DNA of 64,000 nucleotides, taken from the NCBI GenBank assembly GCA_947034885.2, contig OX344752.2, positions 16,492,001-16,556,000 of the forward strand, written 5' to 3'. The notes beneath the pieces were generated by a model. The model had not been told where the DNA came from and searched no databases. It was given only the letters and a program-made list of their open reading frames with translations. A program made the translations under genes and the position numbers. Shown one piece after another: positions 1 through 64,000 of the stretch. Numbering within the stretch: position 1 is the first letter of the stretch; each line of letters starts with the position of its first letter. Source of the DNA: Thuidium tamariscinum (taxonomy: Eukaryota; Streptophyta; Bryopsida; Hypnales; Thuidiaceae).

Positions 1-1430
1 TAACCATGAACAAATGAAAAGAATACTCAATACGTTTGCTTGAAATGTATGTGCAACAAGTTCATTTAAATCCAATGCCATACTTTCACTTAAAGTAGAT
101 TTTGTAAGTTCACTTTTAAAAATTTCCAAAATTCTATTTTTTACATATGCCACAAGTATATATGCTTTTGTTTTTGATTCCCACCATTTCGAATTTTTTT
201 AATCAAACCATTAACCCAAGTTTTTCCCACCGCATTTTTCCACATTTTTTTTTTCCACATGTCAAACCATAACCATTTTTTTACCCTAACCCATTTCCAT
301 TTGTTAGATTCAAACCCTTTCCATATTTTAGATTGAACCCATTTCCATATTTTTATTAGTCGAACCATGAACACATTTTTTTAAACCATTTCTATATTTT
401 TTTGTCGTCCACATTTCAAACCATCAACGTTCTTTTTTATTCAAAGCATTCCCATTTTATTGATTCAAACTATTTCCAATTTGAGCCTTAACCATTAAGG
501 CATTAAAATTTTTTTTCCAAACCATTTCTAAATGTTTTTTATTCAACATTTCAAACCATTTCCATATTATTTTTAATCAAACCCTGAACACATTTTCTTT
601 CCAACTTATTTCCATATTTTTTTTAGTCAAACCATTAACACATTTTTTTTCACGACCCTTTCTATAAGTTTTTTTCCAACCTTTCCAACCATTGCCTTTT
701 TTTTTATTCAACCCATTTCCATATATTTTTTTTATTCGAAGCATTTCCATATATTTTTTAGTCGAAACATGAACACATTTTTTTTCCAAACCATTTCTAT
801 ATTTTTTTGTATTCAACATTTCAAATTATTAACTTTTTTTTAATTCAAAGCATTTCCTTTTTCTTTTTCTTTGATTCAAACCATTTCCATATTTTTTTTA
901 GTTGAACCATTAACCCATCTTTTTTCCAAACCATTTCTATATTTTTCTTTCTAACACCCTATACCATTACCGTTTTTCTTTACTCAAAACTTGGCCATTT
1001 TTTTACCCTAAACCATTTCCATATTTATTCTAGTCAAACAATTAACACATTTTTTCTCCAAACCATTTCTAAATTTGTTTTTCCAACATTTCAACCCATT
1101 TCCATATTTCTTTTAGTCAAACCCTAATCACATTTTTTTCCCAACCCATTTCCAAATTTTTTTGGTCGAGCCATTAACACATTTTTTTCCAAACCCTTTC
1201 TATATTTTTTTTTCATTCAACATTTCAAACCATTAACGTTTTTTTTATTCAAACCATTTCCATAATTTTTTTATTCGAACAATTAACACAATTTTTTTCA
1301 AAACCAGTTTTACATTTTTTTTTATTCACAATTCCAAACCATTAACGTTATTTTCATTCAAACCATTTCCTTTTTTTTGATTCAAACCACCAAAACCTTT
1401 TTTTTAAATACAAAATATATATTATATTTA
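1..1430. repeat. Degenerate AT-rich minisatellite region
   Basis: This stretch is built from diverged copies of phrases such as AAACCATTTCCATATTTTTT, ATTCAACATTTCAAACCATT and AGTCAAACCATTAACACAT. Runs of T separate them, and they recur every few tens of bases with many substitutions. I see no gene. Frames reading KKYMEMLRIKK-like peptides on the minus strand only reflect poly-A-rich repeat translation. It is likely an old, decayed tandem array. Confidence 0.7.
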
Positions 1431-1557
1431 GACTATGGAAGGCCTAAAATACAAAACCATGGGAAATTATTTTTGAGAGATGGTTAAACCTCATAGACTA
1501 ATGAGAAAATTTTGATTGCGAATATGAACTCAGACTTTTAAGTCTTACAAATAAAGA

Positions 1558-2036
1558 GTTCCAGTCCACGGAGCCCAGGCCGTCCATCCTGACCGTCGAC
1601 GGCACGGCCAGGCCGTCCATCGAACCCAGGCCGTCCAACCTTCCTCTCAATCCAAGCCGTCCTTCCCAAGCGTAGACCGTACCCAGACCGTCGATCTGGA
1701 GGCGTCCGTCCAGGCCGTCCACTGGACGTCCTGTCCATCGGGGCCGTCCATACCCCGCGAGCGGGGCCGTCCCCTAAAACCGTCCACCGGATCCGGACCG
1801 TCCGCAGAACCCAGAGTGTCCATCCAAGCCGTCCAGTCAGCCAGGACCGTCCATCGGAATTGTCCACCGAGCACGTCCTTCCAGGTCGTCCGTGAGGGCG
1901 TCCACGACCGCTGTCACGATTTTTCATCCTCTGTCGCGGATTCTGTCGTGAATTTCATCCTGACGGACGCTCGGCTCCCCGTCACGTCAGCGGACGGACA
2001 TCCTGACGGACGGACGTGACGCGACGGAAGCAACCC
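1558..2036. mobile_element. GC-rich hAT-like element remnant, right end at 2036
   Basis: The region has many GGCCGTCC, GACCGTCC and GTCCATCC units and ends in GACGGAAGCAACCCTG at 2036. The end resembles the CAACCCTG ends at 13064 and 22591 in this window, and nearby GACGGACGG words match their subterminal sequences. A paired CAGGG left end with the duplicated flank ATACAAGG was not found, so the left side is probably lost. Overlapping ORFs on both strands (up to 129 codons) come from a repeat poor in stop codons and are not called. Confidence 0.5.
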
Positions 2037-2159
2037 TGATACAAGGGATTTTTTTAAATGAATTTCTATTGCTTTGTTTGTTTTTTGTTTTTAAAACGAG
2101 TGGCAAACCATTGTATTAAATGAATACTATTTTGTTTTATTTCAATCACATGGAAGGGA

Positions 2160-2625
2160 TTCACTTTTGACCATTTTAACTACAACTCTACAAGGGATTC
2201 TTTTTGAACGAGAACTTAGATCTTCCATTCTCTTGGATTCACGTGAAGGGAATTGTTTTTGTGGATGCTTGTTACAACTAATTCGTGTAGCCTAAGGTAT
2301 GAGCATCATACTCTTGAATTCACTATTCTTATAAGGGGATGCATTTTTGACCATTTTAACTACAAGGGATTCTTTTTGAACGAGAACTTAGATCTTCCAT
2401 TCTCTTGGATTCACGTGAAGGGAATTGTTTTTGTGGATGCTTGTTACAACTAATTCGTGTAGCCTAAGGTATGAGCATCATACTCTTGAATTCACTATTC
2501 TTATAAGGGGATGCATTATTGACCATTTTAACTACAAGGGATTCTTTTTGAACGAGAACTTAGATCTTCCATTCTCTTGGATTCACGTGAAGGGAATTGT
2601 TTTTGTGGATGTTTGTTACAAATAA
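2160..2625 (+). repeat. 172-bp tandem repeat, about 2.7 copies
   Basis: A unit containing GACCATTTTAACTACAAGGG, GATCTTCCATTCTCTTGG and GTTGTTACAACTAATTCGTG-like text recurs at exactly 172 bp (for example the same ATG-led frame at 2253 and 2425). Copies two and three are almost identical. The first copy carries a small insertion (ACTCT) near 2185. More diverged relatives with GGGATTC and TTCACGTGAA words continue to about 3060. The 66-codon frames in it are repeat translations. Confidence 0.9.
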
Positions 2626-3235
2626 TTTTTTTAAAACTTCCAAGTTCAGTTTCTTAGATTCACGTAGAAGGTAGTCATTTCTAAATAAAAGGTACAAGAT
2701 ATTCTTCTTTTCAATGAGAACTTTACATTATTTTGGATTCACATGAAAAGATTCACTTTCTTGAATAATTGATAGAATGCATTTTTTTAAATGAACAAAT
2801 GAGTTTCATTTCTTCAAATCCATTATTCATAAGCAAAGATTCTTTTTTTCTGCATAATAACTACAAGGGTTATTGACTTATTGTGGGGAAATGGAAAATT
2901 ATAAGTTATATTTTGTTCTTAATGTGAAAGGATCCATTTTTATAAATACTTGTTACAATGGATTCTTCCTTAATAAAACGTACAACTTAAATTGAAGTAG
3001 AAAGGTTGTAAATGGAATCCACAATTAGAAATAATTGCTACAATAAAATCTTTTTTACATGAACTTAGAAGACATATTTTTCAGATGCATGACATAGGTT
3101 CTTTTCCGAAGGTTTAGAATACATTGATTTGTTTTTTAATTCAACCCTAAAACCATTTGAAATGAAGTCAAACAATCCAAACTCAAACCCTAAACCCTAC
3201 ACTCCTAAAACCTTTGAACCAAAGAAGCCAAGGAG
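2626..3235. other. AT-rich region, no gene seen
   Basis: This AT-rich sequence holds decayed relatives of the upstream 172-bp repeat (AAGGGATTC, TTCACATGAAA). Near 3180-3210 there are short CCCTAAA-like words (AAACCCTAAACCCTACAC) reminiscent of plant telomere repeat or telo-box sequence. No convincing coding exon. Confidence 0.6.
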
Positions 3236-4745
3236 TTGGAGGGACGCCAGCACAGGGCGCGGACTTCAAGGCGTGGACTCCAGCACAGGGCGCGGATTCC
3301 AGCGCAGGGCGCGGATTCCAGGGCGCGGACTCCTACACAGGGCGGGGACTCCAGGGCGCGGACTCTAGGGTGCGGACCATTCTTGGTGCACAAACGTGCA
3401 TGCAAAGAAGAAGAGGTTGACCTCCCGCATGGGATCCCTCCTTGCTCCTATTTATTGCTCTTGGAAGATGGTGTCCCTCCTTTTCATGGAAACCGGGAAC
3501 CATTAAATTTAGTCATGCCGTCTTCTACATTATGGAGAGACACGAACGCTTTCTCTCACTAATGTTTTCGTTACATTGTCTGTGTCATGGCGCGGACTTG
3601 AAGTCAGGGCGCGGACTCCAGGGCGCGGACTTGAAGTCAGGGCGCGGACGCCAGGGCGCGGACTTGAAGTCAGGGCACAGATACAGCACAAGAGAGGACT
3701 TTGAAATGCGATCGGGCATGAGAACCAGGGAAGCCAAGGAGTCGGAGGCTTGAACTTCACTACATTGGCGCTACTCAAGGCGTGGACGTCAGGTGAGGGC
3801 GCGGACTCCAGGGCGCGGATGCCAGGGCATACAGCACAAGAGAGGACTTTGAAATACGATCGGGCATGAGAACCGGGAAGCCAAGGAGTCGGAGGCTTGC
3901 ATTGGCACTACTCAGGGCGTGGACGTCAGGTGAGGGCGCGGACGCCAGGGCGCGGACTCCTGGACAGGGCGCGGACTCCAGGGCGCGGACGCCAGGGCAT
4001 ACAACACAAGAGAGGACTTTGAAATGCGATCGGGCATGAGAACCGGGAAGCCAAGGAGTTGGAGGCTTGCATTGGCGCTACTCAGGGCGTGGACGTCAAG
4101 TGAGGGCGCGGACGTGAGGGCGCGGACTCCTACACAGGGTGCGGACTCCAGGGCGCGGACGCCAGGGCATACAGCACAAGAGAGGACTTTGAAATGCGAT
4201 CGGGCATGAGAACCGGGAAGCCAAGGAGTTGGAGGCTTGCATTGGCGCTACTCAGGGCGTGGACGTCAGGTGAGGGCGCGGACGTCAGGGCGCAGACTCC
4301 TGCACAGGACGCGGACGCCAGGGCGCGGACTCCTGGGCACGGACCATTCTTGGTGCGCAAACGTGCATGCACTGCAAATGAGGTTGACTTCCCGCATGGG
4401 ATCCCTCCTTGCTCCTATTTATTGATCTTACAAGATTGTGTCCCTCCTTTCATGGAAACCAGGAACCATTAAATTCAGTCATGCCTTCTTTTAGATTCTT
4501 TATAGTGATGGAGAGACAAGAAAGCTTTCTCTCACCAATGTTTTCGTGACATTGGCTATGTCAGGGCGTGGACGTAGGGCGCGGACTTGAGGGCGGACAA
4601 TTCTAATACGTGGCGCGGACTTCATGTCAGGGCGCGGACTTGAAGTCAGGGCGCGGACTCCAGGGCGCGGACTTGATGTCAGGGCGCGGACGCCAGGGCG
4701 CGGACTTGAAGTCAAGGCGCGAACGCCAAGGCATTCAACACAAGA
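3236..4745 (+). repeat. Higher-order GGGCGCGGAC array
   Basis: The core word GGGCGCGGAC, followed by TCCA, GCCA, GTCA or TTGA, recurs dozens of times on the plus strand. It is organised in larger units. A block of about 170 bp containing GACTTTGAAATGCGATCGGG, GGGAAGCCAAGGAGT and TTGGCGCTACTCAGGGCG appears around 3700, 3850, 4020 and 4190. A longer block (3378-3600, with CGGACCATTCTTGGTGC, CGTGCATGCA and GGGATCCCTCCTTGCTCC) is duplicated at about 4342-4565. The same core motif occurs at 9995-10360, 12737-12915 (inverted), 19000-19530 and 21838-22450 (inverted). ORFs here are repeat artefacts. Confidence 0.92.
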
Positions 4746-7609
4746 GAGGACTTTGAAATGCGATTGGGCATGAGATCCTTCAATCTTTCCTTTTCTTGGA
4801 GCGGGGGAACCTTTAATTTTAGGAAGAACAACTTGTTCAACATTCCGACAAGACCATGAAAGCAAGATGCCAAATTGAAGAGCTCAATGGACTAAGGTTT
4901 GGAAGAAACTTCGTGGAAGAGCATGTACCCTTTGTTGTGGTGGAACATGTCGTTCCTTATGTCTTCTAACACTCCGAACTACTTTGAACCTTATTTGTGT
5001 CCCCAAGAAGAAACTAGTACTTTGAACTAAAAAGAATTTTTAGATTTAAAAAAAGAAGTCTAAATTCTTCTATTTAGCAAATGTTCCGGATATTTTGAGG
5101 AAATATTTAGGGAATATAGAGGAAATGTAGTGTACTAGATACAAGGCTAAAACTTAATTTGTTTAAAATGAAAGAAGTAGTAGAGATTTAAACAAAAAAT
5201 TGTAGACCTCCAGTACGCCACTTCAATTTTTCATCTCATCATCCCCTTTCCAATTTTTTATGCATCGAAAGCAAAACTATCTTATCCGAAGTCAATGCCA
5301 TCTTTTTATTTCTTAATTCAATTCCTTGTCCATTTCTTTTGCTTCATTAATTAGCGAAACTCTTATATTTTTGGCCTCTAATGCAAAAATTCTTTTATGC
5401 AAAGTCATTGTCATTCCTTTTTGTTGAATTATTTAGCCCCCTTGTTTTGTGGCATCATTCCTTATGTATTGAATCGTTTTATCTCCTTTTTTTTTACTTC
5501 ATTCCTAAAACTCTTGCATTCAAATTGAATGCCAATTTTTTTTTACGTCATTCGTTTTCCTATTTATTTCCCATTAATTAGCAAAGCTCTCATTCCCCAA
5601 CTGTATGCCATCCTTTTTTTGTTGCATCATTCTATCTTTTTTTGTCACCATTTTCTTTTCAGATTTTCATTTCTATTGGTCTTCATTAATTTCTAGAACT
5701 CTTTTATCGTAATTAGCAATACCAATATTTATTAGTTGAATCATTGCATTGCCTTTCCTAAATGTATTTGGCTTCATTGATTAGCAAAGCTCTTTCATCC
5801 AATGTGAATGGGAATTTCTTTTGTACCACCAGCTAACCAACCTCTTTACTATTTCTTATTATGTTTTTTACTTTATGGTTTAGCAAAACTTGTCCATGTA
5901 ACTCAATACCAATTTTTTTTCGCCCTCATTCTCGTTCCTTATTTTTTAACCCTGAACCAAAATCTTTTCCGTCTTAATAAATTGTAATTTTTTTTCCCGT
6001 CAGTCCCTTTCCTATTTTTTTTATTCATTAGGAAAACTCTTCCATCCCAACTCAATAATAAATGTTTTTTATGGTAAGAAATGGAAGTCTTTCCATTCGC
6101 TTTCCATTTCTCGTTTATTAAAATAGGTAATCAAACACAATGTTTGTTACATATCTCTTTCACATTTGTTTGCTTTTATTAAGAACATCTAAAATGCACT
6201 TTCACTCCAACTAAATGACGTTTTTTTCCCTTACCTAATTTTTTTCATAGATTGGAAATGAATTCCACTCCAATTCAATGACTTTTCATTTCATTCCGTA
6301 CATGTTTTTATAATTGAATCCTATTCCAAGTCAATGACATTTTACTTCATCAATTTCAAGTCAATGAAAATTGATTTTTTCACCACTAAATTTTTTTATA
6401 TTGGGTAACCATTTTTTATTAAATATGTACCTATTTCCATGCCAATTTAATCATCCCTACTTACTTTTCCCATTTTTTTGTACTTTGGGTAACAATACAC
6501 TTCCATTGTAGGTCTGGCAATTACGTGATAGGAAATTGAAGGATGAGTGTTTGGGATTATAGTCAATCACTTTAACTTGTAAGTGAAGTTTAGAATCATT
6601 CCCAAATAAAATTTACGAAAGCTTGGGTCTCTCTACCCCTCTTTTGGGTGCATTTATTTTGAAAGCACTTACATTCCAAGTCAATGCCTTTTCAACTTTT
6701 CTTTTGTTGGATTCCTTTTCTTTCATTTTTTTTGGCTTCATTAGCATAATTGTTCCATCTCAAGTTATGGAAGAAGTAAATGGCACTACTGTTGTCTTCC
6801 TAACTTTTTTCCAACCGAATGCCATTCATTTTTCTTTGATCATTACCTTCCTCATTATTCGAAATTCATTAGCCACATGTTCCATCCCAACATAAGACGA
6901 TTTATTTCCTAAACTCTTTATAGTTTTATTTTATTGATTTGGAAGATTATTTTGTCCCAATTGAATGCCATTTTTTGTGGATATCATTCCCTCCCTAATT
7001 GTTTTTGGCAGCATTTGCAACATTATCCCATGCCATCCCAATGCACTTTATTTATTGTATATCATTCCCCCCTACTTTTTTGGGGCTTGATTAGCGAAAT
7101 TGTTCCATCTCACTAGAATGCCCTCTATTTTTTGGTGGTATCTCAAGTGAATGCCATTTACTTGTTTTCTATCATTAGCAACATTAGAAATGAGTTTTTT
7201 TCCAATATAATGGCATTTGTTGTCCTTCCCTAATTTTATTCATTCATGGAAAATGGAAATGAATTATAGTACAATACTCCAATTCAATGACATTTCATTT
7301 TAGGATATAATTTTTGTATATGTATGATGTTGTTTCAAAAGAGTATGTGCAAAAAAAAAAAAAAAGTCATTTTGGCTTGGATTTTGGGCTAAATAATATA
7401 TATTTCATAAGCGTCATGGAATACATAGTTGGAAAAGTATATGACAAGGTTACTATGACCATGACACCATCTAAAAATGCATGTGCCAATATCTAATATA
7501 ACGAATAATATCTATTGCCGAGATCAAAATTCTATAAGCCTATATTAAGCTAGGACCCTAAGTCTTCTATGAAAACATAAGTTCACTAGCTAGATAGTAG
7601 GAACTTCAC
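4746..7609. other. AT-rich gene-poor region with degenerate repeats
   Basis: Long AT-rich DNA with recurring words such as CATTCCAACTCAATG, GCCATTTTTTT, TCATTAGCAAA and CATTTCATTCC suggests a decayed tandem repeat. An A15 run lies near 7350. Frames of up to 90 codons are low-complexity (F/L/S-rich) and carry no recognisable motif. It also contains the 3' flank of the RING gene, which ends at 7610. Confidence 0.6.
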
Positions 7610-9895
7610 TTAGTCTATGTCCATTGCACTGCCACTTGGGCCAGCCTCGTTGTCATGTGTCCCTGCAATGACGGGAAGGTCTTCGTCCGAGCCTAAACGA
7701 AGTCTACGAACTGCGGATCGAGTTCTCCGCGCTGGTCCATCTTCCTCCAATACAGCCCTCATGATCTGTGATTGTTTGAGGCTCTCAAGACATTGGCGAG
7801 TTCGAGGGCTATGCTGTTCAAGCAAGAAATCCATCCCTTCATGTCGAAAGGTTTCTCGCCACTCTGACTCCTCTAGTTGAACTAGTTCAGCAGGGTTAGG
7901 CATGTCAATGTCGTCCACCATACGAATCCCATCGTCGTTAGTGATACGAACTCCATCCCTATTCCAAAACCACTGTTTAGGATGAGGTCCAAATTGAAAG
8001 TTCTCAAAAACCTCGTCCCAATGCCCATTGAAGCACTGATAGAAGAAATTCCGTCGTCCTTGGCTATACTTGTCCTTCATTGGAATCAAGTGTTGACACA
8101 CCTCCACTATTTGAGCTGGATTTTTTTCCCAACCCCATTCGGCAGAAAGGTTTTGTTTATCCAAGGAATGGAGCTTCAATTTCCAACTCCACACCAAGTC
8201 AGTTCCCCACTTCTGAGCATGATCAGGGGCATTTTCAGCATTATATTCCCAATGTGGTGGCATGTATGAAAGTAATCCAAATAAATCATACAATTGCTCA
8301 TGGAAAGGAGCCTTGCACAAGGAACACCGTCGACGAACAACCATCAAGCTAATCAAACAAAATGGATGGTACAAGTGTTCGCACGTGCCTAGGTGCATTC
8401 CACCTTCAGGGCCAAATGGATTTAGACAAATGGGACACGTAGTACCATCATACACGAAGCTTGAAGGATTTGGCCACAATAATAGTGGATTGCCGTTCTG
8501 GTCGAGGGAAGAGCCAACTTCATTCTTGAAATCCCAATGGTGTTTGGACCAATCGATGATTGTTGTTCCACCACCAATGTCTTTGGTCACCATTTCATCC
8601 ATGTTGAAATGATCATCCACAAGGGCCCACGATGTCAACCCAAAAACCCTCTCTTGATTGTGTGCGCCATAATTGTTGTCGATTTTTTGGAATTCTAACG
8701 CCATTTGCTGAGTCCTGTCAACTGAAAAGACGCATGCCATCTTCCACTGGTAATATTGCTCCATCAACGCTTTCAATTGCTCTTTCAATATCAAATTGTT
8801 TGCAAGTGCGTCCGTCAATTGAGTGCTCTGGTCAATTGGCATTGCTTGACCTGCATTTGTGGGTAATTCTCCAAATGACAGTGCATCATCTTGAGTACCC
8901 TGTGTTGCACCAACTTCAACATGTTGCACTGGAATTTCATCATGGATTGGAGGCCCTTCCGCTCCCCCTCGTGGATCCTGACCATCATTGGCCAATGTGG
9001 CTGCTTCAAGAGCATGCTGCAGCGCCTCTATCTGACGTTGTTGTTCACTTATAATATTGTTCTTCTCTTTGAGTTCATCCCTCAATTTAGCAACATCTTC
9101 ATACAAAGAATGCAGATGCACATTGCTCTCTTCCACTTCAATCCTCAAACTCTGAATTCGATCTGCAGCTGCTGTAACATCAACAATTCCTATTGTTGGT
9201 TCGTCAGTAGCTGGCACCTGTCCCTCCACAACATTTTCTTGTACACCCTCTTGAGTTGCACGCTCAGCCCTCCTCTTTTTAAGCCGTAGATTTGTTCTAT
9301 AGCTGAGTGCATGTGGCACATGAGATCCATCCGAGTCGTTATCTGTAGCAGAGTCCTCAGTGTCATGTAGTGGTGGTGCTTCAACTTGTGTCATTGTTTT
9401 ACCCAGTCCACCTTGCGGGTACCTTTTTACCCCCCTTGGAATGAATCCATTTGCTGGTGTTGGAATGTTGACTTTCTCCCCCATTGTCTTCAAAGTTGAC
9501 CAGTCCATTCTCTTGTTCAACTTCAATTCCGCATGTACCCCTCGTGCAATGAAGAGATGCACTTCATTGCGTTTGACAATAGGGACATCATACAACGCCT
9601 GGTACACTTCGATGCACCGATTTGTGAACTCCTCATCAATGCAATGTTTTAAATTTGCCTTGTGGAAGCGTCGGTGATAGTTGTGTCGCTCTTCTGGGAA
9701 GACCTTGTCAATGTGGCACCACTCGATGTAATTGGCACAGGTTTCGTAAGTCCATGGGTCAGGCACGTCTTCCCACCCTTTGAATGCAAGCTTTGCGGGA
9801 TTACGTAAAACATGCAACCGCTTACGATGTTTGTTTCCTCCTCGTAGTCGGGTCTTATCTCGTTCCTCCTTCCTTGGTCTTGTCGGTGTAGCCAT
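7610..9895 (-). CDS. RING-H2 zinc-finger protein with coiled coil, possible E3 ubiquitin ligase
   Basis: An intronless 761-codon frame, started at the ATG at 9895 (MATPTRPRKEERDK) rather than at an in-frame TTG upstream. The N-terminal part is basic (RLRGGNKHRKR). A predicted coiled coil spans roughly residues 240-300. A RING-H2-like finger spans about residues 487-530 and shows CPIC, GTCEH, YHPFC and CSLC, which fits the order C-x2-C...C-x-H-x2-H-x2-C...C-x2-C. RING fingers of this type usually recruit ubiquitin-conjugating enzymes, so an E3 ligase role is inferred. About 200 residues follow the finger and contain aromatic WEY/WSWKL/WEK segments I do not recognise. It is head to head with the kinase gene at 10517 and shares its intergenic array. 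The frame is intact and ends in TAA. A transposon-borne or multicopy gene is possible. Confidence 0.8.
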   Translation of the reverse strand: MATPTRPRKEERDKTRLRGGNKHRKRLHVLRNPAKLAFKGWEDVPDPWTYETCANYIEWCHIDKVFPEERHNYHRRFHKANLKHCIDEEFTNRCIEVYQALYDVPIVKRNEVHLFIARGVHAELKLNKRMDWSTLKTMGEKVNIPTPANGFIPRGVKRYPQGGLGKTMTQVEAPPLHDTEDSATDNDSDGSHVPHALSYRTNLRLKKRRAERATQEGVQENVVEGQVPATDEPTIGIVDVTAAADRIQSLRIEVEESNVHLHSLYEDVAKLRDELKEKNNIISEQQRQIEALQHALEAATLANDGQDPRGGAEGPPIHDEIPVQHVEVGATQGTQDDALSFGELPTNAGQAMPIDQSTQLTDALANNLILKEQLKALMEQYYQWKMACVFSVDRTQQMALEFQKIDNNYGAHNQERVFGLTSWALVDDHFNMDEMVTKDIGGGTTIIDWSKHHWDFKNEVGSSLDQNGNPLLLWPNPSSFVYDGTTCPICLNPFGPEGGMHLGTCEHLYHPFCLISLMVVRRRCSLCKAPFHEQLYDLFGLLSYMPPHWEYNAENAPDHAQKWGTDLVWSWKLKLHSLDKQNLSAEWGWEKNPAQIVEVCQHLIPMKDKYSQGRRNFFYQCFNGHWDEVFENFQFGPHPKQWFWNRDGVRITNDDGIRMVDDIDMPNPAELVQLEESEWRETFRHEGMDFLLEQHSPRTRQCLESLKQSQIMRAVLEEDGPARRTRSAVRRLRLGSDEDLPVIAGTHDNEAGPSGSAMDID

Positions 9896-10516
9896 TTTCA
9901 CGGGAAAATGTGAAAACCTCCCACGTGGCAATCAAGAAGACCCTGCACGACGCTCACAACTAACTCAATGAAGAAGTGGAAGGCTTGAGAGTATGCAGGG
10001 CGGGGACAAGTGAGGCGGGGACGGGTTTATATAGGGGCAGGCGGGGGACGTCAGGGCGCGGACGCCATCGCTGTCAGGGCGCGGACGCCTCCGTCAGGGT
10101 GGGGACTCCTTCGTTGTCGGGGCGCGGACGCCTCCGTCAGGGCGGGGACTCCTTCGTTGTCGGGGCGCGGACGCCTTCGTCAGGGCGGGGACTCCTTCGT
10201 TGTCAGGGCGCGGACGTCTCCGTCAGGGCGGGGACGCGTGTGTCAGGGCGGGGACTCCACGTGTTGGGGCGGGAACGCGATGGGGATGGGGCGGGGACGT
10301 GCGGGGGGGGGACTATATAAAGCGAGTCCCCGCCCTCATTCCTTTGCCAAGTCCGCGCCCTATGCCTCACATGCTAGTTCGTTCCCACGGCCTATGCGAG
10401 TGAGTTTGGTGGGTGCTGGGCTTGGCCTGCATATGTGACCCGGTTTTTTTGAATTTTTTGAAACTTTCTTGCTTCGGGATTGATACGGAGGCCTATTGGA
10501 ACTTTTTTTTTCCATT
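9896..10516. promoter_or_regulatory. Bidirectional promoter region with GGGCGSGGAC array
   Basis: This 621-bp divergent intergenic region separates the RING gene (-) and the kinase gene (+). A TATA box faces each gene: CCTATATAAA on the minus strand (10035-10026, about 130 bp before the RING ATG) and TATATAAA on the plus strand (10314-10321, about 195 bp before the kinase ATG). Between them lie about 280 bp of units GGGCGCGGACG and GGGCGGGGACTCC spaced by CTTCGTTGTC or CTCCGTCA. Just past each TATA box, inside each presumed leader, the motif reads as GTCCCCGCC in the sense direction (10326 for the kinase; 9998-10023 for RING). The mirror symmetry suggests one shared regulatory block driving both genes. 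Confidence 0.75.
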
Positions 10517-12097
10517 ATGGCAGGTGAAGGGAGTGGATCAGTGGACAAACGTCCTATGTTTGTAGACTTGGATGATATCGGTGAGACGGTAATTCCATGT
10601 ACAAACACGTTGATGGCCTCAGGTTCATCAAATCCTTCCTCATCAGGCCAGAAAAAACGCAAGAAAGAACAAAATCCCCAAATACCTGGACATGAATTCA
10701 TAGTCGAGGGGAGAAAAATAGCTGTGGTGTTCTACACTCGTCGAAGTACAAATATGTTGAACAGGGAGTATGTGTCGCTCAACGAAGAAGGGTACCACAA
10801 ACTGACGAGGGACCTGCGAAGGGAGCTGGAGTCAAAGTTTGAAGAATCAGAAGAATTCAACAACTTCTCAGATTATTGGTTGCACCAAGAGTGGCTGGAT
10901 AAACAAGTGGTCGCCTTGACAACCAATATAGTGTGTAATTGGTGTTATCACACGGGTAAGAAAGAAGATGGTAGCGACTGGGACACGGAGGACAGAGAGA
11001 TGGTTACAAAAGTGAAGGAGATTCAAACGTTTGCTCAACGATATTCTTCTTCACGTAGAAAAAAGCAAGCACCATGGAAAGTGACAATTGAAGAAGCGAT
11101 AACGGCTCATTGCGTGAGTGGAACATTCAAGTGGCTAGGAAGTTCCGTGAAAGTCATCCCCATGCCGGAACAAATTGCGATTGGGTCGTATGGGACCGTG
11201 AGGAAGGTGATCTTTACGAAACTTGAGAGCATTCCTAGTTGGATATTTTTTGCTGGGAAGAGCTTGAAGACTAAGAATGAAAAGAAGAAACGCCAAGCAA
11301 TCATCAATGAGGCAGGAGGGTGTCCAGTGAATCATCCTGGCATCATTCGAATTGCGTACCTCCACCCTAAAACAATGGAAGGCTACACACTATGGTGGAA
11401 TGGAGGATCTCTAATTTCTTTCTTGTCCAAATGCAATGCGAAAGTGAGCGAAGCACTGGATTTGAATGAGATTGAGAATGACATTTCTACGGGGCTAACG
11501 AAAGAGGAACTTTCATGGGTTGCAACGTATCGGAGAAATCGAGTGAAATTGGCATTGTCATTACTTGTCACTGTGGGGAAATGCCATGATGCGCAGTACA
11601 TGCACAACGACATATCTCCATCCAATGTTTTGCTCCATTTTGATCCTTGGGAACGAAATAGGGTGTACATAGGGATATGTGATTGGGGACTTTCTAGCCG
11701 AGTTGTGGAGAAGGAACCATCAAGGTATGGCTATCCCAGTATGGAGATCCTTGCGAAGGAGAAAAAAAAGCGAAGGTTTACAGCCCCAGAATTGTTTTAT
11801 GTATACGGAGAGCAGGGTTCATCAAACTCCATTGAGGCCATGCAAAAAACGCATTTGTATTCTATGGCAGCTGATGCATATGCAGTGGGATGGATAGCTT
11901 CTACAATTTGGAAAGAAGAGTGGGACCCTAAATACTTCACAACGAAAAACCCAGAGCAGTATCAGAATTTCATGATCAAATTGGGAAGCCTCGTAAAAGA
12001 AGATGTGCGTGAAAGGGCAACAGTGCCAGATGTTCTAGAGAAATTGAAGAAGGCCCCCCACTGTTGGACGATGCCGGATTGTTGTTATCGTACATAG
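10517..12097 (+). CDS. Divergent protein kinase-domain protein
   Basis: An intronless frame of 526 residues from the ATG at 10517 (MAGEGSGSVDKRP); an upstream in-frame TTG is not preferred. Kinase landmarks appear in order: glycine loop IGSYGTV (about residues 222-228), lysine in FFAGKSLK (about 248), catalytic loop HNDISPSN with Asp 365 and Asn 370, metal-binding DWG in place of DFG (389-391), and APE-like TAPELF (423-425). The key D, N, D and K residues are present, so activity is plausible. The first ~190 residues hold a Ser/Lys-rich linker (SSGQKKRKKEQ, possible nuclear signal) and an unrecognised region. The substrate is unknown. It is head to head with the RING gene, and the pair could be a kinase-ubiquitylation module, though that is inference. 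It ends in TAG, followed by an AT-rich 3' flank. Confidence 0.82.
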   Translation: MAGEGSGSVDKRPMFVDLDDIGETVIPCTNTLMASGSSNPSSSGQKKRKKEQNPQIPGHEFIVEGRKIAVVFYTRRSTNMLNREYVSLNEEGYHKLTRDLRRELESKFEESEEFNNFSDYWLHQEWLDKQVVALTTNIVCNWCYHTGKKEDGSDWDTEDREMVTKVKEIQTFAQRYSSSRRKKQAPWKVTIEEAITAHCVSGTFKWLGSSVKVIPMPEQIAIGSYGTVRKVIFTKLESIPSWIFFAGKSLKTKNEKKKRQAIINEAGGCPVNHPGIIRIAYLHPKTMEGYTLWWNGGSLISFLSKCNAKVSEALDLNEIENDISTGLTKEELSWVATYRRNRVKLALSLLVTVGKCHDAQYMHNDISPSNVLLHFDPWERNRVYIGICDWGLSSRVVEKEPSRYGYPSMEILAKEKKKRRFTAPELFYVYGEQGSSNSIEAMQKTHLYSMAADAYAVGWIASTIWKEEWDPKYFTTKNPEQYQNFMIKLGSLVKEDVRERATVPDVLEKLKKAPHCWTMPDCCYRT

Positions 12098-12424
12098 TAT
12101 TTTGTTTTTAATATTTTTTGTAGTTTAGCATATATTTCAGGCATAGAAGAAAATCATCCTCGTAGAGGAGCCTATGTACCTACTTGGCAATTGCCAAACA
12201 GCTTGAATATATATTAAATCGGATGTGTAATTGTGTACCATACTCAAAATCCCAAAATATATTAATATGCCCTTTCATTGGTCTTTCCTCATGGCATTTT
12301 TTATGACTTCTATGAATTGATGATAAAACGTAAATGAAAACTATGGATGCAATAGTTTGGTATAAAAATGCATACACTTAATTTTTTCCACTATGCCTAT
12401 GTTTTAGGAGTCACATATGCAGAA
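12098..12424. other. AT-rich 3' flank of the kinase gene
   Basis: AT-rich DNA downstream of the kinase stop, with no coding signal. It probably holds the transcript's 3' untranslated region and polyadenylation area (AATATATATTAAAT near 12210). Confidence 0.4.
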
Positions 12425-12640
12425 GTGATTTGGATATGGAAATGGTTTGCATGTTATAGTGAGGTAATTTAACACCTCCTAAAAATATAAAATGGTGTAG
12501 TGATTTGGATATGAAAATGGTTTGGATGTTAGAATGATGTAATTTCACACCTAAAAAAAATGGAATGGTGGAGTAATTTGGATATGAAAATGGTTTGGGT
12601 ATTAGACTAATTAGAGTGATATGATGTAACATTAAGAAAA
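12425..12640 (+). repeat. ~74-bp tandem repeat, three copies
   Basis: The phrase GTGATTTGGATATGAAAATGG recurs at about 12425, 12500 and 12573. Each copy is followed by a variable AT-rich tail with TAATTTCACACCT-type text. No gene. Confidence 0.8.
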
Positions 12641-12736
12641 ATATAAAGTGTTGGAGTGACTAGGAAAGTGGGAATATGGAATATAAAAAGGAAATATGTA
12701 GAAGCATATTAATTAATTTTAAGGTGGTCCCAAATC

Positions 12737-13064
12737 CTGTCCGCGCCCTGACGATCGCGTCCGCGCCTTAACGATCCCGTCCGCGCCCTGACGACCGCGT
12801 CCCCGCCCTGACGATCCCGTCCGCGCCCTGACGACCGCGTCCCCGCCCTGACGATCCCGTCTGCGCCCTGACGATCCCGTCCCCGCCCTGACGATCCCGT
12901 TCGTGCCCTGCATGTTCGGGAATCCACATGGCAACCACGTGGCCTATTTTTCCATTATCAAAAAGTCAACTATGTGTTGACTCTACCGGACGGGTGAGAG
13001 CTCTATCAGACGTCCCGGACGGACGGACGGGCGAACCGGACGTCCGCTTGGTATGACAACCCTG
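12737..13064 (-). mobile_element. hAT-like element right end with inverted GGGCGSGGAC array
   Basis: GTCCGCGCCCTGACGATC and GTCCCCGCCCTGACGATC units (about 18 bp, ten copies) form the reverse complement of the array motif at 3236 and 9995. A segment with GTCAACTATGTGTTGACTC, GACGTCCCGGACGGACGG and CCGGACGTCCG follows. The unit ends in GGTATGACAACCCTG at 13064. The last ~95 bp closely match, in inverted orientation, the left terminus of the element at 18828. The flank ACCTGAAG follows. No matching CAGGG left end was found upstream. Confidence 0.7.
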
Positions 13065-13922
13065 ACCTGAAGGCATTCACTGTCTACGTCATTTCGTGGC
13101 TGCTCCTTGTCTTGGTATAATCATCCACTTCAAGTCCTTCTGTGTTACCGGAAATTCAGCATTGCAAGATGCTTCATCGAAGTCCAACTCAGTAGCTAGT
13201 CACTTTTGTTCATTTTTGTTTGTGCAAGCCATATTAAACGATTGAGGGGGTAATTCTATGACCTTGAACTTCTCCAACACTCAATGCAAGCCATTTTCAA
13301 TTAGTCAGTACAAGTGTATTACGTCATGATTTGTATCATAGGGACACAAAGTTAATCCCACATAGGTGAAATTCAACAAAAAAGCATTCCATAAATGAAG
13401 GCAGCATTCATAGTACAAGTACACGCCGGAGAGGTAACACATCACGACATCGTTCAAATTTATGGCTGAAGGGTAGCAGCCCAAAAAAAATGGGAATGAA
13501 ATGAAAATCAAGAAGGGGTACCAGCCCAAAAAAATGGGAATGAAATGATTGTGCAAGAAGGGGTAGCAGCCCAAAAAAAATGGGAATGAAATGAAAATCA
13601 AGAATGAATACCAGTCCAAAAAAAATGGGAATGAAATGAAAATGAAGAATGAATACCAGCCCAAAAAAAATGGGAATGAAATGAAAATGAAGAATGAATA
13701 CCAGCCCAAAAAAAATGGGAATGAAATGAAAATGAAGAATGAATACCAGCCCAAAAAAATGGGAATGGGAATGAAATGAAAATCAAGAAGGGGTACAAGC
13801 CCAAAAAAAATTTGGAATGAAATTAATGATTGCGAAAAAACCTTGTCCTACAGGAGGGCAGAAGACCTACTATTACACTTCAGTCATATGTAAGTAAGGA
13901 AGGAAGATTTACAGGCTAGATG
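13065..13922 (+). repeat. ~45-bp tandem repeat (13465-13812) and flanks
   Basis: Units of the form AGCCCAAAAAAAATGGGAATG followed by AAATGAAAATCAAGAAGGGGTACC repeat about eight times at 44-48 bp spacing, ending near 13812. The frames through it (FISFPFFLGWYSF or its reverse) are repeat translations. The DNA before it (13065-13464) shows no gene. Confidence 0.85.
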
Positions 13923-15576
13923 CACTAGAAAATGACTTACCTGTGACTTACAGCTTACCCTACAGTCATGTACAAGTGGAATTCAAGTCATTTTTCTAGA
14001 CTACGTGGACTCTGATTCCACCCCTCAAACACCTACTTGCATGAATGATGAGGACCTCCCGCACACATTTAGATATAAAATTAAGGAAAATTTATGATTA
14101 AATAATATGTTAAGACTAAACCTACCTACATCTGTGAGAAATTCCATTTATGGAAGAACCCTCTGAAAATGTACTAAGCACGGCACACTTGTTAGGGAAA
14201 AAAGGGTATTCATTTTGGAGTTGTTGTCACTTCAAAATGACTTAGAGACAACTTCACCAGTCATTAAACTCGACTGCCAAACTGACTGTGTTTCCAAGCA
14301 CTAGTCAATCTTCAGTACAAGTTCAGAAACGTCTTGGAACTAGACTCTGAGCCGTAAGACTGGGAGAATGAGTTAGGTTCAACCTTAAATACCTATTCAA
14401 CACAGATTTGAAAGTGGAAAAAGGGGGTAGCTCTATCATTAAGACTCCATTATATAGTAATGTGGGTTCAATTGAATGAAATAACCCCTCAATCACCTAC
14501 AGATTTCATTAAACCCCAAATCAGTGGAAGATTGCACTGAAGAGGAGATCACTTTATCATCATGCATTTTGCACTCAAAGGAAATCAACTTCTAATCATG
14601 CATTGTGCACGTTCTCTAATTCTGAGCACTCTCATGAGTTATTGATGACAGAAGAATTAATGCTTAGCCACCAAAGCCGCCTACCTGAAGACCGAAGGTG
14701 GAGGTTGCATACAAGTGCATGTATTTCACGAACGTCGTTTCCCTCTCTCACTGCAGTCGCGCTAGGAGTTGAGAGCTCCCTTCAGCGGAAGACGCCAAAG
14801 CTCAAACACGCCCAAACCGCGTTGTTGAAGTGTTTGAGGGAGCACCTACGACTCTCCCAATTCTCTTAGTCCTCAGTTTTGAGTTTCGATTAGGGCATGA
14901 GTTGGAGAGGGTGAGGCGGTGTGCAAGAGAAATCATGAAGAGAGAGAGGGGTCACAGTGTCGTACCTCGCACGATGGATGAGCGCGAGGAGAGTCCGCCG
15001 CCTGAGAAATCTGAGTACGAGCTCTAGCGGGACCGGAACGTGGCCTTCGTACACAAGGCGGCTGCACCTGCTGAGAACGCTGCCCGAGAGTGGTAAGACA
15101 CTCACACACTTCCTTACGTTTTCATGAAGAAGTCTCCCTTTGCATTAGAATGATCAAGTCGCTATGAAGTTGTCCAGTGTAGAACGAAGCACCTCAGGAA
15201 GAGACGGAGGTTTTTGAACCTCGGGTATTTCTTGTTTACCTATGTAGCTTGGTTCATCCAGCCTTCTTTGACGATATTGGTTCATACTCATGTAATTCTA
15301 CTTGGGCACATTTTCCAACACGAGCAGGCGGCGCAGTTCTAGGGTTTTCTTGTACCACTGCCATGGCCGAGGCATCCTTTTTGTTCTTGGTTATTTCTAA
15401 GTTGTCAGTGAGTGACAATGAAGTTATATTGTATGACTGGTGACTTTCTTGCAACTTCTTCTGAGTCATTTAGGAGTTGCTCATGAGTGTAGTATAAGTC
15501 GCCAAACAGTGATTGTGCACTCCAAGCTCATGATGGCCTCCAAGCCACGTGGCGAAGGCTTTAACGGCCCCTTCTG
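13923..15576 (+). other. CACTA 5' region, subterminal motifs, no firm exon
   Basis: This region contains scattered AGTCAT/ATGACT words expected of CACTA subterminal DNA and several short GC-richer frames (14603-15027; a frame ending SPPPEKSEYEL at 15027) that might be 5' exons. No motif identifies them, so no CDS is called. Confidence 0.4.
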
Positions 15577-18500
15577 TTGCCACCACGAAGTCATTCTGAA
15601 GTCCCAAACCCTAGCCATTCTCTCGATTCCTCCCAAGTGTTTTGCGCGCCTTTGCAAGTAAATTTGTCGCCATTTGCGCTTGCATTGTTCTGGGAAGTTC
15701 AAAGTACTAGTGATAAGAGGGCCGACGACATTGTATGTTGGCGGCGCAGGGAGAGAGAAGTCGCTGCGTCCAAACCAGAACGAGGTGGTGGCTTGGAGAA
15801 GAAGTCCACTTCCCCTCGGCGCGGGACTGAAATCCGGCGGGGCCTTCGAGGACGGGTGGAGCGCGAGACGGAAACCCCAAATCAGGCGAGTGATTCTGAC
15901 CCCGATTTCATTCCGATGAGTAGTGAACGTGATTCTTCGTCAGAGGCCACTAAGTCCAATGACGAGGCCATCGCCACAGGTATGATGCATTTAGCTATTG
16001 CTTGTACCCATTTCACGCGGCAATCCGAGAAGGAGCCTTGCGCCGCAGGTAAAATCACTTCTCGCGTTTTGGCTGACGGCTTTGCTCTAGGGTTCAAGGG
16101 TTTAAGGCTTCTAAAATGCAGACATAGGTTTTCCTTCAATTGCTTTTGTAAACCGTGGCAGTATTGCTACAAAATAGAACCCACCTTCTTTATCATGCGA
16201 GCAAGGATGAGAGTCTTTGAATTCATGGCAAATTTCCTCGCCACTTCAATTGGTACCCTTGCCGTTCTTGTGCAGCACCGGATACCTTCAAGGTAGATTC
16301 TTTGGAAGAAGAATTCGAGCTCTCGGAGGAAGAACCCCTGCTTGATCGAAGACCGAAGAAGAAGAGGACCGTCACTCCCAGCGTCGTGGCGCCGCCCCCA
16401 TCTAAAAAGGTTTTGAAGGCAGCACCGCCAGCGCCGCCTCCTACAGCGCCCACAAGCGAGCAGGCACCACCAAATTGGGCATGGGTTCCAGGGCATTACA
16501 TGCCTAGCCAAGCCCCTTCCTCAAATCCATGGGCTGTGACACCACAAGCACTCCCGTCTGCATGGCCTGGTCAATCTACAGCAATGGTGGTGACAGACGG
16601 AGCTCTTGTGGCAGATGACAGTGAGGAGCGTGGCTGTCGTCGAAAGCGCAAGATGGAGTACGACTTGGGGAGCAGGCAGCGAGCCGTGGCGGGAGGTAAG
16701 CCGAATCGTGTTTTTGTCCTCCCAGGTGGTGAAGTGGACGCTTCTTGTGAGGGCAAAAATGCTTGGGATGAGGCCCTACGTGATCTCATCCCCAAGTGCC
16801 TGGATATGAGTGTGGTCGCGTGGTCTAAGCATGAACCACACACGCTGAAGAAATTGCGGGCCGCCTTAGACAACGAATTTGAGTACCTTGGTACTCCGCT
16901 TAGTATGGTCGGCTTTCGACTGGCTGTTACCAAGTGCATGAAGTCCGAGCACTCCAGGTTGAAGAATCGATGGTTGAAGGGCATTGAGACTTGTCCCCTT
17001 CACATTGACGATGAAGAGTAGGAGCGGCTGAAGGATTACTGGAATACAGATGCTCAGAAAGTCAAGTCGCACAAGATGGCCATTGCTCGTCGGAGTGTCA
17101 AGAATAACACGATGGTAGGAAGGAGAGGCAAGGCTGGGAAAGAATTCAGTATGGTAAGCCTGAACTGAACTCACTTTTAGGTTCTTCCATGGTAGTGTCA
17201 TATTCTATGTGTGAAGATGTGTAGCTCCCTTGTTTTGGCACACATTGGTAATTGATTCATTCATGTGGCTTGTTGCATAGAGAGAAGACGGGTACAGGAA
17301 TGCTCCCACGACAGATGTAGCCGATGGTACAGTGTTGCATGCACGGGCAGGAGCTTCCATGCAGGTAAGTTCTAATCTCGCAATTGCAAAGTCCTTTTCT
17401 ACATTAGCAATAGCGTTTGGGTCCTGAAAATGCGTTAGTGGTCCTGTACAATAGCGCCTCTGTTCATGAGTGGTTCGTGCTTGTGGTGTGGTACAAACAT
17501 CTAGGGTGGATAGCAATTGCGAATTCGGATCAGTAGTGGTTGTTGAGCCTTACGGTGGTGAAATGTAAGTTGCAACCGCATTCTGTGACATATTCAGAAT
17601 ACCTAAATGACTTCTTTGTAACTAAGTAATGACTAATAAGAGATTGTGGAATGACTTAATCCTAACTACTGAACGACTCCTCAGTCACTATGGAATGACT
17701 TTTCTCCAACTTCTTAATGACTCAGTCGTGAGTACTGAATAACGTTTTCGTAACTCCTCCTCGACTAATTTATAACACGTGAATGACCTCTTCGAATGTC
17801 ATGTTCTCGAGTGTGACCAGGTGGTAGGGGAAGGGGATTCGGGTCGTTGGGAATCCCTTGAAACGTGGAAGAAGGGTGTGGACGAGTCGCTCGGTCAATT
17901 CCTTGCTAATTCAACCGTGCAGACGGCAGCCATTGATGAGATACGCACCATGTTCCAAAGTTTCATGCGCGGGGCTAAGGAGGTGGACGTGCCAACTGCC
18001 TCAAATACAGAGTCTGCCTTGGACAACCCCGGATCTGGCGGCTTACACATTCCGGTAGCGAATGCCATGAAGTCAGACTCAAGGGTGAAGGTTGTGACCC
18101 TTGACACAGGGAAACGGAAAGGGGGGGCCCGCTCTACAAAAGAAAAAAATCAGCCATGTGTTGCAGCAGGGAAGAAGCACAAGGGGCGGATCACAGCGAA
18201 GGCCGCCGACATTACCCTCTCCGATTCGGACACCGATGTCCCACCTCACACTGAAGACGTCCAGCCGAAGCCTCCGGTGATGCAATCCAAGATAGTGGAG
18301 GAAGGCACCCCGGAGCCCAGCCTGGAGTTACCAAAGTCCAAGACTGCTCCCCAGGTTGGAGCGAATATTTCTCCTGAGGGGGGTTTGCCACCCGAAAGTG
18401 ATCGTTCCGCTCTGCAGGGAAGCGAGGCCGTAGCACAGGTGGAATCACCCGCTAAGAAGGCTCCTTCACTACCTCCGAAGGTAATGACAGAGGAAGACGC

Positions 18501-19007
18501 AACAGGGGTTCTCGATTTGGATCCCTACATCGACCCCCAACCGCTGAATGATACTTCTTCAGAGGATGATGGAATGCGTACACCAGACAGTGGCGGCCCG
18601 TCTCCTGCTAATAGCGACGCGGAAGGACGTCGCGTGCTCCCGCAAGCTGGAGAGCGGGAACTTGTTGTGGCGAGAGAAGAACAGCCAGATGCCACAGAGG
18701 CTGAGCGTGAGGAGGTGGAGGCAGATCCTGAGGAGTTGAAGTTGGATGAAGTACCTGAGAAGGTGGCCTCGCCCTCACAGAAGAAGTCCCGCAAAGCCAC
18801 AAAGTCACTGCAAAAGGTACCTAAACCCAGGGTTGTCATACCGGGCGGACGTCCGATTCGCCCGTCCGTCCGTCCGGGACGTCCGATAGACCTCTCGCCC
18901 GTCCGATAGGGTCAACACATAGTTGACTTTTTTAAAAGGTAATAAAAAATCCACGTGGATTTAAATTCATGCCACCTAGACACCACAGGCGCGGACACAA
19001 CTAAACA

Positions 19008-20078
19008 AGGCGGGGACGTGAGACAGGGCGGGGACGTGAAAAATGACAGGGCGCGGACGTCAACTTCTTTCTGCTTTTGCAATTGGAGTTTTGAGAATTT
19101 GGAGGCATGCAATATACCATTGGAAAGGTATTCAAAATACCTTTCCAATGGTATATTACACGCCTCTAAATTCTCAAAACTCCAATTACAAATTGGAAAA
19201 CAAATCTACTACTAAAATCCACTATGCAGAGAGTCCATGAGCAGGCGCGGACGCAAGGCCGGGCGGGGACGCAAACACGGGCGCGGACGCTAGGGCGCAG
19301 ACGTCAACTTTCTTCTGCTTTTGCGATTGGAGTTTTGGGAATCTGGGGGCGTGTAATATACCATTGGAAAGATATTTTGAATACCTTTCCAATGGTATAT
19401 TACACGCCCCCAGATTCTCAAAACTCCAATCGCAAATTGAAAAACAAATCTGCTGCCAACATCCAAGGCGTGGACGCGAGGCAGGGCGGGGACGTCAGGG
19501 CGCGGACGCGAGGCAGGGCGGGACCACAAACTGCGTGGGTGTTTTCAAATGGCCTTGGCCTTGGGATTCCTCTTCTTCACTAAACCCGCCCCCCCAAAAG
19601 GCCACATTAATTACTGTCAACTCATTTGTGCACGGTTGACTAGATCTCCAAGTACATGGAGGTCAAATGGACACATTAAGAACTCCACCTACCAACTACA
19701 ACTTGCACAAGGGTGGAGGCCTTTGAGAGCTAAGTGCATTTCTCTCTTGTGGCCTAATTCCTCAAATCTTCTTTCTCACAAGACCATGGATTCTTCATTC
19801 TTGAATTGAATCTTTGGGAACTTGGAGGGTAAAATAGTTCTTTTGTTTGTATTTGTTTTCCTCAATTTGATTCTTGAAGGCTTTGGATGGGGTTATTAGA
19901 AGGTGATGTAGCCCTTGCTATTTATTTATACCAAAGCTTGGATATGTAGGTTATTTTTTGACTTTCTCTTATAGTAGTTTTACTTAATTATTTATTGTGT
20001 AAATTCTAAAGAAGGGATTTAGTGAAGGGCGCGTCTTTTTCTATTGCTTTTTTAAGTAATTTGAATGAATGGTTTTTT
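19008..20078 (+). repeat. Left arm of the foldback element
   Basis: This arm pairs with 21286-22352 in inverted orientation, with only scattered differences. It includes GGGCGGGGAC/GGGCGCGGAC units, the palindromes 19081-19187 and 19321-19435, and a unique-looking portion with CAAATGGCCTTGGCCTTGGG, ending at AATGAATGGTTTTTTT. The long arms would let the DNA or a read-through RNA form a kilobase hairpin. Confidence 0.9.
19081..19187. repeat. 107-bp palindrome
   Basis: An almost perfect inverted repeat running from AATTGGAGTTTTGAGAATTT through ATACCATTGGAAAGGTATT to CTCAAAACTCCAATT, centred near 19134. The sister palindrome at 19321-19435 (TTGCGATTGG...CCAATCGCAA) is a diverged copy with a GGGGGCGTG block. 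Confidence 0.9.
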
Positions 20079-21285
20079 TTAAAGTGTCCCTTTAAAAGTT
20101 TTGGTATTGAGTTGAAAATTGAAGTAGCAAGGTGCTTGGATAGAAACAAGACATAGAAAGGTAGGCCCCAAAATTAAGAATGCGTGCCTTTTCCAATCCT
20201 TTTAAAGATTGAGGTAGGCGAATTATTTAATATGGCCATTTCAGCATCATGGACTTCTAGATTTGGTCTCTAGTACAAATATTACCTCGCAACATGAAAG
20301 TAATTTTTTGATTTTAGGGAGAAGAAGAATCTCATTGCCCCAAGTCCATTGAAAAGGATTGTGAAGGTTTCTTCTATACTTTTATCCATTAATGCTGAAG
20401 CTTATACCTAGGTTTGCTTGATTCAAGTTATTGTTTGAATAGAAAAGAAGGAACAAGACGAGAGGCACTTGAATTATTTTATTTAATGGATTGAATTCAT
20501 TTAAATTTTTCTTTGAATGGAAAGAAAGATTATATGTTGCCTAAGTTTGGTTCAACATCTAATTGTGAATATAAAAAGGATGAAACTAAAGAGGAGGCAT
20601 TTTAATCATTTAAATTTATTTCTTTGTATCATAGAAATCAATGTTATTTCATATTCTAGATAACTATACAATTAATTGTGTCAATAGGATAAATGAAAAA
20701 TATTAGTTTTACCTAATTTTTATCTTTCTTCTTGCAATTGGGAGAAAGGTTGTCTTTTATTCAAGCTAAACTCAACTCTCAATAGAATTTTATTGAAAAG
20801 AAAGAAAAGAGCTATTGAATTTAAGTTAAGAGTATCTAAGACTTTCCTTTGAAAATTTGGAAAAAAAATTATATCCATTGTGACCTTCAAGGATTGAGAT
20901 AATAAAATGGTGTGATTAATCCTTCATTCAATCATTAAAAAATTAAATTCTAAATTCCCTTCAACAATATAAATGCTACATGGAAAGAAAAATGGGGAGA
21001 GAGTGCCCTTGGTCCCCATTGTATCATTTTTTAAGACATTCATCCAAAAACACAAAAATTCCTCAAGAACTAAAAACTCTACTTCAAGATTTTAAGAAAT
21101 ACAACAAAGTCACCTCCTCCTCTCTTCCAAATCCCTCCTTCATGCATTCAATAACTAAATGAACAATCCCTAGGGGAACTCAATTGTACACCGCCCTAAA
21201 ATAAATGAAGAACAAGGGCCTCCACTATTATTAATTAATTCTTCACACTTTCTAAAGTAAAATAAAGAAATGGTAAGGGAAAAAA
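20079..21285. other. Loop of the foldback element
   Basis: AT-rich spacer between the inverted arms. The longest frame is 60 codons (20980), with no recognisable motif. I see no gene here. Confidence 0.6.
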
Positions 21286-22352
21286 AACCATTCATTCAAA
21301 TTACTTAAAAAAGCAATGGAAAAAGACGCGCCCTTCACTAAATCCCTTCTTTAGAATTTACACAATAAATAATTAAGTAAAACTACTATAAGAGAAAGTC
21401 AAAAAATAACCTACATATCCAAGCTTTGGTATAAATAAATAGCAAGGGCTACATCACCCTCTAATAACCCCATCCAAAGCCTTCAAGAATCAAATTGAGG
21501 AAAACAAATACAAACAAAAGAACTATTTTACCCTCCAAGTTCCCAAAGATTCAATTCAAGAATGAAGAATCCATGGTCTTGTGAGAAAGAAGATTTGAGG
21601 AATTAGGCCACAAGAAAGAGAAATGCACTTAGCTCTCAAAGGCCTCCACCCTTGTGCAAGTTGTAGTTGGTAGGTGGAGTTCTTAATGTGTCCATTTGAC
21701 CTCCATGTACTTGGAGATCTAGTCAACCGTGCACAAATGAGTTGACAGTAATTAATGTGGCCTTTTGGGGGGGCGGGTTTAGTGAAGAAGAGGAATCCCA
21801 AGGCCAAGGCCATTTGAAAACACCCACGCAGTTTGTGGTCCCGCCCTGCCTCGCATCCACGCCCTGACGTCCCCGCCCTGCCTCGCGTCCACGCCTTGGA
21901 TGTTGGCAGCAGATTTGTTTTTCAATTTGCGATTGGAGTTTTGAGAATCTGGGGGCGTGTAATATACCATTGGAAAGGTATTCAAAATATCTTTCCAATG
22001 GTATATTACACGCCCCCAGATTCCCAAAACTCCAATCGCAAAAGCAGAAGAAAGTTGACGTCTGCGCCCTAGCGTCCGCGCCCGTGTTTGCGTCCCCGCC
22101 CGGCCTTGCGTCCGCGCCTGCTCATGGACTCTCTGCATAGTGGATTTTAGTAGTAGATTTGTTTTCCAATTTGTAATTGGAGTTTTGAGAATTTAGAGGC
22201 GTGTAATATACCATTGGAAAGGTATTTTGAATACCTTTCCAATGGTATATTGCATGCCTCCAAATTCTCAAAACTCCAATTGCAAAAGCAGAAAGAAGTT
22301 GACGTCCGCGCCCTGTCATTTTTCACGTCCTCGCCCTGTCTCACGTCCCCGC
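21286..22352 (-). repeat. Right arm of the foldback element
   Basis: The inverted copy of 19008-20078, containing GTCCGCGCCC/GTCCCCGCCC units and the mirror palindromes near 21930-22040 and 22170-22280. Outside the arm (22353-22591) is an extra stretch with GTCCACGCC, GTCCGCGCCC and CCGTCCGGTCC units, not matched by the left side except at the terminus. Confidence 0.9.
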
Positions 22353-22599
22353 CCTGAAGTTGACGTTGAAGTCCACGCCCTTCCTATACGCGTCCACGCC
22401 TTGACACTGTTACGGTGAAGTCCGCGCCCTGACAGAGACGTCCGCGCCGTGGATCTCGTTTTCGAAGCTGACGTGTCAACCCAAAAAAATCCCACTACTT
22501 TGAAAAATGGAGCCGTCCGGTCCGTCCGGTCCGCCTCGCCCGTCCGTCCGGGACGTCCGGTGACCCTGACTCGTCCGTTATGACAACCCTGCCTAAACC

Positions 22600-23339
22600 G
22601 CCCGACGTTCTCCAATGCACGTCGAGAGAGGTGAGACCTTCCGGTGACTCTTGGTTTACGGGTGGATTACAAGACTTTGGTCCTAAGAAAGTAGTTGTCT
22701 TTAATCTGCATGGTATACTATTAGACTGTAATATGCTATCCTCACCAAACCCAAACCCTCGAATCCGCACTAGCAGTAAAACTGCATGTAGGCAAATTGT
22801 ATTTCGGCCGTGGCTCAAGAAGTTTCTTTGCCATTGTTTTCAGTCATTTCATGTGGGTTTTTGGAGTAGCGGCAGTGCCTCCCACCTGAATGACATCTTG
22901 TTGGTGGTCTTAGGAGGGCTGAAGGGAATACAGGCACTCCCATTGTTCTCATGGTGTGGTCAACAGAGAGAGGTCACAAATTTGGGGGAAGGGTGCCCTA
23001 GTTCATATGATAAGTAATTAGAGTTTGTGTATGCTTCATGGCCTCGTTTCTGTACAGCCAATACCGTGATTGTAGACAGTAAGCCAAGTAGGGTTCAATG
23101 CAATCCTGAAGCTAATGTCATTATTAGTACTCCTTTCTACGTGAAGTGGATGTGCACATTGGCAAATGACAAGGAGTATTTGAAAAGATTCCTGTGGCCG
23201 ATGTTGGAGGCTTTACAGTCATGCCCAGACGTGGCTACTTTCCGGTCCAAATTCCCTGAAGTTGTCAACGAATCAATGTCTGAAATGATACAAAGACGCC
23301 GCAGCGAACACACATATGAGTTCTTGGACATTGTGGAAG
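22600..23339 (+). pseudogene. FCP1/SCP-type HAD phosphatase-like domain in CACTA protein
   Basis: This continuation of the interrupted CACTA exon reads KKVVVFNLHGILLD, then FRPWLKKFLCHCFQSFHVGF and WSSGS. After a TAA at 23015-23017 it stays open with FCTANTVIVDSKPSRVQCNP and VIISTPF. The order (VVFDLNG-type motif I, RPxxxxFL, WSS motif II, then a NTxIVD..P.....NP segment) is that of FCP1/NLI-interacting-factor HAD phosphatases. Motif I has Asn where the nucleophile Asp belongs, so catalysis is doubtful. The domain sits between an acidic linker and a TNP1-like exon, so it appears to be part of the transposon protein, not a free host phosphatase. Confidence 0.65.
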
Positions 23340-24252
23340 GTGAGGGGGCTGACATACCACGTTATTGCACAAGTAACGGTGTCCCCTCACCTTCCCTTGC
23401 TCTTCATTTCTGATAATCATTGTATTTGTGTGTAGGGCAAGGTGCAAAGGCGGGAGCTAAGGACGAAGACAGCACCCACGGCAGAGAAAAAGGCTTCCGT
23501 ACCATCCACGAAGAAGGTACAGAGAGTAGTACATCGTGACTACCCTTGCATCTCTTGATGTTGCTATATAGAATTGTTAAATATGCAGGGAAGTAAACAG
23601 GCAGTGGGAGCGGCACAATGACTGTGTTAGTCATTCATTAGTGATGTACTTGTCTTAGATGAGTCATTCCCCAGTTTCCATGAGTCGACTGAATGGGCTT
23701 GAACCCATTTTACAGGACCGTTGACCGTCTATGACAGTGGTCTGCCGTGAGTGGAAGCAGAAGTAGAAATGTTGCATCATATTCCAGAATTAGAAGACTT
23801 CTTGCATGAGTGTTTGCTATGGACATATGGGCTACAACCCGAATCCACATGATAGTTTCTCTGAAGGGCGGAATGCGGTAGAGACCTTCTTGAATTTGAG
23901 TATCGGACAAAATCCGGCCGAAGTGGGATAGGAAATTCACAGGGTTGTTCATATTTGTTTTAGTGCACCCTACTTCACTGTAATTCGTACTAGCATAGCA
24001 CTTTCTAAGCCTGCAAAAACCACCGCATAGTCATGACTTAGAAATAATAGGTTCCCAAGTGACAAGAGAGTGACTCTGTAGTAACATAGAAGTCATTGTT
24101 GAGTCAAAAGTCATAAAGAAGTGAAAGGTAAGTGACATTCCAATAATGTTAAAGTAGAGGTGAAGCGCACAATGTTAAGTTCTCTGCATGCATGAGCTCC
24201 AACAGAGATGTTCCAATGTAATTTGTTGTAATAATGTCTTCATTGTGCGCAG

Positions 24253-24519
24253 TATCACATAGGAGAGGAGGTGTACCTCATAAACCCACGAGCAACAAGG
24301 CAAAGAGTGGCGGTGGGCAAAATTAGTGGTATACTTGGCAAACACAAGTTTCATTTTGAAGACATTCCGGAGGCGTGGTTCAAGGTGGATGTCATTTCAG
24401 TTATGCAACCCGCGGTGGCGCTCATGTTTCCAAATGATGACGACCAGCAAACCATCATGGAACATGTGAAGGGCACTTCAACAATATGGGACCAGAAGTA
24501 CCTGAAGACCACCGTTTGA
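24253..24519 (+). CDS. TNP1/En-Spm-like C-terminal exon of the CACTA protein
   Basis: After a TGCGCAG acceptor the exon reads YHIGEEVYLINPRATRQRVA, then VGKISGI, FKVDV, LMFPNDDD and STIWDQKYLK, and ends in TGA. The layout (a strand-rich stretch starting with VxLxNP, then VAxGxIxG, WxKVDV, and a terminal IW) is reminiscent of the small TNP1/EN/SPM domain at the C terminus of CACTA proteins. A homologous frame is at 45213-45494 on the minus strand (GEEVYLINPRSTRQKVAVGK), about 60-70% identical by eye. This shows a mobile family. Confidence 0.65.
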   Translation, partial: YHIGEEVYLINPRATRQRVAVGKISGILGKHKFHFEDIPEAWFKVDVISVMQPAVALMFPNDDDQQTIMEHVKGTSTIWDQKYLKTTV

Positions 24520-24652
24520 GGTGTCCATCTGTTACTTAAACTTCCTACGTGAGCCCTAGCTAGGGACTTCTTGCATTGTGGGAACTCTCCCATGAGTACA
24601 TTTATTGTAAATATTGATGTTAAATTGGGCTTTTGGCTTTCCCTATCTCAAG

Positions 24653-25432
24653 CAGGGTTGACGAATTGCAACGTCCAGGGCAAAATTACGTCCAAAATCC
24701 GGACGTCCGGACGTCTGGACGCAGTGGACGTAGTCCTCGGCGACCAACGGACGGCATCCGTCGGAAGTAGACGTGCGGACGGGCGGTCGGAGACTGCGGT
24801 CGGACTGCGGACGGCACCGTCCGACCGCCCGTCCGCAGTCTCCGACCGCCTGTCCGCACTCCCCGACCTCCCGTCCGCAGTCTCCGACCGCCCGTCCGCA
24901 CTCCCCGACCCCCCGTCCGCACTCCCCGACCCCCCGTCCGCACTCCCCGACCTCCCGTCCGCACTCCCCGACCTCCCGTCCGCAGTCTCCGACCTCCCGT
25001 CCGCACTCTCCGACCTCCCGTCCGCACTCTCCGACCCCCCGTCCGCACTCCCCGACCCCCCGTCCGCACTCCTCGACCCCCCATCCGCAGTCTCCGACCG
25101 CCGTCGGAGGTCGGGGAGTGCGGACGGGGGGTCGGGGAGTGCGGACGGGAGGTCGGGGAGTGCGGACGGGGGGTCGGGGAGTGCGGACGGGGGGTCGGAG
25201 AGTGCGGACGGGAGGTCGGAGACTACGGACGGGGGGTCGGATGGTGCCGTCCGCTGCTCCGTCCGTAGTCCAACCGACCACCCGTCCGCCTTCTGTCTTA
25301 TTGAAAGGCCGTCCGCATGGCTGTCCGGTCGCCCGTCCGCTGGACGTATGTCAAAAAAAATTTCAAATGTCACAAGACGTCCGAGGGGTAGCGTCTACGT
25401 CCCATGGACGTCCGGACGTCCCGTCATCCCTG
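24653..25432. mobile_element. hAT-like element, 780 bp, built of 21-bp repeats
   Basis: It begins CAGGGTTGACG and ends GTCATCCCTG. The flanking 8-mers ATCTCAAG (24645-24652) and ATCTCAGG (25433-25440) match at 7 of 8. Subterminal GGACGTCCGGACGTC words resemble those of the 18828 element. The interior is an array of the 21-mer CCGACCTCCCGTCCGCACTCC (about 13 copies, 24830-25095) followed by its inverted form (GTCGGGGAGTGCGGACGGG, about seven copies, 25105-25240). It makes a large snap-back. At least five reading frames are open through it because the 21-bp unit lacks stops. None is called as a gene. Confidence 0.88.
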
Positions 25433-25440
25433 ATCTCAGG

Positions 25441-26407
25441 GGCCAATTTCCATATCTTGAAGTCATGTGTGTAGCATTTTCTGAGTCCAGTTTTACTTAG
25501 ACAAGTAAACCTAACATTGCATGAATGTCCGTAAGCCATTAGTGTATGCTTGAAGTGAATTCACACTTAGCAGGGGTGTGCTTTGATACTAGTTTTAGTC
25601 AATCCTAGTTTACAGGAGAAGCACTTGTTAGAGATTGTTCTAAATTCTTCTGGCTGACTGTAACGCCACCTTGGATGTGGGAGTCAAAAGCCAGTTAGAC
25701 CTGTGTTACACATGAGGACTCTTCAGTTGAAATGACACACGTGTGACATTCCAAGAGTTCACCGTCACTTTGGAACGAGTTCAATTCATCTTTACAGTGA
25801 CTGCGCCATTACTCATGGGTGCCATACTACATCCTAATTGAGCCTTTGTAAATACGTTTCCTGACTTACATATGACTCATTCTAGTCGTAAAATCCAACA
25901 TGGGAATAACTTACGTGAAACTAAATAATGACTTCAAATACAAAGCGCACCACAGTCTCCACCTGCGGACGTCACGACTTAAGAATGACAGTACCACTTG
26001 CTGAGATGGCAATCCACGTCAGCCTCTTTATGACTGAATCGCAACTTCAGAATGACTTAAAACCGCTGACGTAGTCGTCCACGTCATCAGGTCTATGACT
26101 GGGACCCAACTCTTCCGCGACTGCGGATGACTGACGTGGATGCCTAAGTCCCAAAATTTTCAAGGAAATGGGCAGATGCCCGACTTTTCCATGGAAACTG
26201 CCCCAAACCGTCCCTTGCCACGTGGACCCTGTCAAGATTTCTTCATCCAAGTCTGAAGTAGATGGTGCTAATACAAACGCAGTCATATAAAGAATGACTT
26301 GTCCACAATGACTCAGAGCCTGGAGTCACTGTCAAGTCATTTTTCGGATAAATGACTCCCTAGCAGTCATATACTGAAGTCATATATACCCCCCATTTCT
26401 TGTAGTG
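25441..26407 (+). other. CACTA 3' subterminal region
   Basis: No gene. It is dense in ATGACT/AGTCAT words in both orientations (typical binding-site repeats of CACTA ends) and holds a segment with CCACGTCAG words. It ends at the CACTACAAGAAA terminus (minus strand, 26396-26407). Confidence 0.7.
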
Positions 26408-27965
26408 GTTCAAGGGGCTTAAAATGAGCCTGGAAGTGCAATTCAAAGTGCTATAACTTTTGCATCTAAAATGCAAATTCAATAAAATTTGTTGGTAAAG
26501 TTTCACTTCTTACTTTAATTTGGATAATAAAATTTTAGTTCAATCTAAGATGTACATAGTTTTTGGAAGCCAATCAAAGTTCATAGGTTCAATTTGAGTT
26601 CACCAAATTATAGTTAATGGTTCCAACTAGGGCTTTTTTTTTGGCTTTTTGGTGCCAATCTGCATCTGAAAAACAATCCGGCTAAAAAACACCTCAAAAA
26701 ATGCAAGAAAATTTGGATGAAATCGCCAGACAACATGCTGAATTTTTTTTTAAATGTTTGATGAATTCACCTAATTTTGGATGAAAACCATACTATACAT
26801 CCAAAAAATGGATGAATGTTGCAATTTGGAGCATCCCTATAACATTTTATATCTCCACTCAAGCTATTCTCCAAAAATGAAAAAGAAATCCTTGGTTGCA
26901 ACTTTGGAGGCTTGTATCTCCTTTATACAATGTTTGTTTTCAATAAAATTTGATGTATTGTGTTCCTCATATGGTGCCATTTCTAATCATTCTTTTGGAA
27001 AAGTTGAACATTCTAATCTAGTTTGTGTGGCTAAAATTTCATTTCAATTCAACAAAATATAAGTGACTAAAAAGGATTTTAGTAGAAGGAGGCTCAATCA
27101 TAAATGTGTTTATTACACCTTTCTTTTCTATTTCAAGATAATTTTGCAAACACAATGATTCAATTGGATGAATTTTTTCACCAATGTATTTGTATATTGA
27201 TTTTGAAACACTTTCTAGTTTAGACTTTTTTCATTTTAACTAGGTGTGGAAATTGAATTTCAACTCCAAATATGTTATAGGAAATTTTCAATTTCTTTTT
27301 GCAACACTAAAACATTGTAATTTTGCAATCTATATAGCCAAATGATTCCAAATTTGATCCATGTCATCTACAACATGTACACTACAAGATTGTATGGTTG
27401 AGATTTTCATACCTTAGTAACATCTGCATGAACACTTATAAGCAGCTTGAAATGCAAGAATTTTCTTAAACTTAAGAAGGCCTTAGGCCTCAAGGGATTA
27501 AGGTTAACTTTCCTATGACAAATATAATGATTGATTTGCCTTGTCTACTGTTTATATTATTTGAAAATTTAAATTTTTTCTTCATATAAAGACTAATATA
27601 AGAAATGGAAAGAGGAATAGGAACTTTATTTTCTTTTGAAGAAATATGAATTTGTTACAAATTTTTGTAGTGTACTATCCTATTTGCCTAAGACAATAAT
27701 ATCTAGATTATCCCAAAACCACCTAAAGTGCACCCATCACGATCATCTAACCATCTCAAGTAGTTACAATGTAACCAACTATTGGATGAAATTTGAAGGC
27801 ATTGGGAGATTGCAGGTTCCCAAATTGCAAGAACACAGTTTCTACTTTCTATCACAGGAACAAGAATCCTACATGGTCGAGACACTACCAAATAATTAAA
27901 TTATTTTTTGGACTTTTTTTCATATTTTAGGATCCTAGTTTTATTTATTTATTTGGAGTAATGCC
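26408..27965. other. AT-rich region, no gene seen
   Basis: AT-rich flank with words such as ATAACTTTTGCAT and TGGATGAA. Frames up to 93 codons (26781, 27636) show no motif, and I do not support them as genes. Confidence 0.5.
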
Positions 27966-28549
27966 CTCGGGGAGATCACTTAAAGTAACCTTTAGACACC
28001 ACGTGTGTTAAAAAATTTGGACCCCCTATTTTTTTTCTAAAGCTCAAATAAAAAAGAAAAGAAAAAATATGAGAGTATTTCCCTACATTGAGAGTTTATA
28101 ACTTGAATTATTGATATTTTTATGTGTTGATTATAATTAGTTACAAATTTTTGAAGTAAAAAAATACACTATAGAGCTAGAAATAACTTTCACACCCCTA
28201 TATTATATAAGAAAACATTGTCTAAAAAATGAATAAAAAATTGCTGAAAATAGTTTTTCATTGAAAGTTTATTTTTCTTGAATATTGATGCCATGGTCAT
28301 TTAAATGCATTCTCTATAAATGTTTGTGTTGAAAAACATGCCAATATAGTTCATTTTTCAACCTACTCTAGAAATCGTTTCATATGTTATTTGATTTCAA
28401 AATCTTTGGCAATAGAAACTTATAGTTATTGTTAAGCCCATCTCAAAATTATAGATTGAAATCATAGTTTATAAAAAAGTATATAGGGGGGTCAAAAATC
28501 ACTTTAACACACGTAGTTTGTTTTTGATACACTAAGTGACCTCCCCGAG
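27966..28549. mobile_element. MITE with CTCGGGGAG termini, TSD GTAATGCC
   Basis: A 584-bp element starts CTCGGGGAGATCACTTAAAG and ends with the inverted GTGACCTCCCCGAG. The inverted similarity extends about 60 bp at each side (CACGTGTGTTAAA and TTTAACACACGTAG included). The 8-bp GTAATGCC is perfectly duplicated (27958-27965 and 28550-28557). The interior is AT-rich and non-coding. An 8-bp duplication would fit hAT-type elements, but the terminus is not CAGGG-like, so the superfamily is open. Confidence 0.88.
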
Positions 28550-30330
28550 GTAATGCCAACATGATAGCGGCCAGCAACATCAAGAACTGTTTAGAAATAG
28601 ACCCGAAATGGCCCTCCTATGTCATCTAATGAGCTACATTATTTTCTAACATGGCCATGATATGGCGGAATAAAAGAGATGTAATTAATTTAAATTAAAA
28701 AGGTGGATTAGCTCCTATTGAGTCACTAATAACCCCTTTACTATCACCTAAAGCATTTAAAGTAGTTACTAATTCACTCTCATTATCTTAAATCTTATTT
28801 TTGTTGGAAGTGAAGACATTAATTTGAAAAATGTGTAAGTTTTAGTTTAAACTTTCAATATTGCATTAGAAGTTTGTGTCAAAATATGGTACATGTGTCA
28901 CTAGAATTTTCAAAATTTATAACCTATTTTTACATGGTCTAACTAATGTATTTTAAATTTTGTTAGAATCCCTAAACATTTACCAATTAGACTCTATTGA
29001 AATAAATCTTGTTATTCTAATTTTATAGTAAACAAATTATATAGAGTATTCTTTTGCATTTGAACCAATCAGAAATGAGTATGGTTACCATTGTCCATAT
29101 ACACTAATCACATTGGATTTGTGCCATTATATTGATGTTCTTGAAGATGTTCCTAATGCTTTTCTTTTTGTCATACACCATTTTCTTTCTTCTCTCTTGG
29201 AGATGGTGTAGATTGAGAACATGGAAATTGAAGTTCTTTTACAATATTGTTGTAACATTTTTGTTTTGAATTGTTCCAAACTATCTAATATGTTATGAAA
29301 AGAGTAAGGTTGTTGGATATTTATGCAATCAATTTTTAGGGGGCAGCAAATTGGAATTGAAGAAGATTGGATACAAACCACCTTCTTCTTTTCTCTACAA
29401 TGTACTATACTATGGTTTTAGTGTAATAACATACACCTTTTAAATACCAAAAAATGTCATATTTCAAAAGAAACTAAAGCATGTCAATTGAATGTTCTTG
29501 GATAAAGATTGTTGTATTATATTCTACATTTTATTCAGAATCCTACTCCAAACTTCATCAAAGTAAATAACATAGTTGAATATAAAGGTTAGAATGTCCT
29601 ACAATTACACTTAATTTTTGAACATTTTCACCTACAATGCTATTGAATTCAAGAGGAATCACTTCAACAATTTCAACAATTTTTAATGATAGGAAGGGAT
29701 GCAATTTTTAGGATGCAAAGGAGTCTATCTCCTTAAATTCAATTTGTTTTTGGTATTCAAAAGATAAATGGTCTAAAAAGGTTCAATTTTAGGGACAACG
29801 ACGCTAGCGTTCGAGCGTGGAGCGGTGAGCTTGTGAGCTGCGAGCGGGAAAGTTGTGAGCGGTGAGCATGAAGTAGCCTTTTTTTTAGAAATTTGGACTA
29901 GAATTTTTTTTCAATCAGTTTTTGTTCCAAAATTCAACCAATAATTACTATTTATAGTAAATTTTGCTACCCATGACCGTGTCTCCTATAACCGTGGATT
30001 TCCGTGAAATCTCATATTTTGGGACCATTAAGAATATCATCTATACATTTAAGTTTTGGGATTTAGGATTTGGGGGTCAATAAAAAACAGGGCAAACACT
30101 TCAAATACAAAAGACTCATGTACCTTGTTCTAGGGTTTAGGAATTTTTCGATTGGATGGAATGAAAATGGGCAACTGTAAAAAATGGATAGAAAAAGAAA
30201 TTCGAATAATATAAATGTACTCCAAAGACGGTCAATATTCATAATTGGGCTCCATCACTTCATAGTTTCATTTGTAGAACATGTAAAGAATGCAACATGA
30301 ATGTACTACACTCCAAGAAACTAATCATAT
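28550..30330. other. AT-rich intergenic region
   Basis: No convincing gene. A small GC-rich island at 29793-29870 contains repeated GAGCGGTGAGC and TGAGCTGCGAGCG words and contrasts sharply with the surroundings. It might be a terminus of the neighbouring Mutator-like element, but no inverted partner was found. Confidence 0.45.
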
Positions 30331-33300
30331 CTACTTTGAAATAATGATGATCCCTGCCCGAACTAGGAGTAGCTTCAACTCATTAAAGCTATAACTAGGT
30401 GCATGAATGAATTTATCATCATGAATATCCATCTTGCAGAAATACCTATACAAATAATACAAGTGCTTACAATTCACATATTGTGCTCGGCCTCCCACAG
30501 CAGATACCATCATATTGACAAAGTCAGGGCATGTGCATGTAGGGAATGTGCCCACAGTAACTCGATATATATTCTTGTTAGACTCCGCTCCAGTCTACAA
30601 GACCACTATTGCACCAAGTCCAGGAAGAGGTACAAGGGTTACTCCCAAAATTTCCCCTATAATATTTGAAGCACTTTCCCATTTGTTGCGTTGCTCTACG
30701 GTTGGAGGATTTGCAAGTCTTTTGATTATTCGGTTGTTCTTCACTGTAGGGTGCACATCTGCATTTGGTGGACATGGTTGGGTGAAGAAGATAGGCTCAA
30801 AAATCTTAGACATGGCAAAAAGTTCACGTGGCGACAATATAGGCCGTTCTTGAAGACGGAAGCGTGCATGTTGTAACAGTAAGGTTTCTTCACGATTCAA
30901 ATTGGTCCCCATTAGAATAGGCCAAACTTCAGGCAGCTCTGGCCTATCAATTACCCACTTCCTCTTTGTACCTTTCACACATCGTTCAATGTCATCCCAA
31001 CAAAACCAAAAATCCACGACCATCGGGCGCTTAGTTCCATACTCTTCTTTTCTACCACGATAAGTAGGAGCAGGGGTTCCTTTTCCACCCTTGGCAATCC
31101 TTGAGGTACACTTGATGTTTGACGTCAGTTGTTGAGCCCAGCATCTTGCATTTGATTTGTGGTTGATCCTTGCAATGTGCCACTTGGATGTATCACAATC
31201 GCTTTCAAATGCTACCGTCACATAGTTGGAGGTATTGACTTCGTTTTGATTTCCAATGCCTTTCATTGAATGTTCTGCAACTTGTGTAGACCTTGTTCGG
31301 ACCCGAGGTTGTGAAAAGTTGACTTTGTCAGGTCTATGTGAATCTCCAGCATCACTAATAGGTACATCAAGCCTCCTCTTTGTGCTTCCAAAAATTTCTT
31401 CTCCTTCTAGATGAGGTACTCGAGTTCCCACTCCATGTGCTTCTGGCAATGTATTCAACGCCTCTGCAATTTTTTTTGGACACCCACTACGCCTAGCTGC
31501 CCTCAACCTCAATTCTCCCTTTGATGGTCCTGACCCACATGCATTTCCTTTAAGGTATGCTCGATAGTTTGTCATTTGCATCCAAGCTCGAATACTGTCA
31601 TCACAAGTGGCATCAAATAGATTGTTTCTTTTTTTGCCCGACATTTGTAGCCACTTATTATGGACCGTTTCCGATAGATTACAAAAAGGCATGTCTGTCA
31701 TCTCCTCTAAAGTAAGCCCCTGAAATCCAACCATAGGCAGATATGAATAAGAATAGAGTTCACTATTATTACACCAATTATATTTGAAATTGCTCCCTAA
31801 ACTTCTAAGAATTTGCGTATGGCGTTAAAGTTTAGAGAAGTACAATTGAAAATAAGAAACAAATAGTGGTGGGTATATTTGGAATATCCAAAATTGTCAC
31901 TTGGCCCAAAAAATTTGAAACATTGTACCATCAACTAGTTTATCAACGGCATCCAATATTTGTATTAGGGAACAATATATTTCTTCAAAATTAAAGAGGT
32001 TTAGGAATTCGTCGGATCCGACGGATTCAAAATACAATATCACTTTCTAGTGCATTAATAATACTAAATCATTAAAACTTACCAAAAATTTGTATCTCTA
32101 TATATGCTTTACCACAAGGTTCATAAAAGGTATACTTATATCCATTGAATCCAATGGATAATTCATTCATTTCCCACACTGCTTCCTCTAACAAAACTTT
32201 CAAATTTGTACTCAAAATTATTTTTTAAAATTTGAAATTATTTGTAGGGTAATTTTTAACTAGAAAAATATTTAAAATAATAAAAAATTATTTTCTCTAT
32301 ACAATTTAAATGGGTTTAGATTTCTAACTAAATTAGAATACAAAATATAATCTTTTAACCAAAATAAGATCTACATACCATTGTCATGAAGCCTCCCCAC
32401 TGTAAATAACGAAAATGCCAAAATGCCAACCAATGCTCCAAGTGATGTAGTGAGTCTTCTGTTGTAGCTCCAGATGATATCCACCATGACCGAATTGCAA
32501 GATAGCGCACCTCCGCTTCATCCAAAGTCTTAGATTCTTTGTATTGCTTACAAAGTGCAATGTGTTGTTGTTGTAATGCTTGCTTTATGTGCTTCTGTGT
32601 GTGCTTCTGAAGAGAATTACTCTAGTATAGTAAACACGTTCTCTCACGATTCTTCATAATGTCATCTGCAGAGCCACTACCATATACAATACGAACTGCA
32701 TTCCAATTGGCCATTGCGCTATCTGCCATAAATCCTTTAAAATTTGGCTTTGCCACTCCATATTTCTCCATTATAGCATTCAGTGACCTCCAGAACTGTA
32801 CTTGAATCTCTGTATCTTTTGATTGCATGTCACACACTGCAATAGTCATTACCTTCTTGTACTGAGAGTCGTACACGTGGCATGTCATGGTGGTCCAGTC
32901 CTTCACGCGCTTCACGTGGTCGAACATCATCCACGCATTCTGTAGATCACCTTCAGGTTGCATGCGCCTTACCAAGTCCACTCCACTTCCAGGCCCTTCA
33001 GTGAGCATTTTGAAGATGTAAACCTTCTCTTTGCCTTGGCCTGGGAAGACACTGTCGTGTATGAACTCGAACTTCGATTCCTTCTTCATAGTCATAATGT
33101 TGTCAATGACCCCTCCTTGGTTGTTTGAGCGGAAAGAGGAGATGATATTCCGTATACTAGGACTACTTAGAAACTGAAAGCGATCCATGACCTCTTCCAT
33201 TTCTTCTCCCTTCAATATCTTCTTCTCTCCATCTCCGTGGTGAAAAAGGTGGTTCGTAAGGAAGTCTTTGCTAGCAGATAAGGCTATGGCGGAGTTCGTA

Positions 33301-34559
33301 GCTGAAGGAGTTTTAGCAACTTGCTCTGCTATGAGTTCAGTAATTTCTTTTGCAGAATCTCTATACATGCCTTTTGCTACCGGGTGAGAGTGATTTCCTA
33401 GGTGAATAGCAGCCCTAGTCATATATGGATTATCACTGTAGCAATAGTAAATTCTAGCATCACAGGTACTGAGACATGTAGGAACTATTTTGCAGACTTT
33501 ACAAACTAGCTTGCAATCTTTAGGTGGAACGACTCCTACTGCAAATGGAAATACTGTGGAACCACTCCACTCTGTTTCATTCTTCCTAAAAGTCCTTGAC
33601 AAGTACTCGCAGCTAGGGTTTTCACAAATAAGATGGCCAACGCAAAAGGACTTACGGAACTTCAAATTGTCCGAGTTGTTGATGTTCGTTGTCACTAGCT
33701 TGCACCAACCATGTCCGTCGTACCACTTGTCCATTCCCTCCAAGTTCTTAGCTGCAGATGAAGATGAAGAGGCCCGACACGGCGGTAGTTCAAAGATGGC
33801 ATCTCCATTGTAATCGGGTGGTAGAAACTTCACTTGGTGGTGCTTGACGGCATTCATATCTAATGCTGACAATTCATTTCTTGAACGTTGAAGACCAGAA
33901 AGTCCCTTGAAGCATTTCATTATACTTGTTACATTGCTCACAATAGGATGACAAACTTCATGTGAGAAGGTATGTTGCTTAGAAATACTAGTGGAGGTGT
34001 TCTGTACAGAGTTCGTAAGTTTCATATCATTGGACTCTTTTTTGACCAAAAAAGGGTCCACCTCTAGAGTCAAGGAAGGGGATTGGCCTTCAGACTCACT
34101 GGACAACTCTACAATAGTACCTAACAACTCCACCTTTCCTTCAACAGACAATTCATTCTGTACAAATGCTGGAAAGCATCCTATAGGAGGAGTAGGATTA
34201 GCATTTTGAGGTCCGTTCACTGAAGGTCTATTCACCGTAGAATTATCAGATTGGCGACTTGCTATCTCAGTGGACAAAGCTAACATAGATAATGGGAGAC
34301 CATAAACCCTATAGTTTCCGAGACCTAGAGACCAATAGTGCCCTTCATTAGAGAGACATTTTAGAAGTGGGATTGACTGAAGTAATTCACCAGACTCAGA
34401 ATGGCGCTCTTCTTCAACATAGATAGATGACTCTACAAACTTGAATCGAACATGAAGCAAGTGGCTAAATACAGTAGCATGACCTTCTAGGTCTAAAGGA
34501 AACACTAAAGGAACTTCATGACCATCTACACGAATGCTGGCCATGTTGTTCACAATCAA
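30331..34559 (-). pseudogene. Mutator-like (MULE) transposase gene, two in-frame TAGs
   Basis: There are two exons in phase: 34559-32379 (donor ATG|gtatgt) and 31719-30331 (acceptor tttcag), about 1189 codons in all. The first exon has a Cys/His-rich region (WYDGHGWCKL, CVGHLICENPSCEYLSR, CKVCKIVPTC, LGNHSHPVAK) like the WRKY/GCM-type zinc domains seen in some MULEs. A candidate DDE core follows, with Asp in CHVYDSQYKK and MADSAMANW. The second exon ends with a SWIM-type finger, CTCPDF...NCKHLYYLY. TAG codons interrupt the frame at 32622-32624 and 30595-30597, yet reading stays open and sensible on both sides. Terminal inverted repeats were not located. Function is inferred from motif order only. 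Confidence 0.7.
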
Positions 34560-35012
34560 CTATAAGATAGAAATGCAGGTACAAATGAATTGAGGGCTTA
34601 GTAAAAAACAAAACATGTGGATTCATATAGGGTTCTCAAGGGTGCATTCATTACTTGTAAATGAAAGTGGCAACGACAATATGGATTAGAATTTAGCATT
34701 GATAGTGTGTATAGTAGAGGGGCTCTGGAGCTAAGCAATCATTTCAAAAATAACCGTCACATTATCATTAGCTAATACGAAATATATAGTACAGTCCCAA
34801 ATTACCATTCTGACGGTTTTCGAGTATTGGGTTACTAATTAGAGTCTCAATAATTGAATAATTTTATACTTATAGAAGTTTCCAATCTTAGATATGTTGT
34901 CAGTAGATTTGTGGGGTACTATATCATTATTACATTGTCGACTTCTTTGGAACGGCTTCAACAGATTTCATAGCATACACAAATCTGTACTTTGACTGAC
35001 ATTGGCTGCGCG
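34560..35012. other. Region upstream of the MULE gene, no gene seen
   Basis: AT-rich DNA that would hold the transposase promoter (minus strand). No TATA box or TIR could be assigned with confidence. Confidence 0.4.
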
Positions 35013-35136
35013 GTCTCGTCAAGTAACCTCGGGTAGTGCATTTTTTGATTTCTGGAAATGCCTACGTTGTCTCATCAAGTTGCCTCGGGCAGTGGAATTT
35101 TCGAATTCTGGAAAAGCCGGCGCTGTCTTGTCCAGT

Positions 35137-37292
35137 TGTGGGAACCTAGAATACAGATTTTTAATATTTAGTATAGAATTAGGAATAAGGAAGTTAATCT
35201 TAGATAAATTTTTCGATTCTTTGGTCAAGAATAGGGAAAGTTAGTAAGATTAGGAAGCGGTGGAAATTGGAGACATCCAATGGAGATAATTAGGTTAAGG
35301 AAGGGAAGTAGAAACCCTTACCTAACCGGAAAATCCGGAACCGGATTGAGGATCTGGGGTTCAGCCCGAGGATCGTGGACGGGTCCAGATGTCATCCAAG
35401 GGCAAGGGTTCAGTGGAAGAGAAGACTCCACAGGCGCCCAAGGCAGCTTCCCAACTTGATCTTGATGTGGGAGAAGGGGCAACACCCGGATCCCAAATCC
35501 GGAAGCAAGTCCAAGCGGAAGACCAGGATCAAGAGACGCCTCCGAGCAAGGTATCCGAGAAGTCTCCCAAGGTTCCTAGCACAATGAAGAGGAAGGCTAC
35601 AGCGAAGCGGGCGAGGGAGAGTCCCATTGAGCTGGAGTCAGACCAAGATGAGTCCCCAGAGCAGAGCGAGCACGAAGAAGAGGAGTCGGATTCGGAATTT
35701 GGATCAGGATCGGAACCGGAACCGGAACCGTCAGAGCCGGCGGAAATCACGCCTCCGAAATCTGCGGGGAAGGGTAAGATTGCTGCCACGCCTTCCAAGG
35801 GCAAAGCAGCTGCGTCGGCAAAGGTTTCCTCCAATAGGAAACAGCCAGCACGCAAGGGAGCCACCAAGCATGCGGATTCCCCCAAAAAGCGGATGAAGAA
35901 GTAGTTAGGAATAGAAAGTAGAGTAGGTAGAGAATTTTGAGGAGCAGACTTAGTGGAAAAGGTGGAAAGTTACCTTTCCAGTAGTTAGGAAGCAGTTAGC
36001 AAGGTGCTTTTGACTTAGAATGCACTTGGTCAGTCAGATCCGGATTTTTCGGATCTGAGATCCACTTTTTTCGGGTCCAGTTGGGTGGATAGGAAAGTGA
36101 CTTTTGTGGATAAGGAATGCCACCTGGCATTCTCTTGTCCTCTGATTTTGTTCCTTTGGGGCTTTTAGGGTTCCCTTGGGTTGGTATTTAGGGGTGGCTG
36201 TTAGTTGGTTGCCCCGGGTGTTCCTACTTCTGTTTTTCCTTTCATTTGCAATCTGATTTCCAGATTTCTACTTTCTAAGAGTTGGTCTGAACAAGTCTCA
36301 ACTCTGGATTGGTATGCCGTGCAATGCTAGAACCATTGGATAGTGCGAGGTAGCTGGGTTTGCAGGTGTTTGGATGAGGTGTCTCCCCCAGACTTTGTCT
36401 GAATCCGATTCCGGGAAATTGAAGTGATTTGGTTGAGGCTACTGGTGTATTAGGATTGAAGTCTAGCTGCTGCAGTCACTTGGAGGCTTCTGTGTGGGAA
36501 AGCCGCTCTTAGATTGGGTGTGTTCTGCTAGGAGAGTGGGCGCATGCCAATTGACGTGTTTGTTGAGGTCCTACTATAACCGGAAGTGAGGGATGTGTAG
36601 ACAGTTAGGATCCCCTAGTTATCTGGCTCCTAGATTAAGCCTTAGGAACTAAGTTTGGGTGAGTCTGTCATTGTAGTAATGTGGGGTTTGTAGGGGTTTC
36701 CTGAGTGACCTTCTAGTTGGGATTGCAATCCGGATTAGTTGTGAGGAGGAACTTGCAGCCTATTTTGTTTATGTCTTTTGTTATTTTTCTCTTTTAGTGG
36801 AACTCCATTCACTATAATCCTGAGGAGGGTAGGATTCAACGCATTCTTCCTAAATGCCAACCGCGGACCCCTCTAATATAGAGGCTAAACTTCATTGGTT
36901 ACTTGAGTGATTGGATCCGGAAACCGGATCCGGAAGAGGTACAGAGTTTGGGCACTCCTTTCGTTTCCTAATCCGCCCAGTCGGATACTGTGAGTCCGGA
37001 TAGGGGAAGGTACAGAGTTTGGGCACTCCCCCCTGTTTGGAGGTTGTTGTGAGAGTGGTAAAGTATGTATGAATGGTGAGAAAGGCAATCTAAAGGAATG
37101 CGGATGTTGTGAGGAAGTTTCCGGTTAGGAATCCGGTTACTGTTGTCTTGGGGTTGTTTTCCGCATCCTGTTATTCCGGATATCTTGAGGAATCTACGTA
37201 AAATCCTGTGGGAACGATACACGAGTCATTTGAATGGTGTTAACGCCAAATTAACACCTACAGACGGATTTGTGCTTCCTTGTGCTACGACA
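35137..37292 (+). mobile_element. LTR-like insertion 1 (probable solo LTR), TSD CCAGT
   Basis: The 2156-bp insertion starts TGTGGGAACCTAGAATAC and ends GTGCTACGACA. It has the TG...CA ends of LTRs and a perfect 5-bp duplication CCAGT (35132-35136 and 37293-37297). No internal direct terminal repeat is seen. That favours a solo LTR, with a U3-like part (carrying an ORF), an AT-rich promoter-like stretch near 36190 (GTATTTAGGGG), and a U5-like tail containing GGGAACGATACACGAGTCA. Related to the element at 49540-53454. Confidence 0.88.
35389..35904 (+). CDS. ORF inside LTR-like insertion 1, charged linker protein
   Basis: 171 codons from ATG 35389 (MSSKGKGSVEEKT). The product is almost all low-complexity: lysine/serine-rich, then acidic (ESDQDESPEQSEHEEEESDS), then a basic tail with KQPARKGA and SPKKRMKK. 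The tail matches the C terminus of the longer protein of insertion 2 (KQPARKGASPLKKARK). It is therefore likely a shortened version that lost the N-terminal ~500 residues. Function is unknown. Confidence 0.6.
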   Translation: MSSKGKGSVEEKTPQAPKAASQLDLDVGEGATPGSQIRKQVQAEDQDQETPPSKVSEKSPKVPSTMKRKATAKRARESPIELESDQDESPEQSEHEEEESDSEFGSGSEPEPEPSEPAEITPPKSAGKGKIAATPSKGKAAASAKVSSNRKQPARKGATKHADSPKKRMKK

Positions 37293-37341
37293 CCAGTTGC
37301 CTCGGGCAGTGGAATTTTCAAATTTTGGAAGTGCCGGCGCC

Positions 37342-37622
37342 GAAATAGTTATGTCATATGACACGCGCGAAATCGTGAAGAGCAAAGACGGTGTTTAGGA
37401 AGAGGATTACATAGGTGATTCTTGAAAGAGCTGGATTCATTTCATGGTTATCCTTCGAGTAGAGCTCTCATCTGTGTGTAGAACAGAATTAGGTGTTTCT
37501 TTGATGTGCTCATGATTGTAGGACATTCTACTGTACATTCTGTCCTTTTAGAGCAAAGGAAGAGTCATAGGAAACATTGCTCTTTCTTCTATTCTTCGAG
37601 GAAAGCGTTGAGGAGAGCCAGG
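37342..37622. other. Spacer, possible promoter or leader
   Basis: No gene. This is the DNA between the 56-bp repeat remnant and the exon starting at 37623, and may contain its leader. Confidence 0.35.
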
Positions 37623-37816
37623 ATGACTCGTGCAAAGAAGACACTGTCAAAGCGAGGTCGTGCTGAACCAAGTGGGTCACAGAAGTCTCTTAGTCTTGAG
37701 ATAGAAGAGGGCGACCAATCGATGAGTGTTGAAGGCGAAAATGTAGATCCTGTGCAGGAGTACCTAATGGAGACGCCTGTCGAAGACGAAGGCATAGAGT
37801 CCCAGGAAACGTCTAC
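37623..37816 (+). CDS. Possible first exon of an unknown acidic protein
   Basis: From the ATG at 37623 the frame reads MTRAKKTLSKRGRAEPSGSQ and then an acidic stretch (LEIEEGDQSMSVEGENVDP, EDEGIESQETST) up to a consensus donor GTAAGT at 37817. The basic-then-acidic character resembles exons of the gene downstream (39.2-41.9 kb). I do not recognise the family. The next exon is not identified. Confidence 0.4.
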
Positions 37817-38517
37817 TGTAAGTGCCATTACACACATATTTTCGTTGATTTTCATTTGATGTAGTTAGAATTAGAACAACACTGAATGAATTCAGTGTAT
37901 AGCAAGTCAGTGAGATTCAACAAAGTGGTCATTGAGAATTTTGTTAATTAGTGCTATTGTAGGGGATGCAATTTTTGAAAGTACGTAGAAACGAGCCAAC
38001 TTATAGAGTAACACAAGGGTACTGCATAGAGTGGCAGGATGAGAGTAGAAATATAACCTAGAAATTGTAATCCATATGATCTATAAATTCTGTTTTGATG
38101 CTTTGTGTTAGGAAAGAAGTTTAGGTAAGGTAGAACCACCTATATCTGATCGCTTAAGCAACTGAAGAACAGATTGTAAAGAATATGAGCCTATGAAAAC
38201 TTTTTCCATATAGCAAGATAGAAAAGATGGGAATCGCAAATTTGTATACTTCTTAGTCCAAGAAGTGAAATTTCTTTGATTTTTGAAAGCCCATAAATGC
38301 TTTGAATCCATATCCCAACGTTGAGAGTCTTTTAATTTTGATCATAGTCAATACTACTTTCCTAGTCAATACTTCCCTATTACTTTACGACACTTTTGGA
38401 CACGTGTCGTGACCTTGACAGTACAGACCTTCAAAATTCATGAAAAAAACTTTCAAAACTTTGGTTGAATTTTTCTTCTTTGGTTGAATGTACACTAAGT
38501 ATTGTCCACTAAGTTTT
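37817..38517. other. Intron-like AT-rich DNA
   Basis: No coding signal. It follows a good splice donor and may be the first intron of the preceding exon. Confidence 0.35.
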
Positions 38518-38850
38518 GCCGGGTACCAATACTTCTTCGGGTTTTAGTGTCGGTCCTATGGTATTGCCGGGTATCAATCAGTCTTCGACAACATGGGTCA
38601 GTCCTAGGGTATTGCCGAGTATCGATCAGTCCATGGCGACATGGGTCAGTCCTGGGTATTGCCGGGTATCGATCAGTCTTTGGCGAGCTGCGTCAGTCCT
38701 TGGGTATTTCCGGGTATCAATCAGTTTTTGGCGAGCTGGATCAAACCTTGAATATTGCCGAGTATTAGTACTTCAGTAGCACGTGTCAGTCTTGGCGATG
38801 GTCGGGTATTTATCCGGCTTTGGCTGGATCTATCAGTCCGTCGGCTCCAG
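38518..38850 (+). repeat. ~48-bp tandem repeat, about seven copies
   Basis: Units of the form GCCGGGTATCAATCAGTCTT followed by GGCGACATGGGTCAGTCCTGGGTATT repeat seven times with moderate divergence (starts near 38518, 38566, 38614, 38661, 38709, 38757, 38801). Frames such as LPSIDQSMATWVSPGYCRVS are repeat translations. Confidence 0.85.
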
Positions 38851-40107
38851 ATGGTGGGGAAGATACTGAAATGAAAAGTCACCGAGTAAGACAGAAAACA
38901 CGTAACACACCAGTTACAAATCGAATCTCCAAAGTCAATGCAAACTTGGAATTCCATGATTCATGGATCGGCGCCAAGTTGGAAACTTTTGCATTCATGG
39001 GCCGCCTCATTTCTTGCGCATGCAAGTCTGCTCCAGGTTGCCAACACAGATGGAGTCCAAAAATTGAGGAAGCCGGGGAGAATTTCGATCCAAGCAACAC
39101 TTTTCGCTCCTGGATTCGTTGGCGAGTGAGTCAGAGTTCGAGGGACCCCACGCGCCAAGCCTGAAATTCATGAACTCATCCTTGTAACTCTTATCTTGAG
39201 CTGCGACCTTCAAGCTTCTCACAATCTTGAATTTTTTCTCGCAAACTCACTGGAAGGTTGATGCAGATGCCAAGGATGACGCAGAGCCGAGGGAAAACTT
39301 CGGGGACTCAAGACGGACAGGGGTCTCAGCCTGAGGTACCTGCTACTATCTCGATTTCAATTGCTTGTTTCTCGTGAGTGCCGTGAACCTCTTCGATGCT
39401 TGTCGGCCTGTCTTCAGCGTGCTGTAGTTCAGTTTTTGGGTGGATTCACGATGCCGCGGCAACAACATCTGAGTGTACGTGAGAGATTCGGGAAATGTCA
39501 ACTGGAGCTACTTTTGGGATTGAGAGACGACCGATAGAGCTCAAAGTCATGCTACTTAGATTTTCAAAAGTCATGCTACTTAGATGTGAGGACATTCAAG
39601 GTAGAGCCTTCAGGGTGCACAAGACGCGCTCATGGCGAGCAAGTCCAGAATCCGCCGTGTGCACAGTGAACCTCAGCCATTCAATCCAGAACTCTGAGTC
39701 TAGTTCAGTGCCATCATGAACTCGCTGCCGTGGACTCGCTTGGATTCGCAGTCGTGCTCTTCCTAGCACGCGCATCTGAGGCCGTGTTGCAGGTGCGTCG
39801 AACAGCTCGAACGGAGCCTGCTTCCCGTTCTGTCTCCACGAGAGAGCTCTCGCCTGAACTAGACTGTCGTTGGACTTCCGCGTAGGCCGGTTCTGATTCT
39901 TGCTTGTAGATTCCTCTTCTCAGCGTCTCCATTCGAGTGTTAGATTTCACGCTGAATCCCTTTCGGACGTCCGTTACTTGAGATTTGAGGCTTCACTTCG
40001 AAAGCCTTCGTTTTCAAATTTGAATGACAGGAGGCCACCGACCCTGAGCTCGTAGTCACGAGGAGAGAATCCTTGATCTGAAGCTACAGTGACATCAACT
40101 AGTTTTT
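38851..40107 (+). other. GC-moderate region with a possible exon at ~39259-39333
   Basis: A short frame MQMPRMTQSRGKTSGTQDGQ begins at about 39259 and runs to a donor-like GAG|GTACCT near 39334. It could be the first exon of the gene continued at 41.15-41.87 kb. Other short frames (38820-39164, 39495-39719) lack motifs and are not called. Confidence 0.35.
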
Positions 40108-40600
40108 GATTCAGGAAGTAGATAAAGCTGAAAAAAAGTGAGCCTCGTGGGTACCACGAGGCCCGCGAGAAAACCAAGTCGGATCCGACTTGGTTTTCCC
40201 GCGGGCCTCGTGGTACCCACGGGGCTCTGAAATTTTCTTGAATTTTCACCGAATCATGTCCTGGAGCTTCTGCGGTGAAGACTGCCTACGCTGACCTCCG
40301 TGTTAATGACCAAGTTCAGTTTCGATTTTATGGAGTCATGTTTGACATGTTCGATTCAGGTAGATTAAAAAAAAGTGAGCCCCGTGGGTACCACGAGGCC
40401 CGCGGGAAAACCAAGTCGGATTCGACTTGGTTTTCCCGCGGGCCTCGTGGTATCTACGGGGCTCTGTAATTTTTTGAATTTCATTCGAATGCTGTCGTCG
40501 AAGATGCCGCGGTAAAGACTACCGCACTCCTCCTGCCGTACCTCCGAGCAGTCCAGTTTTGATTTTATGGCGACGTGTTCTTCTTGTTCGGCACTGACTT
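40108..40600 (+). repeat. 237-bp tandem duplication, each copy with an 88-bp palindrome
   Basis: Two direct copies start at GATTCAGGAAGTAGATAAAG (40108) and GATTCAGGTAGATTAAAAAA (about 40353). Each holds a near-perfect hairpin, at 40140-40227 (centre GTCGGATCCGAC) and 40377-40464 (centre GTCGGATTCGAC). Each hairpin is followed by similar text containing TCTGCGGTGAAGACTGCC or its variant and CAGTTTCGATTTTATGG. The arms carry GAGCCTCGTGGGTACCACGA. The exact 237-bp offset shows a segmental duplication. Confidence 0.92.
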
Positions 40601-41002
40601 CATCAACTGGTCTTGATTCAATTCGTTGCGTTGAAGACTTTCAGTGTACTTACTTTCATCAGTCTTTGTTAACTTTTAGTTTGATATAATCTTCTTTGGC
40701 ACTTGAGTTATCTAAGAGTGAGTCTCCTGTGAACTCTTGAAGTTGCCCAGGGACCGGTTTTTTAAAGTAAAAGCTAATTTTTAATTTTGAGATTGATACG
40801 GAGAAAGATTCCTTAAATCCCTCCTTTTTCCTTCTGAATCTCTGACAATGTGAATTTGGACCTCTTTGTCTCCATAGAATCTTGATTTGTTTTATATATC
40901 CCTCTCAAAACATGCTATTTAGATGCAAGACAGTAAATTTTCTTGATCATATTTGGTCTTCTTTTGAATTTGTGGATATTTCAAAGAAAATGGGCTATTT
41001 GT

Positions 41003-41083
41003 GGGGTACTATGAGAGTACGAGGTGTTTGGGAAAATCAAGTCGGATCCGACTTGAATTTCTCAAACACCTCGTAGTACCCAA
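41003..41083. repeat. Third diverged copy of the palindrome
   Basis: GGGTACTATGAGAGTACGAG on the left and CACCTCGTAGTACCC on the right surround the same core, GTCGGATCCGAC. The left arm has an extra ~8 bp. Unlike the two upstream copies it is AT-richer and lacks the duplicated flanks, so it probably arrived or diverged separately. Confidence 0.8.
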
Positions 41084-41151
41084 TTATTTTCATCTTTTTT
41101 TTAAATTTTAAATTTTTAAATTTTCTAGTACTCACATTGTGATTGTTTTTC

Positions 41152-41872
41152 CAGCCTGCTGCAAAAACTGGAAGCATTGGAAAGGACAATGATGATTTGA
41201 AGCAACAGGTTGAATCTCTTTCATTGTGAAAATTTATCTTGAAGTAGTGTCTTTCCTGATAAATAATTTATCTGTCAATGATCCTAAAGGCATGATTTAA
41301 ATGATCTAGAAATTTTTTTGTGAATTGAAATTGATTTAGAGCATTTAAATTTCGGAGTTGTTTCAAGTACTTAGAATCATGACTTTGCAAACAAATATTA
41401 AATTTTATCCTTTTGTGTCCAGGGTGGCCAGGGGCGGGGCAAACGCCAGAAGGTTTTGATTCTTGAGGAGGAGAGTCCTGTAAACCAGACTGTCCCTGAT
41501 AAGGACGTTGGAGGACCATCCAAGCCCCAGATGTGGCCACAGCCAGGGGTGTCCATTTCACTTGACCAAAGTGTTGCAAACCAAAATTTGGTGAGTTTTG
41601 ATGACGTCATGGATGCTGCAGAGCGAGCTGTTGATGCATTCGAAACTACTGTGCTTAGTGGGACTAGGGGCAATGGCCCGTGGTTCTCATCTTTCAGTGA
41701 GGAGGAGGAGTATCCCTCTGATTATGAGCCCTCCAACTCCAGCAGTGTAGAGTTTTTTGATTTGTACACAGGGGAGAGTGAGGTGTCAAATATGGACCTA
41801 TTTCAGTCAGATGAAATCATCATCCTCAGCTCTGATGAGGATGAGGATGAGGATGTTCAAATCATAGACTAG
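41152..41872 (+). CDS. Unknown acidic-tailed protein, 3' exons
   Basis: A small exon at about 41152-41208 (PAAKTGSIGKDNDDLKQQ) lies between a CAG acceptor and GTTGAA. A larger exon starts near 41423 after a TGTGTCCAG acceptor (GGQGRGKRQKVLILEEESP). It reads to a TAG at 41872 through VMDAAERAVDAFETTVLSG, a serine/acidic stretch and the tail IILSSDEDEDEDVQIID. A good alternative donor (TTG|gtgagt at 41591) is in phase with the exon at 42098, so the acidic tail could be replaced by the ParB-like part in a spliced isoform. Family unknown; a nuclear or chromatin-associated protein is only a guess from its composition. Confidence 0.45.
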
Positions 41873-42097
41873 GTGGAGTTTTGTTCTCACAAACACTATA
41901 TACGAGGCCAGGCTTTATCTATATATTCAATGTACTTTATTTTTGTAGATGCAATTGACCATCCAATTGCAAGTAATATATTCCAATTGAAGTAATATAT
42001 TTTTCTATTCATTGATCCATCACTTTGGTCAAGCAATTTATATTTTTTTGTCTACTGTAAACCTTCCATTTATTAAACTTGAACTTTGTTCTTCTAG

Positions 42098-44261
42098 ATG
42101 GACATCTCCCCCGCCAAAACCACAGAAGCAGAAACAATATTTGAAACGCCATCCTTTCAAAACCAGAGACAGCCAGAGATCGAACAAGGAGAAGGAGATG
42201 GAGATGAAGGAGAGGAGGACATGGAGATTGTCATTCAAGACCGTGAGGAGGAGAAGGTGATGTCAGAGGAAGAACTCCGGCACATTCAAAAAGGTGATGT
42301 TATGAAGCTCTTGGCACAACTTCGGATGAAGCCCGAAGAGGTATTTCGAATGCACATACCACTGTGCAGGCTTGTGGCAATGCCAATGGTCAGACCAACA
42401 TTGGCATCTGATATCCTGCAGCTAGAGCAAGAGTTTGCAGGTGGAGGGTACCGAGATGGTGCTGCGGTATTCTATGTCTCAGCTACAAACGAAGATGGGA
42501 ACACTGAAGAGTTCACCCAACAGGAGATGGATAGTTGGGACCCCATTTGGAAGGAGAAGAATGAAGTCTTCAAACAAAAGTTTGAGTCCAAGCCAGAGCT
42601 TCAGTTCTTGAAGAACTTGAAGATCTTCATTTGCGATGGGAACCACAGACGAATTGCGTGGATGAACTACATCTCTAAGCACTCGAAGGAGCACTGTAGT
42701 GTCGATTCTATCATGTTAGACACGAAAGGTCGGAATGAACTTGTCATGCAAGTCATGCATGACGTAAACAAGTAAGTTCCTTCTTTCTTATTGTTTTTAT
42801 TTTTCAAAAAAATATTCAATTTGAATAATGTACTTTCTTGGAGGTAGTTCAGATCTTCGGCTTATGTTGCATTGAATGGTTCTCAGGTCTGTAGAAGACT
42901 CCCACATGAAGACAAATTTGGTACACACCTTGTACCAAATTCAAAAGTACGGGATGCTACCTATAGCAAAGTTTGCAGCTTTACTTAGGCTTGCTAAGAG
43001 GAAGAGGTGCCTTGAGAATAAGGTCACTAAGAAATGGTATTCAATTCAACCCGAGGTCTTTACATCTTTCATCTTCCGGGTAAGCTCCTTCAACTTGTTT
43101 TTGATCAAAATATTTTTATTTTTAAAAATCATCATTGTCCATATTGACTTCACATCTATTTGGGTTTCTTGTGCAGCAAGAAATTTCACAAGCTGCAGAT
43201 GCAGCAATAAGAAGGTACATGGAGGCCACACAAGAGACTAGAAGTGTACTACTACAAGCAGCCGAGGCAATGAGGTTGGGAGCAAGGGAATGAACAAAAG
43301 CAGCTATGGTGAAGATGTTCAAATTGCTGGCGGTGGCCAACCCAGCGAACGGAGTGGACTTCCTTAAAGAGGTACAATTCAATAATTAGTCTCAATCTTC
43401 ACTTTATTTGTTTAAAAAAAAGTTCAAATCCATATTGAAAAACTAACTATTGTCTTCTTGTAGGTGGAAAAGCATTGGGGCAATTACGAGGTGCCTGAAA
43501 TGACTTTGGAGAAGCTCCAGCTGGTCGCCACTTGCAAGATGACTGCAAAGCACAAGACAAAGATACTTCAATGGTGGAACTCTTCTACTCTTTTACGTGA
43601 ATTAAGGAAGTTGCCACCAAAACCTGTCTCCGAACTCTTACTTCCTCAATTTTTGGTGAAGTGCACTTGGTACGTTGGGGTAAGTGTTCAATATCTAGTT
43701 CCTTTCATTGAATAATAAAACACTTGGTAGTTGTTTTCATTTAAATATTTGGTAATGCAACTGAACTTTTTGACTACATCCCATTTTTCAGATAGAAGAT
43801 GCTGTAGTGGAGTTCTTCGACAAAATTGTAAAGGAAGACAACCTTTCCATCGACTACAACGTAAAACCAGAACCAGAGCGGCTACCAGAGTACATAGAAG
43901 GATGGAGGCAGAAGATTTGGGAACATGGCTTCATGAATTACTTCAAGGGCTCGAAGTACTTCAAGAGGGGCCAAACTTTTTCATCTCACGAAGGCTCTAA
44001 CGTTGTGGTGCGCAGAGTCCTTTATCGGTATGTCATTTTCTTTACTACTTGGAATTTTTCACCCTTGAAAGGATTGTAATCTACAACTTCTATGATATAT
44101 TTTGCTCTTATTCTTTCATTTTTAAGTTGAACAATGCTCCATATAACTCATTATGATTGAATTACAGGTACTTCAAGTTAGAGCTTGAAGCAAAGGGGGC
44201 CATTGCAAAACTAGACATCCCTCAATTCCTTCCACGCTTCCTGGACTGCAACCACTACTAG
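42098..44261 (+). pseudogene. Gene with ParB-like DGNHR motif, truncated by CACTA insertion
   Basis: Six phase-consistent exons: 42098-42771, 42887-43079, 43177-43371, 43464-43679, 43792-44027 and 44168-44252. The first encodes an acidic N-terminus (GEGDGDEGEEDMEIVI) and, after FLKNLKIFICDGNHRRIAWM, ends in a stretch that recalls the ParB/sulfiredoxin-fold motif DGxHR. Later exons are alpha-helix-like (WGNYEVPEMTLEKL, KTKILQWWNSSTLLREL, YIEGWRQKIWEHGFMNYF). Exon 3 has a TGA at 43291-43293, inside an otherwise open frame. The last exon runs into CACTA sequence at 44253, where CACTACTAG adds His-Tyr-stop. 42098 follows a TTCTTCTAG acceptor, so it may be an internal exon. About 535 codons are visible. 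The function and the full gene are unknown. Confidence 0.6.
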
Positions 44262-45993
44262 AAAGCAGGGGTATAAATGACTGCGAAAAATGACTCAAAA
44301 CCAGTCATTTCGGACCGAAATGACTAAAACACGACTTCTGCCCCTGCAGTCATTGTGGACAAGTCATTCTTGAAATGACTCTAGGTGTATTATCACCATC
44401 CATTTGGGAGTTGGATGAGTAACAGATGAAATAGGCTCTGGGGCACATCAGTTCCCTTGAAAATTTTGAGGAAAATTTGGGCAGCTGACCTTTTGCGGTG
44501 AAATTTTGGTGACGTGGCAGAATCCTCTAGTTATTCTTCAGTTGCGTCTCAGTCGAACTTTGCGTGACGTGTCCTGCTACGTCAGACAATTGGGAAGTCA
44601 TTCTTTAGTTGTGATGTAGTCCACCTTTTGCTGACGTGGACAATGACGTCAGGGGGATACGCATTTGCTGTACAGTCACGATAGAGTTGCCTTGCAATCA
44701 CCGTGGACAGTGCTTTTGACTCGATTTACAATCATTTTTCAGTTACTTCTCCGTCATTTTAGAGATGGTTTTGGGGTCTTCATTGAGTCATTTCCCAGTT
44801 ACGACTGTGTTTTAGGGGCGCGGTTTACAACGTCTCCGGGATCCATTTCGAGAACTAGCCAGTCATTGCATAGTCTGAAGCCAATTGGATAATGCCATCG
44901 ACCACAGACAATTATAACACCCCTGCTCAAGCAACATTACGACGTACTTCTACTAGACTACGACGCACACTCACAAATGACATTAAAAGTCTTCTGAAAG
45001 TCGTGTTTTAAGAAGGGGTCCAAGTAAGACCAAAAAAATCATTCACAAGTTGGAGTTCAAACTCCGTATAAGGCTAAGTGCAAGTGGTCCCTGAGGTAGG
45101 GAAAGCCACAACTACAGTTCAGATTTCCCATTTACAATAGCAGGCTAATCATACAATAGTCCAACAAGTGGTATAAGTCTGTAGGCCTTGCCAAAAAAAA
45201 GGAAATGCTGCCTCAAACTGTGATCTTGAGGAACTTCTGGTTCCATAATGTTGAAGTGCCCTTGACATCATCGACCTTCTCCTGATCATCTGCATCATTG
45301 GGAAACATGAGCGGCACAGAACCGTGCATAACTTCCTTGACGTCAACTTTGAACCACGTCTCTGGAATTTCCCTGCAATGGAACTTGTGCTTCCCGGGTA
45401 TACCGGAGATCTTGCCCACCGCCACTTTCTGCCTAGTTGACCGTGGATTTATGAGATAAACTTCTTCTCCGATCCGATACTGCAAGGTGAACACGAATTA
45501 GCTGGAGTGCAATAAAGCATAAATCACATCAGCATTTTAACAAATGACTACTCCATGACCACTTCCACGTCACTGTAGTGTGACTCAGACGTAACAGAAG
45601 CTTCACTTCTGCATGACTTCTACACTGACCCTAACTGTTGCCTCACTTCCGCGCAATTCCACAATGAAGTGTGCCACAATAGGCTGACCCTAAAACGTTA
45701 TATTGAATGCTATGAGCACATGTGAGAAGGTCTTTGCCGGATTGAATAGACTTAGAAGACCGCCAACCTCCAGTCGAAGGTCACTCCCAAATTGCGAAAG
45801 CAAGTCATGCAACATGTAATTCTGGACTTATGGTTTAGGGTTGCCTACCTCGATTTAGGGTGACGCTTTACAATTGCCTTCTTAGTTTTACCTAGGTAAT
45901 GCCCCAATTTGAATGTGTACGTAATCTATGGGGCACATTGCAGCCCCGCGTAAATGACCTATTTTACACAAAACTACAACGTCACTCCACAAT
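44253..45993 (-). mobile_element. 5'-truncated CACTA element fragment
   Basis: The terminus CACTACTAGAAAGCAGGGG starts at 44253. Subterminal words (ATGACT and AGTCATTGTGGACAAGTCAT) match the 26.4-kb CACTA terminus. On the minus strand 45494-45213 encodes the TNP1-like C-terminal exon (GEEVYLINPRSTRQKVAVGK), homologous to 24253-24519. The orientation is opposite to the first element. Beyond about 45993 the similarity stops at another CACTA-like end, so the 5' part of this element is missing. Confidence 0.8.
45213..45494 (-). CDS. TNP1/En-Spm-like C-terminal exon (second copy)
   Basis: About 93 codons: YRIGEEVYLINPRSTRQKVA followed by VGKISGIPGKHKFH, WFKVDV, PLMFPNDADD and STLWNQKFLKITV, ending in a stop. 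It closely matches 24253-24519, including IGEEVYLINPR, KISGI and FKVDV. This is the relic of a second CACTA copy; no other exons survive here. Confidence 0.65.
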   Translation of the reverse strand: MFTLQYRIGEEVYLINPRSTRQKVAVGKISGIPGKHKFHCREIPETWFKVDVKEVMHGSVPLMFPNDADDQEKVDDVKGTSTLWNQKFLKITV

Positions 45994-46260
45994 CACTAGT
46001 AGAAAAAACAGTGACCGGATTAACAAAAACTTAACAAAAAAGTGTTATTTTTTTTTGTTAATATGGACGTGTTAATTTGGGTAGTTTTTCACAGAGGTGT
46101 TAATTTTTTAACAAAAAAGTGTTATAAAGTAACAATAAATTGATAGATTTCATAACATAGAAGTGTTGATGGTGAACTGAAATGTGTTATTATCACAACA
46201 AAAATTTGTTAATTACGGGGGTAACTTACTTACTCCCATGATGGTCTGTAGTATTGTTTC
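45994..46260 (+). mobile_element. Second CACTA-like terminus
   Basis: CACTAGTAGAAAAAACAGTG begins at 45994, directly abutting the previous fragment. Subterminal DNA has repeated GTGTTA/TAACAC and TTAACAAAAAAGTG words, unlike the AGTCAT words of the first family. The partner end was not confirmed. A candidate (CACTACTTGAAAAAATG, minus strand, 56767-56751) lacks a matching 3-bp flank. Confidence 0.5.
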
Positions 46261-49200
46261 CACATCCACATTATTCAGAACATATCATTTTTGGTGAGCT
46301 CTGTTCTCAATTAGGAATTGTACACAACTTTTCCATTTGCACACTTAAATGCATGATCTTTACGCATCCACATGAAGTGAATTTAATTTTATTATACCTG
46401 AAGTAATAGGAACTCAAGGCTTTTACCTGTAATTCACTTTCTCTATAACTAAGAAACATGTACAGGCCTAACCCACTGAACTACTATGATTTTATGCACA
46501 CACCATTTCATCTGACTTCAATTACCTACCTCCCCTGCTGTAGTGCACAATCCTTCTCTCTTTGTAGGAAAAAGTCCCTGACATCAATCACCTCTAAGCC
46601 CCCTAACCTTCACAATACTAATCGACTTGCACCTCTACCTATAGTTCTAAGGTACCTATTTCCTGGAGTCATTTACAGTCTTCGTTTCCTTTACTTGTCA
46701 TGGAACCCATCCCAAAAATGTGACTGCAGCTACCTTCTAATAATAAGAACCTGCTCAATTTTAGAGACTTCTATATGCTTGTCAATCTTTTTGCTTTGCA
46801 CTACTCTTAACATTACTTTGGCTGCAAGTAGGCACCTCTTCCCTTCCTGCATCTGGTATGGAAAAAAAAAATTCCATTGTTAGATAATTTTTCAATCAGT
46901 TCATCAACATTTCTAAGCACTACAGTCTTTCATATATGAATTGAGGACAATATATATGGTAAACATTAGGAAATCATTTTGCCGTTCTTGGCAGAATTTC
47001 ATCATTACTAATTTGTCCTATTTCTATTCCGACTGCTGGTTGCTTCCTTCTGCTTTGACCCTGATGTCACATTCGATTTTGTACATCCACTACTAACCTA
47101 TGGTCTATGCATTTCAGTAGTGATCCCAAAACTGGCTAAATTTTGCCTGCTTGCTACATAATTTCTTCATGTCCTCAGTATAAATGCAGAAATAATCTTT
47201 TAGAAATGAACATTTGGCTAAAAACCTTGAACTTCTTTTGAGAACACTACATCTCTGTTTCCTTCTTTATTTTATGCAACTTTTACCATTTCGTATCCTT
47301 ATTTGAAATGGATGAAAAAACTGTCCTTAACATTACTTCATAGAAATTAGAAGCCAGGGTTGGGAGTGGAAAATTTCTTACACTTTCTGCTCAATAATAC
47401 TTATTTCTTGAAATCTACCTTCCACTTCCTCCCTTCTAAATCACTTGAATTTCATAACACCACCACCTCTCTTCAATTCGCTTCTCCACCTCCTCATTTC
47501 CTGCACCTTCCATAGAGACGATTAGGAATACCTAAATTAGTCCACTGGTTGCTACATTTCAAGTTCACCTTCTCAACAATTATGCTAATCTCAAACAATA
47601 ATTGGAATTAGGGCTACTTACTATTCTTCTAAGCATGAGGTCCATGATTCAATGCATTTGAAATGACAGAAGTGCAACCAGGTTTAATTCCTAGAATGCT
47701 ATTTCAATTTGCAGTCCATTAACCTCAAAGCACTCATACATCCATATTCCAGGCATTGAATATTGTACTTCAAGGCACCCTCTTTCATCCAATTCACTTC
47801 TAATTCATAAAACACACCACTTCAATCCAGAGAAGACAACCTTCCTTTAAATCACCAAATTCTTTAAATTGGGTTAACTGACATATTTGTGCACAGCTAT
47901 AACCTAAAAATGTGCAAAAATTTAGAAAAAAATTGAGAGTCCAGGGTCAAGTGCCTTCCTCGCTAAATAAACTGACGTGCACTCCTATTTCCAATTCATT
48001 CACTATTTCCCCCCCTAAATTTACAATGAAAAACTATTTCGTGACATGTCTACTTACATTCACTCTAATGAAGTCAGAATGACATCCTCTAGTCCACTGA
48101 GACCACTTGCGTCATTAAACAGGGATGACAGTCTTACTTTTGATAATCAATGACCTTTCTCGAAGTAGCCCTCTCAATTTGGTGTACTACTCCTTCAACA
48201 CTTGACATTTCTCACACTCTAACTCTCATAGAACTTCTTCTACATATCTTTTTCTCTTTTCCTTAGCACCCCTATGTCTTAATCTGTAATTTCCTTTCAG
48301 CTTCAGCAAATACACATTAAGTGTTCATAACATTTAAGCATGACAGGATTTAAAAAAGCTTCTCAAAATTCCCTAACATCATTATTATTCTAATTTCAAA
48401 CTAGACTTCAGTCTACCAACATCCTAATCATATTCTATACTGTCAATATTGTAAGACTTCATTTTCTACACTTACTACAGGACAAATGAAATAACATTGA
48501 ATTACCTTCGATTTCTAGTCATTCCTTCAAAGAATTCGAGGAACACGTACTTCCACCTCATCTCTGCCCTCGCCCTACTGCTACCAACAAATTTGGTTCA
48601 CTCCTTTGCAATTACGGAGATCTGCTGCAAAAGCTCAAATTTAGGAAATCTTTTCTCTTATTCAGCACATCCACTACAGACATTACCATTTCCAAAATTA
48701 AAGCCACACCTATGAAGTTTTATAATGCACATCGGCACTGCCAAAGAAATGGCCAAACATCTCTGCTAATGAAGACTGCACAAGCAAAAGGCATGTCGTG
48801 CATGTGAAACACTTTTAATAATTATCAAACAAAAATACATGAAAAGGAGGATTCAAACTACGCCTCTTCCCCACTATCATGAAATTCACGCCACACTTCC
48901 AAGCATTTCATCCTCACTCAATAGGGTAGTGAAGGAAATTACTATTTCACTCTCCCTTGTCTTAACAAAATGACACAATTAGTATCTTCCTACAGCTAAT
49001 ACCTTAACCAACACCATTGGATACCTTCCTCTAACAAACTTCAATGCATACAGCACTAGATGTTGAACCAAGCTACTAGCCCCACAAAAACCAAAACCGA
49101 GAAAATCTGATATGGTTCTTTTACTGCATGATTTTGGCACTAGGACTACACCAATTCAGAGAAGACAAGCCTACAATGCCACGACTTCTTCTGGCGTATA

Positions 49201-49534
49201 CAATAAAACTTCCGAACAGTACACTCAAAACAAAACAATCAAGCCCACTTAATTCCCAAACCATTTCTCCAATTGACAACTTCTCATAACAGTAAGAGTT
49301 CTTGTTCCCAATATGGAGTACTGCACCACTATTACTGTAGTCACTGAAATGATACTCTTTTCTTATTCCAAGTTATGGCCTTCTGGAATAAAACATGACA
49401 AATTCCAAAGCAGGAGTAATGACTCATATTTTTTCTTTCAATACAATTTCTCAAGAACACTTCCAATTTCCCTCAACTCCTCAGTCATCAATTAGCACAT
49501 GCATACATCATACTCAAACAAAGGAGACATTAAT
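46261..49534. other. AT-rich region, no gene seen
   Basis: Pyrimidine-rich, AT-rich DNA on the plus strand. Frames (for example 46458-46883, 141 codons) are rich in S/L/C and show no motif or splice pattern. It may be interior sequence of the element that starts at 45994. The LTR-like insertion 2 lies at its end. Confidence 0.5.
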
Positions 49535-50090
49535 GTCACTGTGGCAACCTAGAATTCACCTAAGCAGGTTCTTAAGCAAAATACGGGAAGAGGGATCTAT
49601 TCAATCCCCATTTTTTTTGTTGTTTTCTTAGTTTCTACACATAATTGGGACCAAGACTGGAAACCGGAAGACCCTAGACCGTAAACCAGAAACTACGTTA
49701 AGGGACAGCGTATGAAATCCCGGATTCCGCCCACCTAGCGACCGAGACCGGATAGGTAATGAGTGGCTACCGAGTCTAGAGATCGTCGGGATCTCTCCCA
49801 CGTGACCAGACTGGTTTAAACCTAACGGTCAGTAATTAATGCCGGGGGGAAAAGTATAAGACCAGGGAAGCAGGGCCAGGTCCTGCCACTTTCTTGCACG
49901 CAGTTCGAGAAAGGGTTTCCGGCCAGAGATAGAGTATTCGGTCTACAGACAGAGAGAAGGGATAGATAAACTGTCAATCCGGTCTGGTACATAGTTGAGC
50001 GAATAGCACTACGCTAGCTGACAGGTTCTTGAGCGCGGGAGGTTTAGTTAAGTTGGACCGCGCCTAGATCGTGTAGGCGTCAAGTGAGAG

Positions 50091-52187
50091 ATGGCAGAAG
50101 AGGTGCAGGAAGGAAGGATTCTAGCCTTCCGGAATGTGAATCCGGTCGTGCCAACTGACGCACAAGACAAGAGGGAGCTGGAGGAAGACCTCAGGCAGAT
50201 GGGCTGCGAGGGGTTCATGGCTCACCTCTGGAACCTGAAGGATGAGGCGATGGTGGAGGAGCTATTGGCTGGCCAGACCAACGAGTGGAAAGGGACGGTC
50301 CGGGCGCTGCCAAAGGAGTGGAGTGCAGCGATGTGGCGCAAGGTGTACGCCTTCGAGCAAGGAGGAGATGCGACGGGCACCCGGACGGACAAATTCCACC
50401 AAGGGAAGTTCCGCAGGCCCACCAACCCGAAGGACGGCTTTACAGTAGCAGAGTGTGTGTCTGCTAGACACAAGAGGCTACTGCGGTTCATGATGGCGAT
50501 CTTGAACCCGGATAGACCTAGTAGGATTACGGTCACCGTGGCCAACACTGTCTTTGGTGCACTGTCGGGAGACAGGAAGATAGATTGGGGGTTAGTTATG
50601 AGGGACCGGATGGACCGAATGGTGAAAGGAATTGGGAAATCTAAACCCTCTCCCATTTCACCATTCCTGTTTCATCTGTATCATTCGTTAGACCTCTTGA
50701 GAGAGAAGGAGATGGAAGCTTACGAGGTAGGGGCTGCATTGATAGAGTATGAGATTGCAGACCCGGAAGCGGAAAATGACCAGGATGAGGAGGACTCCGA
50801 GGATGAGAGTCAGGAGGGGCATCAAGGAGGCACACAAGAAGTAGAGGAGGTTCCAGAGGTAGGAAGAGAGGATCCACCTCTAGAAACCCCTGTAGTAGCC
50901 GGGGAAGCCCAGAGGTTAGATCCGGTCTGGGAACAGGATCCCTTGCTAAGGATCCTGCGAGACCTGGAAGATTTCAGAAAGCACCACCTAGAGGAGAGAG
51001 GGTTATTGCGGGCCATAAGCCAAGCCTTAGGCTCTATTCCCCCCTCCAAGATCATGGAGGTGTTGGGAGAATTGATTCAGGAGGCTCATGATAGTCGGGA
51101 CAGAGAGGAGGTACTCCGGCTAACAAATCAGGTCTCAGCCCTGAGGAGGGAGCTCCATCACACTCAGGAGGAGCTGGATGAAGAGAGACGCCTCACCACG
51201 CAGGCCCGGAACACACTCGGAGAAATCCGAGAGTTCATCACGCATCCGGGTGAAGTCGTCAACAAAGCCATGCTTTTCGACAGGAAGGTCTTGGAAGCAA
51301 GCAAGATGGTGGGTCCTCAGATGCTTACAGCTCTGGTGGCCTACAACAAGAAAATGGAGGCAGCGCTGGAGAAGTGGCGGTCAGTAGTCACGGAGGTCCA
51401 AGCTAGTTCTGCTCCGGTCTCAGGACCGGAAGAAACAAAGATGGAGAAGGAGCAACCGAAGGATCAGCCACCACTAGCAGCTGTCGAGGTAGAAGCCGGC
51501 ATATCTGAACCGGCGAAGGAAGAGGGAACCAGGACCGACACAGTGGAGGAGGAATCTGTCCCACCGGCCCGGATTGAAGAGCCCAGGGTTTCTCAACCCG
51601 AGAAGACCAAGGAGCCGGAACCCGAGCCGATTGTGTTGAGGGAGATAATCCGGGGAACTACACCACCAAGGGAGAAGACCAAGTTCATCACCTTGTTGGA
51701 TGATTCTCCAAGCAAGTCATCACCCACGGTCATCACACAACCAAAGACCGGAGGGGAAGCGAAGGCAACGGTGCAGGTCCGCTCTATACTGAAGACCGGA
51801 TCTGGATCCGGGTCACCAAGCCAGGGACCAGCCCGGACTGCCGAGAGAGTGGGGGAGCAGACCCCGCTAAGCAAGATAGTGCACCACCCGCCCATCACCG
51901 GATTCAAGAAGAAGACCGCGGAGACATCCAAGGTGAAGCGGAAGGCCCGGGATGAAGAAGAATAGGAGTCAGATGAGGAAGATGAGGACTCGGAGGAAGA
52001 GACCGACTCCGGTGATGAGTCGGAACAGTACTCAGATGCGGACCAGGCATTGGCAGAGACCACGAAGACCAGGGCCAGGGCGCGGGGTAAGACCAAACCG
52101 AAACCCAAGCCCATCAAGATGTACCGGTCTCCGAAGAAGCAGCCAGCCCGGAAAGGTGCGTCGCCTCTCAAGAAGGCGAGGAAATAG
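50091..52187 (+). pseudogene. Long ORF inside LTR-like insertion 2, one in-frame TAG
   Basis: From ATG 50091 (MAEEVQEGRILAFRNVNPVV) the frame runs 624 codons to TAG at 51963-51965, then stays open 73 codons to the TAG at 52185-52187. The N-terminal ~240 residues look globular (WNLKDEAMVEELLAGQTNEW, NTVFGALSGDRKIDWGLVMR, PFLFHLYHSLDLL), resembling the plant transposon proteins found near gag-like genes. A coiled coil follows (EVLRLTNQVSALRRELHHTQ, EELDEERR), then Pro/Glu-rich linkers. The basic end KKQPARKGA matches insertion 1. No protease, reverse transcriptase or integrase signature is visible. The likely role is structural or gag-like, but this is not proven. Confidence 0.6.
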
Positions 52188-53454
52188 GGGGCATTAATTA
52201 CAGGTAGATAGGAAGGCGGCTAAACCAAGTTATATTTAGGTTAGGAACTTTTGAACTTAGACCGGATCCAGATATGTAGGATCTGTGATCCTATTTTGTT
52301 GGTATTTTTGTAGTTTTGTGGAAGTCAACCTACCCAAGTTGTAGAGGAATGTGAGGTGGCATTCTTGGCGGCTGGTGTTGATTCCATTTGCACTTTTAGG
52401 TTTTCTTGCAGTTTAGTATTTAAACCCGGTTTGTAATTGAATCCGGGCGCGCATTATGTTATCTTACTTTCACAAGTTTTTGTGTTGCAAATACAAGTCA
52501 GAACCTTTCTGATTCACTCTGAAGTGGACTGTGTGCATGGGACCTTGTCAAAGTCTTATGGTGATGGTTAGGATTGCAACCTTGTGTGGATAAGTGTGTG
52601 CCCGGATGGTCAGTTTATCCGGTCTCTGGACTTAAAGTGAATTCGGTTTTGATAGGGAATTTGTGCAGGATCCCACAGTGCTTTCTGAAACAGGTCTAGG
52701 GAGTATTTGATAGAGATAGACACTTGTAGAGTCTGGGTTTGAGATCGGGAGCGTCCGGCCAAATGCCAACTGAATGGTGATCCGGTCTCTGTAGAAGAAA
52801 GAAGGACTAAGTGAGGAAATTCAGCTCTCTTGCATAAGCTACCGCCCTTATTCTACCAGGGATTAGACTAACTGGTTCTTCCGTCGTTGTAGTCTTTGTT
52901 AGGATTAGGCAGGAGTGCTTGCGTGACCTGCTGGGTCGGATTAGTCCCGGTCCAGTTGTGAGGTATTCCGGTCTGTTTGTAGTAGTAGTTTCTTTTTACT
53001 CATAAGTGGAACTTCTGACACTTTAAAACTTGAAGGGTAGGAGTAAGCTTCCTTCCTAAACGCCCAAACAAGCAGATCCCTCTTGTTATCGAGGTTAAAC
53101 TTACACTTGGTTACTATACTAGGGATTGGACCAGCTACTAGTATCCGGTCTTTAGTCCCATATCTAGTGAGCGTAAGCATCAAGGTGGTGAACATACAGG
53201 TATAGATAGATAGACTTAGTTTGGAAGGATAAAGGATTGATCTGGTAATCAGGTCCAAGGAAATCTTAGGAACGTTGGAGACCAAGACCGGATCAGTCTT
53301 TTGCTTGGGTTTTGTTGTGATAACCACTAACGTATTCCGGTCTTTCGTCAACTTTCGACCAAATCTCTTGGGAACGATACACGAGTCACTTTAAGGCTAA
53401 TTTAGTGCATTCTAAAGCCTTAGAGAAGGAATTGTGCTTTCCTGTGCTACGACA
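52188..53454 (+). other. Promoter-like and U5-like tail of LTR insertion 2
   Basis: No gene. It contains a TATA-like GTATTTAAACCCGG, a pyrimidine-rich stretch, CCGGTCT words and the conserved GGGAACGATACACGAGTCA segment, ending GTGCTACGACA. Confidence 0.5.
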
Positions 53455-53861
53455 GTCACCATGCTTTCTTAACACTTGGTAATCACTGCAAACTAGTGAC
53501 CTCCACACTCACCTCCTCATGCATGTTATTGCATGCATGATAATCATTTCCTTTCCCTTCCTAAACTTGGGGTTCTCCACGTCAGTCACATGTAAATCTT
53601 CAAATATTTGCCTGAAGGTTTGGTCTAATCAAAAGATTCACACAATTTCACGCATTAATTACAGTGAGATTTCTTTAAACATGAAGACTAGATGCATTGC
53701 TTACACGGAGAGTACTGCTTCCCTCCACTACCGCCATCTCCAATTACTCAAGTTCGCGGTCCATCTTCCTCTCCGCATTCTCCCAGTTTTCTGTAAGCCT
53801 TCGCTCTCGCACTGCGCTCTTGCTCAAAGAATTCTGCAACTGCAAACTCAGCCCTTCTGAA

Positions 53862-54348
53862 ATGGACTTTCACAATGAAGTGCTCGTTCATGGAGACAAG
53901 TGCTTCGAGAAAACAATGAAGACATCTTCTTTTCAGACATTGGTGAGATCTTGCTTTCTCATTTCCTAACACTCTCTACAGATAATTGTTTTGCTTTGAA
54001 CCTCGTCTCCTAACTCAAGCACCTCTCTTGTTCACGCAGACAGTTCCTGCGTGGTTTGTCCGCGACCATGGAGACAAGTTCCAAAAAAGAGTCCTTCTCG
54101 GTTACGAAGGAGACAAACCTCGATGGCCGATACATGTCAACGTCAAAGTGAATGTCACTTCCGCAACTGAAGATGCAAAGGTCTCTTTTGGAGACGGTTG
54201 GGAGGATTTCGTACGCTGCCACGATGTCCATGAGGGAGACCGACTGAAGTTCCAACTCGTCCGAAAATCTTGCTTCAACGTTCTCCATTCCACCTGCAAT
54301 GAAAGCGTGGCTTCCTGCTCTCTGTTGGAGGAGGTCGGCAGCAACTGA
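53862..54348 (+). CDS. B3 DNA-binding domain protein (REM-like)
   Basis: Two exons in phase 0: 53862-53942 (MDFHNEVLVHGDKCFEK, then SSFQTL) and 54040-54348. The product is about 129 residues and is essentially one B3 domain: FEKTMKTSSF, then TVPAWFVRDHG, LLGYEGDKPRWPI, FGDGWEDFVRCHDVHEGDRL and LKFQLVRKSCFNVL. This order (FxKxMxxSSFxxLxVPxxF, GxxW, GWxxFV, HDVxxGDxLxF) is typical of plant B3 domains. B3 proteins are plant transcription factors. No other domain is present, so it could be a REM-type regulator or a fragment. It sits ~400 bp beyond LTR insertion 2. It ends in TGA. Confidence 0.8.
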
Positions 54349-56356
54349 ACGTGAGCGGCAACGATTCAGGATTATGTTCCTCTCCCGTGCTATAAGTGAT
54401 CTTCATCCTGCATTCCTGAATTTCTGCATTTCAAAAATATGTGAGTACCTAGTAGGACGTCAGAGGAGGCCTCTTTGCTATGAGCAACATGGAGTACAAT
54501 GCGAAACCTCCGTTACTGCCTTAAATCATCTTCAACCGTCTCTTACTTACCAAAGGTTAGGTTCTTCTTACAACACTTTCTTGTAAGGTTCACACTTGTG
54601 GTTTCCTCATGAGTACTACCTCATCGACAGTAGCCAATGCATACTTTCGTAAAACAATATTATCAACTTCGCTGTTAATACTTTGTATTCGGCAGTTCGG
54701 TTCACTTGCACCGTCTCTGAATGGCATGGAAGCATTTCCTTGAGCCTCCAACCACGCTACCTCATTTCGCACAGTTGTTCTTGCTTTGTAAATTTATTTA
54801 ATCTACATGTTCACGTCTCCCGACCCCCTTACCTCAAACTTTCACATGCCTCATTTTATTGGTACTGTCTACTACATTTGTGATATTTCCATTTTTACGC
54901 ATGGAGGTCCATGCATCCCAATTACAACAAGTTAGTTAATTCAATAGTGTCAAACGTCCAGAAATTAGTGAGGAGCAACCTAATTTTAGTCTTTAGCTTC
55001 GACGTCCCCAGTAAGTATGTGATGGAATGTTGAAGCAGTATTAGGGTTTATAAAGTGGCAGAAATAGTTTTCGGCCTCATTACTGGACGAATTTTATGTT
55101 TTACATAGGGTTGACAAAGCACGACTGGGGGAATCTAAACTAACTATCACTAAATTTTGTTTTTATCTCTACAATCAGTGTCTTGTATGAGAGACTATCC
55201 GCCTGCATTTAGTAAAGTAAACCACATCAGTAGACTGTTCCGACGACACAAACCATACAACAGAGTGACGTGAAATTCACATCGAATCCATGAACTTTTT
55301 AGGGGGCAGTAGAGTAGGAACAATGCAAGAGAAATTTGCCTTGGGCACTCCCCTTCATTAGCATATAAGTTGGAAGCCAAGCTGGTGAAGTCGGAATTCC
55401 TGCCCAAGGAATCTGCAGCCAGATTTCGCACGGATCTAAATAGCTAGTAGTGTACTCTACACTAAACAAATTATAGATTGCGAAGACATCGGGTAGACGG
55501 AAATAAGAACTGGCTGAAGAAACCGCCATACCAGAGCATACTCGCCATGATCAAAAAACCTGGTTTGCAGTACCTCTGAACATCGTCTGTCCGAAATAAG
55601 AAACTCTCTTCAAATTCAATAGTCACTTAAGAGTGGAGTTCCAGGTGAGCCTAGATCAGGACAGGGAGGTCAGACAAGTACCAATTCATTCAATAAAATT
55701 AGGATGATCAAGGAACGCTTAGACAACACATAGAAAGTCTTAGCCATGATTTGTAGGACGTCTAGTGCATCTTGATGGTCAGAGAGATTTCAAGAAGATT
55801 ATTCCATGAACCATCAGGACAATTTCATTTATGATGAAATCTAAATGTTCCCCAAACACTGTAAACCCTATTATGTACAAGTCCCATTCTGAACATCAGC
55901 GACAGCCAATAGAAGAGGACCGTTACCTCGCCACGGTCCTCGTATATGTAATCTACACCCATTAAGTAAGTTGGATGTCCTCCCGAAAGATACTGCATTC
56001 CAACATTACCCAGTACCCACGTTCAAAATACAGTTGCATAAACCGAAACTCAGCTTTGCACGTGACCCTTTTTCCTTGCAGCAGCAGAATCCAACACAGA
56101 CAAACTTGCTTATACAGGTGGGCATGATTGAATACATGTAAACGAATAATCATTACTTCAGAATGGAGCTCAAGGTACCTCGACACTGTTTAGATAATGC
56201 TCTTTGTCAACACTGATAATTTGTCCCTTCCTTACTGCAACAAATGAGAAGCACATGATCATGATAGAAGGAAACATCACGAAAAACACAAAACTCTCAC
56301 AAAACCATTGATACAAATGACTTCAACTGAGATGCGTCATTAAGGGGAATCAAATT
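54349..56356. other. No supported gene; possible minus exons near 55960-56240
   Basis: Two minus-strand candidate exons fit splice signals. One at about 56237-56190 (RKGQIISVDKEHYLNSVE, acceptor TTGTTGCAG, donor GTACCT) precedes a frame at 56186-55962 ending REDIQLT. I cannot assign them to a family. No other coding signal was found. Confidence 0.3.
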
Positions 56357-56569
56357 TCAAAAAGAGAGAGATGACACTCGTACAAGTTGGCCTCGGAGGA
56401 GCTGGAGGACCTGCTGGAGTGATGTTAGCCTTAGGAGTTGGAGGCCGTCCTCATCCCGATTCATCTGCAGAAGCGGACACTTGGGACACTCGCCTATGCA
56501 ACAATTCAATGGACAGCAGGGAATAGCATCAACCCCTGTAACCTCTGGAATTACCTGTAAAAGTTTAAC
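56357..56569 (-). CDS. Possible Cys-rich exon, unknown protein
   Basis: After an acceptor TTTTACAG near 56556 the frame reads VIPEVTGVDAIPCCPLNCCI and then GECPKCPLLQMNRDEDG, leading to a Leu/Gln-rich end and stop at 56357. The clustered cysteines (CC, CC, C-x2-C) look like a real protein segment, but I do not recognise it. It might belong to the same gene as the exons just downstream on the minus strand. Confidence 0.35.
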   Translation of the reverse strand, partial: VKLLQVIPEVTGVDAIPCCPLNCCIGECPKCPLLQMNRDEDGLQLLRLTSLQQVLQLLRGQLVRVSSLSF

Positions 56570-57783
56570 TTGTTTTAGTAATTGGAAAAAATAGGGTCCA
56601 AAGATACATTCATGCCTAGAAAAACCAATGAAATTCACGTTCAGTAATGCTCAATAACTTGAATCCTCAAAGGGCCACCAGTTCCATAGCGCTACCCTAA
56701 AATTTTAGACAAGAGGTGCACATTAAGAGTAAAAATGTGCACCACCTCAACATTTTTTCAAGTAGTGGTTTTAGAGAACTTCCCAATAAAGCATTGAACC
56801 CCAAAAAACTTTTCCATACAGTATCCAAACGACTCATTCTTTGCTGCATTGGAATCTTCTATAATTTGACAATAACTTATAATAATTTGACTAGTAGGAA
56901 CTAGCCTGAGTAGGGTTTTCTGCCCTACCTTACTCAATTTTCTCGGTAATCATCACCAGTCGCTCCTGTTTTCAGTCCAAGAGCATCTCTATCCCCAAGT
57001 CCAATTCTCTTATCCAAATGTCGTAAGGTGACTGCCTGACTGGACCTCACATTTTGTAGTATTCAACAATCTCAAGGATAAAAGGTTCCTGTGGGTTTCG
57101 GAATCCACAGGAGCCGGATTATGCAGATTTCCCCACATGATGTCATTTCAATGTGAGTCAATAGAAACTTGTTTCCCATTGTTTTTCAATTCTGAAAGCA
57201 ACTATGACTTTGCGATGTGTCCTCCACTGCATAATAGAGATTAGTCAAACATTCTTCGTGCTCTTCTGTGTTACGCACAAGAGTCACCGCACAGGAAAAT
57301 CAAGGGCGTAATTTGTTCATTTGCTGAGAAGCAACAACCTCAAATGCTGCTTCCATCTTTGAGATGATGGTCGCTTCCAGGAAAAAAAACGGCGACCTCC
57401 ATTGGTTGTGCACGGACTCACAGAACGTGATTGTTACATGTTTCTCCCTTACCTTCAATTCCTCCTTCGCAGCCGACATGCAACACTCCTTTGGTCCACA
57501 AGAAATCTGTTTCAAACGACATACGCTCCATCAAATTTTTTAGTCAGATTTCTTGCAACCACTTTGCATGAAACACACTTCCACTCAAACAACTTCACTA
57601 TCTCCTAAGGGTGCTTACCAATTAAATGCAAAACGCATATTCAAGACATGATTACGTCTTTAGATTCTGACAAGGAATATTGTATGACATCGGAGGCAAC
57701 ATCTGAACATAAAAAACTACAGGACTTCATCAACCACATTAGAGCTACTTCCCATACCACCTGCACATGTTCTACGTGCTGAA

Positions 57784-58511
57784 GGGTGATTGCAAGAAAC
57801 ACTTGTCCTATTTTTTGTCCCCTTGACCTCCAACAGGTATTTTTTTGCTCATAACTTTTGCATAAATTTCCCTATCAACTTGAAATTTGGAATGAAGGTG
57901 AACACAAAAGTTTTATATGTTGTGTGATTTTTTCAGTTTTTTTAAAATTAGTTTACTATTTTTAAACTGCCCCCGATTGGCTGTCTACCTTGGCCATTTT
58001 GGGGGTTTTTAGTCCTATTTTTGACCCAAAAATGCAAATTTTGAGCTGAAAATTGGCATGCTTAGATATATAGTATAGTTACACAATCCCTAAAAAGGAT
58101 TTTTGAAAATATTAAACTGTCCAGCTTCCACATGTCGCCAAAGTGGCTGACTTTGCGCACGTGTAGAGAATAGAATTTATTTTTTCCAAATATGAAATTT
58201 GTTGGAAAAGAAAGACCTTTACTTGAAGAAAAAAAGGATTTTTCATTTTCTTTTTTTGAATTTTTTTACTATTTTTACCAAATTAGTGAAAAAAGAGCTA
58301 TTTTCATTGTATTTTCCATTGTCTATAACATTTAGAAAAAAAATTTCTTAGGTCTGAATTTCAAGAGACATAATATTCTCATTGCTCTTCAAATTATCCA
58401 TATTTTTTTCAATTTAAAAAAAATTTATTTCAAAGGGTCATAGGACTCACAGGACTCATTGATTTTGAGCCATTTTGAGCCAAAACCGGTAAGTGTTTCT
58501 TGCAACGACCC
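57784..58511. mobile_element. Candidate MITE with ~22-bp inverted ends
   Basis: GGGTGATTGCAAGAAACACT at 57784 and the inverted AGTGTTTCTTGCAACGACCC ending at 58511 form terminal inverted repeats around an AT-rich, non-coding body. The flanks share TGAA on both sides, a short (4-bp) duplication, so the superfamily is uncertain. The body (58000-58440) has A/T runs and ATTTTGAGC/GAGCCATTTTGAGCC words. Confidence 0.6.
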
Positions 58512-59084
58512 TGAAGGAAATGCATCGAGTCAGAAGTGAATGGTCGTTTCACTTTGTTCGAGGAAGTACAACAATACCTTCAATGAAACAAAGCCTCTTA
58601 TTACCTCCAGCACCATCGCGTTCCCAGTCCGCCAATCCTACTATGTGATGATGTCAGAAAACACTCCATACAAAATGACTGTCTCGTTACATTGACACTG
58701 AACCGCACGTTGCTACTTGGAGCACACGGCCACGAATCTTCCTGTTGCGGCCAATTCTACTGATAGTTATCCACAGTAATTTCATTCACAGTGACAGAAT
58801 CCTTTCTTAGCAATTGAAAGCAAGAACTAATTACATCAATTCCAGTACAGCAGCATGAGGACCTAACTACTATGCTGTGCCTCATACTCACAGAAATGGA
58901 TAATCTTTATGCAAACTTAATGCTATCCTTATTCGCTGCCCTCCACAAGATGACATCATCAACAACAAAATAAATAAATGTATGCAACTCGGGAAGAAAT
59001 CATGACAGAGACGCACATACACGAGCAATCCAGAGAAGGCAATTGGGAAGACAAGAAGACCACGACATCCCTCGCACTCAGCCA
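58512..59084. other. No gene seen between MITE and tRNase Z-like gene
   Basis: No supported coding exon. This DNA would hold the 3' flank of the minus-strand gene ending at 59085. Confidence 0.4.
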
Positions 59085-62000
59085 TTACTTGGGACCATAT
59101 TGTTTTAGCTTCTCCACAAATTTGTTGACCTGCACAAGCAAAAGGTTATACAACCTTCAGATTTGCAACATCTTGGACGTGACAATTTCAGAACGTTCGT
59201 TTGGAACTGCCAAAACACAGTTGCAACCGACATTCAGGGACATGGCTCAAAAGAACTAACATGAAGATACCAAACAGAAAATGCACGCATGCTACTTTCA
59301 CATCTGAAATAAGCAGCCCTGAAACTGGAAGTCTTCAAACTTCTTAATCATTCTGCACCTCTGCAATGACAAGATGCGGATTATCAGTTTCGACTAATTC
59401 AGACAACGTCTTCTTCCTATGTCCATCTTCCTGAGAGCACAGGATGTCTTTGCCAAGTAGCTCATCCTCGTGATTTTCATCAGCTACGTTCCACTTACTG
59501 TTTCCTCTCTTTCCCTTATCCTGTAGAGAAGGAGAATCAATAGTTAAAATAATGATCAAAAGAAAAGCGTAAAAAGACGTATGTAAAAAATAACAGAATA
59601 GACAAGGAGAACACCTCATTACACTACCATGCAATCAATGAAGCAAAATTCTTCAACTGATATAAGGAAGCTCAAACACTACCTCATGTAAAACAAGCTC
59701 GTGCACAACATATTTAATCATCATATGGGCATGAGATAGTTTCAAAGTAGTTCGAATCCAATTTCTTAGACCCTGAGGACCATAAATTTCAATGGGCTGC
59801 CGTGTAGATGGCGCTGTCATTCCTATCATGCACAGGAGGCCTTCCTACAAAATATGCACTACATGAGTCATTAAATCCTTGAACGAGGCTATTAAGTTCT
59901 TATAAGAGGGGATAGTCAAGTTATCCACAGCACAGTACAGAGATCAAATCCCCAATAATGCAATCAGGGTTTAAACTAATGACAGTCACCATTTCCTCTA
60001 CAGATTAAGAGTTGAGATAAATGAAGTTTCAGGGGGGTCAATGCACACCTGGGAGTCCAAATATCTTAATAGGTAGGAGAATCCCTTCAGTTAAGGAGCA
60101 ACTCAAAATGCGAAAACCGTTGTTTGACCGCTATTTAACAGTTAAAACACCACTGAAGAATATTATTTGCATTTCAAATACACACAATTTCACAAGCTTG
60201 AAATCGATTCAAGGATACATGATCTCCATGCATGTGAGTGATGAAAATGTTGTCAATAGTTCGCTGCCGAAACGGGGTCCTATGCAATTGCCGCTGCACA
60301 CCTTCGCCACAATCAAACATGTAGATCGAACCATGTGCACAACCATCAAATAACCACAAACTTAGGTAGGCAATTCTCTGATACATATTTTAGATACACT
60401 AGGAAATGCACCTACTTCACTACTCACTAAAAATATATTCGCCTATGAGACTTCAATTTATACTCCAAAAAAGCGCACTTGCCCTCTAATAAGGCCACTC
60501 ACTGGAGCGGGCACTGAACACATCAAATTGAAGATCGATGCAATGGAGTTGGAGAAAGTAGCATCATACTCCCCAGACTTGGGCTGCTAAATATGCTCAT
60601 AATCTAGAAAGAAGCTAAAACCCAACAACTTAAACCCGTGAAATCACAGCCTGACCTAGACGCAGCACAATACAGGATGTGTTGCGACTCAAGGTGGGCA
60701 TGGACGATGAGGTCCCTAAGAACACAACTTGCATGCCCCGGTGATCACAAAAGTCGGAAGTCATAAATGGAATCCGCTCCAGTTCACCTGCACAGGAACC
60801 CATTCATTCCCTCTTAGATATAGCCAGATACGAGGGATTTCAATGTCCAAATTGCATCCATTATCAAAGTTCACGGCCACCGCAAAATTACCACTACTTT
60901 AAGATTTACTCGATGCTTACTTTCACTAGAATTGGACGGACTATTTTGGTTCTTGTCATCAATTGCCGGTAATGGAGATTTTCTTCTCTGAGGCGAGTGG
61001 CGCACATTCTGCAGCCCACGGAGCCCCGAACGACTTGGATTTGAAGTTTCTTGAAATAGAGAGTCCTGAGTTCAATGAAAATACCGAAAGAGAATTACAA
61101 ATACCACCACCCTAAACCCAGATTTCGGGAAAACGATATCTGTAGTTCTGTTCCAAACATTCATTGCGTTTGCGACTGTCTTAAATTGCATTCATGTAAA
61201 TTCTGTTTCCAGAGACTCTACACTTAAGCTGCAGATACACATAAATTTTTTGAAAAACACACGTCAAATTATTACTGGGATTTCGAAAACAGTTTTATTC
61301 CATTTCCACGTGACACTGTCTCAACTTCACCATTCGTGAGAATTAATTGCATTCCGAGCACCAGTCGACAATAGTAGCAAAGTAATTGAATCAAATCAAC
61401 CAATGGAGAAGAAATCCAGCAGTCAGAATGCGGGCAAATCACACTACAAAATACAACTCCGATCAATCGCTACAAATGTGAGGACATTTTACCTTCTCAC
61501 TGGCTGCAACCCTCCCCGAACGACTTGATTTTGAATCTGCCCAATCTGGAGCGCCCTGAATTCATTGAAAATGGATCAAGACAATTACTAAACACCACCA
61601 CCCTAAACCCTTAACCACACCATGTGTGAGAAGTAACGATATTCTGACTCTGAATGGCCAGAATTGAACAAAAGGAGTAACGGGACTGAACCAAAACATA
61701 GGTCACAATGAGGCCAGAACTAACTACAAAATGTGGTTGTGATCCATCGCTACACACGTCACGACCTTAAATTACCTTCACAGTGGCTGCAAACTTCCCC
61801 GAACGACTTCGATTTGAATCTTCCCAATCTAAAGCGTACTGAATTCATTGAAAATGTAGAAAGGGAACATATGAAACACCAGCACCTTAACCTTAAACCC
61901 TAAACCCTAAACCCCGTGTGTGAGAAGTAACTGCATTAGGAGTGTGAATGGCCAGAAGAAACAGCAGCAGATAAGGGATTAAATCAAACCAGCGGTCACA

Positions 62001-62584
62001 ATGAGGACAGAGCCCACAAAGAAATGCGGTCACGATCCACCGCTACGCGTGTGAGGACATCAATTTACCTTCTTACCGACTGCAAACCTCCCTGAACGAC
62101 TTGAATTTGAATCTGCCCGATCTGGAGTGTCCTGAATTCATTGAAAATGTAGAAAGAAAATTACGAATTGAACAGCACCCTAAACCATACCAATAGCTAG
62201 GAGTACCTGCATTCCGAGTCTGAATGGCCAGAAGCGAACAATAGCTGCCAAGGGATTGAACCGAAACAGCGTTCACAACGAAGCCATAATCCAAATACAA
62301 AATGCGGCTGCGATCCATCGCAACGCATGAGAGGACATCAATTTACCTTCACAGTGCCTGCAATCCTCCCCACTGTTGCATGAGAAGTTCTCTGCATGTT
62401 ATTATTTGATCGACAAAGAGGACGACAGTTTCAAACCATGCTAATAGGATCTCCTCTAAACTTCATAGGGCCCAAGAGTTCAAAAAGGAGAATAACTTGA
62501 AATACAGCGAAAATGACTTACCTCACATGTGTACCCTTTCAATATTTTTTTGCCCCCTACCCTTGCATGGAAGACCACATATTC
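59085..62584 (-). CDS. tRNase Z-like (ELAC-type) metallo-beta-lactamase gene, likely incomplete
   Basis: Minus-strand exons with splice sites: 62584-62522, 62391-62347, 62131-62069, 61838-61776, 61555-61493, 61065-60921, 60787-60656, one ending 60219, 59844-59683, 59520-59359 and 59129-59085. The exon at 60787 reads MQVVFLGTSSSMPTLSRNTS, as in tRNase Z motif I (GTGSxxPSxxRN). The next reads MFDCGEGVQRQL and ITHMHGDH, the metal-binding signature HxHxDH. The following exon, GLLCMIGM and IEIYGPQGLRNWIRTTLKLS, also fits. tRNase Z trims the 3' end of precursor tRNAs. Oddities: the usual HGDH-FGLPGLL link is shortened, the junction before the HMHGDH exon does not phase cleanly, and the protein stops at VEKLKQYGPK without the C-terminal His motifs. 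So it may be a short isoform or a decaying copy. Confidence 0.6.
61493..62131 (-). repeat. Tandemly duplicated 63-nt exon cassettes
   Basis: Three 63-nt, phase-0 exons (62131-62069, 61838-61776, 61555-61493) encode related 21-residue peptides sharing ADSNSSRSGRF, EDSNRSRSGKF or ADSKSSRSGRV. Their introns also repeat (GAATTCATTGAAAATG and CCAGAAGCGAACA-like text), spaced 293 and 283 bp. A fourth relative starts the exon at 61065 (ETSNPSRSG). This is a genomic tandem duplication of an exon with its intron. A telomere-like CCTAAACCCTAAACCC tract lies within one of these introns, near 61895. Confidence 0.85.
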
Positions 62585-64000
62585 CTACACGGTAAGAGAA
62601 ATGAGAGATTCAAATCACTCTATGATATATAGAAGTTGCCACACTTCTCATGTCAAATGTATACATGTACACATATCTGTAAGCACATATTCATGACGTT
62701 TCAAATTGTGAGGTATCAAACTTCAGAAGCAAACAAGCTCTCCGTGGCCTACGGTAACAAGTTACTTAATTCAAGTTACTTAATTCTTGATTTCATTCAA
62801 TTTAATTTAAGTCATACAGTCCTAAAACTCCTATATAACAAGATCTCTCAAACATACACTCATTCATTGGTCATGATTGCCTTCAGAACCAAAGCAATGA
62901 CATTACAACATCTCCACTTACTATTCCAAGACTGAGTCCACGGGCTAATTTTATGAATTCAAAGGACCACAGAGAACTGAACATCTCTAACCTTACAAAA
63001 TCGAAATCTCATTGCTCGACCTGTAGAAGTCAATGACCTTGGTTCACTTCTTAACTTACCAAAACCAAAGTTTCATAGCCACTGCTCAAACAACTTTGGA
63101 ACTCATGATCATGCAACAGGAAATAAAACCTCCCAAAATAAATGAAAACAATAGAATGGAACAAGGATTAGTAAACAGTCACCTTGAATTACAGTTGCCT
63201 ACAACGCAACCTTCTTGTCTTCATTCATTTTCCTTTCACAGACGCCTTGCCTGTACCTTCAATAAATTGCAAAGGACCTGTGTGACACACTGACACGGTC
63301 TCCACATGACATCAAACAGCGTTTTTACCTAAACGTTGCATCTATAAAACTAGTAAACACAAAAATACAGAAGCGCACACTAAATTCAAAAGACCATACT
63401 TTCCTTATATTCCCAATAAAAGGTATTGCCGATTATGAAGCGTTAGGAATGGAGGACACGGGAAGACGTAGCATAGCGAAGGATTCTGCACTTGCTACAT
63501 GGCATTCATAACCCTAACTGCAGATTTTCAACTTCGTGCTGTCCCCTACTACACTGTGAGTGCTGACATTCTGACATACGTTTTAGAAAGTCTTCAGTCA
63601 CACATATGTATCTTCCCATTCCAATCCTGTAAACAAAGGTATACATCCGTAATAATGCGTAATCTTAATAGGGGATTACCAAACTGCTACTCATGATAAT
63701 ATAATATTCATGAACACATTCACATTGCTTGATGCTTGAAAGACATACTAAGACGTATCCATAATCCTAAATGTCAAAGTAGTTCTTGTCCTTCAACTTA
63801 AAAGACCTCCATAACGAATCCTACAATGATAGAAAAAGAGTAAATTATCCATCCCCACTCTAGTGCTGAATAAACGGTGAAGCTTATACTATATCTACGT
63901 ATGTCATGAAATATAAAAAAACATGCACTTCGTAGTACTGGCTTCCATACATTTCTGTCCAACAAATGGAATGTAGCCCTACACCTATTTTACTTCGAAG
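62585..64000. other. Upstream flank of tRNase Z-like gene, no supported exon
   Basis: AT-rich DNA with several short frames (for example 62636-62935 and 63033-63293) but no motif. The true 5' end of the minus-strand gene may be here or beyond the window. Confidence 0.35.

Follow-up and report, generated by a model that had tools for sequence, protein, structure and literature searches.

The locus and its host gene

The window, by which we mean the whole 64,000-nucleotide stretch of Thuidium tamariscinum DNA analysed here (OX344752.2, positions 16,492,001 to 16,556,000), holds the right part of a giant hAT element with a diverged hAT element nested in it and, further along, a 3,764-bp foldback element (18828-22591) flanked on both sides by CCTAAACC and lying within a CACTA-linked gene (Table 1). 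The termini and the 8-bp duplication are as an earlier note on this DNA had described them, and the four embedded palindromes it reported were located, two in each arm, with 57-nt arms and 3-nt loops. Folding of two of them gave -95.2 kcal/mol (z = -19.7) and -76.7 (z = -18.1). The earlier note had also called the element almost entirely two 1.07-kb arms; the arm length stands, and the arms are 99.3% identical over 1,077 aligned bp, but they make up only ~57% of the element, the remainder being a 1.2-kb centre with a G+C content of 31% and two unlike end segments (178 and 238 bp). With its long inverted arms, internal repeats and little coding capacity the element has the structure of a foldback type, and among the open reading frames of the window none within the foldback itself encodes a transposase.

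Table 1. Features of the locus in window coordinates (window position = giant element position minus 21,473)
Feature	Position	Strand	Remark
Giant hAT element A, right part	1..13064		34,537 bp, C4:16470528-16505064; includes part of nested element
Family B hAT element, right end	1..2038		17,098 bp, diverged, nested in giant A
Family B target duplication ATACAAGG	2039..2046		
RING1, RING-like/coiled-coil gene of giant	7613..9931	-	RING match just below Pfam cut-off
KIN1, protein-kinase-like gene of giant	10484..12097	+	PF00069 E 9e-11, above cut-off
Subterminal GTCCGCGCCCTGACG-type repeat array	12734..12910		near giant right end
Giant A right target duplication ACCTGAAG	13065..13072		left copy beyond window
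Open frame of the CACTA-linked host gene before the insertion	17776..18827	+	
Target duplication CCTAAACC, left copy, 8 bp	18820..18827		single copy in two empty sites
Foldback hAT element, 3,764 bp	18828..22591	+	left = C-type end, right = A-type end
Left terminal repeat CAGGGTTGTCATA, 13 bp	18828..18840	+	C-type end: next base C
Left end segment, 178 bp	18828..19005	+	outer 131 bp 88% identical to giant end 12935-13064
Left arm of kilobase inverted repeat	19006..20080	+	
Palindrome 1	19076..19192	+	fold computed
Palindrome 2	19320..19436	+	fold computed
Centre, 1.2 kb	20081..21279	+	A+T-rich; both orientations among copies
Right arm of inverted repeat	21280..22356	-	
Palindrome 3	21926..22042	+	inverted-repeat scan
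Palindrome 4	22170..22286	+	inverted-repeat scan
Right end segment, 238 bp	22354..22591	-	like other end of giants
Right terminal repeat CAGGGTTGTCATA	22579..22591	-	A-type end: next base A
Target duplication CCTAAACC, right copy, 8 bp	22592..22599		
Host gene downstream part, first part of FCP1/NIF-like phosphatase domain	22592..23014	+	PF03031, 24.8 bits, cut-off 21.8
Host gene, last part of PF03031, weak	23018..23410	+	E 0.002, below cut-off; one in-frame stop before

When the flanks are joined, a single frame is open from 17776 to 23014, with a stop at 23015, so that, the exon start aside, the host reading frame does continue across the insertion as had been claimed. The match of this gene to PF03031 has an E value of 2e-5, the stop between its two parts possibly reflecting an intron, and a PDB sequence search with the NIF fragment gave zero matches. 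The flanks have 40 matches in the genome, representing 39 loci (the two halves in the window being counted once). At 13 or more of these 39 loci a match to PF02992, the TNP2-type CACTA transposase, lies 6.3-11.8 kb upstream, divergent in all 13 cases and with a chance expectation of 0.6% each; on the other side of the host gene there was none at any of the 39, among the matches scored (150 of 627 candidates). This linkage bears out the CACTA host proposed earlier. A reading of the insertion site as something other than CACTA, founded on Pfam scans of the window frames that held no CACTA transposase, was overruled by these matches beyond the window. The match belonging to the window copy (C4:16469110-16469748) is outside the window, 0.8 kb past the left end of the giant, and its distance from the host gene is 6.3 kb once the giant is subtracted, so the giant, the nested giant and the foldback probably all lie within one CACTA element. 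If this match does belong to the host element, its left CACTA end lies outside the window; the best pair of CACTA termini within the window (13923/32052) matches at 12/13 positions and has no 3-bp duplication.

Two empty sites support the boundaries of the insertion. The 488-nt joined flanks, containing one target copy, align uninterrupted with C9:14771601-14772088 (99%) and with C7:24071921-24072408 (98%), and both 46-bp junctions differ from the join by one base and hold a single CCTAAACC, where an intact site lacking this sequence would have spoken against the account given in the earlier note. Neither is an allele of the window site, both being further copies of the host gene; a PF02992 match lies at 7.7 kb in the C9 copy, and there is none among the matches listed for the C7 copy. 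The move into the window gene was probably recent.

Giant elements bounded by the same ends

Other copies with the same ends, which the earlier note had called for, are abundant. The 13-bp end CAGGGTTGTCATA occurs 224 times (107+117) in the 363-Mb genome, against two occurrences (1+1) of the reversed control pattern, and this excess, together with the folding energies of the palindromes, argues that the foldback structure did not arise by chance. C follows the end in 82 of the 224 cases (control 0) and another base in 142 (control 2), the first 100 of these 142 being listed individually. Neighbouring ends were paired by eye, leaving aside pairings of 94 kb and 137 kb and some others, and the counts are lower bounds. 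At least 46 pairs are 3 kb or longer, and these fall into size clusters of 3.7-4.0 kb (n=11), 5.6 kb (n=1), 6.8-7.05 kb (n=7), 8.0-8.1 kb (n=3), 9.9-10.03 kb (n=4), 11.0 kb (n=1) and 17-55 kb (n=19); we read 8/11, 4/7, 2/3 and 1/4 in full in the 3.7-4.0, 6.8-7.05, 8.0-8.1 and 9.9-10.03-kb clusters, respectively, and the rest were assigned by length. The flanks of 35 pairs carry a perfect 8-bp duplication in 30 instances, one mismatch in three, two mismatches in one and no duplication in one. By set, these comprise 16 perfect, one with one mismatch and one with two among 18 pairs; five perfect, one with one mismatch and one giant, g24a, without a match among seven; and nine perfect and one with one mismatch among ten.

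The giants of 17-55 kb share with the foldback the same two unlike, polar ends. Besides the left end (Table 1), the right end segment with a few following bases is 85-88% identical over ~250 bp to the corresponding end of the giant g17 and of the window's giant (85% for the latter). The seven giants that we read measure 17.0, 19.3, 20.6, 23.8, 23.8, 34.5 and 55.0 kb, much of the extra length consisting of inserts. All seven contain transposase, RING-like and kinase-like sequence, the main pieces of the three proteins being 92-100% identical among them (72-75% for the last short pieces of the g24a kinase, after frame changes). The genes are often broken, the RING gene of g21 for example by an insert, and in none of the seven are all three frames open. 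In the window's giant the transposase is spread over two frames with one stop between them and matches DUF659 (E 1.4e-36) and Dimer_Tnp_hAT (E 3.2e-9). That this stop, a TAG, might be a conserved recoding site was considered and rejected, as the other six giants all have CAG there. The RING-like protein (773 residues) scores 25.0 bits against a Pfam cut-off of 27.3, with another RING match at 27.2 bits. The kinase-like protein (537 residues) scores 42.1 bits for PF00069, the cut-off being 31.7, and contains a glycine loop, a lysine, HND-N and DWG, which we take to be kinase motifs; its structure, predicted from the single sequence, has a mean pLDDT of 33.5, and a PDB sequence search with it returned zero matches.

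The kinase-like gene also marks these elements genome-wide. From 83 matches we took 47 loci with 62-100% identity, excluding 12 second pieces of a locus, two fragments with 68-73% identity and a further 22 rows with 32-33%. A C-type end in the right orientation lies within 8 kb downstream at 32 of the 47, on 32 distinct ends and with a chance expectation of 0.0009 each, while the remaining 15 lack an exact end in the vicinity. The kinase thus belongs to the regular content of these elements.

The nested family B element carries a related set of genes. Its transposase matches DUF659 (E 3.2e-36) and Dimer_Tnp_hAT (E 7.5e-10), resembles Hermes at its C-terminus (E 2e-4) and is about 41-50% identical to that of family A, the RING-like and kinase-like proteins being 29% and 30% identical to their counterparts. 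The family B kinase frame contains stops and its Pfam kinase match is sub-threshold, so that its assignment is by the 30% identity to KIN1.

Eight-bp target duplications occur in hAT, KDZ/Zisupton and P elements and do not discriminate between these superfamilies alone, which leaves some room for the foldback to belong to one of the other two. We regard this as highly improbable, because DUF659 and Dimer_Tnp_hAT are the domains recognised in the transposase frames, one of which also matches Hermes, and Pfam scans of these frames gave no match to the KDZ transposase (PF18758). Terminal inverted repeats of hAT elements are short and start CAGGG or TAGGG, a consensus that CAGGGTTGTCATA fits at both foldback ends; the dimerisation domain is present in the presumed autonomous relatives of both families, and the foldback shares its ends and 8-bp duplications with giants that carry a hAT transposase gene, all of which upholds the hAT assignment. 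As for the source of the transposase, family B ends also start CAGGGTTG, and another transposase such as that of family B might in principle move the foldback in place of the family A enzyme. We think this improbable, since the similarity of the foldback ends extends over 131 and ~250 bp with family A but over only 8 to 10 bp with family B.

Mean dN/dS was 0.64 for the transposase, 0.53 for the RING-like and 0.64 for the kinase-like gene (21 pairs each, stop codons skipped), values that suggest constraint to be weak and much the same for each gene. Such values, along with the stops found in several copies, could also be read to mean that the element captured the RING-like and kinase-like genes as passengers with no role in its life. 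We consider this unlikely, if deserving of weight, given that both genes are present in 7/7 giants, that they appear no less constrained than the transposase itself and that a related trio, at 29-50% identity, recurs in the nested family.

Probable exchange between the arms of the foldback

Besides the window copy we read seven relatives of 3.8-4.0 kb, together with longer forms that contain extra repeat units. The centres of the seven are 96.0-99.5% identical to that of the window copy, arm pieces are 90-99% identical among the eight, and all eight agree in arm, centre and the junction joining the two. In a 10.0-kb copy a unit with a 3.06-kb period is present twice, 99.9% alike, and repetition of this unit accounts for a ladder of 3.9, 6.9 and 10.0 kb. 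The giant parent family, the recombination of arms and the size ladder are absent from the earlier note.

The arms are homogenised within a foldback copy. Over their inner 540 bp, the differences between the two arms of a copy sum to 13 in 14 copies, compared with a mean of 184 when arms are paired at random, and none of 20,000 random pairings was as low (three-arm copies were entered by their outer pair, and L019, with an incomplete outer arm, was excluded). Without the diverged copy L023 the sums are 11 vs 55 (0/20,000), and with the eight short copies taken by themselves 10 vs 25.6 (19/20,000), a weaker result. The arms of L023 differ from each other at 2/539 sites and from the arms of any other copy at 67 or more. 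Among the minor arm variants, 26 are shared by the two arms of the copy concerned and 13 are confined to a single arm, and no alignment column separates left arms from right arms. When the copies are aligned by their C-type and A-type ends, the centre is in the plus orientation in 3/8 (the window copy, L013 and L018) and in the minus orientation in 5/8 (L012 and L014-L017). Exchange between the arms would explain both the likeness of arms within copies and the two orientations of the centre. Near-identity of the inner 540 bp within each copy would also be expected if every palindrome had been made anew by aberrant transposition or replication and arm conversion had played no part. This seems to us rather improbable, however, since identical arm, centre and junction are seen in all eight copies and the centre occurs in both orientations between polar ends, which arm recombination explains directly.

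A model for the foldback and its parents

Taken together, these data make us confident that the foldback is a non-autonomous hAT member that keeps the ends of the giants, would be moved by the family A transposase and has arms that recombine; it is most likely Ds2-like, with an interior of the foldback type. From hAT elements of the 17-kb class it would have retained nothing but the two distinct ends (~131 and ~250 bp), the interior being unrelated filler laid out as a kilobase foldback. Acting in trans, the giant-encoded transposase would presumably bind these ends, along with the GGGCGNGGACG repeats, and so direct the cut-and-paste movement of the foldback into 8-bp targets. The arms may then pair and recombine within each copy, such that they stay alike and the centre flips, and duplication of the 3.06-kb arm-and-centre unit could yield the 3.9, 6.9 and 10.0-kb forms. 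In the parents, the genes for the transposase, the RING-like and the kinase-like protein form a constant set. The window copy inserted into a CACTA element, in its gene for a NIF-phosphatase-like protein, and the 34.5-kb giant probably entered this element as well.

The GGGCGNGGACG motif was picked after the elements had been seen, and its counts, which are raw and without correction for base composition, are 11 in the foldback, 12-31 in thirteen relatives of 3.8-8.1 kb, 15-38 in eight longer elements and 1 in L023, the most diverged foldback, with 0 in two MITEs and 0 in the 47,163 bp of the window outside elements. By analogy with Ac and Galileo, these repeats are candidate transposase-binding sites (PMC3260210, PMC3688188).

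Comparison with known transposons

hAT elements are usually small, with a single gene. The present case departs from those compared here in its giant parent hAT, its two standing accessory genes and its two diverged families; a hAT foldback, or a hAT element with kinase and RING genes, was not found in the open-licence literature searched. Ds2 of the maize Ac/Ds system is non-autonomous; each of its ends retains ~200 bp from the parent, it has subterminal repeats, and its interior is often filler of unrelated sequence (PMC3260210). The foldback resembles it as a hAT element with 8-bp duplications, parental ends, subterminal repeats and filler inside, but differs in that its filler takes the form of a kilobase foldback, whose centre occurs either way round, and in showing a ladder of units; moreover, Ac is 4.6 kb, whereas the parents here are at least 17 kb and have two further genes (PMC3260210). 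Long, internally repetitive inverted arms are also a feature of Galileo, where repeated transposase-binding sites are found in them; Galileo is, however, of the P superfamily, while the foldback is hAT and its arm motif a candidate binding site (PMC3688188).

Among large elements, the hAT-named ToxhAT of fungal wheat pathogens is a transposon of ~14 kb with a cargo gene, and in this respect like the giants (PMC12506042, PMC11857905), although these accounts, in the extracts at hand, name a single cargo gene and mention no kinase-RING set, where the giants have both genes. Fungal IS3EU transposons carry alpha-kinase and TET/JBP genes and hAT7 elements TET/JBP, and are thus likewise DNA transposons with accessory enzyme genes, including a kinase, in conserved order; they differ in being fungal, the alpha-kinase is in IS3EU and not in hAT, and a RING gene is not described in the part of the source consulted (PMC12730594). 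VANDAL elements of Arabidopsis encode VANC anti-silencing proteins and offer a plant precedent for a transposon with an extra gene for its own upkeep, but unlike the giants they are Mutator-like (PMC10398659, PMC5735166).

It is possible, though on balance doubtful, that the giants form a multi-gene hAT lineage of at least 17 kb whose RING-like and kinase-like proteins would regulate the transposase or disarm silencing, and of which the foldback would be a recombining parasite. VANC, the extra protein of the VANDAL elements, is not known to be a kinase or a RING protein. If true, a hAT element of 17 kb or more with a kinase-RING-transposase trio in two lineages would widen the known cargo of cut-and-paste transposons, and the giants would exemplify signalling or ubiquitin machinery encoded by a transposon. 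The foldback family, for its part, provides countable recombination products within kilobase palindromes, through its homogenised arms and flipped centres, and the copy within the CACTA gene might naturally give rise to long hairpin RNA.

Nesting and arrangement of hAT ends

In the window, the hAT giant and foldback probably sit inside a CACTA element, but the two kinds may also nest in the reverse order, with CACTA inside hAT. This possibility is raised by a putative pair of hAT ends (the 13-bp terminal repeats of the foldback/giant family) on contig C3, which lie 50.7 kb apart and enclose a relative of the split NIF-phosphatase-like host gene at 73%, with a CACTA transposase match adjoining it.

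Three giant copies (g24a, g55 and g19) carry another element close to one end, of 1.3 or 5.1 kb, with termini of CAGTGAGAATTTTTT or a close variant and flanked by the palindromic 8-bp CGAATTCG. At three further places, ends in the same orientation are spaced 266-277 bp apart, resembling short elements in tandem. Three end pairs, with lengths of 7.05 and 9.9 kb, are clustered on C6, and each is of C type (named by the base following the repeat) at both ends, whereas the majority of pairs are C/A.

Kinase genes and other repeats

Searching the genome with the window's kinase (KIN1, from the giant) revealed a third kinase family of 22 loci with 32-33% identity to it. These copies are nearly uniform in length (1,581-1,584 bp), and in 14 of them a lone TGA is the only in-frame stop. 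In the window, a 21-bp G+C-rich unit forms two facing arrays close to the host gene, and a 237-bp tandem repeat contains a strong palindrome around GGTACCACGAGGCCCGCG.

Positions of the features described (C, genome contig)
Feature	Position
Putative hAT end pair	C3:5945152-5995834
Host-gene relative	C3:5985995-5986386
g24a, giant copy with additional element	C1:9822276
g55, giant copy with additional element	C1:34244427
g19, giant copy with additional element	C2:36232243
Same-orientation end pair	C1:11840039/11840316
Same-orientation end pair	C3:14328151/14328428
Same-orientation end pair	C5:4728081/4728347
Clustered end pairs	C6:25135725-25570157
Third kinase family, example copy	C7:26628977-26630557
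Facing 21-bp arrays	window 24821-25240
237-bp tandem repeat	window 40131-40570
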